This document shows positions 1 through 64,000 of a stretch of 64,000 bases of DNA, piece by piece. Position numbers and translations under genes: made by a program. Source of the stretch: Eutreptiella sp. 'Long Island Sound 2002' (taxonomy: Eukaryota > Euglenozoa > Euglenophyceae > Eutreptiales > Eutreptiaceae). The notes under the pieces are model-generated. The model was given only the letters and a program-made list of their open reading frames with translations. It was not told the origin of the DNA and did not search any database. Position 1 is the stretch's first letter, and every line of letters begins with the position of its first letter. The stretch spans positions 32,751,672 to 32,815,671 of the forward strand of contig OZ038388.1 in NCBI GenBank assembly GCA_964036045.1, written 5' to 3'.

Positions 1-2560
1 AAGCAAGCAAGCACACGCGAAATGGGCAAAAATCAAAGCTCCGTCGTGGTGCTTCGGATTCAGCCAAAATTTTGGTGGATGCTACCTATGGGTGTGAGGG
101 ACAACCACACAAAGTATGAGCCAGAATTTCAACGGTGGCGGCCGGGAACGGGCGTCGCAAGTACCGGACCTCCATTTCAAGATCTGCAATTGAGGGCCAA
201 AATCAGCCTTTTTTTGCCCAAAACCGCCCTAGAACCTGCTAAAAATGGCCAAATGAAGGGAAATAGTGGCTACTCTACACATGCAGCTAGACTTCCCCGT
301 GCCGAAGGGCCTTCTAGGGCCCTCTAACTCCACAACATGTTCCTCGAAACGCCCCCAAAAGGTGCCCAGAAGGCACAAAATTTGTGCACATTGGCTGCCG
401 ACAGCCCCAAACCAAAAACAGACCATATCTTGGGCTACGTGGCTCAAAACGCGATTTCGAGTGCACCTAATCCGCAACCCGCAACCACCCGCGTTTGGTG
501 GTTTCCGCCCCCTCAAAATTGCCCTAACGAACGCCTAGACCCCCGTACCTAGGCCTAGTGGGCTGCGGCAAGCTGCAAGAGGTAGCCCAAAGAGGTGGGT
601 GCCAAAATGGGTCAACAAGCTACAAAACAATGACTTTTTTCAAAAATGATCTTGGGCCAGATGGAATGCCAAAACAAGTGTTTTTGGCGCGTTTTGAGCT
701 CGTGGTGGCCCGTTTTTGGCCCTCCTAAAATCCCAAAATGCCTTGACAATGGGCTGTTTTGCGACCAGAAATGGGTCAAAAATGGGTCAAAAATGTATTT
801 TTCCAAAATTGATCCCAGACCATTCCGGGTGCCTAAACAAGTGAAATGAGCCCTATGTGAGCCCATTGCAACACATTTTGGCCACTCCAAAGTCACAAAA
901 TGCCTTGAAAATGGGCTGTTTTGGGACCAAAAAGTAGTCAAAAATGGATCAAAAATGTGTTTTGGGAAAGATACTTTTGGATTATTTGGGGTGCACAAAC
1001 AAGTGGAATGAGCCCATTTTGAGCCCATGTTGAGCAATTTTGGCCCCTCTCAAAGCCGAAAGGGCCTTGAAAATGGGCCAATTTGGGACCACCCAGTCTA
1101 GTTGCGTTGCCCAAACGGATGAATACGGCTCATTCGGAGCCTCTTTTGAGCCGCTCTCATCCACTTTCTAGTGTGTACCTCATTTGTCGTTGAAATCTCC
1201 TAGACAATGTTCCTTCCCCCACTAGCTGGGTCCCAATATTCAGTCCTGGTTAGGGTCAGTGTCACCGAGTTGGTGGAACTAGTCTTGGTTTTATAACCCT
1301 TTTTAGTGTCTAGGGTGGACCTACTAGGTTTAGCAGCAGCAGCAGCAGCAAGCAGCAAGTAGCAAGCAAGCAGCAGCACGCGCGAAATGGGAAAAAATCA
1401 GAACTCCGTCGTGGTGCTTCAGATTCAGGTGAAATTTTGGTGGATAATACCTATGGGTGTGAAGTACAATCACATAAAGTTTGAGCAAGAACATCCACGG
1501 TGGTGGCCCGGAACGGGATTCACAAGTGGCGGACCTCAGTTTCAAAAACTGCAGTTTAGGGCCAAAAACAGCCATTTTTGGGCCAAAAAAGCCCTGGAAC
1601 ACATTCAAAACGGCCAAACGAAGGGAACCGGTGGGTACACTCCACGTGCCGCTTGACTTCCCCGTGTCAACGAGCTCTTTGCGGCCCTCTAACTCCATGA
1701 TATGTCCCGGAAACGGCCCAAAAAGGCCCCCATAAGCTCCAAAGGCCGACAGCCACAAAACCAAGAATAGGCCATATCTTTGGCTACATGGCTCAAAATG
1801 TGATTCCGAGGGCACCTACTCCACCCGCAACCCCCCACTCTTTGTGGTTTCCACCCCTCAGAATTGCCCAAACGGACGCCTGGACCCCAATACCTAGGCC
1901 CACTAGGCGGCGGCAAGCTGCAAGCTCAAGCCCAAACACGTGGGTGCCCAAATGGGTCAACAGGGTCCAGTAGGGGCAAAAAGATGACTTTTCTCAAAAA
2001 TGGTCCTCAACCATGTGCGACGCTAAAACAAGTGTTTTTGGACCGTTTTGAGCTTGTGGTGGCCCATTATGGTCCTCCGCAAATCCCAAAATGCCTTGAA
2101 AATGGGTTGTTTTGGGACCAAAAATGGGTCAAAAATGGGTCAAAAACGCATTTTTCCAAACCTCATCCTAGACCATTTGGGGTGCACAAACGGGTGAAAT
2201 GAGCCCATTTTGAGCCCATTTTGGGGCATTTCGGCCCCTCAAAAGTCCAAAACGCCTTGAAAGTGGGCCTCGTGGTGATGGGGTTCACTTGCAAGCTGAT
2301 TTCACTTTGTCAAGAGCCATCAATGTGTGAATCATTCTTGATGTCCCTTACCAGTCATAGCTGATGTTCCCTCCCCCACCAGCTCGGTCCCAATATTCAG
2401 TCTTGATTAGGGTTAGGTGTAGGGTTAGGAGCAGGCTCAGGGTTGGGGCGGGCGTTAGAGTCAAGGTTGGGTTCAAGGATAGTGTTGGGGTGCTCCACCG
2501 CCTAGGTGGGGAGGGGTGCTACGTGGGCAAGGGGAATGAAAAAATTTTTCGGGTGCCTTC
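1..2560. repeat. Two diverged tandem copies of a ~1.2-1.36 kb non-coding repeat
   Basis: Copy 1 begins near 17 (CGCGAAATGGG) and copy 2 near 1381. The two then run in parallel: the CTCCGTCGTGGTGCTTC block, the ACCTATGGGTGTGA block, the CCTAGGCC block, and a closing block with TCCCAATATTCAGTC at about 1228 and 2387. Copy 2 is about 200 bp shorter. Inside each copy a smaller phrase built on AAAATGGGTCAAAAATGGGTC recurs. CAAGCAAG/CAGCAG microsatellite sits at both copy starts. Open frames here are short, in several frames, and carry no recognisable domain, so I see no gene. The origin could be an old transposon or satellite; this is not decidable from the sequence alone. Confidence 0.7.
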
Positions 2561-2569
2561 GGCGCCCCC

Positions 2570-3560
2570 ATATGTATGGCCGTTAGGTATCGACCCTTGG
2601 TAACTAAGTGGGCCCGGAGGGCCGGGGGGGGGGGTCGTTTACCCGAACTGAGGAAACACCCCCCCCCCCCGTGGACGCGGAGGACTTGGATCTCCCAGAC
2701 ACCTTGCCAGCCGCGAACGCCTTGGACGACGGCCTTGAGCTTGGCGCCGAGGCTGGGCCCCATGAGCCCCCGCCCACGGGCCCCCTACCAGCCGGCGACC
2801 CACATGCGTCTCGCCTTGCGGCCCTCATAGCAGATGCCACACTTGAGGAGGTCAACGCGGGCAAGACGATGAATGTTGCTGTCTTCCTAGACAGCGAGCG
2901 CCTGTCGGCGGAGGGTGGGCTGGCTATAGGGCCTTCGCGTAGCTCTTCCAGCCGACGCTCCAGCCCCTCCACTCAATGTCCCGTACCGTCCCGGCCCCAG
3001 ATGCCGAGGGAACTAGGACTGAAGCTGCCTACGTCTTGTCATATGTGGCCCGGGCGACCATCGGCGTGGTGAGCACAACCCCCCCCCCCCCCCCCGGGTG
3101 GGGTAAGGGTCACCTTGTGGTCCTCCATGTCGAGCCGGGCCGTATCCGCCGGCCGATACCGGTCGCCACGCTTGATGCAAACCTACACCCCAACACCAGG
3201 TGGGGGGAGGGGGCTGCCAGTGCGCTGCGCGGGACGTACACCGGGCACTGGCACACCAGTGTCAAGGCCCGGCTATCTGGAGGCACCGCCCGGGGCGGGG
3301 GTGGGGCAAACGAGGCATACGCATACACCATAGCTTGTAGCCATCACCCCGGGCGGGTGCCCCCGTGCGGGTCAGCTCCACCTTCCCCCTCTCTATCATG
3401 TAGTACACTGTGATCCCCAGTCCCAGCTAGTGAGGGGCTGGGATTGCATCCCCTTCCCAGCTGGAGAGCGAGAAAGTGGGGACCCCCCGGACGAAGTCGA
3501 CTAGTTAGAGGAGCTCGTGCGTTCTCTTGGCCTGCTAGGCCAGGAGGGGGGAGAGACCGT
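2570..3560. other. GC-rich stretch of unclear identity next to the LINE
   Basis: GC content rises sharply here. A plus-strand open frame (2608-3072) encodes an Asp/Ala/Pro-rich sequence without a domain I recognise, and long C and G runs interrupt the frames at about 2623-2635, 2658-2670 and 3078-3095. Composition matches the retroelement that follows, so it may be the element's 5' part or first open frame, but no residue pattern proves it. No other gene seen. Confidence 0.3.
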
Positions 3561-3589
3561 CACTCTTTGGGGAGTGGGGTCAAGGATGG

Positions 3590-4325
3590 GGGTGGCATCT
3601 TGGCCTGCCGCTCGCATGCGTAGGTCTCGGCGGGGACGGGGTGCAAGTCTACCAGGTCCCTAAAGTTGAAGGCCCTGAAGAACGATTTGCAGCCCGTCTC
3701 ATCCGGGTGTGAGGTCCCTCTGTCCGCCGGCCGGGCCGCCGAGTTGGTGTTTGCCACCACCAACAATGATGCCGGGTCAACCATGTGGGTGACCGCGCGC
3801 CATATCGCCGCCCACCAGCGGACATAGGGCTCACAGCCGATGTTGATTTGGGGGGCATGGGCCGCCAGCACTTGATGCCTGCCCCACGGGGTGAGAAACA
3901 TCATGAGGAGGGCATTAGCGTCCGCATGGCCCCAAAGTAGAGTGGCTCCGGTGGTGTCCCTGAGCGGACATACACATCAAAGCCGGCCCCCCTCTTGCCA
4001 TCGGGCGGAAGGACGACGTGGCATGTGTAGTCCAAGAACGGGGGTCCCTCAGGGCCCGCTCTAGATTGCGCCTCTACCAAGATCAAGACCGTGGGGCGGC
4101 GCGCTGCCATGTGCAGGGCCTGCGCCAGCAGCCGCTGCCGCAGGTACCTGCCACGGACATTGAGCGATAGGTAGCCCAGGGTATGCAGATCCTCTGGTGT
4201 GCCCTCAATTTTGAGACGGTGAGGGGGGGGGGGTCGTCCTTGGGCTCAAGATCCCGCCTTGAGGGGCCCCCGGCCTTGGGGGTTGGCGTGGGGCTCCGGC
4301 ACTCGGGCGGACGTCTTGGTGGCAC
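3590..4325 (-). pseudogene. LINE endonuclease domain, N-terminal half, inverted and decayed
   Basis: Read on the minus strand from about 4215 downward, the translation gives an endonuclease/exonuclease/phosphatase (AP-like) fold start: LSLNVRG near 4170, then VLILVEAQ near 4090, FLDYTCHVVLP, GFDVYVRSG, a frame slip near 3904, then VVANTNSAAR near 3740 (the position of the family's DxN metal-binding motif, here VANTN) and RDLVDLHPVP near 3640. In LINEs this domain nicks the target DNA. The domain breaks off at ETYACERQ near 3605, and its continuation lies on the opposite strand from about 4480. Frame breaks and the split mean it is inactive. The homology call rests on motif order and is fairly secure; the exact ends are approximate. 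Confidence 0.6.
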
Positions 4326-4479
4326 ACAAGTCCTTTCCGAGGACGCCGAAGACGGAGGTCAGAGAGGGGGTACCCGCCGGCCGCTCATTGGTGAGCCTGG
4401 GGACAATCTAGTCCCTCAGGCTGGGGGCTTGCGCCCCCATGACCTTAAAACCCGTAGGGTCTCTTGTGTTCAGGGGACC

Positions 4480-7190
4480 GCCCGCTCCCGCATTAACATG
4501 GTCGCCTGCCACAGGGACACGACAGTAGCCGTGGCGTCCGACCACTATTGGGGCAGCACCCTGCTGTTAGATTACCATGCCCCCCTCCTCTTCACCCGCA
4601 CCCACCCGGTGGTCCGACTAGACAGGCCCCACCTCCATACGGTGACCCGCACACCCGAGCACCACCTGGGCCCGGTAGCCCTCTCCCCGGTGGAGGAGGC
4701 CAACTTCCGTGCCTCGGTGATCCGGAGGCGCGACAGCAATCCCCCAATTGCCCAGGTCCGCTAGTTGAAAAGCCTACAGTGAGCTATTTATGATTGGGCC
4801 GCTGATACGGGTCGTGTTAGGACCCTCAACTTCCGGCACTCCTGGCTGCTCTCACGCCGAGCGGAGAAGACCCCCTCTATGCAAACCCCGCAGGTGCCAT
4901 TTCCGGCACACAGCATGCTCCCCCCGGTGGGTCGGATCACAGCTGTGGCCCAGAGCGTGCTCAGAAGCTCGGTGTCTGTAGGGCACGCACTCCAGCGTAG
5001 CCTAGTGGAGCTCGGGGAAGCTCAGCGCTAACAGCGCCTGCGGGAAATAAGGCGCCGGAGCCCCCGGCGGTCCCAAAAGACCAAAGACCTTCGGCGCACA
5101 CCGGAGCAGTGGCGCGATGTTCAGCGGCGCAGCCAGGGACCGCCGTGCGACATTGCAGAAATCCTGCTAGCAAACAAGGCGCTGCTCGACCCCAGGGTAA
5201 CCCTGTCTGCCCTCTAAATGAGCCAGATGAAGCTCCAGGGCCACAAGTACTGCATTCGGGACGGCCCGGTGCACACGGCTCATTTCCAGCCTTAACCTCC
5301 TGCCTCAACACGGCCCGCCGGCTAGAAACGACTGTGCCAATCCTCGCCACTTGTGGGAGGTGCGGTTGGGCAAGGCAAGGGGCCTAGACCTCCGCCTGCC
5401 TGAGGCAGATGTTTGTATAGACATCACCAGGTACCACCACCTCACGGAGGCCGACCAAGACGCCCTGTGTGGCCCTGCGCAGCCCCCTCGTGTGCCGCCA
5501 GGTGGGCAACTGCGGTCGGGAATCCTGACCAACCGGTCCACAAATCAAACCTCCGGGGAATCACCATCTCCCAACACATCTCCAAGGTGGAGCCTATGGC
5601 CTTCTATGCCCCTGCCACGGCGATATACGAGCGCGCTCTCGGGGGGGCCTGCCTTGTGGGGGGTATGAGGCGTGTGTCCCTCCGAGAGGTAGTGCGCACT
5701 GTGCACATGAAGCTGGACCTAGCTAGGCTCCAGCACCGGGTGGTGGACATCCTGGTCACTCACCTCGCCAACTTTTTTGACGTCATCACCCGGGATGCCC
5801 ACCGGATTGTAGGGGCCCGTGTTGGCCTAGAAGAGTAAGGCCACTTGGCCACCCACACGGAGGGTTTCTCGTATACCCCACCGCTCGGCCCCAGGCAGTC
5901 GGATTCCCTGGCACAGCTCCTCGGTACCCCCCGGGGACCATCCAGGGGGTCCACACAGCGCCATAGCAGCCCTCCCCTGTCTCAAGTTCATGGATATCGC
6001 TTACCGCGCCTTTGTGGTGATGCCCCTTCGCTTCCTAGGGAGGCTTATGTGGGTGGACAACACTATCATCATCCTGGAGCGCGGAGATGCCCGCCCCATT
6101 TAGGGGGTTTTGCTGGATCAGCGGACGTACTACCAGGGGCTCCTGCTAGTGGACATCCCGGATCACAAGATCCAACACGGGTCTACGGCGGACCCCCAGC
6201 CGCTACGCTCGCCCACACCGGAGGCCGTGGCCCGGCATGTGAGCCGTGTGTGGGTGACGGATAGCCCGGAGGCGCGGGAGGAGGCGCTGGACGGTGCCCC
6301 CGAAATCCCGCCTTCTCCGGTCCTCAAGTACATGGGGACCGACATCCACCTCCGGGGCACGCCCACGGCCCCCCCTTGCCTGCCTGAGGATCGGGCAGCC
6401 ATTTGGAAGCCGCTGCGCGCCCAAGGGCTCTCTCAGAATGCCGCCATGATGGTGCTCGTGGAGGTGCGGACCTAAATGTGCGGGTGGATGCGGCGACGCA
6501 AGATCCGCCAGAGGTGGACCTGACGTGGCTCCTCCGCCGCCCCCACTCTTTCCTTCCCCCGGTGACCTACCGGGACCAGTGCCAGGTTTCCCCCACGGCG
6601 CTGGGCGACTAGCTGCAGGAGCAGGCCTCCATGCCGACGCAGGTTGGATATGAGGCTCAATGGGGAGCTAACTATATGCTGAAAGGTGGCCTCCCCCTCG
6701 ACTGGTTTGACAGTGACCAACAGTGCCATATATCGGCGCACTGCATGGGCACCATCCCAACGATAACTGTCCTGGCGCACCGGTCACCTCACCGTGACAA
6801 GGTGCTAGACACGGCGTGCCTCCTGTGTGGAGCGGCGCCTCACCTCGGGGTCTGCTTGGCCCAGTCCCATGAATGGCAACCGGCCTGTCAGCGGCTCGCA
6901 ACGTGGCTTGACTGGAGTGTGGGGCGCCAGGCTGCGCCTGTGCGTAACCAGCTGTGGGAGCCGGCTGTTCTGGGGCAGTGGGCGGCTGCAGTGCGCACCC
7001 CCTCCATGCAGTGGGCCCACACTGCGCCCGGCCCCATACATTGGGGACAGAATTCGTGCGCCGCATCATCGAGGAGTCCATCAGGGTATGGTACGCCCAC
7101 GCCAAGGCGCGTGCCACGCTGCTGCAGGCCCGGCTGGGCCCGAACAGAGCGGCGGAGCGGGAGGGAGTCCCGCGGGAACTCCTGGGCTAA
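4480..7190 (+). pseudogene. LINE-type ORF2 remnant: endonuclease end, reverse transcriptase, C-terminal Cys motif
   Basis: The plus strand resumes the endonuclease at about 4480 with GTARSRINMVAC, then VAVASDHYWG near 4530, the SDH motif that closes this family. A linker with FTRTHPVVRLDRPHL follows. Reverse transcriptase signatures come next in shifting frames: LANFFDVITRDAH near 5765-5800 (finger/palm region), MWVDNTIII near 6050 (catalytic box, where FxDD is expected), and LKYMGTDIHL near 6325. The C-terminal CLLCG...C motif lies near 6817, and the final frame ends at 7190. Frames are broken by stops such as TAG at 6101 and by slips, so the element is dead. Its family is non-LTR (LINE-like); I cannot assign the clade. 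Confidence 0.65.
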
Positions 7191-7305
7191 CAGCCATGGC
7201 CTAGTGGGGGGCCTCCAGGTCTCCCCATTCCCGCCTTCAGCCACATGAAACACACTCGCACACATGGCGCACGCGACGCACACAGCCCTCCCGTTGACCT
7301 GTACC

Positions 7306-7470
7306 CACCACACCACACCACACCACACCACACCACACCACACCACACCACACCACACCACTCCACGCCACACCACACCAAACCACACCACACCAAACCA
7401 CACCACACCACACCACACCACACCACACCACACCACACCACACCACACCACACCACACCACACCACACCA
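7306..7470. repeat. (CCACA)n microsatellite
   Basis: About 33 copies of the pentamer CCACA with a few substitutions. It lies in what should be the intron downstream (minus strand) of the kelch exon ending at 7490. All six frames are open, giving spurious His/Pro/Thr or Val/Trp/Cys repeats that are not genes. Confidence 0.95.
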
Positions 7471-7489
7471 TACCAAAGCAGCAACATAC

Positions 7490-8011
7490 CTCCCATGACT
7501 ATCAACTTGCCCTCCAGGACAACAGCTGAACAGCCTTGCCGTCTGGTATTCATGCTTGGCAGAAAATACCAAGCGTTCTCGACCGGGCAGTACTGTTCCA
7601 CAGTGTTCAGCTTGTTGAAGTCTTGATCACAGCCGCCGATGACAATCACCCGCCCATTCAGCTCTGCGCAGGCGCAGAACGCGCGCCGCGTGAGCATGTC
7701 TGCAACGGGCATCCACACTCCTTTCCCAGAGTGATACCTCTCAGCCTTGGACATCACTCCATCCACTCCTATACCCCCCATGACCATCGGACGCTGGTCA
7801 CATAAGCACGCAGCCCCGGCGGATCTCGCATGCAGCATGGGCGCAATGCGACTCCAGGCGCGCGTTCGCACATTGTACTCCTCGACATCGGCTGAATGCT
7901 GCTCGTAGAAGCCACCCATTACCATCACACTGTCACCTGGGAATGTACACATGTGGCCCAACGCTACCACCGTGCAGGACTGCGAATACATCTCGCTGTC
8001 AGTGATACCAA
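7490..8011 (-). CDS. Kelch-repeat protein, second visible exon
   Basis: The minus-strand translation carries three kelch repeats with the usual GG pair and following Tyr/Trp: VMVMGGF...VEEYNVRTRAW, MVMGGIG...AERYHSGKGVW and VIVIGGC...VEQYCPVENAW, then a fourth begins at KLIVMGG. The exon ends at a good donor (GGAG then GTATGT) at 7490/7489. A CAG acceptor just above 8011 restores the frame from the upstream exon (one base there plus two here). Kelch repeats form beta-propellers that bind protein partners. The fourth repeat's continuation is not found: the microsatellite and the LINE follow. The gene may continue beyond the LINE or be cut off by it. An acceptor nearer the first kelch strand is an alternative. 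Confidence 0.7.
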
Positions 8012-8533
8012 CTGCCGCAGCAGCCCCTCAGCAGGGTGTGGCAAGAAATGAAACAGGGGGAAAAAATTGCGCCACAACCACACTGGCACCCCCACGTGTC
8101 ACTGAGAACATAAAGTTCCCCCAAAAAAAATGCATCGCCCCCCCAAAAAATCTATAGCCCCCAAAAATTTATAGCCCCCTCGGGTAATGGGCGTTTTGCC
8201 AAAATCTGCAGCCCCTGAGCCACGTACAAGCAAACAGAACACGAACAAATCCAGGCTACAGTTTCAACACCACTGCATGCAGCACCTCCCCGCCCAAAAT
8301 TTATGCCCCCTTGGCCTTGTTGAGTGTCTTGCTAAGATCTAGACCCCGGGGAAAACATTTGGGAGGGGGACGTTTACGCCCCGCAATAGTAGTACTATGA
8401 AGCCTATCCGCCCCAGACCGCCAACTGAAACAATGACCCACACAACCTCGAGGCATGTCAGACCACACGCCCAGCAACCCAAAAAGCACTTGCATACGAT
8501 ACGCACTCGCAGCCCACCCCTTGCCTGCCATAC

Positions 8534-9356
8534 CCGTGGCCACAGCCGAGCAGCTGGCCCTCTTGGCCGTCATGTCAGGCAGGTACTTCCAGCGTGCGGT
8601 CTTCGGATCGTACTCCTCGGCGGACCGAAGGGGCAGCATGTTCTCATCCTTGCCACCAACCGTCACCACTTTCCCGTCCAGCTGCACAACGCTGCAGTTG
8701 GCCCGCTTTCGCAGCATCGGAGGAAGCTCCTCCCATCGGCAGGTCACGGGATTGTACATCTCGGTCCTCGCCAAGACGCCGTCGTCGGTGTTCGACCCGC
8801 CGGCGGTCAGGACGCATGGCTGCCACACAGGCACCGTCTGAGGGCGTGGGCTTGCGCCCCGGGCCCGCTTCGTAGACTTCCGCTCTGCTTTCAGTGTGGA
8901 GCCGTCTTTCATGTACGACACCAACTCGCTGAACCACTTCCCATTCTGATCGATCACCTCGTACCCGTCACAGGCCGCCCTCTCCGGCGGAAACGTCTTA
9001 CAGCGGAGCAGCGATGACTGAAAATCATCCCTGCGGTATCTCATGGCAGCCCTGCGCGATGCGCCCGGGCTGCTGTCCCGAATGTCCTGTTGGTTGTTCA
9101 ATTCTTGGGCCATCATTCGCTTCTCGACGAAGGCCTGCCATTGCGCATGCAATTCATGCTCTTGGTTTTCCAACCCCTTCTGCAACACCTCCACCAAACG
9201 TTGAACATGCTGCACGTAAATGTCCACTGCCCGGTTTGAGACGTACACCCGACTCATCACGCGAGAAACGGGATTCTGGGGGACTACGAAGCGGCTGCCA
9301 TAGTGATCCTGCACACGATAATGCAGAATGCGGGGACATCTATCCACGCACATCAC
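8534..9356 (-). CDS. Kelch-repeat protein, first visible exon
   Basis: From the Met at 9356 the minus strand reads through about 160 residues of charged, partly helical sequence (VQHVQRLVEVLQKGLENQE suggests a coiled coil; SKT-KRARGASPR is basic), then two kelch repeats: VLTAGG...TEMYNPVTCRWEELPPM and KVVTVGG...AEEYDPKTARWKYLPDM. The exon stops at GCCACGG followed by GTATGG, a plausible donor at 8534/8533. The intron to 8012 is about 520 bp and AT-richer, with several C-runs. The start codon is uncertain: two adjacent Met codons at 9356 are the first in frame, but an upstream exon could feed in. The protein type is secure; the substrate or partner cannot be told. Confidence 0.7.
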
Positions 9357-9380
9357 CTAGTTTCGGTTCCGCATAGCTGA

Positions 9381-9752
9381 TTACAGTACTACATTGAGGG
9401 CTACCCGCATGTTGGACACAGAGAATCTTCCGAAAGAGCTTCGCTGTGGTTCTTTGTGCTTTAGTGTGATGACCATATTCACCAGAAAATCGTCCATTGT
9501 ACTGTTTGCCAATTTCCGTTCCTTTTGCAGTCCAATCATTGTGGAAAATGGGGCAGCACCAAATGGAATCACCAGCTTGGCACACTCATGATGGTCCTGG
9601 TTTTTTTTACAATTGTCGAGGAGGTTTTGCGAGAAATGGCTGTTTTGAATCTTTGAAATGGACCCTGCATCGAACTGCAGCTTGAAGTCGTGCTTCTTTT
9701 GTGGCCATTGGCATTCCAAAAACAGCTCAGGTTGGCAAATCCAGGTCGGCAC
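9381..9752 (-). CDS. Hypothetical 123-residue open frame
   Basis: An uninterrupted minus-strand frame with a mixed, protein-like composition (for example LVIPFGAAPFSTMIGL and DDFLVNMVITLKHKEP) directly upstream of the kelch gene on the same strand. It could be an upstream exon of that gene, a separate small gene, or the decayed edge of a mobile element. No domain recognised; no clear splice sites chosen. Confidence 0.25.
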   Translation of the reverse strand: MPTWICQPELFLECQWPQKKHDFKLQFDAGSISKIQNSHFSQNLLDNCKKNQDHHECAKLVIPFGAAPFSTMIGLQKERKLANSTMDDFLVNMVITLKHKEPQRSSFGRFSVSNMRVALNVVL

Positions 9753-9789
9753 ACCAGTAATTGTCGTGAAATATTTCAGGATGATCCGG

Positions 9790-10270
9790 CTGCCTTAAAT
9801 TGCATTGCCTTCGGCAAGGCACCTCGAAGAGGAGAGAGGGAGGACCATTCTTGAGCTGCCCAGGCTGGAAGACTGCGTAAGCAGGTTGTGCCCCAGCCCC
9901 CTTGGGAGCCCCCTCCCCCCCCCCAACACCCAAATAGGGTGAAAAACACATGAAGAGGGGCTAAAACATGCTGTACATAGGATATTTTATCGTTTTGGAT
10001 TGTCAGAATATCAGGAAAAGCGGTTTCAGAAATTTCCATTTTTGAGCTGCGGAGGCTGGAAAACTGCGTAAGCAGGTTGTGCCCTAGCCCCCTTGGGAGC
10101 CCCCTCCCCCCCCCCCCCAACAATAGGGTGAAAAACACATAAAGAGGGGCTAACACATGCTTTACATAGGGTACTGAATCATTTTGGATGGTCAAAATAT
10201 AAAAAAAATCAGTTTCAGAAATTTCCATTTTTGAGCTGCCAAGGTTGGAAAACTGCATGAGCAGGTTGTG
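9790..10270. repeat. ~190-bp satellite, short array (locus 1)
   Basis: About 2.5 copies of a unit with TTGAGCTGCC...GGCTGGAA, GCAGGTTGTG, a C-run, AATAGGGTGAAAAACACAT and a CATGCTNTACATAGG block. The GAGCTG landmark lies at 9853, 10044 and 10233, giving a period of about 190. The same family occurs at 55.07-56.27 kb. The long open frames across it are artefacts. Confidence 0.9.
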
Positions 10271-12376
10271 GTACTTCTACTCCATCAAATTCTACAGCAG
10301 AGAGGCAAAGAATATTCCACACCAGGGAGGCAAAGAATGGTCACAACCCCTGCCATCTGGCCCCAAAGCACAAGCACAGACAACAGTGACATAACCATTA
10401 GAGCATCATGGGTCTTGGGGGTGTGTGGCAAAGCGGCACTGCAGCATCCCGGCCATTCCCAGGTCTACCAGAGTGTAACAGAGTGGGGATCCAATGCAAG
10501 GGTGTCCGTAAGAGCAAAAATAAGAAGGCCTTTATAATGCCAACAGAAACGAACGTTCACAGCGCTCTCTGCATCATGGTCATGGGACCTTCTTCACTGA
10601 CATGGGACATGGGACCTTCTTCTACTTCACTGACATCGCTGCCTCCAAACCTCGATTCTTCACTTTCTTTGTGCCATTCTCCATGTGATTCACTTTTTTC
10701 TGCATTTTATGATCTTGTTTCTTCCATTCCTCTTTTTTAATAACCCCATTGACTCCTCAATTTCATCGCCACATTCCATAAAAACATTTCAGTTCACATA
10801 CGCCAAAGTATTTACTTCAAGTTCATGTATACAATTCCCAGGCAAGGCACAAGACCACAGAAATAGTATAGAACAACGCTTGTCAGTCACCAACAATCGT
10901 CCGTAAATGATGTACAATTGGTGAAAGTGTACTTTCACCATTTCGAACAACTGAGCCTTGTTGCCATGCACTAGCAAATCATGCTTCCTACAGACTGCTT
11001 TAAACTAACGCACGGTCCACTCATGAAGAGTATTGCCTTGTAGAGCCTTCAGAATGGCATCATCTACATGGTACCTGAACTGCATGCACCCTTGACCCCT
11101 TGAGCCTCACTCCCTGAGAAGGGGCAGGGGCAGGGGGAAGGCACTGGCAAAGTCCATTGCAACAGCTTGCATGGCTCTTCCTCGGCCTTGCTATCCTAGC
11201 ATTCCTCAAGGAACCTATACATATCTTCAACCTCTGTGGACGGTTTAGCCACCTAGCGTACAACCCACAAGTCCCAAACATCTACAAGCACAGGATCTAC
11301 GCTAGAGCTGCAGGCAGCACAACCATATCTTTGATATGTCAAACCCCACCAGGGTGCCATCCTCCCACTCAACAACATCCGACTGCTTCTGTTTTCGGGG
11401 CCTAAAAGCTGTGTCATGAAGGGCATCAAAAATTTCATGCGGACACCAACAGTCTCATGTAGCACCATCTTCTTAAACACACCCCTGATCCAATGCCCAC
11501 GGGGTATCAAGGTGCAAGGACACAGAAGAAATGAAAATACAAATCACATGTGAGGAGTGAAATGCGTGCATATACTGTGTTGTGTTGGGGGCTCCAATCC
11601 AAGAGGATCCAAGAGGATGATGGCCACATAAACCTTGCCGTACTGGGGTCCCCAAAGCGGGGAGGAGTGAAATAGCAACTTGTTGTGTCGGGGTACCCAA
11701 AGCAGGGAGTCGTCAAATGACAATACAACTCCTCCCATATGAAACTGCAAAAATCTTGGAGAAGTCAGTGATGCTTCTTGCCACCAATGGCACTCTGGTT
11801 CTACTATGGGTTTCCCTTCTATTCTTGTGTCAAGTGACACATAGTTGGTGAGACCAGCACCGCAGCTAAGATTGTCAGAAGGGTCAATTGAGGAAGCCAT
11901 TGGACATCGCATTCCTTGTGTGTTTGAGTAGGCTGCTTTCGTGCAGGCATTGAGATGGGAGTACATGTCCCCCTGCAATTTCAGTGAGATGTGTGACTTA
12001 GGCCACACAAAATTGGGTGGTCTCTAAGCCCTGTTTTGAGGGCCCTACACAGAAGAAGTGTCAGGCAGTCCAATGAGAGGGTTGAATCTTAAATAAATGT
12101 TTGTCTCTGTTTTAATGGGGGCTGGGAGGAAGTGTTTTTGGGCATTTGGGCATATGAAAATGGACTGCGCACTAATTTGTCTACATGGATGAGGATGCTT
12201 TGTCGTGGTCCTGGAGAACAGATAGCAGGAGTATATTCAAATTCCGGGCACAAGGATTGCTAGGCACTCGGCAAATCAAAGCAACAATGCAGCACGTTGA
12301 AATCAACTTGGTGACACCACATTCCCCCGCAATTCAGCAGTCAAGATGGTCGGTAAGTCGAACCGGACGCCCCCGC
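10271..12376. other. No firm gene; contains a decayed minus-strand frame
   Basis: Only short frames occur, apart from the minus-strand remnant listed separately. AT-rich tracts around 10.6-10.8 kb and a small internal duplication near 11.57-11.71 kb (GGGGTACCCAAAG-like phrases) are visible. Confidence 0.5.
10860..11510 (-). pseudogene. Decayed protein-coding segment with a SAP-like stretch
   Basis: On the minus strand a frame runs from the Met at 11510 and continues past stop codons near 11253 and 11211 with protein-like text (STEVEDMYRFLEEC). Near 11035-10930 it gives EWTVR, a stop, then FKAVCRKHDLLVHGNKAQLF. The last part matches the second helix pattern of SAP DNA-binding motifs (Lys-x3-Lys-x2-Gly-Leu-x-Gly-x-Lys-x2-Leu). 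At least three stops make it non-functional as one frame, unless introns remove them. Likely a dead gene or transposon fragment. Confidence 0.3.
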
Positions 12377-12497
12377 CTAGAGACTTTCAGTGAACGTCCA
12401 CAGCATGTCCCAGCTCGTCACAATCCGGTTTTTGCTCAGGTGGCCCCGGTGCTTCACCGCCTTCAGCAGGCATTTCAGTTCCAAAGTACTGGGTTTG
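12377..12497 (-). CDS. Probable last exon of the TPR-like gene
   Basis: A minus-strand frame reads LELKCLLKAVKHRGHLSKNR then IVTSWDMLWTFTESL and stops (TAG, 12377-12379). Two possible acceptors precede it (CACACCCAG and CAAACCCAG). Composition is strongly protein-like and the length fits a terminal exon. It lies downstream of the TPR exons on the same strand, so I assign it to that gene, though the phase link to the preceding exon is not settled. Confidence 0.45.
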
Positions 12498-12631
12498 GCT
12501 GGGTGTGAGGGTTATTAGGCATATATGGGGGGTGGGGGCTGGGGGCAGATTGCCGGCGAGGGGAACGGATGATCGCAACGGACACAAAGACACACAGGAT
12601 CATGCACCGCAGTATTCGAGGGGTCTGTGTC

Positions 12632-12829
12632 TCATAGCCGGCTTCCTTTGTTGGTAATGTGCGGGGGACGTCGACAGTGTCCCTTCCCTTCCCTCCATCC
12701 CACATCTGCACTGTCCTCCTCTTCAATCAGAAGGTGGACGTTTCGTTTGTTGCGCAGTTTGCTTACTGCGTTGGGGTACAGGTCTTTACCCTTTTCAAGG
12801 CGAGCCATTGAAGGGGAAAACAAAAACTC
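12632..12829 (-). CDS. Probable internal exon of the TPR-like gene
   Basis: After a GGCACCAG acceptor at 12830, the minus strand reads EFLFSPSMARLEKGKDLYPN and then AVSKLRNKRNVHLLIEEED. The frame stays open to a TGA at 12632. A strong donor (GCA then GTAAGC) inside it would end the exon after LYPNA; another possible donor is AAGG then GTAAAG. So the true 3' edge may lie well before 12632. It starts in phase 0, which matches a possible donor at 13095 of the exon before. Confidence 0.4.
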   Translation of the reverse strand, partial: EFLFSPSMARLEKGKDLYPNAVSKLRNKRNVHLLIEEEDSADVGWREGKGHCRRPPHITNKGSRL

Positions 12830-13055
12830 CTGGTGCCTGCTACCCAGCCCAGCGGTCATGGATGCAGAATGGAGGACGACACTAAAGCCCGTTGGAGAGC
12901 ATGGGTTAGAGACGGCGGTGGGAAACTGAGGGCAGTGAGTAACCAGGGCAAGCGACAGGAGAATAGAGGTGCCAAAAAAGCTGCCTTCTCCAGCGCCCTA
13001 AGCCCCACATGTGTCCTCCCAACAATCAAAGAGTACTGGGGAACTAAAATGGGTT

Positions 13056-13416
13056 TCACGTCCAAACAAACGTCAGCTCTTCGTCCTGCACCACCTCCGG
13101 TCCCGCACTACTGAGGTCCTGCCCTGCCGCCCTGGGGCAGCGCAGCAGGTCCTGCAGTTCTCGACGCACGCGACGCAGCTTTGCAGATGAGGGCAAACGG
13201 CCCAGAGCGCCGAGGAGGCGCAGGATCTGCGGGTGATCTGCCTCAGCGTTCACCATGTACAATGTTTTGAGGTCCTGATGGGCCAAAGCATTTTCCCCCA
13301 GGGCCATGTGGATGACGTAGTGCAACTGATAACAGGGGCTGCAGAGGGGGTTGAGGCGCAGGGCAGCCTCAACATCATCTAGGGCCTTAAACCGATGGTC
13401 AAGTCGGTAATGATAC
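13056..13416 (-). CDS. TPR-like protein, internal exon with TPR helices
   Basis: The acceptor TTGCCTTAG precedes 13416, and the frame joins the exon ending at 13791 (two bases plus one) to give CHCNRYHYRLDHRFKALDDV followed by EAALRLNPLCSPCYQLHYVI. This is a tetratricopeptide-repeat pattern: Tyr/Leu spacing in helix A, Ala-x2-Asp and Ala-Leu-x-Leu-x-Pro in helix B. Further helical sequence follows (LLGALGRLPSSAKLRRVRRE). The exon may end at GACCGGAG/GTGGTG (13095) or run to the TGA at 13056. TPRs build superhelical protein-binding scaffolds. A long G-run lies just upstream in the intron. Confidence 0.65.
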
Positions 13417-13790
13417 CTAAGGCAACAGGCCATAGAGGACGGAATACGTTGAGAAGCGGAACTCACCTCAGACAGGGGTGCTGCACGGGGGGGGGGGGGG
13501 GGCGACTCCTCGAGTTCAAACGCCAACTACCCACGCCACTCATTGTTGGCCGAAGGCCCCGTAGGGGGGGGGGGGGGTTCCTGGGAGGGGCGATGGAGGG
13601 GGGGTTTGGGACGGGCTGTTGCTTGGGGGGGTGGGGGGTCATAGAGATTGGAAAGGAAGGGAAGGGCCCAACACCTATTGCACCTATTGCAAACAGGGAC
13701 AACTTTCTAGGGAAGGACCTAAGACCAATAGTGGCTACTTGGAACTCTTTCTAGGGAAGGGCCTATGGTACGTAATCTGCGTGGGCCAAC

Positions 13791-14072
13791 CTATTGCAAT
13801 GGCAGACGGAGGGCAATATCTTTTCTGCACTTAGCGCTTTCAGACCCGGCGGAACGGCCAAGCGATACAAGAAGATTGCCAAACGCCTTTCATCCACTCC
13901 GAAATGCATGTGGTTGGCCCGCAAAGCGTCCTCGGAAAGTGGTACAAGTCTTTTCAAACCCCATCCCCATTCATGTGTTTTGCGCATTTTGGCCGCCAGG
14001 CGGTCATTTGCGCGCATTGCAGTCAGCATGCGGTCATACAAGGTTAACCGCTCCTTCTTTGGAAGGACTATC
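13791..14072 (-). CDS. TPR-like protein, internal exon
   Basis: The minus-strand frame reads IVLPKKERLTLYDRMLTAMR then ANDRLAAKMRKTHEWGWGLK and ends at GCAATAG/GTTGGC (13791). The join to the next exon is in phase and completes a TPR motif, which is strong evidence for both. The 5' edge at 14072 uses a GCAAAG acceptor chosen because it restores the frame from the exon ending at 15276. Two direct copies of a GAGATG...AATTTTTTC phrase sit just upstream (14080-14140), so the exact acceptor is uncertain. Confidence 0.55.
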
Positions 14073-15275
14073 CTTTGCAACTTCTTCATCTCGAAAAAAT
14101 TAGCACTCCGAACAACTTCTCCATCTCGAAAAAATTAGCACTCCAAACAACAAATGACATTTGGATAGCGCCTCGTCTTGCACGATTGGGCGCTCAAAGT
14201 GTTGAGTATATCAACACATGTGGTTCTGGTGCTTTTGGACCCCTCACGCCGGTACCTTTGACAACTAACTGTTGGCCGGAGGCCCATCCGGGGAGGGGGG
14301 GGGATAGTTGGCGTCCTAGGACCCGTGGAGTCGGTCCCCGAGGGAATGCGGCTGTCGGAATGTTTGCACGTAGGTACACAACACGTGCTCTCATACCTGC
14401 CTCACATGGCTCCTTCTCACCACACTTCACCTAGCTTCCTTCCCCAATTTGCCCCACACGGCCCCCTTCGCCCTGAACCTCCCCTCCACTGCACCCAAAC
14501 GCGTCTCACTTGCATCTGCACATACTTCCTGCCCTACAAGGCCCGTCCCTAGTGCCCAATCTCAGCTATGGTGCCTGCTCCCCAATGTTCGCAGTCCATG
14601 AGTCGGGGGCCGGGACCAGACCATATTAACAAGGATCTCTACCAAGCACAATGATTCCACTGAAAGATATGATACCGGATGGTACAATCTCAGTCTGTTA
14701 TGCTCAAATTTTGATCGCTGTGTTTCATTCCTGGCGGCGACAATTCTTGATCACCTAACTTGCTGATGGGCTGGGCAACAATATCTAACCGATTCCAACC
14801 CTTCCCAACATCTGCATTGGAAGGGAAAACCATATTCCTCTACTTGTAGCTGCACCTCCACCTGGACCCTGCATCTGTACCTTTACTTGTACCAAGTGCA
14901 CATGCCAGGACGACTTTCTTCAGATCCCCTCTTTGCCTTATGAGACTGGGAATGAGGGGTTCACTGAGGTCACTTACGCCAGGGAAAGAGGCTTCTGCGA
15001 TCCATGGACCGCCGTTGATTTGCAAAATGTGCCGCAAAACGGTCCAAACGAGAGAAAAAATGAAACTTGTTTGAACAGAGACCCCCAGAAGCCTTAGGAA
15101 CGGAAATGACACAACAAATTGCCAGGAGTATTGTTCCCGTGTAATGATCTCCCACACAATTTGGCCCCGACCTCTGGTATATACTGCGTTGTTGGTACCG
15201 CACCATTTCACGCCATCAACATTTGGGACAGGGGCAAGAGCACCACATGCATCCTTCCCCCCCCCCCCCACAGAC
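14073..15275. other. Probable intron of the TPR-like gene
   Basis: About 1.2 kb between two in-phase minus-strand exons. It has no convincing coding segment; a G-run near 14,293 and a C-run near 15,256 are present. Confidence 0.45.
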
Positions 15276-15679
15276 CTCGCACGCTTCAAGTAGGCATAGA
15301 ACGGATGCTGCAGAGTCCCCGCAAAATTAATGGCAGACGAGATGTCCGACAAAAACTTCCGCCGGGATGTGCGGAAGCTCAGCTCGGCCCTTTGTAGGTA
15401 TGCATTCCCGTTCCCGGGTCCTGATGCGATCGCAGCGCTTGCGTCTGCCAGAGCTGACTCCCAGTCCCCAATGGCCGCGTGGACCTGTGAGCGCATCAAA
15501 TACAGATCGGACGCCTCCCGGTCCAGCGTCCGGTCGTCAGCTTCCCGGGTCTCCTTCGGCAGCCGCTCCGTCACGAGGTCAAGCAGCAGCCGCGCACCGC
15601 TCTCCACGTCCCCTCGCAGCATGAGTATGACGCCCTGCAGCGCTGCGCGATACAACGTCTCCTGAGGGTCTGTGTCCCC
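15276..15679 (-). CDS. TPR-like protein, exon with two TPR-like units
   Basis: A GTGTGCGTCTGCAG acceptor opens the exon at 15679. The minus strand reads DTDPQETLYRAALQGVILML, then LLLDLVTERLPKETREADDR, then LYLMRSQVHAAIGDWESALA with DASAAIASGPGNGNAYLQRA. The last part is a clear TPR (Leu-Tyr, Gly-Asp, Ala-x2-Asp-x-Ser-x-Ala-Ile, Asn-Ala-Tyr). It ends at GCGAG/GTCTGT (15276). The join from the preceding exon (one base there, two here) is in phase. High GC and a steady frame support it. Confidence 0.7.
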
Positions 15680-17052
15680 TGCAGACGCACACGAACGGGG
15701 GCGCTTGAGGGCGGTCTACAGCGCACCAGAGGGCGTCAGAGTGAGCGTGAGGCAAAGGCTGAATGCCGAAGAAATTGTCGAGGGGGCGGCAGCCACCGTC
15801 AGTTGCCGCTGCCACACGGCAACCGATGGCCCGGTCCTGCGTTCGCAAAAACAAAGATGCAAGACATCCGCAACGTGAGACCCACGACCGAAGCCGATGT
15901 GGCAGTTGGCGGTTGACGGGCGTTGACTCAACTTTGGCGACTCTGGCCGGCAGCAGCCGTGGCACATGTGCCATGGCTGACGAACGCGCAGTGGATTGGT
16001 CGTTGCTGCTTGGCGGACGGGAGGTGGGTGACCCTGTGGGATTTGGGCGGGTCGGGGGCGATCCGTCTCCTTTTTGAGCTCCTTCTGGGGGAGGGGGGGG
16101 GGGGGAGGCGCTTGAAGCCGTTGTCCAGGAAACGCAACAACAAAAAAGACTACGGAACGGCCAACGAAGGGACATTGGGACCCGGGTCACAAGGGGGAGC
16201 GCGGGCGGCTTCACACGAAGCCGGGGCCCGGAATGCGCAGACTTCCGGCGTCCATTGCCTCACGTGATCCGGTACCAAAAGAGGACTGGCCAGTCATCAT
16301 CCACTTCACCTCACCACAATCCCGTGCCGCAGTGCCTCCAGCAAAGAAAATAAAGACAACCACCGCGTGCCTGTTTGCTGCCTGAAAGGGGGGGGGGGGT
16401 GCCAAATAAGATGTGGGACCAGCTCAGATGTCGCGGAAACTTTGGACAGGCGACGGTTCGTCGGCCATGCATCACCCATTTTGAGCACGAAGGGCACTTT
16501 GCAAGAGCAGAGTGTCAACCGGCTTCAACCGCCGTCAACCGCCATGAAACACTGTCCATGCACCACCACCGCGGAAGTGACCCGGGCGGGCCCAGAAAAT
16601 ACTGAAGTCGGAGCAAGCACTCCGGACCCGCGGGGAGACATCGCGGGAGCCTAAGCTGCGCATGGGGACGGGAATGTGGATGGGTCGGGGGAAAGGGAAA
16701 TAGCCAATGCGTGGCGGTGGGACGAGGGGATGGTTCTGGGGATGCAGAGGGATATCCCCACGGGGGTGCAGCATGGTGCGCTGGCAGCAGCGCCTTTCTT
16801 TCGCGTGTGTTTCCTCTGGCCACGTTGCCGACCCAACCACCGGGGGCGCATGAGAATGCGGGTGGATGGCATGCATTGGGCATTGCAACATATGAATCTA
16901 GTTCATACTGCAGCAAGAGTTTTTGTGGGAGATTTTTTCATTTTGGGTTGCCTAATTACCCAAGGGACCATGTCAAACATGTCTTCTTTACCATGAATAT
17001 GAGGCGAGGCGGGGTCAAATTCAGATTCACATGGTTGGCGCGCAGGCAGCAC
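15680..17052. other. Probable intron of the TPR-like gene
   Basis: About 1.37 kb between in-phase exons. It holds long G-runs at about 16,090 and 16,387 and open frames in many registers without recognisable domains. An additional exon here cannot be excluded, but none is needed for the frame. Confidence 0.45.
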
Positions 17053-17398
17053 CAGCGGACTCGGTGACGGCCGCATGCGGGATCGACTCCCGCCACTGCA
17101 CTGCGGAGTCCACCGGCAGGAACTGCAGCAGAAAGAACAGATCGCTGAGGGCCGAGCTGACGTTGGCCTGCACGAACGCCACCCACGACCGCTGCATCAG
17201 GGCCCAGGCGTCCCAGGGCCGCACGTGGTACGCGTGCGTGAAATCTCGGAGGGCGTCACGCAACTCCTGCGCCCGCAGATGTCTGGAGCCCCGGTGGCAG
17301 ATCTCGGCGACGCTGAGGCAGTGAGTGACAACAATATCCGTCAGCTCCCGATGGGAGCGGCGCTGGACCAGAGACGCCGCCTGCGCCACAAGCGAGGC
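17053..17398 (-). CDS. TPR-like protein, upstream exon
   Basis: A TTTGCTCCCCCTCAG acceptor opens at 17398 and the minus strand reads ASLVAQAASLVQRRSHRELT, then AEICHRGSRHLRAQELRDAL, RDFTHAYHVRPWDAWALMQR and SWVAFVQANVSSALSDLFFL. The spacing is TPR-like (His-Arg-Gly, Ala-x2-Asp-Phe, Pro-x-Asp-Ala-Trp). A donor at GCTG/GTGCTG (17053) connects in phase to 15679; reading on instead gives a stop at 17027. Further 5' exons probably lie between 17.5 and 18.7 kb on the same strand. Confidence 0.65.
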
Positions 17399-17499
17399 CT
17401 GAGGGGGAGCAAAGTGGGCTCTGGTGCATAGGCCCCAGGCGGGCGTTGATAAGAGGAGGCCGCCCACCTGAACAAAATCCTTGACCCACTTGTTGGCGT

Positions 17500-18700
17500 G
17501 ACGGACTTCAGATGTGACTCGGCGGCCTTTCGTGGGACCCCCCCCATCCCCCAGCCCCCCCCCCCCAGACAGTCGTTCCTGCTGAACACCGCCTGAGAGG
17601 CTCAGGGCGTTCCATCGGGCGGCACATGCACTCGCTGTCCGTGCGAACCCCGTCACGGGCCTCACTGCGTGCGGCAGACTCGCCGTGGGACGGGTCCCCC
17701 GACCGATGCATTGCGCACTGTCCATTACCACCGCCGATTCCGCTCCGGCAGGAAAGGGGACGGCGCATACCCTGGGGAAGCAGCTTTTGGGGGGGGAGGG
17801 GGTTTGGAGGGAGCTTGGGTGATAAAGCAGGGGACCTGCAGGGGCTTCATGTCGGAGCCATTGACCACTGGGCGCAGTCATGAGGGGGGGGGGGGGGCAG
17901 GTGGTCCAGATGGAATTGCAATAGGAAGGGTCACCGTCCTTGGCCCTTGGAAGTGCTGGTTGGGCAGGGGAGGGCAGGGCGGAGGGGAGGAGCGGAGGTT
18001 TTGGGTGAGAGGGTCGGTTGGAATGCATTGATCACACAAGCGGACATGCGCAGTTTTGCCCGCTTTTTGTAATTCTTCGGACAACGTTTGCATATCTTTT
18101 ACAAACAAGAGCAATTGCCGTTGGTATTCAGCGCAAAAAACACGTGTTTCTTTACCGTACGACCACGTCCAACTCTGGACTGGCGGAACCTTCACAACGG
18201 CATAAGAGGAGGCCTTTGGGGGGATGGTGGGGGGGGGGGGGGTTGGAGCCCTCTCTCAGTGAGGGGGCAATGCAAAGCATGCCTCGTCGGATATGCAGAC
18301 TTTCCAGCCCCCAAAAGCGGCTGAGGGTGGGCGGCGGGGGGGGTCATGCACCGCGGCCCTCCCACGGCCTCATCTGCCTTCCAGGTCCGCCCCCCACAAC
18401 CTCCCCATTACTGGGCAACGGGTCGTCACAGACCTCACTTGTCTCTGTAGCGTTGCTGCGCTCCAGCGTGCGATCGTGTGTGGCCCTTATGGCGGGGGAT
18501 GGCCCTGCAGCACTCAGCCCCTGCTCCGCATCGTCAGCCATTGGACCCTCTTCTTCGTGGCCGCACATCTCTGCAAACACGCAGGTGCAGTTGGAGGGAC
18601 TCCTGTGCAGTCTCGGACAATTGGGCCAGCATGGCGATGGTCTTGGACACGGAGTGACAGATAACGGAATAAGGCTTGTCTCTCATAGGGTATTTGGTAA
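17500..18700 (-). other. Possible 5' exons of the TPR-like gene
   Basis: Three minus-strand segments look protein-like: 17,600-17,720 (SAARSEARDGVRTDSECMCR), 18,020-18,190 (VFCAEYQRQLLLFVKDMQTL then SEELQKAGKTAHVRLCDQC) and 18,390-18,655 (MLAQLSETAQESLQLHLRVC, then an acidic stretch starting FAEMCGHEEEGPMADDAEQ). The second and third share a helical LSE..Q pattern. I cannot fix splice sites, so they are given only as a region. G-runs at about 17,883 and 18,230 interrupt it. Confidence 0.3.
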
Positions 18701-18717
18701 GACTTAGTACCAGACGA

Positions 18718-20096
18718 GGTAAAACTTAGTAAAATGCTGTAAAACTGAATAGAAACGAGGTAAAACTTAGCAAACAAAAAAAAGTTTGAAAAAAATTTCA
18801 GAAAACATCGTATTTTTACGAAATTTAAAATGGAATTTTTGTCATTAAGTTTTACCATACCCCCCCCCATTTTTACTCAGGAACTCGACACTTCGATGGT
18901 AGGTGTTACTTTTGCGTAAGGGCACAAAGCCCCCAGGTCAATCCCCGGCCACTTGTGTCAGTGGCGCTCCACCCGGGCCAAACCATCATGCGCACCAATT
19001 AGTTGGCACTCAGCCAATATAACGTAATCTAATTGTGATTGGGCACTAGAAACAAAATCAGGCTCAAGAAAATAGTCCTGACAAGGCCATGGCCAACACA
19101 TCAGTGCGGCGGCATTGGGGAAAAAAGTGGGTGTAATAAAAAAAAAAAAGAGAGAGAAACGGCAGAGCCGCAACCAACATTATCACCAACTACTTACAAG
19201 TAGTTACAAAAGACACGCTTGAAGATCAAGTTGGCCTTAGTATCCGTATGGCTCGGTTTGCCTGCCTCCGTGGGATTCATTGTGCACATCCCAAAGATAG
19301 TTTTTTTCAATTCGCCTTGTAGCTTGGTGCAAACTTCTTGGTCATTTCTGTCATTTCTCAGTTGACCACCGGCATTTTGGGGGTATTGAGGAGGCACCGC
19401 ATACCACTTGCGACAGATCCACACACCGGGACGGGTGTTAACATCCGCTGCAGCAACAACAACAAAAGCAGCAGCAGCAGCAGCAACAAGGTTGGCCACC
19501 CAAAAGTGGCGCAATCCTACACATATCTCCGTTTGACACAAGATTTACTCATGCAAGGTACAATGAAGAACCTTACACTTGTGGCACGTTATGTGAGGTG
19601 TGCCATCACAAAAAAAAGCATGTGTCAGCGGGGTCCGCAGATTTGGGTTCGGTGTACATCCGAGCCACCTCCCAATGCATTGTTGGGTCCTGGGTGTGGA
19701 GGAAGTGGCAATGGTCCACAAGTAGGCAGATTGGCTATATAACCCCCCAAAATCTACCTGCAATCTGCCGACATAACTCCCGCCTTCTAGGGGTCCCCAC
19801 AGCTTCAGAGTGGGGGGCAAAAATCAGCAGTGGCCCAGAAGTGGGCAGATTGGCTACATAACCCCTACCATTTGGGGAGTCCCCGATGCTTCAAAGCGGG
19901 GGAGAAAATTACTTAGTAGAAACAAAAAAAAATATCTACTAAGAAAATCACTCGGTAGAAAAAAATTTTCTGCTAAGAAAGGAACTTGGGGAAAAACCCA
20001 CCCGCAGAGGAAAAATTTAGTAACAAATGTTTTTTCATTAAGTTTTGAAACTTAGTAAAAAAATTTTCTGAAGAAAAAATTTTACTAAGTTTTACC
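18718..20096. mobile_element. AT-rich segment bounded by an 18-bp inverted repeat
   Basis: GGTAAAACTTAGTAAAAT at 18718-18735 recurs exactly as its reverse complement at 20079-20096. Further copies of CTTAGTA and its complement TACTAAG lie just inside both ends (19,910-20,090). The interior carries two or three copies of a phrase with GGGCAGATTGGCTA and ATAACCCC (19,725-19,870), a CAGCAG tract near 19,470 and no gene I recognise. A clean target duplication is not seen (CAGAC occurs close to both outer edges but not adjacent). It could be a non-autonomous DNA transposon. Confidence 0.4.
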
Positions 20097-20836
20097 ACAG
20101 ACCTAGTTAGGGGCTTGGGGGGGGGGGGGTGGCATTGCATAAAAGCGGTTGGTTAAATGGTAGTTTAAGCGTACCGCTTTGCTGTTTGTGTGATTGGGGG
20201 CGGAGAAAGATCCCAGACCCAAGGTTTGTGCACACTTTCCCCTCTTGAATTCCGGTGGGATCCCCTCAAGGTGTGGGGGGGGGGACCATATCAATTGGAA
20301 AATTGAAATGGATTGAAATACGAACACAAACAAAAACAAATGCAGAAAATTTGCAAATCGAGGCAATGGACTCCACGATCTGACATGATTGCATCTTTAT
20401 TCTCCAAATCAGACCTGGTTAAACCTCAAACACATCCAAACCACACCAAACTTACGCAAAACTGAAAAAACCAGTGCAATACAGACAGTGCAAAGACTGT
20501 TGGTGTGGAGCAAGGGGGTATAAATGCCCCTGTTGGGAAGGCGGGGAGGGGGGATCCCCCTTGAAAAACTTCTATTGCCTTCGCAACACACGTCAAAGAG
20601 GCCCTCCTTTCCCCTACCCCCTCAGTCCGGACCCCAGCCTGGCCGTGGGTTTCTATGATCGAGGGAACGTCGGCTGTTGACCGCAACAGAGGTCATATCC
20701 CGCTTCAAACGAGGCAGGGCCCAATAGTGTCCGCGGCAGTACCGGTGGTGGCACTTGTATTGAAGAGCGCGCCCCCCCCCCCCGTCCATTACGGCGGCTT
20801 CGTGCCGCACGCGGGACCGCAGCAAAATCCTTCGGC
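20097..20836. other. No gene seen
   Basis: Short frames only; G-runs at about 20,118 and 20,275 and a C-run at 20,771. Confidence 0.4.
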
Positions 20837-21880
20837 TCAAAATTGGCGGTTTGACAAACATTTTTGGCGCCTGCCCAGTGACGACCTCGTGCATATCTCG
20901 GGCCCAGGGCCTCTGTGCCCGTTCCGCGCAGGCGTTGGCCCGCACACAGCGGCAGAAAGTTCGTCGCGTCCGAGTCCACGCGCACGCAGCCCAGAGCCCC
21001 GCAACCCCCTGCCACTCGCGGGCACACAACCTGCGCCTTGGGCCCCAGGATCCCGTGCCACCCGCGCAGCCTCATGACTGCCATCCGCAGCGACGTGCGG
21101 CGCGCCGCCGGCACCTCCAGAGGCCGGGGAGGGCCCCCGTGGGGCCTCCACCGCCACCCCAACCTCCGCGGACCTCTGCAGGTCGGCGATGGCCGAGCCC
21201 ATGCGCGCAGACAACTGCTGGGTCCCGATCTGCTGCACCGCGAACTCCCGGTACTCCGCCTGCAGCTGCCGCTCCCACTCCTCCCGCCGCCGCCGCCGCC
21301 GCTCCTCGTCGGCCTTCGCGCGCTGCTCCTCCGCCGCTTCCTGCGCCGCCCGCGGGGGATGCGCGCGCGACTGCCCCTGTGGCAGGCCCTGGGGTGCCGC
21401 GCGCTCCGGTAGGGCGGTGTCGTGCGGGAGGGCCACGGAGGGAGGGGCCCAGGAGGCCTGCAGCGCGGGTCCCTCGCTCTGGTGGCCCTCGTACATGAGA
21501 TGCGCCTGCCCCGGCGCTGGGCAGAGGTCTGGAGCCACCAGCACTCGCTTCGGCTCGGACACTGGAGGCTCGTCCTTGAGGGACTCGTCCTTCGAGGGCT
21601 GAGGCAGTGGGGGCTCTGGGTCGCGGTGGTGCGGGTCGCGATGGTCCTGAGACATGGAGGGGTCTTGAGGCATCCGCTCCTGAGGCATCGTCTCACGAGG
21701 CGTTGGGGGCTCGTGCCGAGGCACTGAGGGCTGCTGCTGGGGCTGGGGGGGAGGGGCATTCGTGCGAGGGGCCTGCAAAGAGGGCGCACTCTCAGTGCGA
21801 GGCCTTTGTGGGTCGAGGGCAGAAGGGGCTGCACCGCGGGGGCGTTGGGCTCCGGAAGCCTCAGCGGGAATGGGCTGCGC
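20837..21880 (-). CDS. Pro/Gln/Glu-rich protein exon with coiled coil
   Basis: A textbook acceptor (TTTTCGCTCTTGCAG) opens the minus-strand exon at 21880, and the frame stays open for about 345 codons. The first ~170 residues are low-complexity Pro/Gln/Asp/His-rich with repeats such as PQERMPQDPSMSQDH and RDPHHRDPEPP. Then comes a highly charged helix AAEEQRAKADEERRRRRREE continuing WERQLQAEYREFAVQQIGTQ, a likely coiled coil. The last part is Gly/Ala/Arg-rich and may be intron read-through; the true 3' edge is unknown. A C-run at 20,771 lies beyond the stop. Function unknown; such composition is typical of scaffold or nuclear proteins. A longer frame on the same strand is a shadow. Confidence 0.5.
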   Translation of the reverse strand, partial: AQPIPAEASGAQRPRGAAPSALDPQRPRTESAPSLQAPRTNAPPPQPQQQPSVPRHEPPTPRETMPQERMPQDPSMSQDHRDPHHRDPEPPLPQPSKDESLKDEPPVSEPKRVLVAPDLCPAPGQAHLMYEGHQSEGPALQASWAPPSVALPHDTALPERAAPQGLPQGQSRAHPPRAAQEAAEEQRAKADEERRRRRREEWERQLQAEYREFAVQQIGTQQLSARMGSAIADLQRSAEVGVAVEAPRGPSPASGGAGGAPHVAADGSHEAARVARDPGAQGAGCVPASGRGLRGSGLRARGLGRDELSAAVCGPTPARNGHRGPGPEICTRSSLGRRQKCLSNRQF

Positions 21881-22157
21881 CTGCAAGAGCGAAAACAATC
21901 AAAGGCTGGGCATGTGAGTGCGGCGGATGATACCTGCAAAAGCAAGAAATATGACCACCTGCCCGTGTCTTCCCCAGAGCCACAACGTTTTGGGTGTAGG
22001 CGGGGGGGGGGGGGGGGGATGAAGGGGGGAGGGCACTTGGCAGTCCGCTCCTGCGGGTCGGAGGCCCCTGTGCCGCGCACATGCGAAAAAATTGTGCAGC
22101 AAATACTTGGCCAGAATGTCGTACGATATCCAAATGATGCCGGTGATTTGCCCATAT

Positions 22158-22228
22158 GACTCCATAGCTCAGTGGTAGTGGCACGCCTGTCACTGGGGCG
22201 AGCCACCGGGTCATTTCCTGCTGGGGTC
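22158..22228 (+). tRNA. tRNA-like sequence, probably a pseudogene or SINE head
   Basis: The 71-nt segment folds as a tRNA. The 7-bp acceptor stem GACTCCA/TGGGGTC pairs fully (one G-T). TAGCTCAGTGGTAG matches the internal A box. The anticodon stem CGCCT/GGGCG (one T-G pair) has a 7-nt loop with T at position 33, giving CAC at the anticodon place. The D stem has three of four pairs. The T arm is poor (about three of five pairs) and lacks the TTC of a normal T loop. A better B-box-like GGTTCGAACC lies about 100 nt downstream at 22,326. I take it as a decayed tRNA or tRNA-derived repeat rather than a working tRNA-Val. Confidence 0.35.
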
Positions 22229-22861
22229 ACTTCGAGCGACCGCAAATGGATGGCAGGGGCTGCTACGGACCACGTGCCCCACAGGGCGCCCAAGCCTGTG
22301 GAGAAGTCGTTTTGACACGTTTCGCGGTTCGAACCTCGGAGATGCTCATTGCCATACATCCCGATGCAGTTGCCAAAGAAATCGTTCATCAATAGCACTT
22401 TGAATTGGGCGGACACAACACGTCAGAAATTTGTCGCCGTGTGCACCAAATGGATCTCTATCCCCAATTTCGATCCCACTGCTCTCCCACAAGCTCTACT
22501 GACGCCTGTGGGAGCGTGGTATTTACAGCCCGCAGCCAGCCAGCCAGGGCTTTCAAATCACTAGCCAGCGCCTTCAAACCACTAGCCAGCGCCTTCATTC
22601 ATGAAATAGCACCAGATACGGTGCAGGTTACGCAGCAGCGCGCATAGCGCCGCGCACGCGGTTCTCTTAATGGCAGAGTGTTGGGTGACGATACTGTCCC
22701 CAAGGGTGTGTTGGGGGGGTACCGTCCCTTGGCAACCATCTACCACACAAACATCTGCTTCCCACAGAAGGGGGGTCGACCGTCGCGCACAGAAGGGGAT
22801 GATGACAAAAGGAGGGGGTCTCGTGCGACGCTGAAGCAATGCCCTTTTCAGCGAATCAGTG

Positions 22862-23071
22862 TCACACCGGCACAGTGGGGCAGGAACACACCCCCCGTTG
22901 CTTCTGCAGCCAGGCCTTCAATTTGTTGCGGTGTATCACGTTGTATTTGAAATCCACCGCCAAGAGCTCCGCCAAATCTGCATCACTGTACTCCAGAACC
23001 TCCTCAACGGAGGTGCTGTGCAGCTGCAACTTATTCAGAAAATCTTGCGTGATTCTGTCCAGCTCTTGCCC
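22862..23071 (-). CDS. Last exon of a gene, SAM-like C-terminal domain
   Basis: A CCTTTGTAG acceptor opens at 23071, and 69 codons follow to a TGA at 22862-22864. The protein reads GQELDRITQDFLNKLQLHST, then SVEEVLEYSDADLAELLAVD, then HRNKLKAWLQKQ. The order (short helix, Val-x3-Leu, Asp-x-Asp-Leu-x-Glu-Leu, His-Arg-x-Lys-Leu-x3-Leu) is that of SAM (sterile alpha motif) domains, which mediate oligomerisation or RNA binding. Upstream exons were not located with confidence. Confidence 0.5.
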   Translation of the reverse strand, partial: GQELDRITQDFLNKLQLHSTSVEEVLEYSDADLAELLAVDFKYNVIHRNKLKAWLQKQRGVCSCPTVPV

Positions 23072-24357
23072 CTACAAAGGGGAGGAAGTGATCCAAGATG
23101 CCCCATTGCCTGCACCTTGCCACAACACCCGTCACCAGCCCTTCACCCACCCAGCGGCGGAGCTGAGGTACCCTCAATAACCCACAGGCGTTGCGCTCGT
23201 ATTTGCGAACACCATGAGCTCTCTCGGGTTTGGTGGATGACCCCACAAGTGCAGAGTCAGCTTTAGGGCAACAGGCTCATCTGCTTTCACCTGGGCACCT
23301 GCCCACGTTGCCATGTGCCATCTTCCTCAAATGTTGATGGGTTGGAAATGGGTTGCAATGGTTGAGGTCCTCAAAATCGAGGTCCTCAAAATCATCGATG
23401 CGGCAGGCATCGGGCGATGATGACCAAAGAACGAATGGGGGTTGGCCAGACCACCAACACCCTCTCAACCAACCCCCTGCCCCCTCCTTACACGATTCCG
23501 AGAATTTCTCCCGTGCCTGGGGCCGCTCCGTGGCATAAGGAAGCCGAGGATTACCCTTAGTTCTCAGTCCTGCTCTGCCCATTCTCGGATGAAGAGAATG
23601 AAGAAACCTTTATTCAGCAACTGCCGTCAGGTATGTGCCTCCAAGTACAGCAGAAGCTCCTGGTGGACTGCTCTCTCAAAAACAGGGTCAGTCTTCCGGA
23701 TCCATCCTCTGTGCCAATGCATCTTTCAGTCCCTTGTACTTTCTGGGCGTACAAAGGTTTGCTGGGTGCTGAGCGCAAATCGATAGGAAAATTGTTGAAG
23801 CTGTGAATGACCTTTGCAGCTGGCTAAAGGCAGATTTTTGGGCCAGGCCGGCATAGCGTGGCCTGGACAGGGCCATGATCAACATCAAACATCCAAAGAA
23901 TCACTGTTGGTTGTCTCCTCACCCAAAAACAAAATGGTACCTACAGGAGGGGGGGGGGGGGTTGTTCAGGGATCACTTCCGTGGGGAAAGTTTCGGGTAG
24001 GGAAAATTCTGGACCCAGAGTGTAAACAGGATGCTGAAAGCACACTGCAAGCCAAAAAAAAAAAACAGCACTGAGACCGGATCATCATGCTGTGCTTGAG
24101 AAACAGGCTGGGAAATGGTGTCAAAAAAACAAAACGTCCCACTCTGCAACAATTCGGCCACCAGCAATTTGCAGCGCTACACCCCGTGCGTCATCACAAG
24201 AAACAGATGGCGCATGCCGCACTGCCAACGTCTTTTAATTTCGGTCTTTTAATTTTACCCACCACCTTCCTTAAAGATGAAAATTTCCCACGAAACCATC
24301 CCTGCCCGAAATTTTCTACCGTCCTGTACTGCCAGAGGGTGCGAAAGCTGCAAATAC

Positions 24358-24543
24358 CATGATTGTATTCATTGCAATTAAGTAGCCCTGGGCTGGTGCA
24401 GGGGCTTTGGCATGGAGTCCGAGCGCGACCTCTGTTATGAGCTGCTCCAGCAAGGCATGGGTATCCCCTTGCAGGTGGATGCTGCAGTGCGGAGCTGCAC
24501 CGGTCAATTGTGGACTATGAGCCGAAGCGTCGCTGCCGGTCAC
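24358..24543 (-). CDS. Putative exon of unknown gene
   Basis: The minus-strand frame reads HCSIHLQGDTHALLEQLITE then VALGLHAKAPAPAQGYLIAM and reaches a donor (ATCATG/GTATTT) at 24358. Composition is protein-like, but no domain is recognised and the 5' edge is a guess. A further minus-strand stretch at 23,635-23,710 (WIRKTDPVFERAVHQELLLY) ending in a stop, with AATAAA 15-20 bp beyond it, could be the end of the same gene. Confidence 0.3.
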
Positions 24544-25358
24544 TTGGTCAACACCAAAATTTTATTGCGGGCCACTGTGTTGTCTTGAGGGTCCGTGTGT
24601 GGTGAGGCACTGCCATTTGTATCCCCTGCACTTCGGTAGCACACTTTGAATCACTTTCTCTGAAATGGAACTTGATAGCACAACCATGTTTACCGTTGTG
24701 ACGAGTGAGATATCCATCCGCATGCATGCCTTTCGTATCGTTGGCACACTTGCTTTGACCTTGACAATCTCTGCACACTTATGCTTTGTTATTTCGTTTT
24801 CCGCTGCAATTTCCGTGCGCAATCACTGCCTTGTCCAAGCACGAGAGCCCGTCTGACTGTTGTTTTCCTGACCGCTCCTTTAGGTTTCCTCTTGCAGGCA
24901 CTGCCTTGTCTAAGCACGGGACTCCGTCTGACCGTCGGATACCTGACTTTCAGCGTGCTTGCGCAAGGGTGGGGGGGATACGGTGGTAGTACAATCCCCC
25001 GGGGGATGGGCGGGGGGGGGGGGGCGTCTTTCCTGGGGGGGGGGACAGGGGGTGGGGGCATGCAGTATTGCACATTTGCATGCAAGTAGTGAGTTTTCCT
25101 GTCCGGGGAAAGTGGTGGGCGGCCCCTGAGGGTTGTGATCATGTTCTGGCCCCACAACATCGCTCTGCTCAGCGCCCCTCCGGGGACGGACAAAGGGGGG
25201 GGAGGACAACAGGGGGGGGGGGGGTACCACCTTTATGATTCAAGCGCCCTCACCTCCCACAATCCGTGGGCTTCCCTGGGTCAGGGTAGGCCATGGCCAC
25301 AGGTGACGAGTTTGAATTAGAGGCGTTTGAGTCGACACAAAGCAGCAGTGATACATAC

Positions 25359-25470
25359 CACAATGTTGGGAACTAGAAAGAGGAGGAGGAGGGCCAGCCA
25401 CCGCCCTCTGCAATGCATGCGTCACCCCATCCAGCAGCTCCCACATGGGGCAGCTCTCACATGCTGCATA
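25359..25470 (-). CDS. Putative short exon of unknown gene
   Basis: It is bounded by an excellent acceptor (CCTGTTGTTTTCTGCAG, just above 25470) and a good donor (CATTGTG/GTATGT at 25359). The frame between reads YAACESCPMWELLDGVTHAL then QRAVAGPPPP. The splice signals are better than chance and the frame is open, but the fragment is too short to identify. It may belong with the exon at 24358-24543. Confidence 0.35.
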
Positions 25471-25482
25471 CTGCAGAAAACA

Positions 25483-27848
25483 ACAGGAACAGCGCACAGA
25501 CATTCACAACCCACCCGCAAAGAACAGACACGAATCGCTCATGCACACAGCCGCACTAATGCCTCGCATGGCGTGGCACAAGCGACCGCGAGCCGGCTGC
25601 TTCCCCTCAGCCCACCGTGTATGAATCATCTTTGGATCCACCATGCACTCCATGACGTTAGGATAGCATCGCGCAACACCTTATCCAAAAACGGGCAAAG
25701 CGGGAGGTGTTAGCAGATGACCGATAGCAGTTGTTTGTTGACCGACACTTCCTCGAGGTTTCCGCTGTCTTCTGTCTTCAGCCTTCTACAGCGGCGTCCA
25801 GAAATGCTCCCAGATTGCATCAGGATCTGTCTCCTGCCGCACTGCTGTTTGCTTTCCCTCTATGAAGTCCAGTGCGCTTGGGATAGGCAACCCACCCCTG
25901 TACTACGAGGCTAGCTGAACATGGTACCCCGGCTGCCCTGGACGCCGGTATGCTTGCTGTGGCCGCCCTACCACCAAAAGATGAGCCCTCATGAGCACCG
26001 ACAGAGCACCTAAACTGGGGCTTCGGAAAAGGGGCCTCAATTGACAGGGTCGCTGACCAGTCGCTCTAAAATCAGGCACCTGAAATGTTGAGCCACAGAA
26101 TTTCCGAGCGCCTCAAATCGATTCAGGAACCAGTCGGAAAGACGAAAGGACAGGGGCTGCATGGTAGGGGCCACTACAGTTGGCCCCTACCATCGGGGTA
26201 CTTTGGGGGTTCCTGAGGGTTCTCATCGATTTGCTCTTTTTTTTTTGAGGGGGGAAGGGTCTCCCGGGAAGGGGATCAAATGGCCATGGCCCAAGATCAC
26301 CTGTTCTCAGTTTGTCCGTCACCATGGTGGATGCTGGGTGGAAGTTATTGTGAACAACTCTCGTATTCATTCAATCCATCTTTTTTTCAGACCTAGAAAC
26401 TCAGGGGCTACTTCGTGTAAGCACGCAGGCAATGAAAGGCTTCTGCTGCTCGGCTTGACTTGCGCTGGATGCGCTGGAGCAAATGTCATTGTCGAGCTGC
26501 AATTGTGAGCTGCGTGTGGGCCTGGGCCTGCTCTCTATTGTGTATGGGGCACCGGAGCACATGAATGTTTGGCACAATCAAATTGCCCCTTGCGGATCCT
26601 ACTCCCTTGCCCCCTTGTCCCTGCAGCGAAATCACACCCACCAGGCGAGAGAAAGAGGCAGGTGGGGTGCTGGTGCTGCTGGGGTTGCCATAAAGGCTGA
26701 GCAAGCGTGCCGGTTGGAACTGCCAAGCATAGGGGGTTGTTACGTGTACCCCCCAAGACCCCCAATCAACACCAATCAAGAACAATGCGAACAGGAATTT
26801 TGCCACCCATGGGCTATCCAATGGTGCTAGTTTGAGATCTTGGGCAATCCCCAAGGAAAATGCCGACCATTCTCATCACCACAATTATCACTAGCCCCCA
26901 CAATCAGAAGCATCTTATGACAGCGTCTTGCATCATGATCGCCATCCGATGCTCATGTTGATGACCCATGATGGTCATCATACCAAGCAACATGATCGCA
27001 AACCTTATGCCCAGCATGATAAACCGCCATGACGGCCATAAAAACCCACTTCCCAAACAACTTCCTAAGCATGAATTGGGTGGTGAACGAGTCCATGAAC
27101 CAATTGAAAGTCGAGCCTTCAAACCCCCCCGCCCCCAACCCTCCCTTGCTGCCACACAAGAGTGCCCCCCTCCCCCACACCGCCCCCCGGAGGCCTGATA
27201 AGTGGGGCATGAATTTGCCTGCTTCCCAGCAAAACAACTTATAGCAAATAAAGCATTGCAAACCACATCATTCTTTGTGGGGACGCGACACCCACCCGGC
27301 ATTGCGGTAAGGAACAAATGTGCTCTAGGCACCTAATTCTTGGGAGTTAGTATTGATTGTGCATTTGCGATTGAGGGGCTTGCGAGTGTTGTTTGGTCTA
27401 ATGGCGCGAGACCCGTAGCCCAAAGCACACAGTGAACAGCAGGCATTGGAGTCTATCCCCTCACTTTTGCAACAGCACCGTTGACAACACAAAACGCACA
27501 CAAAAACCACAGCAAAACACGCCACGCACCGTCACACCACACCACGACATGGCATGGCGTGGCACGGCGCAGCACGCACGTTGCACCGCCACACCACCGC
27601 CTAACACATATTTGTCACGTTGTTGCACCATACACATTACCACACAACCCATTGCAACGTACAATGTCACGATTCAGCTCCGATCAGCCCCATGCTTGAC
27701 ACACAAACGTGCAGTAAAAAATACGGGGCAACATTTCAGATCGTGAAAGTTTGTCGCAGTGATCATATTAATGGTCTGTTGATGTTGAATCGCATGTTGA
27801 CACAAGAGAACACGGAAGGCAGACAAGCCCCCCAACATGTGTAACACA
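25483..27848. other. No firm gene
   Basis: Several frames of 70-120 codons occur on both strands without domains or consistent splice signals. An 18-bp inverted pair (GGGGCCACTACAGTTGGCCCC) sits at 26,167-26,187, and a near-palindromic CATGATGG/CCATGATG cluster lies at 26,930-27,030. CCCCTCCCCC tracts are common. Confidence 0.4.
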
Positions 27849-28230
27849 TAGAGCCGTTCAAACACCAACCCCACCTGTTGTGATTTTTGCTTGGATGACT
27901 TGTGCGGCTAGCTCTGCATGCAACACATGGAAGAGCATGTTTGAGTGTGTTTGCATACGTAGATCCCATACATAGTAGGCATATATATTTGACGACCAAG
28001 TCACTTGTCGTGTGAATGTCTTACAGTGCACAAGTGTGGCCAAGTACAACAACCCAAAACTAACTGCAACTGCAAATGTGGGCCAGGGCACGCGCCACTT
28101 GAAGAAGGTCCCATGTACTCCGCAGACGTCACACAACACTTGCTCGTGGGATATTTGCAACTTGCACACAAGGGCTTGCCAAAGATCCTTTTCAAAGGGC
28201 GCTATAGCATAGCAAGCACGAGGCTCGGCA
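27849..28230 (-). CDS. Hypothetical open frame with one membrane segment
   Basis: The minus-strand frame reads IAPFEKDLWQALVCKLQISH, then EQVLCDVCGVHGTFFKW, then a hydrophobic stretch FAVAVSFGLLYLATLVHC that could span a membrane, then SSNIYAYYVWDLRMQTHSN and a soluble tail to a TGA at 27849. Cys-x2-Cys and the membrane segment are the only features. Nearby minus-strand snippets (VGAYPVREINGAWDHKLQSY near 28,620; MRQILFEPFINIKISG near 28,420) also look coding and may be other exons. No family recognised. Confidence 0.3.
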
Positions 28231-29554
28231 GTGTATCAAAGACGCATCGACTGAAAACAATCATGGGCTTTGATAGCACGTGTGGCCCATGTTCGTGGTC
28301 CAGGAACTTCCTTGAATGTGTGTGCATTGCAAACAAGCGACATTCCTACCGGGGAGGGAGTGAGCCCCTCGCAAGCCGGGGTTTCCCACCCTGATATTTT
28401 GATGTTGATGAAGGGCTCAAAGAGGATCTGCCGCATAGCAATGGTTAGAGGGGGTTATGAAATGTACACCACTTGATAATTGCACCACACGTTGTCGATG
28501 CGAACGGCGCAAGGGGAATGCAATGACACAAAATTGAGGCAACGCACCCCAGTCCCAAGGGCACCTGAGGGGGGGGGGTCCAAGATACGACTGCAGTTTG
28601 TGGTCCCACGCGCCGTTGATTTCACGAACCGGGTACGCTCCGACCCGGTCCAAGCCCCAAGTCCACTACTGTGCCACAAATTCCGCCGCCAATTCTAGCA
28701 CCACCAAAACCACCCTTGCACCAACATCCACAAGATGCGTCCCTCCTCCGCCGCATAAAGTCATAGCCCCACTCAATAGGTGATAGGCACCTCCTAAAAC
28801 TCCTTTGAAGCATTTGAAGGGACCCAGAGGACACCCGGAAAATACACCGTACATCACAACACTCCTAGTGCCACAACACGATTAAGCACATCTCAATGCC
28901 ATTAGTTACAGTTAGACACATTTCAACACTCTAGCATTCGTGAAACAAGGGCACGCCGGCAAATGATCACCGGCCATTGGCCTCTCACCGGCTACATACT
29001 GCATTGTTCATACACTGTCGGTGTCCCTATTCCCGCACCATAGAAATCCCACTGCGCGCAATGCCCGGTCCCACGGGCATAGTGCCCGGCGTTCACTGTT
29101 CCTATCACGAGGCATGCAAATAGAACACTTAGATCCGGCGCGTTCACGAATGAAATATGGGGGGGGGTCATTATTGGATAGATGTATGTCAAGTTCTTTT
29201 GAGGGTTTGAATGAAATCTCCAAGATCTATGGCATACACATATGCGGGCCCATGCCCATGGTGCCCGTGCACCATCATGTGTGTGGGTTAGAGGCGGGCA
29301 ACGTGTGTGTGCGCACGTACCATTACTTCGTTGTTCGTAAAGGAGGAGGCAACGCAAAAGGCAAGGAGCAACCGAAGAGGCCAAAGAGGAATTCCATTAG
29401 CAAAATTCGAAAACCGAAAATGGTGTTACACAGCTCGCGAGGGCACTCAACCAACATTATGCCATGCAAAGTTCATCGATGAAAAACTTGATATGCACCC
29501 ACTACAACGAAACACTTGAGTTTGGGCTTCCGCACCATGAGGACTTGTTTGAGT

Positions 29555-30019
29555 CTATCGTTCTTGCATCTGCTTGAGATCCCGGGCCTTCTGCTCTTTG
29601 AATTGCTCCATGAGCTTGAAATAATCCAAAGTGTCGTCTGGCTTGTTTTCCTCGGCTTGGGCATTTGCTTGGCGTTGGTCTTCCAATTGCTTCTCGAGAA
29701 TGTCGCTGTTGGTGGATCTCAGCCAGGATGATGTCACACTCTCCATGAAACCGGCGTTCGTTGTGCCAAACATTTTGAGGATGATAAATGGACAAGAAAG
29801 ATACACCGTGAATTGGAAAATCCGCAGCGGATGAAACATTTGTCTCCGATATTTGTTGTTGTTCGTTGCCAACCTATGCAAAAGTGTAGAGGCGCGCAAA
29901 ATGAACAACTTCTCGGGAAGGGGCCCTACAAGACGAATTGCTAAATGGCATTGTGTGCTCGTTTTAGCCCATTCGTATATCTCATGCCGGATTCTCAAGA
30001 TTCGGGTATCGTGTTCCAA
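29555..30019 (-). CDS. Hypothetical protein segment with charged C-terminal helix
   Basis: A 154-codon minus-strand frame. The middle reads LAIRLVGPLPEKLFILRAST and HPLRIFQFTVYLSCPFIILK; the end is a long charged helix LEKQLEDQRQANAQAEENKP then FKLMEQFKEQKARDLKQMQE, ending at TAG. Just upstream, in another frame, QLFDSSLGELKQALFERFVV suggests a preceding exon or a frameshift near 30,020. Could be a host gene or the tail of an old mobile element. Confidence 0.35.
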   Translation of the reverse strand: MEHDTRILRIRHEIYEWAKTSTQCHLAIRLVGPLPEKLFILRASTLLHRLATNNNKYRRQMFHPLRIFQFTVYLSCPFIILKMFGTTNAGFMESVTSSWLRSTNSDILEKQLEDQRQANAQAEENKPDDTLDYFKLMEQFKEQKARDLKQMQER

Positions 30020-30329
30020 ACCACGAAACGTTCAAACAATGCTTGCTTGAGCTCCCCGAGCGAACTATCGAATAACTGCCCGATACTCTCAAGATACTCT
30101 CAAGATTGGACGCGACGCATAGCTGAGTGGCCCAACTTTTCCGTCACCTCAACTCCAAAGCTGCCAAGCCCCCAAACAATTTCCGCTCTCCACGAGGGCT
30201 TAGGGCATTTGGCGTGTTCGCACACGCAGCCAACACTGAGGTGAAACATACCCCCCCCCTTCCCCCTCTTGTGTTGTGTGAACACAGGCCCAACAAAGAG
30301 GTGAAAAACACCCCCCCCCTCTCTCCACA

Positions 30330-30655
30330 ACACCACACAAGGCAACCCATCCCAACACACCACACCACAACACAAAACAAAACACAACACAACAAGAAGA
30401 AGCCAACACAACACCACAAACAAAACAAAAGAAAACAAGGAATAACACAACACAACACAACACAACACAACACAACACAACACAACACGACACAACACAA
30501 CACACCGCACCACAACACGAAACAAAAAAACCAAGACAAGAAGAACACAACACAACACAACACAAAAAAAATCAAAAAAGGAATAACACAACACAACACA
30601 ACACAACACAACACAACACAACACAACACAACACAACACAACACAACACAGCACT
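30330..30655. repeat. (ACAAC)n microsatellite
   Basis: Long CACAA/ACAAC pentamer tracts, broken by AAAGGAATAACACA phrases that occur twice (about 30,438 and 30,580). On both sides sit three copies of a phrase TGTGTTGTGT(G/T)AACACAGGCCCAACA / GAAAAA(C/T)(A/G)CCCCCCC at about 30,240, 30,300 and 30,690-30,750. Open frames across it are artefacts. Confidence 0.9.
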
Positions 30656-30759
30656 ACTGGACGTGTTCACACAGCCCCAAAGCGATGAAAAATACCCCCC
30701 CTCCCCCTCTTGTGTTGTGTTAACACAGGCCCAACACGGACATGAAAAATGCCCCCCCC

Positions 30760-33160
30760 CCTGCCCATTGCCCGCACCAAACCGTCTTGGGTATTCTCAT
30801 CCGTCTGTGCATCAACGGGGGCTTACGTTACCACCACGCTTAAGAGGCACTCAATGACACCAACTTGCAAAGCGAATCACGTTGCGTTGTTGTTTGGTCG
30901 TTGTTCGGTTGGTTGGGTTTGCGGCTCGGAAATAATCTTCGGGATAAGTATCAATGAATTGGCATGCCGGTCGTCACTTAACGACTTATTGCAGCTTTCC
31001 CATAGAGGCCGATGCGATGGTGACCCCCCCCCCCCGCCGGCCTGTAAGTAAGGCAAAGAGGGGTTCGGTGTTTCGTGCATCTCCGATGTGTCTCAACAAC
31101 GAAAGATGAGGTTCGTGGGTTCGGCACATTGGAAAGCAATCGCAACGAGACCTGGGAATTCGAGCCATAGATTGACCGAAAGGTAACAAAATCAAAGCTA
31201 AGAGCAACAACAGACACGAGATACTCCCGAGGGTCTCCCCCCGCCCTCATGAATAAAGGCAAGAGAGAGAGAAGGGGGGAAGAGCAACGAACCTTAGGAT
31301 GCGGGAGGTCCTCATGCGAGAGGACTCAAACAGTCAAAAACGGAGAATATTCTCAATCAACAATTGCCGTATCGCCTAAGAAATTGCAACTATTTGCTCA
31401 GCTATTTACCGCAAACCCTGCCATTTACTCCGAGCATGCGAACACAAGACTGGTTTTCGCCTAAAGCTACAAATTGAACGGCAGAACTTGTGCAACAACT
31501 CATGTCGTAACTTGAATGGGAAGACAAGGCCAAAACTTTGGCACAGGATTGCACCAATAAGCCCACAAAAACTTTGCCGTTATGACCTCCGCTACGACAA
31601 CGGCAAGTCGTCAAGTAGAGTGAGGTGGTGCGAGCAATTAGAAGGCGCATCACAAATGCGTTTGCTTGTAATGTAGGAAAATAGGGTTTTAGATAAAGAA
31701 CAAGCTCTAGTCCTCGGTCATACGCAAAACGCCTTCGACCTTTTTACCTGAATTCTTCTTTTAATGGATTTGACATTCACCATGGCCACATGTCTCCTCA
31801 ACGTAAGCTCGGTAAGATGTTATTTAGCCCTCACCGTACACGGCGCGAGCAATGGACCATGAGAACACGCCTCACGGGCGACCGTCGTCCCCTACGTACC
31901 CACAAGCTAGTTCGTCGAGTCAACTCTTGTGCCCGGTGGAGCTTTCACTTCCCATCAACGCTCTTCGGGCATTGTCCCACTGTGGGAACGCTAATAGCAA
32001 GGTGACGACCCTTCCTCAAATCCGTGTTGATCCGGAATAGCCCAATCTCATCGTAAATGTTACATGGATTGATATTTTGCAATAGGACATGTGATGTGAC
32101 ACTTCCCGTTGTGCAGCGGGAGGCGCTTGGGCCCCCCCTAAGTTACTCCCCTTACTTAGGCCTAGCCAATCCCATTTTCGGCGTCCCGAGCTGTTGGACA
32201 GGCTGAATTGACCACCGAAGGAACCGATGGTACAATCAAGAAGATCGACACTCAAAAGAATATTTTTCATGTGAAAATTTGCTTGAAATAGGCGGAGATT
32301 TTCGACTCTAATCTCTGATCTTCTGATTTTGAGAAGCGTGCTTCGGTTGTGGTTGTGGTGACCTGGATGTAACACACGCGTACCGTTCACATCCTATCCA
32401 TACTTTGCACTCAGGAGGAGAAGCTTCCGAAACGGCAGGGGTGGAACAAGAATATTGCCATACGATACACGATGCAGACACATGACGCAGGGTACGAGTA
32501 CTTCTGGGTCCAATCGATTTCTACGTGACAGAAGACTTAGCACGGAAAGTCTGAGAAGAAATTGGGCGCATATTGTCCAAGCATGTCTTGTTTTGGGGCT
32601 GTGCTGTTGCTAGAAAAGAGAATGGAACATGGGGTAGCGCTGGCGGTGCAAATTGGCTGAAGGCCGAAGGAATTTAATACTTTAGAATATGCCGTTTTCC
32701 CTTTATTATTGCAGTACATTTCAACAAAAAATGCCGTCTCAAGCGAGAGGATAAGGCTTTTTTTTTCCGTGTTGCGCCCAGTAATTAGGGGGTTTCTTAA
32801 ACTTTCTTTTGCCAGTTTTGGAACCGGAGTCCTGCAGCGCACGCGACCATAATTATGGTAGAATTTTGGCAGGTAATTGCGGCCGCATGCGCTCTGACGG
32901 TGAATCGCTTGCACAACAGGGCGCTTCGCGACCTGTTGTGGTGTTTTCTGGTTCAACAGCCTTTTTTTTCCTTTTATGGGCTCGTGACAATATCGTTTCC
33001 AAAGTGATAAATATCAGCGTAATCCAATATGGCGCATACGCCGGGGAAAACCAACATATGAAATTTCATGACAACCATTCCACTTATGAATGCATGCATC
33101 ATGGAAGACACCATACATGGACCATAGTTGAGTGTCAATTTTCCATTTTTTTTCCAACCC
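30760..33160. other. No gene recognised
   Basis: About 2.4 kb of ordinary-complexity sequence with frames up to ~140 codons on both strands, none with a recognisable domain or splice pair. A long T-run and AT-rich tract lie at 32.75-32.97 kb. Confidence 0.4.
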
Positions 33161-33167
33161 CTTCCTA

Positions 33168-33433
33168 GCTCCTGCGGAGCAATGCCAACCTTTGACCCTA
33201 GCTCCTGAGGAGCCACACCCTTAGCGCTTGAGGAGCAATGACCCTGGCTCCTTAGGAGCAAAATGCTTAACAACACAACCGCCGGTCCTGAGAGTTGCCG
33301 ACCCTGGAGCTTGTACAAGGTCGCTGCTCCTGAGGAGCATTTATCAGGGTCGGTGCTCCCGAGGAGCGGTACAAGGGTCGGTCCTCCTGAGGAGCCAGGG
33401 GCGGTGCTCCTAAGGAGCTGGCTCCTCAAGAGC
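33168..33433. repeat. Cluster of nine short hairpins, GCTCC-TNA-GGAGC
   Basis: The 13-bp phrase GCTCCTGAGGAGC and close variants occur at 33168, 33201, 33224, 33247, 33326, 33355, 33383, 33406 and 33421. Five of the nine keep the perfect GCTCC/GGAGC stem with a three-base loop that varies; some others carry compensating or single changes. The copies are irregularly spaced (13-79 bp), so this is not a simple tandem repeat. The cluster ends about 45 bp before the 62-bp satellite begins. Confidence 0.8.
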
Positions 33434-33479
33434 AGGGGCGGCGATTCTGCAGAGCGGCCATCTCCCACCTACCCCTATC

Positions 33480-36422
33480 GGCAAAGTACCACCGCACAAA
33501 AGTCCCAACCTAATACCGTCCCTATCTGCACAGTACCCCCCCCCCCCCTTGTGCAAACTACCAAAAAGTCCCAAGCTACTACGGTCCCTATCTGCACAGT
33601 ACCCCCCCCTTGTGCAAACCGCGCAAAAGTCCCAAGCTAATACGGTCCCTATCTGCACAGTACCCCCCCCCCCCTTGTTCAAACCGCACAAAAGTCCCAA
33701 GCTACTACGGTCCCTATCTGAACAGTACCCCCCCCCTTGTGCAAACCGCACAAAAGTCCCAAGCTAATACGGTCCCTATGTGCACAATACCCCGCCCTAT
33801 TGCAAACCGCACAAAAGTCCCAAACTAATAAGGTCCCTATCTGCACAGAGCCCCCCCCCTTGTGCAAACCGCGCAAAAGTCCCAAGCTAGTGCGGTCCCT
33901 ATCTGCACAGTACCCCCCCCCTTGTGCAAACCGCGCAAAAGTCCGAAGCTAATACGGTCCCTATCTGCACAGTACCCCCCCCCCTTGTTCAAACCGCACA
34001 AAAGTCCCAAGCTACTACGGTCCCTATCTGCACAGTACCCCCCCCTCCCTTGTGCAAACCGCGCAAAAGTCCCAAGCTAATGCGGTCCCTATCTGCACAG
34101 TACCCCCCCCCCTGTTCAAACCGCACAAAAGTCCCAAGCTAATACGGTCCCTATCTACACACTATCCCCCCCCTTGTGCAATCCGCACAAAAGTCCCAAG
34201 CTAATACGGTCCCTATCTACACACTATCCCCCCCCCCTTGTGCAAACCGCGCAAAAGTCCGAAGCTAATACGGTCCCTATCTGCACAGTACCCCCCCCTT
34301 GTGCAAACCGCGCAAAAGTCCCAAGCTACTAGGGTCCTTATCTGCACAGTACCCCCCCCCTTGTGCAAACCGCACAAGAGGCCCAAGCTACTACGGTCCC
34401 TATCTGCACAGTACCCCCCCCTTGTGCAAACCGCACAAAAGTCCCAAGCTACTACGGTCCCCATCTGCACAGTACCCCCCCCCTTGTGCAATCCGCACAA
34501 AAGTCCCAAGCTAATGCGGTCCCTATCTACACAGTACCCCCCCCCTTGTGCAAACCGCACAAAAGTCCCAAGCTAATACGGTCCCTATGTGCACAGTACC
34601 CCCCCCCCCCTTGTGCAAACCGCACAAAAGTGTCAAACTAATAAGGTCCCTATCTGCACAGTACCCCCCCCCCCCCTTGTGCAAACTACCAAAAAGTCCC
34701 AAGCTACTACGGTCCCTATCTGCACAGTACCCCCCCCCCCTTGTTCAAACCGCACAAAAGTCCCAAGCTAATACGGTCCCTATCTGCACAGTACCCCCCC
34801 CCTTGTGCAAACCGCGCAAAAGTCCCAAGCTAGTGCGGTCCCTATCTGCACAGTACCCCCCCCTTGTGCAAACCGCACAAAAGTCCTAAGCTAATACGGT
34901 CCCTATCTGCACAGTACCCGCCCCCCTTTGTTCAAACCGCACAAAAGTCCCAAGCTACTACGGTCCCTATCTGCACAGTACCCCCCCCTTGTGCAATCCG
35001 CACAAAAGTCCCAAGCTAATACGGTCCCTATCTACACACTATCCCCCCCCCCCTTGTGCAAACCGCGCAAAAGTCCCAAGCTAATACGGTCCCTATCTGC
35101 ACAGTACCCCCCCCCCCCTTGTTCAAACCGCACAAAAGTTCTAAGCTAATACGGTCCCTATCTGCACAGTACCCCCCCCCCTGTTCAAACCGCACAAAAG
35201 TCCCAAGCTAATACGGTCCCTATCTACACACTATCCCCCCCCTTGTGCAATCCGCACAAAAGTCCCAAGCTAATACGGTCCCTATCTACACACTATCCCC
35301 CCCCCCCTTGTGCAAACCGCGCAAAAGTCCCAAGCTAATACGGTCCCTATCTGCACAGTACCCCCCCCTTGTGCAAACCGCGCAAAAGTCCCAAGCTCAT
35401 GCGGTCCCTATCTGCACAGTACCCCCCCCCCCTTTGTGCAAACCGCACAAAAGTCCCAAGCTACTAGGTTCCTTATCTGCACAGTACCCCCCCCTTTGTG
35501 CAAACCGGACAAGAGGCCCAAGCTACTACGGTCCCTATCTGCACAGTACCCCCCCCTTGTGCAAACCGCACAAAAGTCCCAAGCTACTACGGTCCCCATC
35601 TGCACAGTACCCCCCCCTTGTGCAAACCGCACAAAAGTCCGAAGCTAATGCGGTCCCTATCTACACAGTACCCCCCCCCTTGTGCAAACCGCACAAAAGT
35701 CCCAAGCTAATACGGTCCCTCTGTGCACAGTACCCCCCCCCCCCTTGTGCAAACCGCACAAAAGTGTCAAACTAATAAGCTTAAGGTCCCTATCTGCACA
35801 GTACCCCCCCCTTGTGCAAAGCGCACAAAAGTCCCAAGCTAATGCGGTCCCTATCTGCTCAGTACCCCCCCCCCTCCCTTGTTCAAACCGCACAAAAGTC
35901 CCAAGCTAATGCGGTCCCTATCTACACAGTACCCCCCCCCCTTGTGCAAACCGCACAGAAATCCTAAGCTAATACGGTCCCTATCTGCACAGTACCCCCC
36001 CCCCTTGTGCAAACCGCGCAAAAGTCCCAAGCTAATACGGTCCCTATCTGCACAGTACCCCCCCCCCCCTTGTGCAAACCGCACAAAAGTCCTAAGCTAA
36101 TACGGTCCCTATCTGCACATTACCCCCCCCCTTGTGCAAACCGCGCAAAAGTCCGAAGCTAATACGTTCCCTATCTGCACAGTACCCCCCCCCCTTGTGC
36201 AAACCGCACAAAAGTCCCAAGCTACTACGGTCCCTATCTGCACAGTACCCCCCCCTTGTGCAATCCGCACAAAAGTCCCAAGCTAATGCGGTCCCTATCT
36301 ACACAGTACCCCCCCCCTTGTGCAAACCGCACAAAAGTCCCAAGCTAATACGGTCCCTATGTGCACAGTACCCCCCCCCCCTTGTGCAAACCGCACAAAA
36401 GTCTCAAACTAATAAGGTCCCT
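33480..36422. repeat. 62-bp satellite array, left part
   Basis: Tandem units of about 62 bp. The consensus runs AAAAGTCCCAAGCTAATACG, GTCCCTATCTGCACAGTA, a run of 7-14 C, then TTGTGCAAACCGCGC. Units differ by recurrent variants (CTACTACGG, CTAATGCGG, CTAGTGCGG, ATCTACACACTATCC, TTGTTCAAACC, AACTACCAAA). The order of variants at 35.39-36.42 kb is repeated at 47.23-48.25 kb, so the array has higher-order structure. Length changes in the C-run shift frames, which creates long but meaningless open frames. Confidence 0.97.
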
Positions 36423-36441
36423 CACCTATGATTTTATGAAG
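36423..36441 (+). repeat. Left terminal inverted repeat
   Basis: CACCTATGATTTTATGAAG, identical to the reverse complement of 45434-45452. Beyond it, TCGCCAGATCCCAAAATTA aligns with CAGGCTCATCCCAAAATTA at the other end, so similarity extends to about 40 bp. Confidence 0.9.
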
Positions 36442-36659
36442 TCGCCAGATCCCAAAATTATTGTCGCAGCGGATGCCAAAAAACCAACAGAAACTGTCGC
36501 CGCGCGCGCATTTTCACTCGCCGAGAGCAATTTTTGGCTCAGAAATCTGAAAATACGCGATTACGAAGCGCTTTTTGCGCGTACAATCGAAGATACCAAC
36601 CACCCGCACCTTTTCAATCACGATACCCCGCTCGGAACTGCTCCCAAGTCTCGTAAACG

Positions 36660-37340
36660 GTCAATTACCTCCCAAAAAGCCACAATTTGGCCTTTTTTTG
36701 CCATTTTTTCGTCGGAAAACACATTCTATCTTGTTCCGAGAGGCTGCGGATCAATCAAAGGTGTTCCGTGGAACCACTTGACGATTTCCAAAACATAGCA
36801 ACATCCACCAAGCCATCAAGCTCTCGTAACGTGCCAATCTACCCCCATTTTTGGCCCAAAATGCCACATTTTGGCCTTTTTTCACCACTCTTTCATCATA
36901 AAACACATTCTATCTCTTTCTAAGAGGTTGCGGATCAATCAAAGGTGTTTAATGGAACCACTTGACGATTTCCAAAACATAGCAACATCCACCAAGCCAT
37001 CAAGCTCTCGTAACGTGCGAATCTACCCCCATTTTTGGCCCAAAATGCCACATTTTGGCCTTTTTTCACCACTCTTTCATCATAAAACACATTCTATCTC
37101 TTTCTAAGAGGCTGCGGATCAATCAAAGGTGTTCCATGGAACCACTTGACGATTTCCAAAACATACGAACATCCACCAAGCCATCTACCTCTCGTGACAT
37201 GCGAGTATACCCCCATTTTTCGCCAAAACTGCCATATTTCAGCCTTTTTTTGCATGGTTACGGTCATAATATTTGGTCAATGTTGTTGCGAGAGTCCGCG
37301 AATCTTTCTATTGTGTTCCATGGAACCACTTGATGACGAG
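36660..37340. repeat. 184-bp left subterminal tandem repeats
   Basis: About 3.5 copies. The landmark GAGGCTGCGGATCAATC lies at 36740, 36924 and 37108 (period exactly 184), with a diverged fourth copy near 37,290. Each copy contains GGAACCACTTGACGATTTCC and a TTTTGGCC/GGCCCAAAA pair. Such repeats near the ends of DNA transposons are often transposase-binding sites; that role is inference here. Confidence 0.85.
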
Positions 37341-37564
37341 GATGTGGGTTAGGCAAATATTGGTACAATTTCCTCTCCTATATTGAAGATTATGACGCGG
37401 ACGGTGCCAAAAACAGCCATGTTTGGGGGTAGTGATGTGTCCCATGCCCAGCTGCTATGTCTTGTCACGTGCCAACTTGTTGTGTCGCAGGGAGGGTTTC
37501 CATACGATGTGTTGCATGTCACACTAGGTAGGTACTCAATCCTTTAAAGTGCCATTGTTATGAT

Positions 37565-39328
37565 ATGACGAAGAGCAAGCCCCGCGTGGGCCGTCCCCGA
37601 TTGGCCAATCCGTCGCTGAAGACCTTGAGGAACAGAGCTAGTGCCGCAAATGCAAACCTTAAAAGGGCACTTCCCCAGTTGGTGACTAATGCCAAAGCTC
37701 GGAATCAAAAACGTGTCAAAAATCGACAACGTGCGGAGAAAAACCCTCCCCCAGAGGTTATTGTACGCTCCTTATTGGCAAAGCATGCGGGCAAATCGAC
37801 ATGGAAGCAGTTTATCGATACCAAGCAGGATATCAGCGACGATCAACATCTAGGCATTTACCGCAACAAGGTTACTCGCTTGGCCAAAAGCTTAAGGGCC
37901 AATGTTGGTGGCGTGGTGTTCACGCGGCGATCGAGCCGACTCGACCCATGGAAGGCCATCCCTCTCTACTTGCAAATAGCGAACCGCGACCACTTGCACC
38001 ATGAAGGTACATACAAACGCAGCATAAACATCTTCATTGATGGTTGCGAGGTGGCGTGTTACAAACCCGCTGGTGTGGTTACTCTATCTCTTACTCTACC
38101 AACGTTACGGGTTCCACATCAAGTTAGTGCTGTGCTTCGCCTGTGTCATTGGATGGGCACCGAAGAACCTAACGAGTTGAAGCTGCGGCTACGTAATCTG
38201 AAGCTAAAGGAAGTATTGACTGACGCTCAAAAGGGTGCATTTGATGGGCATAGGTATCGAATCACCATGAACTTGGATTGGAGCCTTCTAACAAAAATCT
38301 TGTGTTGGGAGCAGAGTGGTCACGAGAAAGCATGCTGGGCCTGTGTTGCGCTCCGGCGGCATTGGATGTATTGTGACTACATGAAACAACCACAAAGGCC
38401 ATTGGAATCCTTCTTTGGTGGCGTATTGGGCTTTTTCTTGTCCCTCTTTGAGACAATTGACGATATCATCTATGACGTCGTCCATTGTCTTGCATTGGTA
38501 CTCCGCAACATGTTGTTGCACGCTTTGGATATATGGGTGCAAGATATGAGCGCTAAGTACCCACACCTTGTTGATCCGGGATTGTTGGGTCGTTTGCGGG
38601 ATGTGTACAACAAGCATCTCGAACGGTGTCCGTATAGACCTCCGGACAAGCGCGGCCCTGAGTACAAAGGTTGGTCTCCTGGAGGAAATATGTCAAAGGA
38701 ACAAATTTTGTACAATGACAAATTCTGGGATGACCTGTGCGCCGTTCTTCCAACGGCTGCACATGGGCTAGATTTCGGCGCAAAACACCCCGGTGTGCCA
38801 AGTGGAAGCCCCTTGCAATGGTACTGTAGAGAGCTCCGCCGCTTGTGCGTGCAAATGTGTGCCTGGAAACCCGAAGGAGTTGAGCGGCGCACTGCTGACT
38901 GTGACCGTTTGCACCGGGTGTATCAGGCCCTTGGGCTCCCGACGGAAAGGATCACGGTCCAATGTCACTTCTTCCTCGCCCACTATGAGCCGCGGTTGCG
39001 TAGGCATGCAAACTTGCAAGGTGGCAGTAGCGAAGGTGGCGAGCATGCACATCAGACGGTGCATAGAATTGTTGCCGTGCGGAAGTCCAAGCCGAATCAC
39101 AAATGTCCAGAAGGCATGAAAGAATTTGGACGGGATGCGGCTTTGGATCTAGCACTATGGGCTGAAGGTGAGATCCACCTTGAAAACGATTGTGACCACG
39201 CCATTGCATTGCCAAGTATGAGCTTGCAACAACTACTTCTTGTTTTGTGCTGCGTTGCGTTGTTTGTTCAAGGGTCACCAAGGCAAATATATCGTGCGGC
39301 ACATCTCATCGTTGGATTGGGAAAATGA
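37565..39328 (+). CDS. Transposase-like protein of the 9-kb element (ORF1)
   Basis: 587 codons, no intron, starting at ATG 37565. The N-terminus (1-60) is strongly basic with an AT-hook-like GRPR at residues 9-12, suiting DNA binding. An Asp-Gly motif (FIDG, D159) is followed by alternating hydrophobic residues, then NLDWSLLTKILCWE (D238), CWAC (C257, C260), a helix DIIYDVVHCLALVLRNMLLH (around 300-319), CHFFLAHYEP (468-473) and SSEGGEHAHQ (E490, E493, H494, H496). D159/D238/E490-E493 are spaced like a DDE catalytic triad interrupted by an insertion, and Cys/His pairs could bind zinc. The same motif order occurs, from memory, in uncharacterised transposon-like proteins of animals, oomycetes and dinoflagellates; I could not check this. 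The hydrophobic C-terminus (LLLVLCCVALFV) is unusual. It is the best candidate for mobilising the element. Confidence 0.65.
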   Translation: MTKSKPRVGRPRLANPSLKTLRNRASAANANLKRALPQLVTNAKARNQKRVKNRQRAEKNPPPEVIVRSLLAKHAGKSTWKQFIDTKQDISDDQHLGIYRNKVTRLAKSLRANVGGVVFTRRSSRLDPWKAIPLYLQIANRDHLHHEGTYKRSINIFIDGCEVACYKPAGVVTLSLTLPTLRVPHQVSAVLRLCHWMGTEEPNELKLRLRNLKLKEVLTDAQKGAFDGHRYRITMNLDWSLLTKILCWEQSGHEKACWACVALRRHWMYCDYMKQPQRPLESFFGGVLGFFLSLFETIDDIIYDVVHCLALVLRNMLLHALDIWVQDMSAKYPHLVDPGLLGRLRDVYNKHLERCPYRPPDKRGPEYKGWSPGGNMSKEQILYNDKFWDDLCAVLPTAAHGLDFGAKHPGVPSGSPLQWYCRELRRLCVQMCAWKPEGVERRTADCDRLHRVYQALGLPTERITVQCHFFLAHYEPRLRRHANLQGGSSEGGEHAHQTVHRIVAVRKSKPNHKCPEGMKEFGRDAALDLALWAEGEIHLENDCDHAIALPSMSLQQLLLVLCCVALFVQGSPRQIYRAAHLIVGLGK

Positions 39329-39411
39329 CATATCACCCCCCCTTCCCCCCCCCCCCCCAAAAGTGTTTCTTCCGCCTACCACAAGTGAACCCTGTCTTAG
39401 GCTTGGCAATC

Positions 39412-41310
39412 ATGTCCGGGGAGGCAGATGTACGCGACCACAAACGGTTTTGCTCCAAAGCCGAAGCCCTCAAATACCATATCAGTGATGTTTTCCGGGC
39501 GGAGGAGGAACCGGCTGAGGAGCATACCGCAGTGAAGAATGATTTGCAAATCAATTCGGTGGCCTTTGGGCTCAGTGGTCGCGTACGGGAGAAAGGCACA
39601 CCACCCACCGCACCCACCCTCTTTCAAGTAGCATGGAAGGGGAAGGTTACTGGGAAAGTGTTCCCCAATGGTGAGATCGAGCTTCAGCATTCGGATGGGC
39701 CGAATAGGTACAAACCAGAGCACGTGCTACCGAAGCTCATTTATGGGATACGTGAAATCTCGCCCGCGGTAGCAATTCTGTCCGAAGACGCAAAGGCCGC
39801 TCATGCCGCTTTCAACCCGGATGAAGGAAGTAGTAGCGGGGATGTCAGTAGCGGGGATGATGCCTCTGATGAGAGTGACGGTGATTCAAAGAGAAAGCGG
39901 CCGAGCAATGCATCTCCACCATCAGCCGAGAAGAGAAAGAAGAAGCCATGCCTCAAAAAAACCGCGAAGCCAGCGGCAAAAAAGGCTGAGCGGGGGCGGA
40001 AGGCACCGGAGGAGGAAATTCGCCGCGTGCTGCAACGGGTTAGGGAAGATGGGTTATCTGCATTGGATGATACCCGAGACTGGGATGCCAAGAGCATGGC
40101 TGCACTTCTGGATGCATACGGAGCCTACCACACTAAGAGTGCCACGTCAAAAGAGATGCGGTCTGCCTTCCGTAGGGATCTCGATGATGGCCTAAGGGAG
40201 CCCTGCACTGTGCCTGCTGCACGTCCAAAGGAGGCCTGCACTTTTAAGCCTCTCTTGGGAAAGACTTCTGCGTTGTCTTTGGCGGTGGACGACGAGGACG
40301 AGGACTCAATGGATGAGTCAGGAGCTGCACCACGTGCTACCGATTCAAAGGAACATATCTTGCAAAAGACGTCTTCCTTGTCCTCCTTGTCTTCCTTGTC
40401 AATGGATGGGTTGGCCGTAGGACCCCCAAGTAGAAAGGATGAGGCACACGTCATTGCCGATAGTGACGACGCCGGGGACGGTTACATGACTGACAAGTCT
40501 GGGGAAGGGCGAGCACCAACTGCTCCGGCAAAGTCAGTCACCCCTCCGTTGTCCCGCACCCTCTTCCCGGGAAAGCATGACAGAAGGGATGGCCACAAGC
40601 ATGATGATGATGATTACTCCGATATCCTTGAACCAAGGGATGGCGACAATCATGATGATGATGATGACCTCGAAATCCTTGACGATGGCGACAAGCATGA
40701 TGATGAGGACCCCGATATCCATGCTTTGGTGCGGCGAAAGGCCTTCTCTCGAACAGGTGACGTGTTGAACAAGTGCACAGTCAAAGCACGCAGTTTGCGA
40801 GTGGAATCATTTGAATATATGTGGCCCGACCTTGGAGAGATGCGGCTGCACCCAGCCGCACTTGAGGACGAAGCCGATGAATGGCAAGAGCACGTGCTGC
40901 AGTCCATTACGGCTCAAAGGACGACATATGGGCTGCCCTTGCAAGGTGTTTACTTTGGGCGCCTGAAGGGCAGCCGTGAAGGCTCATTCACCAATTTTTG
41001 GGCCGAAAAGCGTTCGGGATTGACGGTCTTTGTGCCACTAGGCCTACCGAAAGGGACTTCATGGAAGGTGAAGGTCATCTTGAGCAGTGGAGAGTACACA
41101 TGGGAAGTTGGTGACCGTGATTATTTCCAAGTTCCTGCTGAAAATGCTCGCTCACTTCTTCATCCAGCTGGTCGCCCCGCGTACTTTCTGGCGATGCAGT
41201 TTGGAGATGCTGAACACCCATTGCCAATGGCCATTGATTCCCCACGTGATGTATGTAGTGTGCAGTGTGCGAATTATAATCTATGTGTATTTGGCGAACA
41301 TTGCACCTGA
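39412..41310 (+). CDS. Acidic/basic accessory protein of the 9-kb element (ORF2)
   Basis: 632 codons from the ATG at 39412; the frame is open from 39247, but its beginning crosses a C-run and is unlikely to be translated. Residues 70-110 form a small beta-rich module (FQVAWKGKVTGKVFPNGEIE) that resembles Tudor or chromo barrels only loosely. Residues 138-200 are Ser/Asp-rich, then Lys/Arg-rich with KRKRPS and KRKKKP, plausible nuclear localisation signals. A helical stretch follows, then an Asp/His-rich repeat region (KHDDDD, DNHDDDDD, DKHDDED). The last ~115 residues look folded (TYGLPLQGVYFGRLKGSREG, WEVGDRDYFQVP). It lies 83 bp after ORF1, same strand. The role is unknown; a chromatin- or DNA-binding partner of the transposase is a guess. 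Confidence 0.6.
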   Translation: MSGEADVRDHKRFCSKAEALKYHISDVFRAEEEPAEEHTAVKNDLQINSVAFGLSGRVREKGTPPTAPTLFQVAWKGKVTGKVFPNGEIELQHSDGPNRYKPEHVLPKLIYGIREISPAVAILSEDAKAAHAAFNPDEGSSSGDVSSGDDASDESDGDSKRKRPSNASPPSAEKRKKKPCLKKTAKPAAKKAERGRKAPEEEIRRVLQRVREDGLSALDDTRDWDAKSMAALLDAYGAYHTKSATSKEMRSAFRRDLDDGLREPCTVPAARPKEACTFKPLLGKTSALSLAVDDEDEDSMDESGAAPRATDSKEHILQKTSSLSSLSSLSMDGLAVGPPSRKDEAHVIADSDDAGDGYMTDKSGEGRAPTAPAKSVTPPLSRTLFPGKHDRRDGHKHDDDDYSDILEPRDGDNHDDDDDLEILDDGDKHDDEDPDIHALVRRKAFSRTGDVLNKCTVKARSLRVESFEYMWPDLGEMRLHPAALEDEADEWQEHVLQSITAQRTTYGLPLQGVYFGRLKGSREGSFTNFWAEKRSGLTVFVPLGLPKGTSWKVKVILSSGEYTWEVGDRDYFQVPAENARSLLHPAGRPAYFLAMQFGDAEHPLPMAIDSPRDVCSVQCANYNLCVFGEHCT

Positions 41311-41602
41311 CAGGTTCATGGCCTGAAGAGTGTTTTTCTTCTTGTGTTGTGCCTACATGTGTCATCTTTGCCTTCTTACTTTGTCTCTCCTCTCCCATAT
41401 GGGCCGTAGCAAATGAGGTTGGAGAATCTTCCAAAGAAAGGATATAGTGGGCGAATTTTTCAATTTTTAGGCATAGTGTGCAACTCCCATCTCCCAATGC
41501 GGTAAATTAGACCAGAACACAACAACACCGCAGAGCACAACACCGCAGAGCTCTTTTTCCTTTTGCCTATAGGTCCATGAAGTCAACAGGCGAAGGCCCA
41601 CT

Positions 41603-42216
41603 TTGCCTGCAGCACCCCAGGGCCCACGGAGGTCGGATCGCGTGCACCTTGCTGACGCGGCGCCCAAGAAGGATGATGGTGCGAAGAAGGATGATGGCGC
41701 CAAGAAGGATGATGCTCGCAAGCGGGATGCTGCACATGCCAAGGAGCTCAAGGCGCACGCAGCTGCCGCCACTGCTGCACATGCCAAGGCCAAGGCGGAA
41801 GCGAAGCTCGCTAAGGTGGCGAATGCAAAGGCGGCCAAGGCATTGAAGGATGCGGCCAAGGAGCGCGCCGAGAAGGAGGCTTGCAAGAAGGAATTGGCTT
41901 CGCAAAAAAGTTTGCTGGCGGCAAGGGCCAACCGCCTGAGTGAGATGGAGAAGGAATTGGACGACCTAAGGCGTAGTAAGAGTTCGGACAAGAATTCGGG
42001 TGCAAGCACGGCACAGGGCATGGGCAATGAGCCCCGCCATGGCGTGGTGCAGGGCACGAACATGGGAACGGGCACCGGGCAGGGTCATGGCATGGTGCAG
42101 GGCACGAACATGGGAATGGGCACCGGGCAGGGTCATGGCATGGTGCAGGGCATGGTGCAGGGTGGTGGTGCGGGACAGGCCATGGGAATGGGGATGGGGA
42201 TGGGGATGGGGCCAAG

Positions 42217-42250
<34 letters not shown>

Positions 42251-42595
42251 GGTATGGGTATGGGGCAAAACTCAAACATGCCTATGGGCCCGAACATGGG
42301 CATGGGGATGGGGTCAGGCATGGGCATGGGTGTGGGCATGGGACAAAACCCTAACATGCTGATGGGCACAGGCATGGGCGTTGGCGTGGGGCAGGGCATG
42401 GGCATGGGTACGGGTATGAGTATGGGGCAAGGGATGGGTATGGGTACCGGGATGGGGCAAGGGGTGGGTATGGGACAGGGCATGGGTATGGGACCTGGGA
42501 TGGGTATGGGTGCGGCAATGGGGCAAGGCATGGGTATGGGTATGGGTATGGGCATGGGGCAGGGCATGGGCATGCACCAAAATAGGTGGTGCTGA
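41603..42595 (+). CDS. Coiled-coil and Gly-Met-repeat protein of the 9-kb element (ORF3)
   Basis: 330 codons. Residues 20-35 repeat AKKDDG; 35-130 form an Ala/Lys/Glu-rich helix (KAKAEAKLAKVANAKAAKAL, then SEMEKELDDLRRSK) likely to be a coiled coil. From about 145 to the end the protein is a Gly-Met-Gly repeat with interspersed Gln, Asn and Thr, encoded by ATGGGC hexamers. The frame is open upstream of the first Met, and the region before it has possible acceptor sites, so it might be a spliced 3' part of ORF2. The repeated DNA means the reading frame could persist by chance, but the coiled-coil half is normal coding-like sequence. Function unknown. Confidence 0.5.
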
Positions 42596-43005
42596 GCCCA
42601 GGCTTAGATTTCGGATTCATAAATTCCCTGCTGTTGTAGTTTCAAAGGCGTCTTTCTCTGTGTATGGTGAATTGTACCAGTGGAGGATGGAAGTCTCCGT
42701 CTCAAAAGCATATTCATATGCCACACACAAGCAAAAAGGTGAGGAAGGTGTGAAGACAACAGTGCCTTCTGTGGCTGCACAGCTGCTCCACTTTCTGTGG
42801 CAGTGCTTTAGTTTACCATTTATTTTCTGCGTCCAACAATCACTGCATGGTTCATCCTGTATTTGATTGTGACAGGCTCCGAAATCTACCACAATGCAAG
42901 ATTCCATGGGCAATGACTATGCTGTGCCAAAGAGTGGCCTATTGTTCCACAAGAGTGTCTGGATAGTGTCTGGATCTCATTTACATGCAGGCCTCTCCCA
43001 CTTGT

Positions 43006-43440
43006 CTATTGTCTGTTGTCTGTTGTCTGTTGCCTGCCGTCAGTTGAGCGTTGTCGTCCATTGTATGTTGTCTGTTGTCTGTTGTCTGCGGTCTGTTGTC
43101 TGTTGCCTGCCGTCAGTTATACGTCGTCGTCCATTGTCTGTTGTCTGTTGTCTGTTGTCTGTTGTCTGTTGTCTGTTGTCTGCGGTCTGTTGTCTGTTGC
43201 CTGCCGTCAGTTGTACGTTGTCGTCCATTGTTGTTGTCTGTTGTCTGTTGTCTGTTGTCTGTTGTCTGTTGTCTGTTGTCTGTTGTCTGTTGTCTGCGGT
43301 CTGGTCTGTTGCCTGCCTGTTGTCTGTTGTCTGTTGTCTGTTGTCTGTTGCGTGTCGCCTGAGGTAAATTGGACGTCGTCCAGTGTTGTCTGTTGTCTGT
43401 TGTCTGTTGTCTGTTGCCTGTCGTCAGTTGAACGTCGTCG
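43006..43440. repeat. (TGTTGTC)n complex microsatellite
   Basis: Long tracts of TGTTGTC alternate with a ~35-bp phrase built on TGCCTGCCGTCAGTTG and ACGTCGTCGTCCA, repeated about five times. It is open in several frames on both strands, with Cys/Leu/Val-rich or Gln/Thr/Asp-rich nonsense. Confidence 0.95.
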
Positions 43441-43519
43441 TCCAGTCGTGACTAGCTCTATTCCTGCGATTCATTCAGAGTTCCTTCAGACGTGGAATCT
43501 TGGGGGTGTCCGAGTGCAT

Positions 43520-44165
43520 GTTCCAATTTGCTGATGTGTTGCACGTCTCAGGAGTAAGAAAGTTCATACAGACCAATTTCTGGATCGAATTCAATCAGCA
43601 TTCTGCATCCTGCGATTCATTCAGAGTTCCTTGAGACATGGAATCTTGGGGGTGTCCGAGTTGATCAGCTTTGCCTTCGCCAATGTCAGCTTTGACTCCA
43701 TTTGTCCATTGGCGGCATGTTCCAATTTGCTGATGTGTTGCACGTCTCAGGAGTAAGAAAGTTCATACAGACCAATTTCTGGATCGAATTCAATCAGCAT
43801 TCTGCATCCTGCGATTCATTCAGAGTTCCTTGAGACATGGAATCTTGGGGGTGTCCGAGTTGATCAGCTTTGCCTTCGCCAATGTCAGCTTTGACTCCAT
43901 TTGTCCATTGGCGGCATGTTCCAATTTGCTGATGTGTTGCACGTCTCAGGAGTAAGAAAGTTCATACAGACCAATTTCTGGATCGAATTCAATCAGCATT
44001 CTGCATCCTGCGATTCATTCAGAGTTCCTTGAGACATGGAATCTTGGGGGTGTCCGAGTTGATCAGCTTTGCCTTCGCCAATGTCAGCTTTGACTCCATT
44101 TGTCCATTGGCGGCATGTTCCAATTTGCTGATGTGTTGCACGTCTCCGATGAGTTTGTTTGTGCG
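43520..44165. repeat. 199-bp tandem repeat
   Basis: GTTCCAATTTGCTGATGTG lies at 43520, 43719, 43918 and 44117, an exact period of 199. Copies are nearly identical, indicating recent amplification. The first copy is joined differently at its left edge. A derived half-unit continues to about 44,235 and leads into the 185-bp repeats. Confidence 0.92.
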
Positions 44166-44225
44166 CCTGTTGTATCTGTGTCAAATGGGAAGGATACATG
44201 TTGCAATTTGCTGATGTGTTGCACG

Positions 44226-45420
44226 TCTCAAGAGTAAGAAATTTCTGGAGCCCGTCTTCGCCAAAATTTGACATTTTTCGTCAAAAATGGGCCAAAAAAG
44301 GCCATTTTTTTGCCAAAAATAGGTTTTTTGCCCTGTTGTGGACTGGCAACGACCCCCCCCCCCCCCTATTTTGAGGGTGCCCAATACAAAAAAACACGTC
44401 TCAGGAACAAACAAGTTCATACTGACCAATTTCTGGAGCCCGTCTTCGCCAAAATTTGACATTTTTCGTCAAAAATGGGCCAAAAAAGGCCATTTTTTTG
44501 CCAAAAATAGGTTTTTTGCCCTGTCGTGGACTGGCAACGACCCCCCCCCCCTATTTTGAGGGTGCCCAATACAAAAAAACACGTCTCAGGAACGAACAAG
44601 TTCATACTGACCAATTTCTGGAGCCCGTCTTCGCCAAAATTTGACATTTTTCGTCAAAAATGGGCCAAAAAAGGCCATTTTTTTGCCAAAAATAGGTTTT
44701 TTGCCCTGTCGTGGACTGGCAACGACCCCCCCCCCCTATTTTGAGGGTGCCCAATACAAAAAAACACGTCTCAGGAACGAACAAGTTCATACTGACCAAT
44801 TTCTGGAGCCCGTCTTCGCCAAAATTTGACATTTTTCGTCAAAAATGGGCCAAAAAAGGCCATTTTTTTGGCCAAAAATAGGTTTTTTTTGCCCTGTGAT
44901 GGACTGGCAACGCCCCCCCCCCCTATTTTGAGGGTGCCCGATACAAGAAAAAACGTCCCAGGAGCAAACAACCTCATAAAGACCAATTTCTGCAGCCCGT
45001 CTTCGCCAAAATTTGACATTTTTCGTCAAAAATGGGCAAAAAAAGGCCATTTTTTGGCCGAAAATAGGTTTTTTTGCTCCGTGGGTGACTGGCAACGACC
45101 TCCCCCCCCTATTTTGAGGGTGCCCAATACAAAAAAACACTTCTTAGCATCAAGAAAAGTCATACAGACCAATTTCTGCAGCCTGTCTTCGCCAAAATCT
45201 GCCATTTTTTGTCAAAAATGTGCCAAAATTTGCCATTTTTTGGCCCGAAACAGGTTTTTTCGCCCTGGCGGGGACTTCCAAGACCCCCCCCCCTATTTCA
45301 AGGGTGCCCGATGCAACAAAAACGCGTCACAGGAGCAAAGGAATGCACATGGACCAGTTTTGGCAGCCTCTCTCCGCCAAAATGTCACATTTTTCGTCAA
45401 AAATCAGCCAAAATTAATTT
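44226..45420. repeat. 185-bp right subterminal tandem repeats
   Basis: About 6.5 copies. The landmark GACCAATTTCTG recurs at 44424, 44609, 44794, 44981, 45167 and (variant) 45353, a period of 185-187. Each has TTTTCGTCAAAAATGGGCCA, a C-run and ATTTTGAGGGTGCCC. Copies grow more diverged toward the element's right end. They mirror the left subterminal repeats in length but not clearly in sequence. Confidence 0.9.
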
Positions 45421-45433
45421 TGGGATGAGCCTG

Positions 45434-45452
45434 CTTCATAAAATCATAGGTG
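45434..45452 (-). repeat. Right terminal inverted repeat
   Basis: CTTCATAAAATCATAGGTG, exact complement of the left terminus, immediately followed by satellite sequence TATCTGCACAGTACC. Confidence 0.9.
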
Positions 45453-48400
45453 TATCTGCACAGTACCCCCCCCTTGTGCAAAGCGCACAAAAGTCCCAAG
45501 CTAATGCGGTCCCTATCTGCTCAGTACCCCCCTTTCCCTTGTGCAGTCCGCACAAAAGTACCAAGCTACTACGGTCCCTATCTACACAGTACCCCCCCCC
45601 TTGTGCAAACCGCACAAAAGTCCCAAGCTACTACGGTCCCTATGTGCACAGTACCCCCCCCCTTGTGCAAAGCGCACAAAAGTCCCAAGCTAATGCGGTC
45701 CCTATCTGCACAGTACCCCCCCTTGTGCAAACCGCACAGAAATCCTAAGCTAATACGGTCCCTATCTGCACAGTACCCCCCCCCCTTGTGCAAACCGCGC
45801 AAAAGTCCCAAGCTAATACGGTCCCTATCTGCACAGTACCCCCCCCCTTGCGCAAACCGCGCAAAAGTCCCAAGCTAATACAGTCCCTATCTGCACAGTA
45901 CCCCCCCCTTGTGCAAACCGCGCAAAAGTCCGAAACTAATACGGTCCCTATCTGCACAGTACCCCCCCCCCTTGTTCAAACGACACAAAAGTCCCAAGCT
46001 ACTACGGTCCCTATCTGCACAGTACCCCCCCCCCTTGTTCAAACCGCACAAAAGTCCCAAGCTACTACGGTCCCTATCTGCACCGTACCCCCCCCCCTTG
46101 TTCAAACCGCACAAAACTCCCAAGCTAATGCGGTCCCTATCTGCACAGTACCCCCCCCCTTGTGCAAACCGCACAAAAGTCCCAAGCTAATACGGTCCCT
46201 ATGTGCACAGTACCCCCCCCCCTTGTGCAAACCGCACAAAAGTACCAAGCTACTACGGTCCTTATTTGCACAGTACCCCCCCCTTGTGCAAAGCGCACAA
46301 AAGTCCCAAGCTAATGCGGTCCCTATCTGCTCAGTACCCCCCCCTCCCTTGTGCAAACCGCACAAAAGTCCCAAGCTAATACGGTCCCTATGTACACAGT
46401 ACCCCCCCCCCTTGTGCAAACCGCACAAAAGTCCCAAGCTAATACGGTCCCTATGTGCACAGTACCCCCCCCTTGTGCAAACCGCACAAAATACTCAAAC
46501 TAATAAGGTCCCTATCTGCACAGTACCCCCCCCCCCTTGTGCAAACTACCAAAAAGTCCCAAGCTACTACGGTCCCTATCTGCACAGTACCCCCCCCTTG
46601 TGCAATCCGCACAAAAGTCCCAAGCTAATACGGTCCCTATGTACACAGTACCCCCCCCCCTTGTGCAAACCGCGCAAAAGTCCCAAGCTAATACGGTCCC
46701 TATCTGCACAGTACCCCCCCCCCCTTGTGCAAACCGCACAAAAGTGTCAAACTAATAAGGTCCCTATCTGCACAGTACCCCCCCCCCCTTGTGCAAACTA
46801 CCAAAAAGTCCCAAGCTACTACGGTCCCTATCTGCACAGTACCCCCCCCTTGTGCAAACCGCGCAAAAGTCCCAAGCTAATACGGTCCCTATCTGCACAG
46901 TACCCCCCCCCCCCTTTGTTCAAACCGCACAAAAGTCCCAAGCTACTACGGTCCCTATCTGCACAGTACCCCCCCCTTGTGCAATCCGCACAAAAGTCCC
47001 AAGCTAATACGGTCCCTATGTGCACAATACCCCGCCCTTTTGCAAACCGCACAAAAGTCCCTATCTGCACAGTACCCCCCCCCTTGTGCAAACCGCGCAA
47101 AAGTCCCAAGCTAGTGCGGTCCCTATGTGCACAGTACCCCCCCCTTGTGCAAACCGCACAAAAGTACCAAGCTACTACGGTCCTTATTTGCACAGTACCC
47201 CCCCCTTGTGCAAACCGCGCAAAAGTCCCAAGCTCATGCGGTCCCTATCTGCACAGTACCCCCCCCCCCTTTGTGCAAACCGCACAAAAGTCCCAAGCTA
47301 CTAGGTTCCTTATCTGCACAGTACCCCCCCCTTTGTGCAAACCGGACAAGAGGCCCAAGCTACTACGGTCCCTATCTGCACAGTACCCCCCCCCCCCCCC
47401 TTGTGCAAACCGCACAAAAGTCCCAAGCTACTACGGTCCCCATCTGCACAGTACCCCCCCCTTGTGCAATCCGCACAAAAGTCCCAAGCTAATGCGGTCC
47501 CTATCTACACAGTACCCCCCCCCTTGTGCAAACCGCACAAAAGTCCCAAGCTAATACGGTCCCTCTGTGCACAGTACCCCCCCCCCCTTGTGCAAACCGC
47601 ACAAAAGTGTCAAACTAATAAGGTCCCTATCTGCACAGTACCCCCCCCTTGTGCAAAGCGCACAAAAGTCCCAAGCTAATGCGGTCCCTATCTGCTCAGT
47701 ACCCCCCCCCCTCCCTTGTTCAAACCGCACAAAAGTCCCAAGCTAATGCGGTCCCTATCTACACAGTACCCCCCCCCCTTGTGCAAACCGCACAGAAATC
47801 CTAAGCTAATACGGTCCCTATCTGCACAGTACCCCCCCCCCTTGTGCAAACCGCGCAAAAGTCCCAAGCTAATACGGTCCCTATCTGCACAGTACCCCCC
47901 CCCCTTGTGCAAACCGCACAAAAGTCCTAAGCTAATACGGTCCCTATCTGCACATTACCCCCCCCCTTGTGCAAACCGCGCAAAAGTCCGAAGCTAATAC
48001 GGTCCCTATCTGCACAGTACCCCCCCCCCTTGTGCAAACCGCACAAAAGTCCCAAGCTACTACGGTCCCTATCTGCACAGTACCCCCCCCTTGTGCAATC
48101 CGCACAAAAGTCCCAAGCTAATGCGGTCCCTATCTACACAGTACCCCCCCCCTTGTGCAAACCGCACAAAAGTCCCAAGCTAATACGGTCCCTATGTGCA
48201 CAGTACCCCCCCCCCCTTGTGCAAACCGCACAAAAGTCTCAAACTAATAAGGTCCCTATCTGCACAGTACCCCCCCCCCTTGTGCAAACCGCGCAAAAGT
48301 CCCAAGCTAATACGGTCCCTATCTGCACAGTACCCCCCCCCTTGCGCAAACCGCGCAAAAGTCCCAAGCTAATACAGTCCCTATCTGCACAGTACCCCCC

Positions 48401-51400
48401 CCTTGTGCAAACCGCGCAAAAGTCCGAAACTAATACGGTCCCTATCTGCACAGTACCCCCCCCCCTTGTTCAAACGACACAAAAGTCCCAAGCTACTACG
48501 GTCCCTATCTGCACAGTACCCCCCCCCCTTGTTCAAACCGCACAAAAGTCCCAAGCTACTACGGTCCCTATCTGCACCGTACCCCCCCCCCTTGTTCAAA
48601 CCGCACAAAACTCCCAAGCTAATGCGGTCCCTATCTGCACAGTACCCCCCCCCTTGTGCAAACCGCACAAAAGTCCCAAGCTAATACGGTCCCTATGTGC
48701 ACAGTACCCCCCCCCCTTGTGCAAACCGCACAAAAGTACCAAGCTACTACGGTCCTTATTTGCACAGTACCCCCCCCTTGTGCAAAGCGCACAAAAGTCC
48801 CAAGCTAATGCGGTCCCTATCTGCTCAGTACCCCCCCCTCCCTTGTGCAAACCGCACAAAAGTCCCAAGCTAATACGGTCCCTATGTACACAGTACCCCC
48901 CCCCCTTGTGCAAAGCGCACAAAAGTCCCAAGCTAATGCGGTCCCTATCTGCTCAGTACCCCCCTTTCCCTTGTGCAGTCCGCACAAAAGTACCAAGCTA
49001 CTACGGTCCCTATCTACACAGTACCCCCCCCCTTGTGCAAACCGCACAAAAGTCCCAAGCTACTACGGTCCCTATGTGCACAGTACCCCCCCCCTTGTGC
49101 AAAGCGCACAAAAGTCCCAAGCTAATGCGGTCCCTATCTGCACAGTACCCCCCCTTGTGCAAACCGCACAGAAATCCTAAGCTAATACGGTCCCTATCTG
49201 CACAGTACCCCCCCCCCTTGTGCAAACCGCGCAAAAGTCCCAAGCTAATACGGTCCCTATCTGCACAGTACCCCCCCCCTTGCGCAAACCGCGCAAAAGT
49301 CCCAAGCTAATACAGTCCCTATCTGCACAGTACCCCCCCCCCCTTGTGCAAACCGCGCAAAAGTCCGAAACTAATACGGTCCCTATCTGCACAGTACCCC
49401 CCCCCCTTGTTCAAACGACACAAAAGTCCCAAGCTACTACGGTCCCTATCTGCACAGTACCCCCCCCCCTTGTTCAAACCGCACAAAAGTCCCAAGCTAC
49501 TACGGTCCCTATCTGCACCGTACCCCCCCCCCTTGTTCAAACCGCACAAAACTCCCAAGCTAATGCGGTCCCTATCTGCACAGTCCCCCCCCCCTTGTGC
49601 AAACCGCACAAAAGTCCCAAGCTAATACGGTCCCTATGTGCACAGTACCCCCCCCCCTTGTGCAAACCGCACAAAAGTACCAAGCTACTACGGTCCTTAT
49701 TTGCACAGTACCCCCCCCTTGTGCAAAGCGCACAAAAGTCCCAAGCTAATGCGGTCCCTATCTGCTCAGTACCCCCCCCTCCCTTGTGCAAACCGCACAA
49801 AAGTCCCAAGCTAATACGGTCCCTATGTACACAGTACCCCCCCCCCTTGTGCAAACCGCACAAAAGTCCCAAGCTAATACGGTCCCTATGTGCACAGTAC
49901 CCCCCCCCTTGTGCAAACCGCACAAAATACTCAAACTAATAAGGTCCCTATCTGCACAGTACCCCCCCCCCCTTGTGCAAACTACCAAAAAGTCCCAAGC
50001 TACTACGGTCCCTATCTGCACAGTACCCCCCCCTTGTGCAAACCGCGCAAAAGTCCCAAGCTAATACGGTCCCTATCTGCACAGTACCCCCCCCCCCCTT
50101 GTGCAAACCGCACAAAAGTGTCAAACTAATAAGGTCCCTATCTGCACAGTACCCCCCCCCCCTTGTGCAAACTACCAAAAAGTCCCAAGCTACTACGGTC
50201 CCTATCTGCACAGTACCCCCCCCTTGTGCAAACCGCGCAAAAGTCCCAAGCTAATACGGTCCCTATCTGCACAGTACCCCCCCCCCCTTGTTCAAACCGC
50301 ACAAAAGTCCCAAGCTACTACGGTCCCTATCTGCACAGTACCCCCCCCTTGTGCAATCCGCACAAAAGTCCCAAGCTAATACGGTCCCTATGTGCACAAT
50401 ACCCCCCCCCTTGTGCAAACCGCGCAAAAGTCCCAAGCTAGTGCGGTCCCTATGTGCACAGTACCCCCCCCTTGTGCAAACCGCACAAAAGTACCAAGCT
50501 ACTACGGTCCTTATTTGCACAGTACCCCCCCCTTGTGCAAAGCGCACAAAAGTCCCAAGCTAATGCAGTCCCTATCTGCTCAGTACCCCCCCCTCCCTTG
50601 TGCAAACCGCACAAAAGTCCCAAGCTAATACGGTCCCTATGTACACAGTACCCCCCCCCTTGTGCAAACCGCACAAAAGTCCCAAGCTAATACGGTCCCT
50701 ATGTGCACAGTACCCCCGCACAAAATACTCAAACTAATAAGGTCCCTATCTGCACAGTACCCCCCCCCCTTGTGCAAAGCGCACAAAAGTCCCAAGCTAA
50801 TGCGGTCCCTATCTGCACAGTACCCCCCCCCCCTTGTGCAAACCGCACACAAATCCTAAGCTAATACGGTCCCTATCTGCACAGTACCCCCCCCCCTTGT
50901 GCAAACCGCGCAAAAGTCCCAAGCTAATACGGTCCCTATCTGCACAGTACCCCCCCCCTTGCGCAAACCGCGCAAAAGTCCCAAGCTAATACGGTCCCTA
51001 TCTGCACAGTACCCCCCCCTTGTGCAAACCGCGCAAAAGTCCGAGACTAATACGGTCCCTATCTGCATAGTACCCCCCCCCCCCTTGTGCAAACCGCACA
51101 AAAGTACCAAGCTACTACGGTCCTTATTTGCACAGTACCCCCCCCCCTTGTTCAAACCGCACAAAAGTCCCAAGCTACTACGATCCCTATCTGCACAGTA
51201 CCCCCCCCCTTGTGCAATCCGCACAAAAGTCCCAAGCTAATACGGTCCCTATCTACACAGTACCCCCCCCCTTGTTCAAACCGCACAAAAGTCCCAAGCT
51301 ACTACGGTCCCTATCTGCACAGTACCCCCCCGTTGTGCAATACGCGCAAAAGTCCCAAGCTAATACGGTCCCTATCTACACACTATCCCCTTGTGCAAAC

Positions 51401-53450
51401 CGCACAAAAGTTCTAAGCTAATACGGTCCCTATCTGCACAGTACCCACCCCCCTCTTGTGCAAACCGCACAAAAGTCCCAAGCTAATACGGTCCCTATCT
51501 GCACAGTACCCCCCCCTTATGCAAACCGCACAAAAGTCCCAAGCTAATACGGTCCCTAGCTCCACAGTACCCCCCCCTTGTGCAAACCGCACAAAAGTCC
51601 CAAGCTAATACGGTCCCTAGCTGCACAGTACCCCCCCCTTGTGCAAACCGCGCAAAAGTCTCAAGCTAATACGGTCCCTATCTGCACAGTACCCCCCCCC
51701 TTGTGCAATCCGCGCAAAAGTCCCAAGCTAATACGGTCCCTATCTACACACTATCCCCTTGTGCAAACCGCACAAAAGTCCCAAGCTAATACGGTCCCTA
51801 GCTGCACAGTACCCCCCCCCCCTTGTGCAAACCGCGCAAAAGCCCCAAGCTAATGCGGTCCCTATCTGCACACTACCCCCCCCTTGTGCAATCCGCACAA
51901 AAGTCCCAAGCTAATACGGTCCCTATCTGCACAGTACCCCCCCCCCCTTGTGCAAACCGCACAAAAGTCCCAAGCTAATACGATCCCTATCTGCACAGTA
52001 CCCCCCCCCCCCCTTGTGCAAACCGCACAAAAGTCCCAAGGTACTACGGTCCTTATTTGCACAGTACCCCCCCTTGTTCAAACCGCACAAAAGTCCCAAG
52101 CTAATACGGTCCCTATCTGCACAGTACCCCCCCCCTTGTGCAATCCGCACAAAAGTCCCAAGCTAATACGGTCCCTATCTACACACTATCCCCCCCCTTG
52201 TGCAAACCACACAAAAGTTCTAAGCTAATACGGTCCCTGTCTGCACAATTTACCCCCCCCCCCTTGTTCAAACCGCAAAAAAGTCCCAAGCTACTACGGT
52301 CCCTATCTGCACAGTACCCCCTCCTTGTGCAATCCGCACAAAAGTCCCAAGCTAATACGGTCCCTATCTACACACTATCCCCCCCCTTGTGCAAACCGCA
52401 CAAAAGTCCCAAGCTAATACGGTCCCTATCTACACACTATCCCCCCCCTTGTGCAAACCGCGCAAAAGTCTCAAGCTAATACGGTCCCTATCTGCACAGT
52501 ACCCCCCCCTTGTGCAAACCGCGCAAAAGTCCCAAGCTAATGCGGTCCCTATCTGCACAGTACCCCCCCCCCCTTGTGCAATCCGCGCAAAAGTCCCAAG
52601 CTAATACGGTCCCTATCTGCACAGTACCCCCCCCTTGTGCAATCCGCGCAAAAGTCCCAAGCTAATACGGTCCCTATCTACACACTATCCCCTTGTGCAA
52701 ACCGCACAAAAGTTCTAAGCTAATACGGTCCTTATTTGCACAGTACCCCCCCCCCCCCTTGTGCAAACCGCACAAAAGTCCCAAGCTAATACGGTCCCTA
52801 GCTGCACAGTACCCCCCCCCCCCTTGTGCAAACCGCGCAAAAGTCCCAAGCTAATACGGTCCCTATGTGCACAGTACCCCCCCCTTGTGCAAACCGCGCA
52901 AAAGTCCCAAGCTAATGCGGTCCCTATCTGCACAGTACCCCCCCCCTTGTGCAAACCGCACAAAAGTCCCAAGCTAATACGGTCCCTATCTGCACAGTAC
53001 CCCCCCCCTTGTGCAAACCGCGCAAAAGCCCCAAGCTAATGCGGTCCCTACCTGCACAGTACCCCCCCCTTATGCAATCCGCACAAAAGTCCCAAGCTAA
53101 TACGGTCCCTATCTGCACAGTACCCCCCCCTTGTGCAAACCGCGAAAAAGTCCCAAGCTAATGCGGTCCCTATCCGCACAGTACCCCCCCCTTTGTGCAA
53201 ACCGCACAAAAGTCCCAAGCTACTACGGTCCTTATCTGCACAATACCCCCCCCTTGTGCAAACCGCACAAAAGTCCCAAGCTACTGTGGACCACAGTAAT
53301 ACGGTCCCTATTTGCACAGAACCCCCCCCCTTGTGCAAACCGCAAAAAAGTCCCAAGCTAATGCGGTCCTTATCTGCACAGTGGCCCCCCCTTGTGCACA
53401 CCGCACAAAAGTCCCAAGCTAATACGGTCCCTATCTGCACAGTACCCCCC
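45453..53450. repeat. 62-bp satellite array, right part
   Basis: About 8 kb of the same unit as 33,480-36,422. A block of variants beginning near the rare TTGCGCAAACCGCG unit recurs at 45,848, 48,342, 49,280 and 50,959, showing multi-unit duplications. The last 1.5 kb has more degenerate units; the array stops at CAGTACCCCCCGACGCAG (53,450). Frames of up to 588 codons are an artefact of the repeat. Confidence 0.97.
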
Positions 53451-54179
53451 GACGCAGTATTTTCATGGGGCAAAAATGGGTTTTTTTTTTCAATTTTACT
53501 ATTTTTGATATTCCAGTACAATGGATATAGTAACTTTGACTGTGTTAATTCTAAAAAAGTCGATCGTACCTGCCAGAATGCGAATTTGACTTTTTCACAC
53601 TTTGTGTCGTCGTTCCTTGTAGCCGTGTCACGTTTTGTTACGTTGGGCGGCTGGGAAGGAGTAATGTGTGCCTTTTGTATTTTAAGAGTGCTTTTGCATG
53701 TGGCTCTCTGGGACAAAGGGACGAAGACTTGCTACGCTACAACAATTGCAACTGCACGGTTTGGTGGGCATTGAGGTAAGCTAACCAAAGAGGTCCCAAC
53801 AACAACCATCAAGAAATACAATACTTGCGGTGGAAAATGGAAGGAAACGGGGAAGAAGGAAGAGCTTCGCTTCGTTCTCCTGCTCTCCAGATGTAAGCAA
53901 CTTTCAGTCAATCTTGAAGTTGGATGTGGATTCACGTGGTTGCCCTGGTTGCCCTTTAGTCCAAGGGCCACCAGTACAACTGCAGTCTTGCTGCCCTCCG
54001 GTGGTCGCGACATCCAATCGAAGTGTTTATTGCTGATAAGCTAAGCACGCACGGTACGGGCTTTGGTCGATGAGGTAGTGAGCGGGCAAAGGATCCAACT
54101 CCAGTGTCAAGACACTCACCCAATGCAGGTCAAGCACCCTTCAGGCCCAGTCGGGCTTGAATCTCTCTTTCATTTGTTC
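53451..54179. other. No gene recognised
   Basis: About 730 bp of unique sequence with frames under 100 codons; a T-run at 53,480. It may hold the 5' part of the gene whose exon begins at 54,180. Confidence 0.35.
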
Positions 54180-54441
54180 TTCAGAGATGTATAGCAAAGG
54201 GGAAAGCGCTCTTGTTTGCGGTGCATTCGCGGGGGGCACCGTCTTGTGTTTATGGGTACTGAGTGCATCCTCTCAAAGCATGTTATGGGCCACGACTACC
54301 ACCCCTGCACCAACAACGTTGACCGTGGGGACCAGCTCCCGCCCCGTGGTTCGATTGGGCCAATCCGTGTCAACCGCCCGGGCCTCATATGTTGCACCGC
54401 GCAGCCAACTGGGGCCGGAACCCGGTGCGTCATTTCAAGGT
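54180..54441 (+). CDS. Putative exon with signal-anchor-like segment
   Basis: A good acceptor (CATTTGTTCTTCAG) precedes an ATG at 54187. The frame reads MYSKGESALVCGAFAGGTVL, CLWVLSASSQ, then a Ser/Thr/Pro-rich stretch (ATTTTPAPTTLTVGTSSRP), and reaches a donor (TTTCAAG/GTTAAT) at 54441. One hydrophobic segment near the N-terminus followed by a Ser/Thr-rich stem is the pattern of type II membrane proteins such as Golgi enzymes, but nothing catalytic is visible. Confidence 0.4.
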
Positions 54442-54571
54442 TAATTCCTTTCTGAGGCTATCTCTCCGTTGCATGTAAGTCGAAAAGGAAGTCTCGTTTC
54501 CGACTGAAGTGTGCGGCGGTTCACTGTCACATTTCGTAGATTCAACCTTCCGTCCATCACATTTGGAGAAG

Positions 54572-54766
54572 ATGACGGCAGGAGCATGCCTCTTGGTGGC
54601 GGGCGTGTTGATGTTTATGTGGCGCAAGTATCAGCGAAGCATGAAAAGTCCAGCTCTTGCACCACTCGCACTGAATGGGAACTTGCCAAGTATACCACTC
54701 TCTTCCTACATATATTGCCAAGGAAAGCATGCCAAAGGGTCCCAAATAGCTTGCTGTCCCGACTGA
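54572..54766 (+). CDS. Putative short exon with membrane segment
   Basis: From ATG 54572 the frame reads MTAGACLLVAGVLMFMWRKY then QRSMKSPALAPLALNGNLP. A hydrophobic stretch followed by basic residues suggests a membrane anchor with the basic side inside. No acceptor or donor is convincing. It may be an alternative first exon to the one just upstream, or chance. Confidence 0.25.
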   Translation: MTAGACLLVAGVLMFMWRKYQRSMKSPALAPLALNGNLPSIPLSSYIYCQGKHAKGSQIACCPD

Positions 54767-55069
54767 TTTTGTCCCAGGGGACTGACGAGAAGTCTGAGAA
54801 TATTTGTACGTGCGTGTGTGCATGAATATTTCTTGCAAACGTGACCCATCAACACATGAGTATGTGGCTAGCCAGTGGCGAATAAAAGCCAGCTTCCCTA
54901 TGTGTGCTTGTACTCCCACGTTAGTTTGCTTTGTTGTGTTCACACTGCTCATCAGTGCCAATACTTCAAGTGTTGCCCATTCTTTGACGTGACGACCTCC
55001 GTGTGCTGGGATATCAGGACTAGAAACACCACCGTCCCACAAGCAGAATGAGAGGGCACAGCATAGCAA

Positions 55070-56270
55070 ATTCTACTGCCTTCGGCAAGCCCACCCCGCA
55101 GAGAATCTACCCCAAGCAACACACACCCAAAATAGGGTAAAAACTACATAAATACGGGCTAAAACACGCTTTACATATCTTGGATGGTCATTTTAGGTGA
55201 TCATAGTATCAAAAAAATAAGTTTCGGAAACTTCGATTTTTGAGCTGTATAGGCTAGGCTGCACAAGCCAGTTGTACCAATCCCTTGGGAGAACCCCCCC
55301 CCCCCCGCGTCCAATATCCAAATAAAGTGAACAACGCATAAATACGGCCCAAACCATGCTTTACATACCTTGTATGGTCATTTTAGGCAATCACGGTATC
55401 AAAAAAATGAGTTCCGAAAACTTCGATTTTTGAGCTGCCCAAGGTGAAAAACTGCATGAGCAGGTTGTGTACCAATCCCTTCGGAGACCCCCCCCCCCCC
55501 CCCCGCCCGCACGCCCAATACCCAAATAGGGTGAAAAACACAGATGTACTGCCTGAAACATGCTTTATATATCTTGGATGGCCATTTTAGGTGATCACAA
55601 TATCAAAAAAATAAGTTTCGGAAACTTCGATTTTTGAGGTGCATAGGCTGAAAAAGTGCATAAGCAGGTTGTGTACCAATCCTGTTTGACCCCCCCCCCC
55701 CCCACACCCAACACCCAAATAAGGTGAAAAACGCATAAATACGGCCTAAAACATGCTTTACATACCTTGGTTGGTCATTTTAGGTGATCATGGTATCAAA
55801 AACAATAAGTTCGAAAACTTCGATTTTTGAGCTGTTCAGGATGAAAAACTGCACAAGCAGGTTGTGTACCACTCCATGGGGTGACCCCCCCCCCCCCACG
55901 CAATCCCCAAATAGGGTGAAAAACACATAAATACTGCCTAAAACATGCTTTACATATCTTGGATGGTCATTGTGAGTGGTCACGATGTCAAAAAAATAAG
56001 TTCCGGAAACTTTGATTTTTGAGTTGTCCATGGCGAAAAACTGCACAAGCAAGTTGTGTACCCCTCCATTGGGTGACCCCCCTCCCCCCACAACCAATCC
56101 CCAAATAGGGCGAAAAACACGTAAATACGACCTAAAACCTGCTTTACATACCTTGGATGGTCATTTTAGGTGATCACCATATCAAAAAAATAAGTTTTGA
56201 AACCTTCGATTTTTGAGCTATCCATGGTGAAAAACTGCATAAGTAGGTTGTGCACCGGCCCATTCACTCA
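55070..56270. repeat. ~190-bp satellite, longer array (locus 2)
   Basis: About six copies. The landmark TTTTTGAGCTG (or variant) lies at 55242, 55432, 55636, 55829, 56021 and 56215, spacing 190-204, differing mostly in a C-run. Each has AATAGGGTGAAAAACACATA, ACATGCTTTACATA, TTGGATGGTCATTTTAGGTG and ATCAAAAAAATAAGTT. It is clearly the same family as 9,790-10,270. Confidence 0.93.
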
Positions 56271-58734
56271 TGTAAGGCAGTATTGGTGGAAACAGTCATT
56301 TCGCGTCTTTGGCACGGGTTTTCACCGGCCCTCGGCAAGGCTACAGATTGCAAAAAAGCGTCCTTTAGCCTAGTAGGCATATACTGTCACAACATCCCCA
56401 CTCACACCCCTCACAGTGGGTAGCACGGGGTCACCAAGGTCACCAAAACCGCCAACATAGCAAAAATGGCTGAAAAGTGCATAAACTGCATCAGCGCTCG
56501 TCCCACTCCGCCCCATACAAACCCCATGGAGTTGGGACCCGGAAACATTTTTTCGGCTCAAAATCGAAAAAAACCAAAAGATTCATGATTTTCGACCCAA
56601 AAAAGGGGGGGGGTCATTTTTTCGACATTTTTGACCCCCACCCCCCACCCCCCACCTCCCCTCAAAAAAGTGGGTTTCAAGTGGGGGAGGTCCAGGGGGG
56701 GTCCGGACCAAAAACTAATTGGGGGATGTGTTTATTGGACAAAACAATGATTTTACAAGGGGTCAAACAAACGATTCAACCCCTTGAGGTAGGGTAACGT
56801 GAAAAGGCCCAAAAGGGTTTCCCCTATGTACAGGCCTGTGTGGCTTTGATCTCAACCTCTGTGAGCTGATTTGCAATCACCCAAGTCCTTGGCAAAGGGA
56901 GCACCCGGATACCGTCGCCGCGGACAAAGATGAGTTTGGAGTTGTGGGCCCTAGCCCAGGGTAGATGCCAAAGAGAAAGGGGGAGTGCCACAAAGGCTTG
57001 AACGAGTGTGCCGGTTTGTACTTCCGGGTGTACATGCATGTTCGCCTTTTGAGAAGGGAATCCTCCCCTGCCCCAACCTCCCCCCCCCCCCGCCATCCCC
57101 ACCCATCACGCTGCACCACCCGGGTGGCACCCATGCCACGTGAGGGAATGGACACACAAAACACACACCACGGACACAAGCGATGGGGGGGGCACATGAT
57201 GCGCTCTCCACAAGAAGACTGAGTGCGCGCCTATTGGCCTGTCGCCACTTACTGCTGCCCTTCCCTGAAACCCTTTCCCTCCAGAGGGCACGGTGCCCAT
57301 CGCCCTCCTCTGTGTGCACCCGACACAGAGCAGTGGAACAAGGAAAGTACAGGGGCTCCCTTGGCACAACCTACCAAGGGAAAGGAAGGGTGCGTAGGGA
57401 GGTAAGGATAGGACAGGCAGGGAGAGGGAGTGCACAAGGTGGTCAAGTGCTCTCGCCATTGGCCAGGTGCATCCAAGTGGACGGCCCATGTTGGTGGTGT
57501 GGGATCTCTCCCCAGGGATGTCTGCTTGCAGGGTCACTTCCCGGACGGGGGCACATAACACCCTTCCCCTACTTGTCCATTCCCCTGCCAGCTGCAGACA
57601 GCAACACAACCAGGTGTCAGGCCAACCCCCCTGCCACCGGTATGGGGTGTCCACTTGGACGCACCTGGCCAATGGCGACGGCCATTGCCCTCCTCTGTGT
57701 GGACCCGACACAGAGCAAGTGAAAGAGGAACAGTCCAGGGGCTCCGTTGGCAAAAAAACCCCTCAAGGGAAAGGAAGGGTGTGAATAGAGGGGGGACACT
57801 CACTGGTGGGAGGCCGATGGGCACCGCCACCTACGGAGTGAGAGGGTTCAAGGAAAGGACAAGGTAAGTGGCAAGAGCCAATAGGCGCCGCCAGCTTCAG
57901 ACAGCAATCCATGCAGGTGTCATGCCACCCCCCCCCCCCCCGGCCCCCAGGTATGATGGTTGGTATGAAGCGCTCGTTTCGGTTGCCGTCTTCTCCATGG
58001 TGCTGGTGTAGATCAGAACGTTTTTTGTGGTATGGTATCATTGTTTTGGTGAGTGGAGGTTGTTGCATTTTTATTTTCTTGCCCCTCAAGCCGCCACGTT
58101 CTGTCTGCCGTGAATGTGTCTTGGCAGGGGCATGGGCATGCACTGGACTCACACTGAAAAATTCCTCGAACCCAATGGGGCAATAGAAACATGCACTCGG
58201 TGCGTCCCGTGGTGCGGCGCAGTGCCATGTGTCTTCGTCTTTTTTTGGAGTGTGCTCGTTTGCCCCCACCAGCACACAGTGCATGAGCCTCTGCTGACGA
58301 GGTCGAAAACACTTTATAATCTGTTGCCGCAACTGAGCCTACCCTGCGCTTCCTGTTGCTGAAAGTGCACGCAATTGTTGCGGGTGTATGGGCTGGATCA
58401 TATGTGCTGGTGCAGGTGTATGTGCTGGGTTGATGGACACACGTGCCGGGTTCATGTGGCTGTATCCCTGACCACATTTTGGGGTATTCCTCTTGCCCCC
58501 TGACGGGGTTTGCCTGTGTGCTGTTTGCGGCGACAGGGATACCCTAATCTGCAAGATGCGGCACAGCACATGCTTCACTCTTGAAACCACCACCCAGAAC
58601 AAGCACACGGATGAGGAGTCACGGTTGCTCAAGGGTGATTTTTCTTGGATGATGCATGAAAATTCTCGTTATGTTTGCTTGCATTTTCCCCGTCCATGTT
58701 GATGCGCCGCCCCTGGCACTTCTGTGTCTCATGG
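56271..58734. other. No firm gene; contains a ~385-bp duplication
   Basis: A phrase with CTCTGTGTGCACCCGACACAGAGCA, CAGGGGCTCC and AAGGGAAAGGAAGGGTG at 57,305-57,395 recurs at about 57,695-57,785, and other parts (GGCCAATGGC, CCTGCCA) repeat around them. Frames of up to 215 codons on the minus strand span both copies without domains. A C/A-run tract lies at 56,635-56,670. Confidence 0.45.
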
Positions 58735-58781
58735 CAGGTGGCGTGTCAGTGTACGATCCTGCAACGCCGAAACATGTCTCC

Positions 58782-59064
58782 ATGGCGGCTGCTGGCGGGA
58801 AAAAAAAAGGAGGAAAGCCCAAGGGCAAGAAGAAGCAAGAGCAATTGGAAAAGGCCTCGAAAACCGCCCAGCGTATGGACAGCACCATGAGGCAGTTCAT
58901 GTTCACGATCCAGGGCTTGTCGAAGGAGAAGAATGGGAACCAGATCCTGAAGGATATCAATTTGTCATTCTACCCTGGAGCCAAAATTGGGGTTGTAGGG
59001 CTGAATGGTGCCGGGAAGTCAACATTGCTGAGGATCATGGCTGGCGAGGATACAGAATTTGGAG
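58782..59064 (+). CDS. ABC-F ATPase (EttA type), exon 1
   Basis: From ATG 58782 the first ~35 residues are Lys/Gly-rich (GGKKKGGKPKGKKKQEQ), then MRQFMFTIQGLSKEKNGNQI begins the first ABC domain. Residues 54-72 (QILKDINLSFYPGAKIGVV) and the Walker A GLNGAGKST (73-81) are typical of ABC-F proteins, soluble ATPases acting on ribosomes, with closest wording to bacterial EttA. The exon ends at TTTGGAG/GTGTGT (59064). The frame is also open upstream through a CATGGCAG acceptor-like site at 58,734, so a further 5' exon is possible. The basic head replaces the very short N-terminus of bacterial EttA and may be a eukaryotic addition. Confidence 0.85.
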
Positions 59065-60158
59065 GTGTGTGTGGCATCCCGCAGCAGACCTGCTTGCAGC
59101 ATCTGGAAAAATTGACGCGGCCCATCCAAAACCGTTCGGACTCCAGAAGGAGTGGGGCATCCAGAAATCTCCTAGTTTGTATCTTCTTTCCAGTAGTCTT
59201 TTCATGAAGTAGTCAATTTTTTTTGGTGACATTAAGCATTAACCATGTCAGAAGACATTAACAGAAGACTCTGATGACAGCGTTGTGGTCGGCGAAGCAT
59301 CAACCGGCCAGAGGACTTGTCCTTTGTGTGGAATATGACACGTCCCAGACACTGTTTTCCGCCAAATTGCAATTTGTGAGTCCAATATTGCCCAGGCGTA
59401 TTGCGCCATGCTAGGCTTAATGGCAACTGTGTCACGTGGCAATGTTGTGTATGCTTAATACAAGTATTATGCTTGAGCAGTCTTGGTGCGTCCAGCAATT
59501 TTTTTCTGACTGTTCGGTATCAGGGATGTGCTTAGTGTTCGGCCGACGGCACGGAAGGGGGGGCTGTTTTGGAAAATCTGGGTGGGTGGGTGTCCAAACA
59601 CCCCCCGCCCCCCGGCGGGGTTGGGACTTTTTTTGGCCTACAGGTGCTGATGGTTCACGGCGCTTATACCGATAATTCTCCTGGGATGCTTGAGCATCAA
59701 AGTTGTCTGGCCAACTGTCCCAAGACTACATGTGCCACACAATGCATTCTGCTGCAATGCTGATTTTGTGTTCCCATTTCATATTCACCCACTGTTTGCT
59801 GCAGTCTCCATTTCAACGCACAGTATGAAAATTCTTTGTGAGTGTGGGCTGCATGTAAATGACAGTGAGAATGCTTGACGGGAGCATTGCAAGTCTGCAG
59901 AGTACAGGTTTCGTTGGAATTTGGGCAGCTGTGCAGGCTGAATTGGACCAAACTCAGGTGGTCCATAAAACAGCTCTCAAGCCTGTTGATTCCTGTACCT
60001 TTTTGAAGCATATTATTTGTAATGACACAGCATTTCCATGTTTGCATGTTTTGCTATGGTGTTGAGCAGGCCTTTTCGCAGCTCACCCGTCTGCTTGCTC
60101 CCAACAGCTGCGCATTAGCACCAAATTGGTTGAGCAGTTTATGTTTTTGGCTCAGGAC

Positions 60159-60683
60159 CATACCTGAAGCTAACACCTGCCAAAACTTTGACACCTGCCG
60201 CCACCTGCCGGGTTGTGTGGTGTGCATGCAAGCAGTGTGTTGCTGTTCATGTTCTGTGGTCTGAGTGCACAGTATTGTGCCCTGTAGTCGCCGTCCTTGT
60301 ACAGACTTCGGATCATGTTTGCTATCTTCCAACCAGGCCATCGGGTGGGTAACCAGCGCCCATTGGCAGATTCCCAGTCCCCACAGATGAAGGAGCCTGA
60401 GGTATCAGAGGTGAAGGGGCCTGTGGCATCTGCTGGTCCGGGCTGTGCTACATCATGTGCAGTCCGTAATCCATCAGTCCAAGATACATTTCTCTTTTAC
60501 ACACAATGGTTCTGTGGTCACACCATACCCTGTGCTGCAAAAAGGCGCTTATGCCCATGTTCTGTCTGTGTGTGTGTGGCACATGTCTACCACCAGCCAC
60601 ATGTTTGACACCTGCCGGCACCTGCCAAAAATTTTGCCAACACCTGCTGGCACCTGCCATGGCAGGTGTTAGCTTCAGGTATG
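60159..60683. mobile_element. 525-bp MITE in ABC-F intron 1
   Basis: The first 23 bp (CATACCTGAAGCTAACACCT and three more) recur exactly inverted at 60661-60683. The outside flanks CTCAGGAC (left) and CTCTGGAC (right) match at seven of eight bases, consistent with an old 8-bp target duplication as made by hAT elements. The interior repeats CACCTGCC many times near both ends. No coding capacity. Confidence 0.7.
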
Positions 60684-61422
60684 CTCTGGACAGTGTACCA
60701 TGGACAGAGTATGATTTTGACACTGTCTGAGAAGACATGCGCACTAATGCGAAGCGTGCACGCTTCTGGATGGCACGTGCCAATTGTGGTGCACAGAAGT
60801 CCAAAGGGAAGGGCAAGGATAAGGAGAAGGGCACAGGTAAGGAAAGGAAGCGGTCTGAAGACTCCTCTAATATGGACTGCAATTCTTCGCATTGGCCAAG
60901 CTCTTCCCTTTCATTATCCCACTCAGACGGTGACAGCAGTGACAACAACAGTGAATAGACTGCTCAGCTGCTTCAAATATTTCTACAGTCCGTCCAATGC
61001 CCATGTCTTGTGTACTGTAACGGTGGCTGGCTGGCTGGCTGGCTGGCTGGACAGCCCCCACCCCCCCCTGGGGATGGGACAATCTGGGTCCCTAGGTTTT
61101 CCCAAAATCTGGCTGTGTGGGCCTCGTAATTCATCCCCTCCCCCCCTGTGGATAAGCACACCCCTGTTTGGTATCATTGGGCAAGGATAGGCTCACGCCT
61201 GGGAGTGTCCAGCAGACGGTCAGCGCAGTATATTGACATGTGCAGACACCATTTTTCAGCAGCTACAGAAGCTCTTGCTGGAGGGGGGGGGGGGGGCTGG
61301 CACCCGGCGGCATCCAACACGAATGGAGGCTCACGTCCGGCAGTGTATGTTTTTCTGGGCACTAGCACCAAGTCTCTGTACCAGAGGCATCCTACAACAT
61401 TCAAACTCATATTTCAAATCAG

Positions 61423-61535
61423 GTGAAGCAAAGCCACTCTTTGGAGCCAGCGTGGGATATCTTGCACAGGAGCCTGAGCTGGAAGGCAAGACTGTGAAGG
61501 ACGCGATCGAACCAGCTGTGGCCAAATCACGCGAG
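61423..61535 (+). CDS. ABC-F ATPase (EttA type), exon 2
   Basis: Preceded by TTTCAAATCAG. Two bases complete the Gly codon left by exon 1 to read EFGGEAKPLFGASVGYLAQE, then PELEGKTVKDAIEPAVAKSR. YLAQEPEL (residues 107-114) is the Q-loop, placed as in EttA. The exon ends in phase 0 at CGCGAG/GTAATT. Intron 1 (59,065-61,422) is 2.36 kb and carries a MITE. Confidence 0.88.
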
Positions 61536-62167
61536 GTAATTTTGTCAGTCCAAAGTGGGGCACAGAGGGGCCAAGTCAAAGTTTTTGGTGTCAGGAATAG
61601 GGGGTTGCAATTGCTGCTTTCAACAGGAGCAACACCGTATTTTGTTTGGTTGCTCTGTTCTCGAACATTATCCTCCTGACACAAAGCATGCATACCAGGG
61701 AGATCTACATCTCATAGATTTTGTTGCTTGGTTTTTTTGACGATTTGAAATGTGCACCACGTCACAGAAAAATATCTGGCACAGTAATCATGACTTGCTT
61801 CGTGCAGTCCAATACCTGGACACAACCGAACCAAGTATGGGGCAAACATTCAAGGGTGTGGGTGTGTGTATCATCTCGTACCCGTGGCTCAATAATGATG
61901 ACAGTATGGCTGTGATTTTTGTCGTTATTCTGCATCCAGGAAGAGAGTAACCTGGTGGGACAAACTGCTGATTGCGCAACGTTGCTGCCCCAAATGCTTC
62001 ATTTCGGTTTGTTTCTGCCATGTGAGCTGGGCGAAGTTGGCACAGATGGTGTGCAGGGGAGTTGCTTTGACAAATTGTTGGATCTTTGGCCCGCTTGCGA
62101 GGATCCTGTGCAGCATGGCAACCCGATTCAACGGCTCGGTATGCAGTGGATGCTCTCCCTCGGACAG

Positions 62168-62467
62168 GTGCTGCAGCGGTACGAGGACCTGACGATGAAG
62201 ATGGGAGAAGAAATGGATGCTGACGAAATGCAGAAGGTTATGGACGAGTTTGACAAGTGTCAGCAGACCATCGACTCACAGAATTTGTGGGAGCTGGATC
62301 GTATCGTGGAGCGGGCTATGGATGCTTTGCGGGTGCCCCCTGATGATGCAGAGTGCGCCGTGCTGAGTGGAGGTGAGCGCAGGCGGGTTGCACTTTGCAA
62401 ATTACTATTGGAGAATCACGATTTGCTGCTGCTGGACGAACCGACAAATCATTTGGATGCTGAGTCG
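62168..62467 (+). CDS. ABC-F ATPase (EttA type), exon 3
   Basis: Opens after CCTCGGACAG with [20 protein letters not shown], continuing the exon 2 frame. It carries the helical arm, the ABC signature [16 protein letters not shown] (198-213) and Walker [13 protein letters not shown] (218-229). It ends at GCTGAGTCG/GTAGCC, inside the [16 protein letters not shown] stretch conserved in the family. About 232 residues are thus visible, under half of a full ABC-F protein; the interdomain linker and second ABC domain must lie beyond 64,000, since none of their motifs occur between 62,468 and the window end. Intron 2 is 632 bp. Confidence 0.88.
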
Positions 62468-63057
62468 GTAGCCGCTTTACCTGATGCATGCATATTGCTC
62501 TGTCCAGGGCGGTAAAGGCGCAAGATTCCGCTGCATCCACAAAATTTATAGGCTGCATCGCAGTTACCGTTGCTATGGCTTGAGGGAGTCAAAAATGCTC
62601 TGCTGCAGTGCGGCCCATACATTCCGGAACCAGGCACAGCCTCTCCGCCGGTTTTTGCATGTTTTTGGTCCGCGGTAGTTGAGGGTGGCAGATTTCGCAT
62701 CCGAAACATGCTATAGTCTGGTTTCCCAGGGGACAACGTGTCGATTCTGCCAACAATATGACAACCCCAGACCCTGTAAAAATGGGTTCTCCACAACGCT
62801 ATTGGCTTGTGTGGGCATCAACAAGCGATCACCCACCGGCCTCACCCATCTGCTTGGTCTTGCGGGTCCTCCTCGCTTCTTGGACCGCATTACTCTAATG
62901 CGAAAATGTGGGCAGCCAGTCGAACATCACCCACAGGACGAATTGCACAGCAGCATTAGCAACAGGCCAGCAACGCGACTCAGCAGCAGCATAGGCGTGG
63001 CCAGCCTGCTGCGGAAATTTCCACCTATTTGTGGTGTGCCTGTGTCACAGTGGAGTG

Positions 63058-63418
63058 CAGGGCGGTCCTTAAGGGACCAGATTTTTTTTTTGTTAAGGAC
63101 CGCCCTCAAGGACCGCCCCAAGGGACCACCAACCGCTAACCGCCAACTGCCACCAACCGCCAACCGCCACCAACCGCCAACCGCCGCCAACCGCCAACTG
63201 CGACCAATCGCCAACCGTCAACCGCTGCCAACCGCCACCAACCACCCATCACCAACTGCCAACTGCCGCCAACCGCCGCCAACCGCCAACCGGCAATCTC
63301 CACCAGCCGCCAACCGCCAATCGCCACCAACCATGGTTGAACATATGAGCTACACGCGGTCGTTTTTGAAAAAACCATGTTCGGGAACAGTTTTTTTTTT
63401 CCGTTAAGGACTGCCCTG
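63058..63418. mobile_element. 361-bp hAT-type MITE
   Basis: Termini CAGGGCGGTCCTTAA and TTAAGGACTGCCCTG are inverted with one mismatch. They are flanked by a perfect 8-bp direct repeat GTGGAGTG (63050-63057 and 63419-63426). CAGGG ends with 8-bp duplications are the hAT superfamily hallmark. The interior holds a ~200-bp (AACCGCCA)n microsatellite and poly-T tracts next to each end, plus an internal hairpin at the left end (AGGGCGGTCCTTAA / TTAAGGACCGCCCT). No coding capacity. Confidence 0.88.
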
Positions 63419-63426
63419 GTGGAGTG

Positions 63427-64000
63427 CAGCACTCAAACCATCCGCTGCCCAATTTTGATCTGCCCAGGGCCGAGAGGGGCAGAGGTGGGCGAAGTGAGCC
63501 CTCGGAGGAGGGTCTATGAAAGGGGTTCAGATGTCAGCTGTTGCCCAAAGTATAGGTGGCAGCAGCAGAATTGGCTGACCGTGCGTCGACCACACCTCCT
63601 CTGCGAATTCTTTGTAGGGATAAACCTGGAAGTAGCTCCTTCCGATCCCTGCGGGGAAATAGAGGGCAGTGCCGAGGGGGCGGTTCGTCAGTCTGCTCCA
63701 TTGTGAAGTCGACAAATTGTTGTCCTGCAAGGAGGGGAGGGGGCAAAAGAAAGAAGTGAGGGTGGGGGCGCCCAGGGGTCCCCCTCAGGGTTGCAATGCC
63801 CAACCTCCTACTTGCGGCGCAATGCACTGTACCTGCAACCACATTGTGTTGTTATCGCCGCTGACATGTTCTACTTTCTGATGAGCGAGGCACGCGGGGG
63901 GGGGGGGGGGGGGGCAGGGGATGAGCTCGTTTTGTTCTGAAGGGTTGCAGCCTGTTTTTGTGTTGTAAGGCCAGTGGCCTGTGTTATTGGATATGCGTTT
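63427..64000. other. No firm gene; probably still inside the ABC-F gene
   Basis: Frames of about 100 codons on both strands lack ABC-F motifs. An 18-G run lies at about 63,897-63,914. If the ABC-F gene continues to the right, this is intron. Confidence 0.35.

Follow-up and report, generated by a model that had tools for sequence, protein, structure and literature searches.

The window, by which is meant the whole 64,000-nucleotide stretch of DNA analysed, contains a complete transposon copy of 9,030 bp at 36423..45452 (+ strand), delimited by its terminal repeats and by comparison with other copies. The element ends, CACCTATG…CATAGGTG, lie at 36423 and 45452. The terminal inverted repeats, each of 38 nt, occupy 36423..36460 (+ strand) and 45415..45452 (- strand); the arms are 87% complementary and the outermost 19 bp (CACCTATGATTTTATGAAG) are exact, in agreement with the original prediction of an exact 19-bp inverted repeat extending imperfectly to about 40 bp. 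With up to three mismatches allowed, the 19-mer terminus was found at just two places in the window, the element ends, whereas shuffled sequences averaged 0.01 matches. One exact match to the 19-bp terminus in a viral contig (L113) was treated as chance. No Rfam family was found in the window at gathering scores. A 62-bp satellite lies on either outer side of the element (33491-36422 and 45453 to about 53450), as had been predicted, with 87 occurrences of the unit GGTCCCTATCTGCAC in the flanking arrays. The insertion splits a satellite unit (GGTCCCT / element / TATCTGCAC) and intact units show the empty site. A single T at 36422..36422 and at 45453..45453 represents the left and right copies of a 1-bp target-site duplication, identified from the split unit and, on the right, also from the comparison of copies.

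The three same-strand frames of 587, 632 and 330 codons expected within the element are present on the + strand. ORF1 (37565..39328, 587 aa) is a putative DDE transposase, as judged from its open frame and motifs. ORF2 (39325..41310) would encode 632 aa from the ATG at 39412 or 661 aa from that at 39325, which overlaps the stop codon of ORF1 (ATGA). ORF3 (41573..42595) has no ATG start and comprises 330 codons from its first TTG at 41603, with a Lys-Ala-rich stretch followed by Gly-Met-rich repeats. The three genes originally predicted are, however, probably two. Splice signals point to a probable phase 0 intron of 322 bp (GTATGT...TTTTGCCTATAG, 41251..41572, + strand), through which ORF2 and ORF3, the latter as second exon, would form one gene with a 982-aa reading frame. 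Of 13 copies, 10 keep both splice-site stretches without change; L036 and L043 lack the region, and L031 differs in the acceptor stretch. Neither ORF2 nor ORF3 matched a Pfam or NCBIfam family above the curated cut-off, and no family was assigned to ORF2 in PHROGs, a database without a curated cut-off. Weak matches were obtained for ORF2 to CCDC106 (E 1.9) and a phage tail family (E 0.34), and for ORF3 to CFAP143 (E 0.0031). ORF3 also weakly matched several models of NCBIfam, at best with E 1.5e-12 and 45.8 bits (cut-off 650), and these matches were taken as low-complexity. A single PDB match to ORF2 (E 0.096) was taken as chance, and the single-sequence AlphaFold model of ORF2 was poor (pLDDT 39.2). 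The only second relative of ORF2 found, P0005, appears to be a copy of this element shortened by deletion.

Repeat blocks were found near each end, as predicted. These comprise a left subterminal array of 3.2 copies of 184 bp (36671..37250), a block based on the heptanucleotide TTGTCTG (43002..43444), a right array of 3.2 identical copies of 199 bp (43516..44146) and a right subterminal array of 6.3 copies of 185 bp (44240..45413). Some stretches of the left array resemble the right arrays. The left and right subterminal parts (right part 1990 bp) have 13 inverted and 10 direct of 861 10-mers in common, compared with 10 inverted and 5 direct for the left part and the middle of the element (5358 bp); the inverted figure becomes 26 of 901 when the terminal repeats are counted. 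Since sharing between left and right is barely above sharing with the middle, an interpretation as arrays of binding sites is unsupported.

ORF1 was present at 99-100% identity in all 74 places scored, on 26 contigs of the 2.28 Gb host assembly, and without a stop in 73 of them. Ends were read at 63 of these places, the other 11 being unread. The left terminus was full in 56 of the 63 and lacked its final few bases in seven, and no copy read carried the frames without termini. Five of the seven shortened left ends start at CCTATG, and one of these five, L109, may lack a single base; at the right end, five copies were short by 1, 3 or 7 bases. Both ends were intact in 30 copies, the 20-nt flanks of which were identical between copies at no more than 12 of 20 positions, that is, the sites are unrelated. 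All 30 bear a target-site duplication, of 1 bp in 25 (binomial p 3.2e-11 for the one-base matches) and 2 bp in five; that of copy L093 is compatible with 1 bp and 5 bp alike. Internal deletions were evident in 8 of 43 copies read past ORF1. Among 13 copies fetched as 10 kb, ORF1 was open in all and the three frames were kept in 11. Element lengths group about 200 bp apart (8628-8631, 8811-8835 and 9030). The prediction of a DNA transposon with further full-length and internally deleted copies is thereby supported. The repeat-rich ends and the position of the window copy in satellite might suggest an assembly artefact or a repeat of segmental or satellite-borne origin, but the precise common ends, the unrelated flanks and the spread over 26 contigs reduce the probability of this to almost nothing.

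In 43 copies, ORF1 diverged from the majority sequence by about 0.04%, which indicates very recent movement. The changes (7 synonymous and 19 non-synonymous) gave no sign of purifying selection, as is expected after a recent burst. The element is therefore regarded as a young transposon with dozens of almost identical copies, which may still be moving. Host end joining of excised linear DNA could account in part for insertion, the one-base matches then being micro-events without any transposase stagger; bases missing from 7 of 63 left ends and from the right ends of five copies agree with this. A duplication of 1 or 2 bp in every intact-ended copy, with no zero case, makes such a contribution very improbable.

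The putative catalytic and zinc-binding residues of ORF1 (all + strand) are D159 (IFIDG, codon 38039..38041), presumed to be the first catalytic Asp; D238 (MNLDW, codon 38276..38278), 19 residues ahead of the C(2)C motif CWAC (C257/C260, 38333..38344); the H(4)H motif HFFLAH (H468/H473, 38966..38983); and E493 (SSEGGE, codon 39041..39043), 20 residues past the second His. The order is thus D, D…C(2)C…H(4)H…E, with D-19-CxxC, HxxxxH-20-E and 255 from the second D to E. The corresponding spacings of RAG1 are 19, 20 and 254, and an SEGxE block is common to both. An AT-hook-like GRPR motif is located near the N-terminus of ORF1, and a GRPR motif also belongs to the nonamer-binding domain of RAG1. 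The distance between the first and second Asp is 79 in ORF1; between the catalytic pair of RAG1 it is 108. The RAG1 fragment compared does not include the first catalytic Asp, and the computed D-D value of 47 uses another Asp. When ORF1 was aligned locally with the core fragment of mouse RAG1, the top alignment fell on the His/Glu block with a score of 50, reached by 12 of 1000 shuffles. Ungapped block scores were reached by 10 of 20,000 shuffles for the D/C block and by none of 20,000 for the His/Glu block. Of 20,000 shuffled ORF1s, 11 contained the motif with exact spacing and 207 a looser form, which is not very rare. These p-values are post hoc, because the motif was noticed by eye ahead of testing, and the comparison used one RAG1 sequence.

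Searches of Pfam, NCBIfam, PHROGs (without curated cut-off) and PDB with ORF1 yielded nothing above cut-off, the weak match to OAM_dimer having an E value of 0.13. Among Pfam matches up to E 10 there was none to a family named as a transposase, nor in particular to Transposase_21, the EnSpm/CACTA transposase family. Among candidates scored from 5.8 billion proteins, namely the 7997 sharing most words with ORF1 and 155 for residues 445-545, none from outside this genome proved to be a relative. Scans of viral and prokaryote contigs gave no relative; in one, 5 pattern matches were obtained and 0 confirmed. The single-sequence AlphaFold model of ORF1 was poor (pLDDT 41.9); a fold search with it returned nothing at E <= 0.001, with no RAG1 or Transib in the best 50 of 350 matches.

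The most likely identity of ORF1 is a DDE transposase with an RNase H fold, belonging to the CACTA–Mirage–Chapaev–Transib (CMCT)/RAG1 type. Were its chemistry not of the DDE type, the RAG1-like spacing would be due to chance, as 11 (exact) to 207 (loose) of 20,000 shuffles allow; the fold prediction is uninformative and, to our knowledge, DDE enzymes seldom make a stagger of 1 bp. Against this, the CAC-starting inverted ends, the regular short duplication and the match in the His/Glu block all fit a DDE enzyme, as, more weakly, does the low-confidence model, which places a strand (154-158) ahead of D159 and a helix (490-504) around E493. A non-DDE enzyme is accordingly improbable.

The sequence itself shows precise ends, many near-identical copies at unrelated sites, a duplication of 1 bp or sometimes 2 bp, and internally deleted derivatives. 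Taken together, the element is probably a very young autonomous cut-and-paste DNA transposon, representing a new CMCT-like lineage in which duplications are mainly of 1 bp, with ORF1 most likely its CMCT/RAG1-type DDE transposase, an assignment made from sequence. Movement would proceed by excision: ORF1 would bind the element termini, D159, D238 and E493 would cut ahead of CAC, and the 3' ends would be joined to the two target strands at positions one base apart, or occasionally two. The ORF2/ORF3 protein may be an accessory DNA- or chromatin-binding factor working near the ends, in the manner of TnpA, the accessory protein acting near the ends of En/Spm. EnSpm/CACTA elements are large, have subterminal repeats and carry a second gene that does not encode a transposase, and the present element is of similar build.

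The length of a target duplication reports the spacing of the two joining reactions of a transposase. With a stagger of 1 bp, not 5, a RAG1-like enzyme would need a different synaptic geometry and would therefore test the flexibility of the RAG/CACTA architecture; the dozens of almost identical copies also make the element a convenient basis for a transposition assay. The element may broaden the set of transposons connected with the origin of V(D)J recombination, its enzyme being perhaps a distant cousin of RAG1. Annotation rules with a minimum duplication would miss elements of this sort; one survey of RAG-like elements, in the part available, demanded 3-8 bp.

Comparison with known transposon groups was based on the available portions of five papers (PMC12730594, PMC7204232, PMC4411706, PMC11252322, PMC12455990), in which the CMCT clade is characterised by CA..TG ends, C(2)C and H(3-4)H motifs and stated duplications of 2-5 bp (TA in ESTA, 2-3 bp in Plavaka). 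The element has 5'-CA..TG-3' termini, and ORF1, by positions in one sequence, has C(2)C and H(3-4)H between the second D and the last E; its duplication, in contrast, is 1 bp in 25 of 30 copies and 2 bp in only five. The original prediction that no superfamily could be named therefore holds in that no named member compared is fitted, chiefly because of the 1-bp duplication, but not for motif and terminus, which carry the CMCT signature. As in RAG1, Transib and RAG-like elements (ProtoRAG), the terminus begins CAC; little is common past CAC by eye, and CACCTATG does not resemble the RSS-heptamer-like terminus of Transib and RAG-like elements. In the descriptions available, these have 5-bp duplications and animal hosts. 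No overall sequence similarity of ORF1 to RAG1, Transib or RAG-like proteins was detected, and a Pfam/NCBIfam domain search of ORF1-3 revealed no kelch-type RAG2 gene inside the element.

EnSpm/CACTA elements, as described in the same portions, share CAC..GTG ends, C(2)C and H(3-4)H with the element and differ in their 3-bp duplications and CACTA core; the element lacks a CACTA terminus and reaches their 2-3 bp range in 5 of 30 copies. ESTA, Plavaka, Lanisha, Chapaev and Mirage have the same motif set and mostly CA..TG ends, but no 1-bp duplication is given in the available descriptions, that of Lanisha being secondary. The Harbinger group belongs to a transposase group other than that of ORF1, and we know of no Harbinger-group transposase with a zinc motif of the ORF1 kind. 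Spy and other DDE transposons of that group have, where described, duplications of 0 or 2 bp, so that length can shrink. Length varies within superfamilies (5, 6, 7 or 8 bp in hAT; 0, 2 or 3 bp in Harbinger relatives), and literature on 1-bp target duplications, as far as accessible, yielded nothing beyond one rice MITE paper.

Such variation would permit the element to be a strongly diverged member of a named CMCT superfamily (EnSpm/CACTA, Mirage, Chapaev, Transib, Plavaka, ESTA or Lanisha) with its stagger shrunk to 1-2 bp. The motif set and CA..TG ends agree with this, and the second gene and subterminal repeats recall En/Spm; the prevailing 1-bp duplication, termini that are neither CACTA nor an RSS-like heptamer, and the lack of a transposase-named Pfam match or of an outside relative among the candidates scored make it rather unlikely. 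A case of evenly balanced strength can be made that the element founds a new lineage, with the rank of a superfamily, among RAG1/CACTA-type DDE transposons, its transposase joining the two ends to target strands one base apart. One base pair would then be the shortest regular duplication in the CMCT clade, as the clade is described in the portions available.

The inverted repeat claimed in the original prediction was found at 36423-36460 and 45415-45452 with its outer 19 bp exact, and is unique within the window when up to 3 mismatches are allowed. Between these ends lie ORF1 (37565..39328, 587 aa), ORF2 (39325..41310, 632 aa from the ATG at 39412) and ORF3 (41573..42595, 330 codons from a TTG), all on the plus strand, and tandem arrays of 184, 199 and 185 bp units are present near the ends of the element. 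A 62-bp satellite borders the element on both outer sides; its unit GGTCCCTATCTGCAC is present 87 times in the arrays on either side, and one unit is split by the insertion as GGTCCCT / element / TATCTGCAC with a single T duplicated. The satellite spans 33491-36422 and 45453-53450, approximately 11 kb in total, each unit carrying a long C run, and by happenstance forms an extended open frame in places, for example at 45788-47554. Two further arrays at 9845-10270 and 55125-56256, whose 189- and 193-bp units (AATAGGGTGAAAAACACATAAA...) resemble each other, probably belong to a different dispersed repeat family. The region 6888-9356 holds a pair of ORFs on the minus strand, probably exons of host genes, in which kelch repeats were recognised (Pfam Kelch_1, E 7.9e-28 and 2.4e-18); the frame of the first extends into a CACCA array.

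A six-frame search of the 2.28 Gb host assembly, which contains the window, located full-length ORF1 in at least 74 places, spread over 26 contigs; identity was 99-100% throughout, and 73 of the 74 scored were stop-free. Left ends were read at 63 of these places, including the window copy. Both ends were intact within the stretch read in 30 copies, the left end was damaged in seven, the left was intact and the right damaged in three (copies L023, L032 and L034), one (L043) stops inside the element, and the right end was absent from the stretch covered in 22, some of which are internally deleted. The 20-nt flanks of the 30 intact-end copies were identical at no more than 12 of 20 positions between copies, confirming the expectation that the same ends would recur at unrelated sites. 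Copy L043 is truncated in ORF2 after position 4979 (element orientation), and the sequence beyond resembles, by eye, an LTR retrotransposon tail of the chromodomain type. The 19-bp terminus also matched a viral contig exactly once (L113:6882-6900), which was treated as chance.

The copies are closely alike. ORF1 divergence was determined for 43 copies, namely the top 30 of the 74 by score (including the window copy) and the bottom 13; the mean difference from the majority was 0.65 per 1761 positions, and 28 copies were identical to it. Internal deletions were present in at least eight (L001, L003, L015, L018, L019, L022, L036 and L042), a lower bound because 30 of the 43 were covered for only 1500 bp beyond ORF1. 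Among 26 element lengths, 11 were 8628-8631 bp, 11 were 8811-8835 bp and two were 9030 bp, the remaining two copies being shorter at 7747 and 6067 bp; the length steps of approximately 200 bp agree with the 199-bp repeat unit. Within 13 copies read over 10-kb stretches, ORF1 was open in all, and ORF2 and ORF3 were each open in 11, with an ORF2 length of 632 aa in six copies and 624 aa in the other five.

The base preceding CACC equals that following GGTG in 25 of the 30 intact-end copies, a 1-bp duplication (p 3.2e-11 at a 25% chance per copy), while the other five have two equal bases on each side (TA, AC, TA, AT, AC); none of the 30 was without a duplication. Three of the 25 are also compatible with 2 bp, and copy L093 with 5 bp. 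Aligned sites display a weak preference, with T at the duplicated base in 12 of 25 and four bases on in 16 of 25. Terminal bases are missing from the seven damaged left ends: five (L004, L009, L035, L073 and L109) start at CCTATG, the A flanking L109 being compatible with a one-base loss as well, L081 has lost three bases and L095 four. Right ends have lost the final G (L009, L023, L035), three bases (L034) or seven (L032), so that L009 and L035 are trimmed at both ends. That CA is lost in several copies may reflect processing of an overhang. The flanks of L032 have CAGGTGCC in common, in addition to a longer TTTCTAACTGCTGATGGTC repeat, suggesting either that the insertion was aberrant or that the site itself is tandemly repeated.

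ORF2 and ORF3 probably constitute one gene. A candidate intron of 322 bp (41251-41572) begins GTATGT and ends TTTTGCCTATAG, and its excision fuses the two frames into 982 aa from the ATG at 39325. No other GTRDGT donor is present in 40701-41330. With eleven YAG acceptors available in 41311-41603, finding one that pairs in frame is not by itself unusual. Both splice-site stretches were unaltered in 10 of 13 copies, the region being missing from L036 and L043 and the acceptor stretch different in L031. The ATG at 39325, a possible ORF2 start, overlaps the ORF1 stop as ATGA (39325-39328), an arrangement unusual for a eukaryotic element unless separate messages or translation restart are involved. 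In the predicted product, an acidic and basic middle part is followed by a tail rich in Gly and Met; the N-terminal part is putatively strand-rich, a low-confidence prediction. By analogy with En/Spm, an accessory role is proposed for this product, and the subterminal arrays might, as a guess, be its binding sites. With the terminal repeats excluded, the right 1990 bp contains 13 of the 861 left 10-mers in inverted orientation and 10 in direct orientation, compared with 10 inverted and 5 direct in the middle 5358 bp.

ORF1, the putative DDE transposase, had no library match above the cut-off. Against 5.8 billion proteins it recovered only itself among the 7997 candidates sharing most words, as did residues 445-545 at E up to 10 (155 candidates). 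The predicted structure was of too low a quality for use, and RAG1 was absent from the best 50 of 350 matches in the fold search. The frame nevertheless contains D159, D238, C257-x2-C260, H468-x4-H473 and E493, with distances of 19 (D238 to C257), 20 (H473 to E493) and 255 (D238 to E493), against 19, 20 and 254 in mouse RAG1, the sequence of which was checked against the PDB. The first catalytic Asp of RAG1 lies outside the fragment compared. The best Smith-Waterman alignment with mouse RAG1 was the His/Glu block, equalled by 12 of 1000 shuffles, and the exactly spaced motif arose in 11 of 20,000 shuffles (a looser motif in 207), both tests being post hoc since the motif was noticed first. The N-terminus contains VGRPRLANPSL, which resembles the GRPR motif in the nonamer-binding domain of RAG1.

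Set against the CACTA–Mirage–Chapaev–Transib (CMCT) clade, the element shows the C(2)C/H(4)H motifs and CA..TG termini, but 25 of the 30 copies depart from the clade's duplication of 2-5 bp. Transib and RAG-like elements generate 5-bp duplications (PMC7204232 and PMC4411706), whereas that of the element is mainly 1 bp. Because motifs and termini fit while the duplication fails in those 25 copies, we say that the element works like a CMCT transposon and assign it to no named superfamily.
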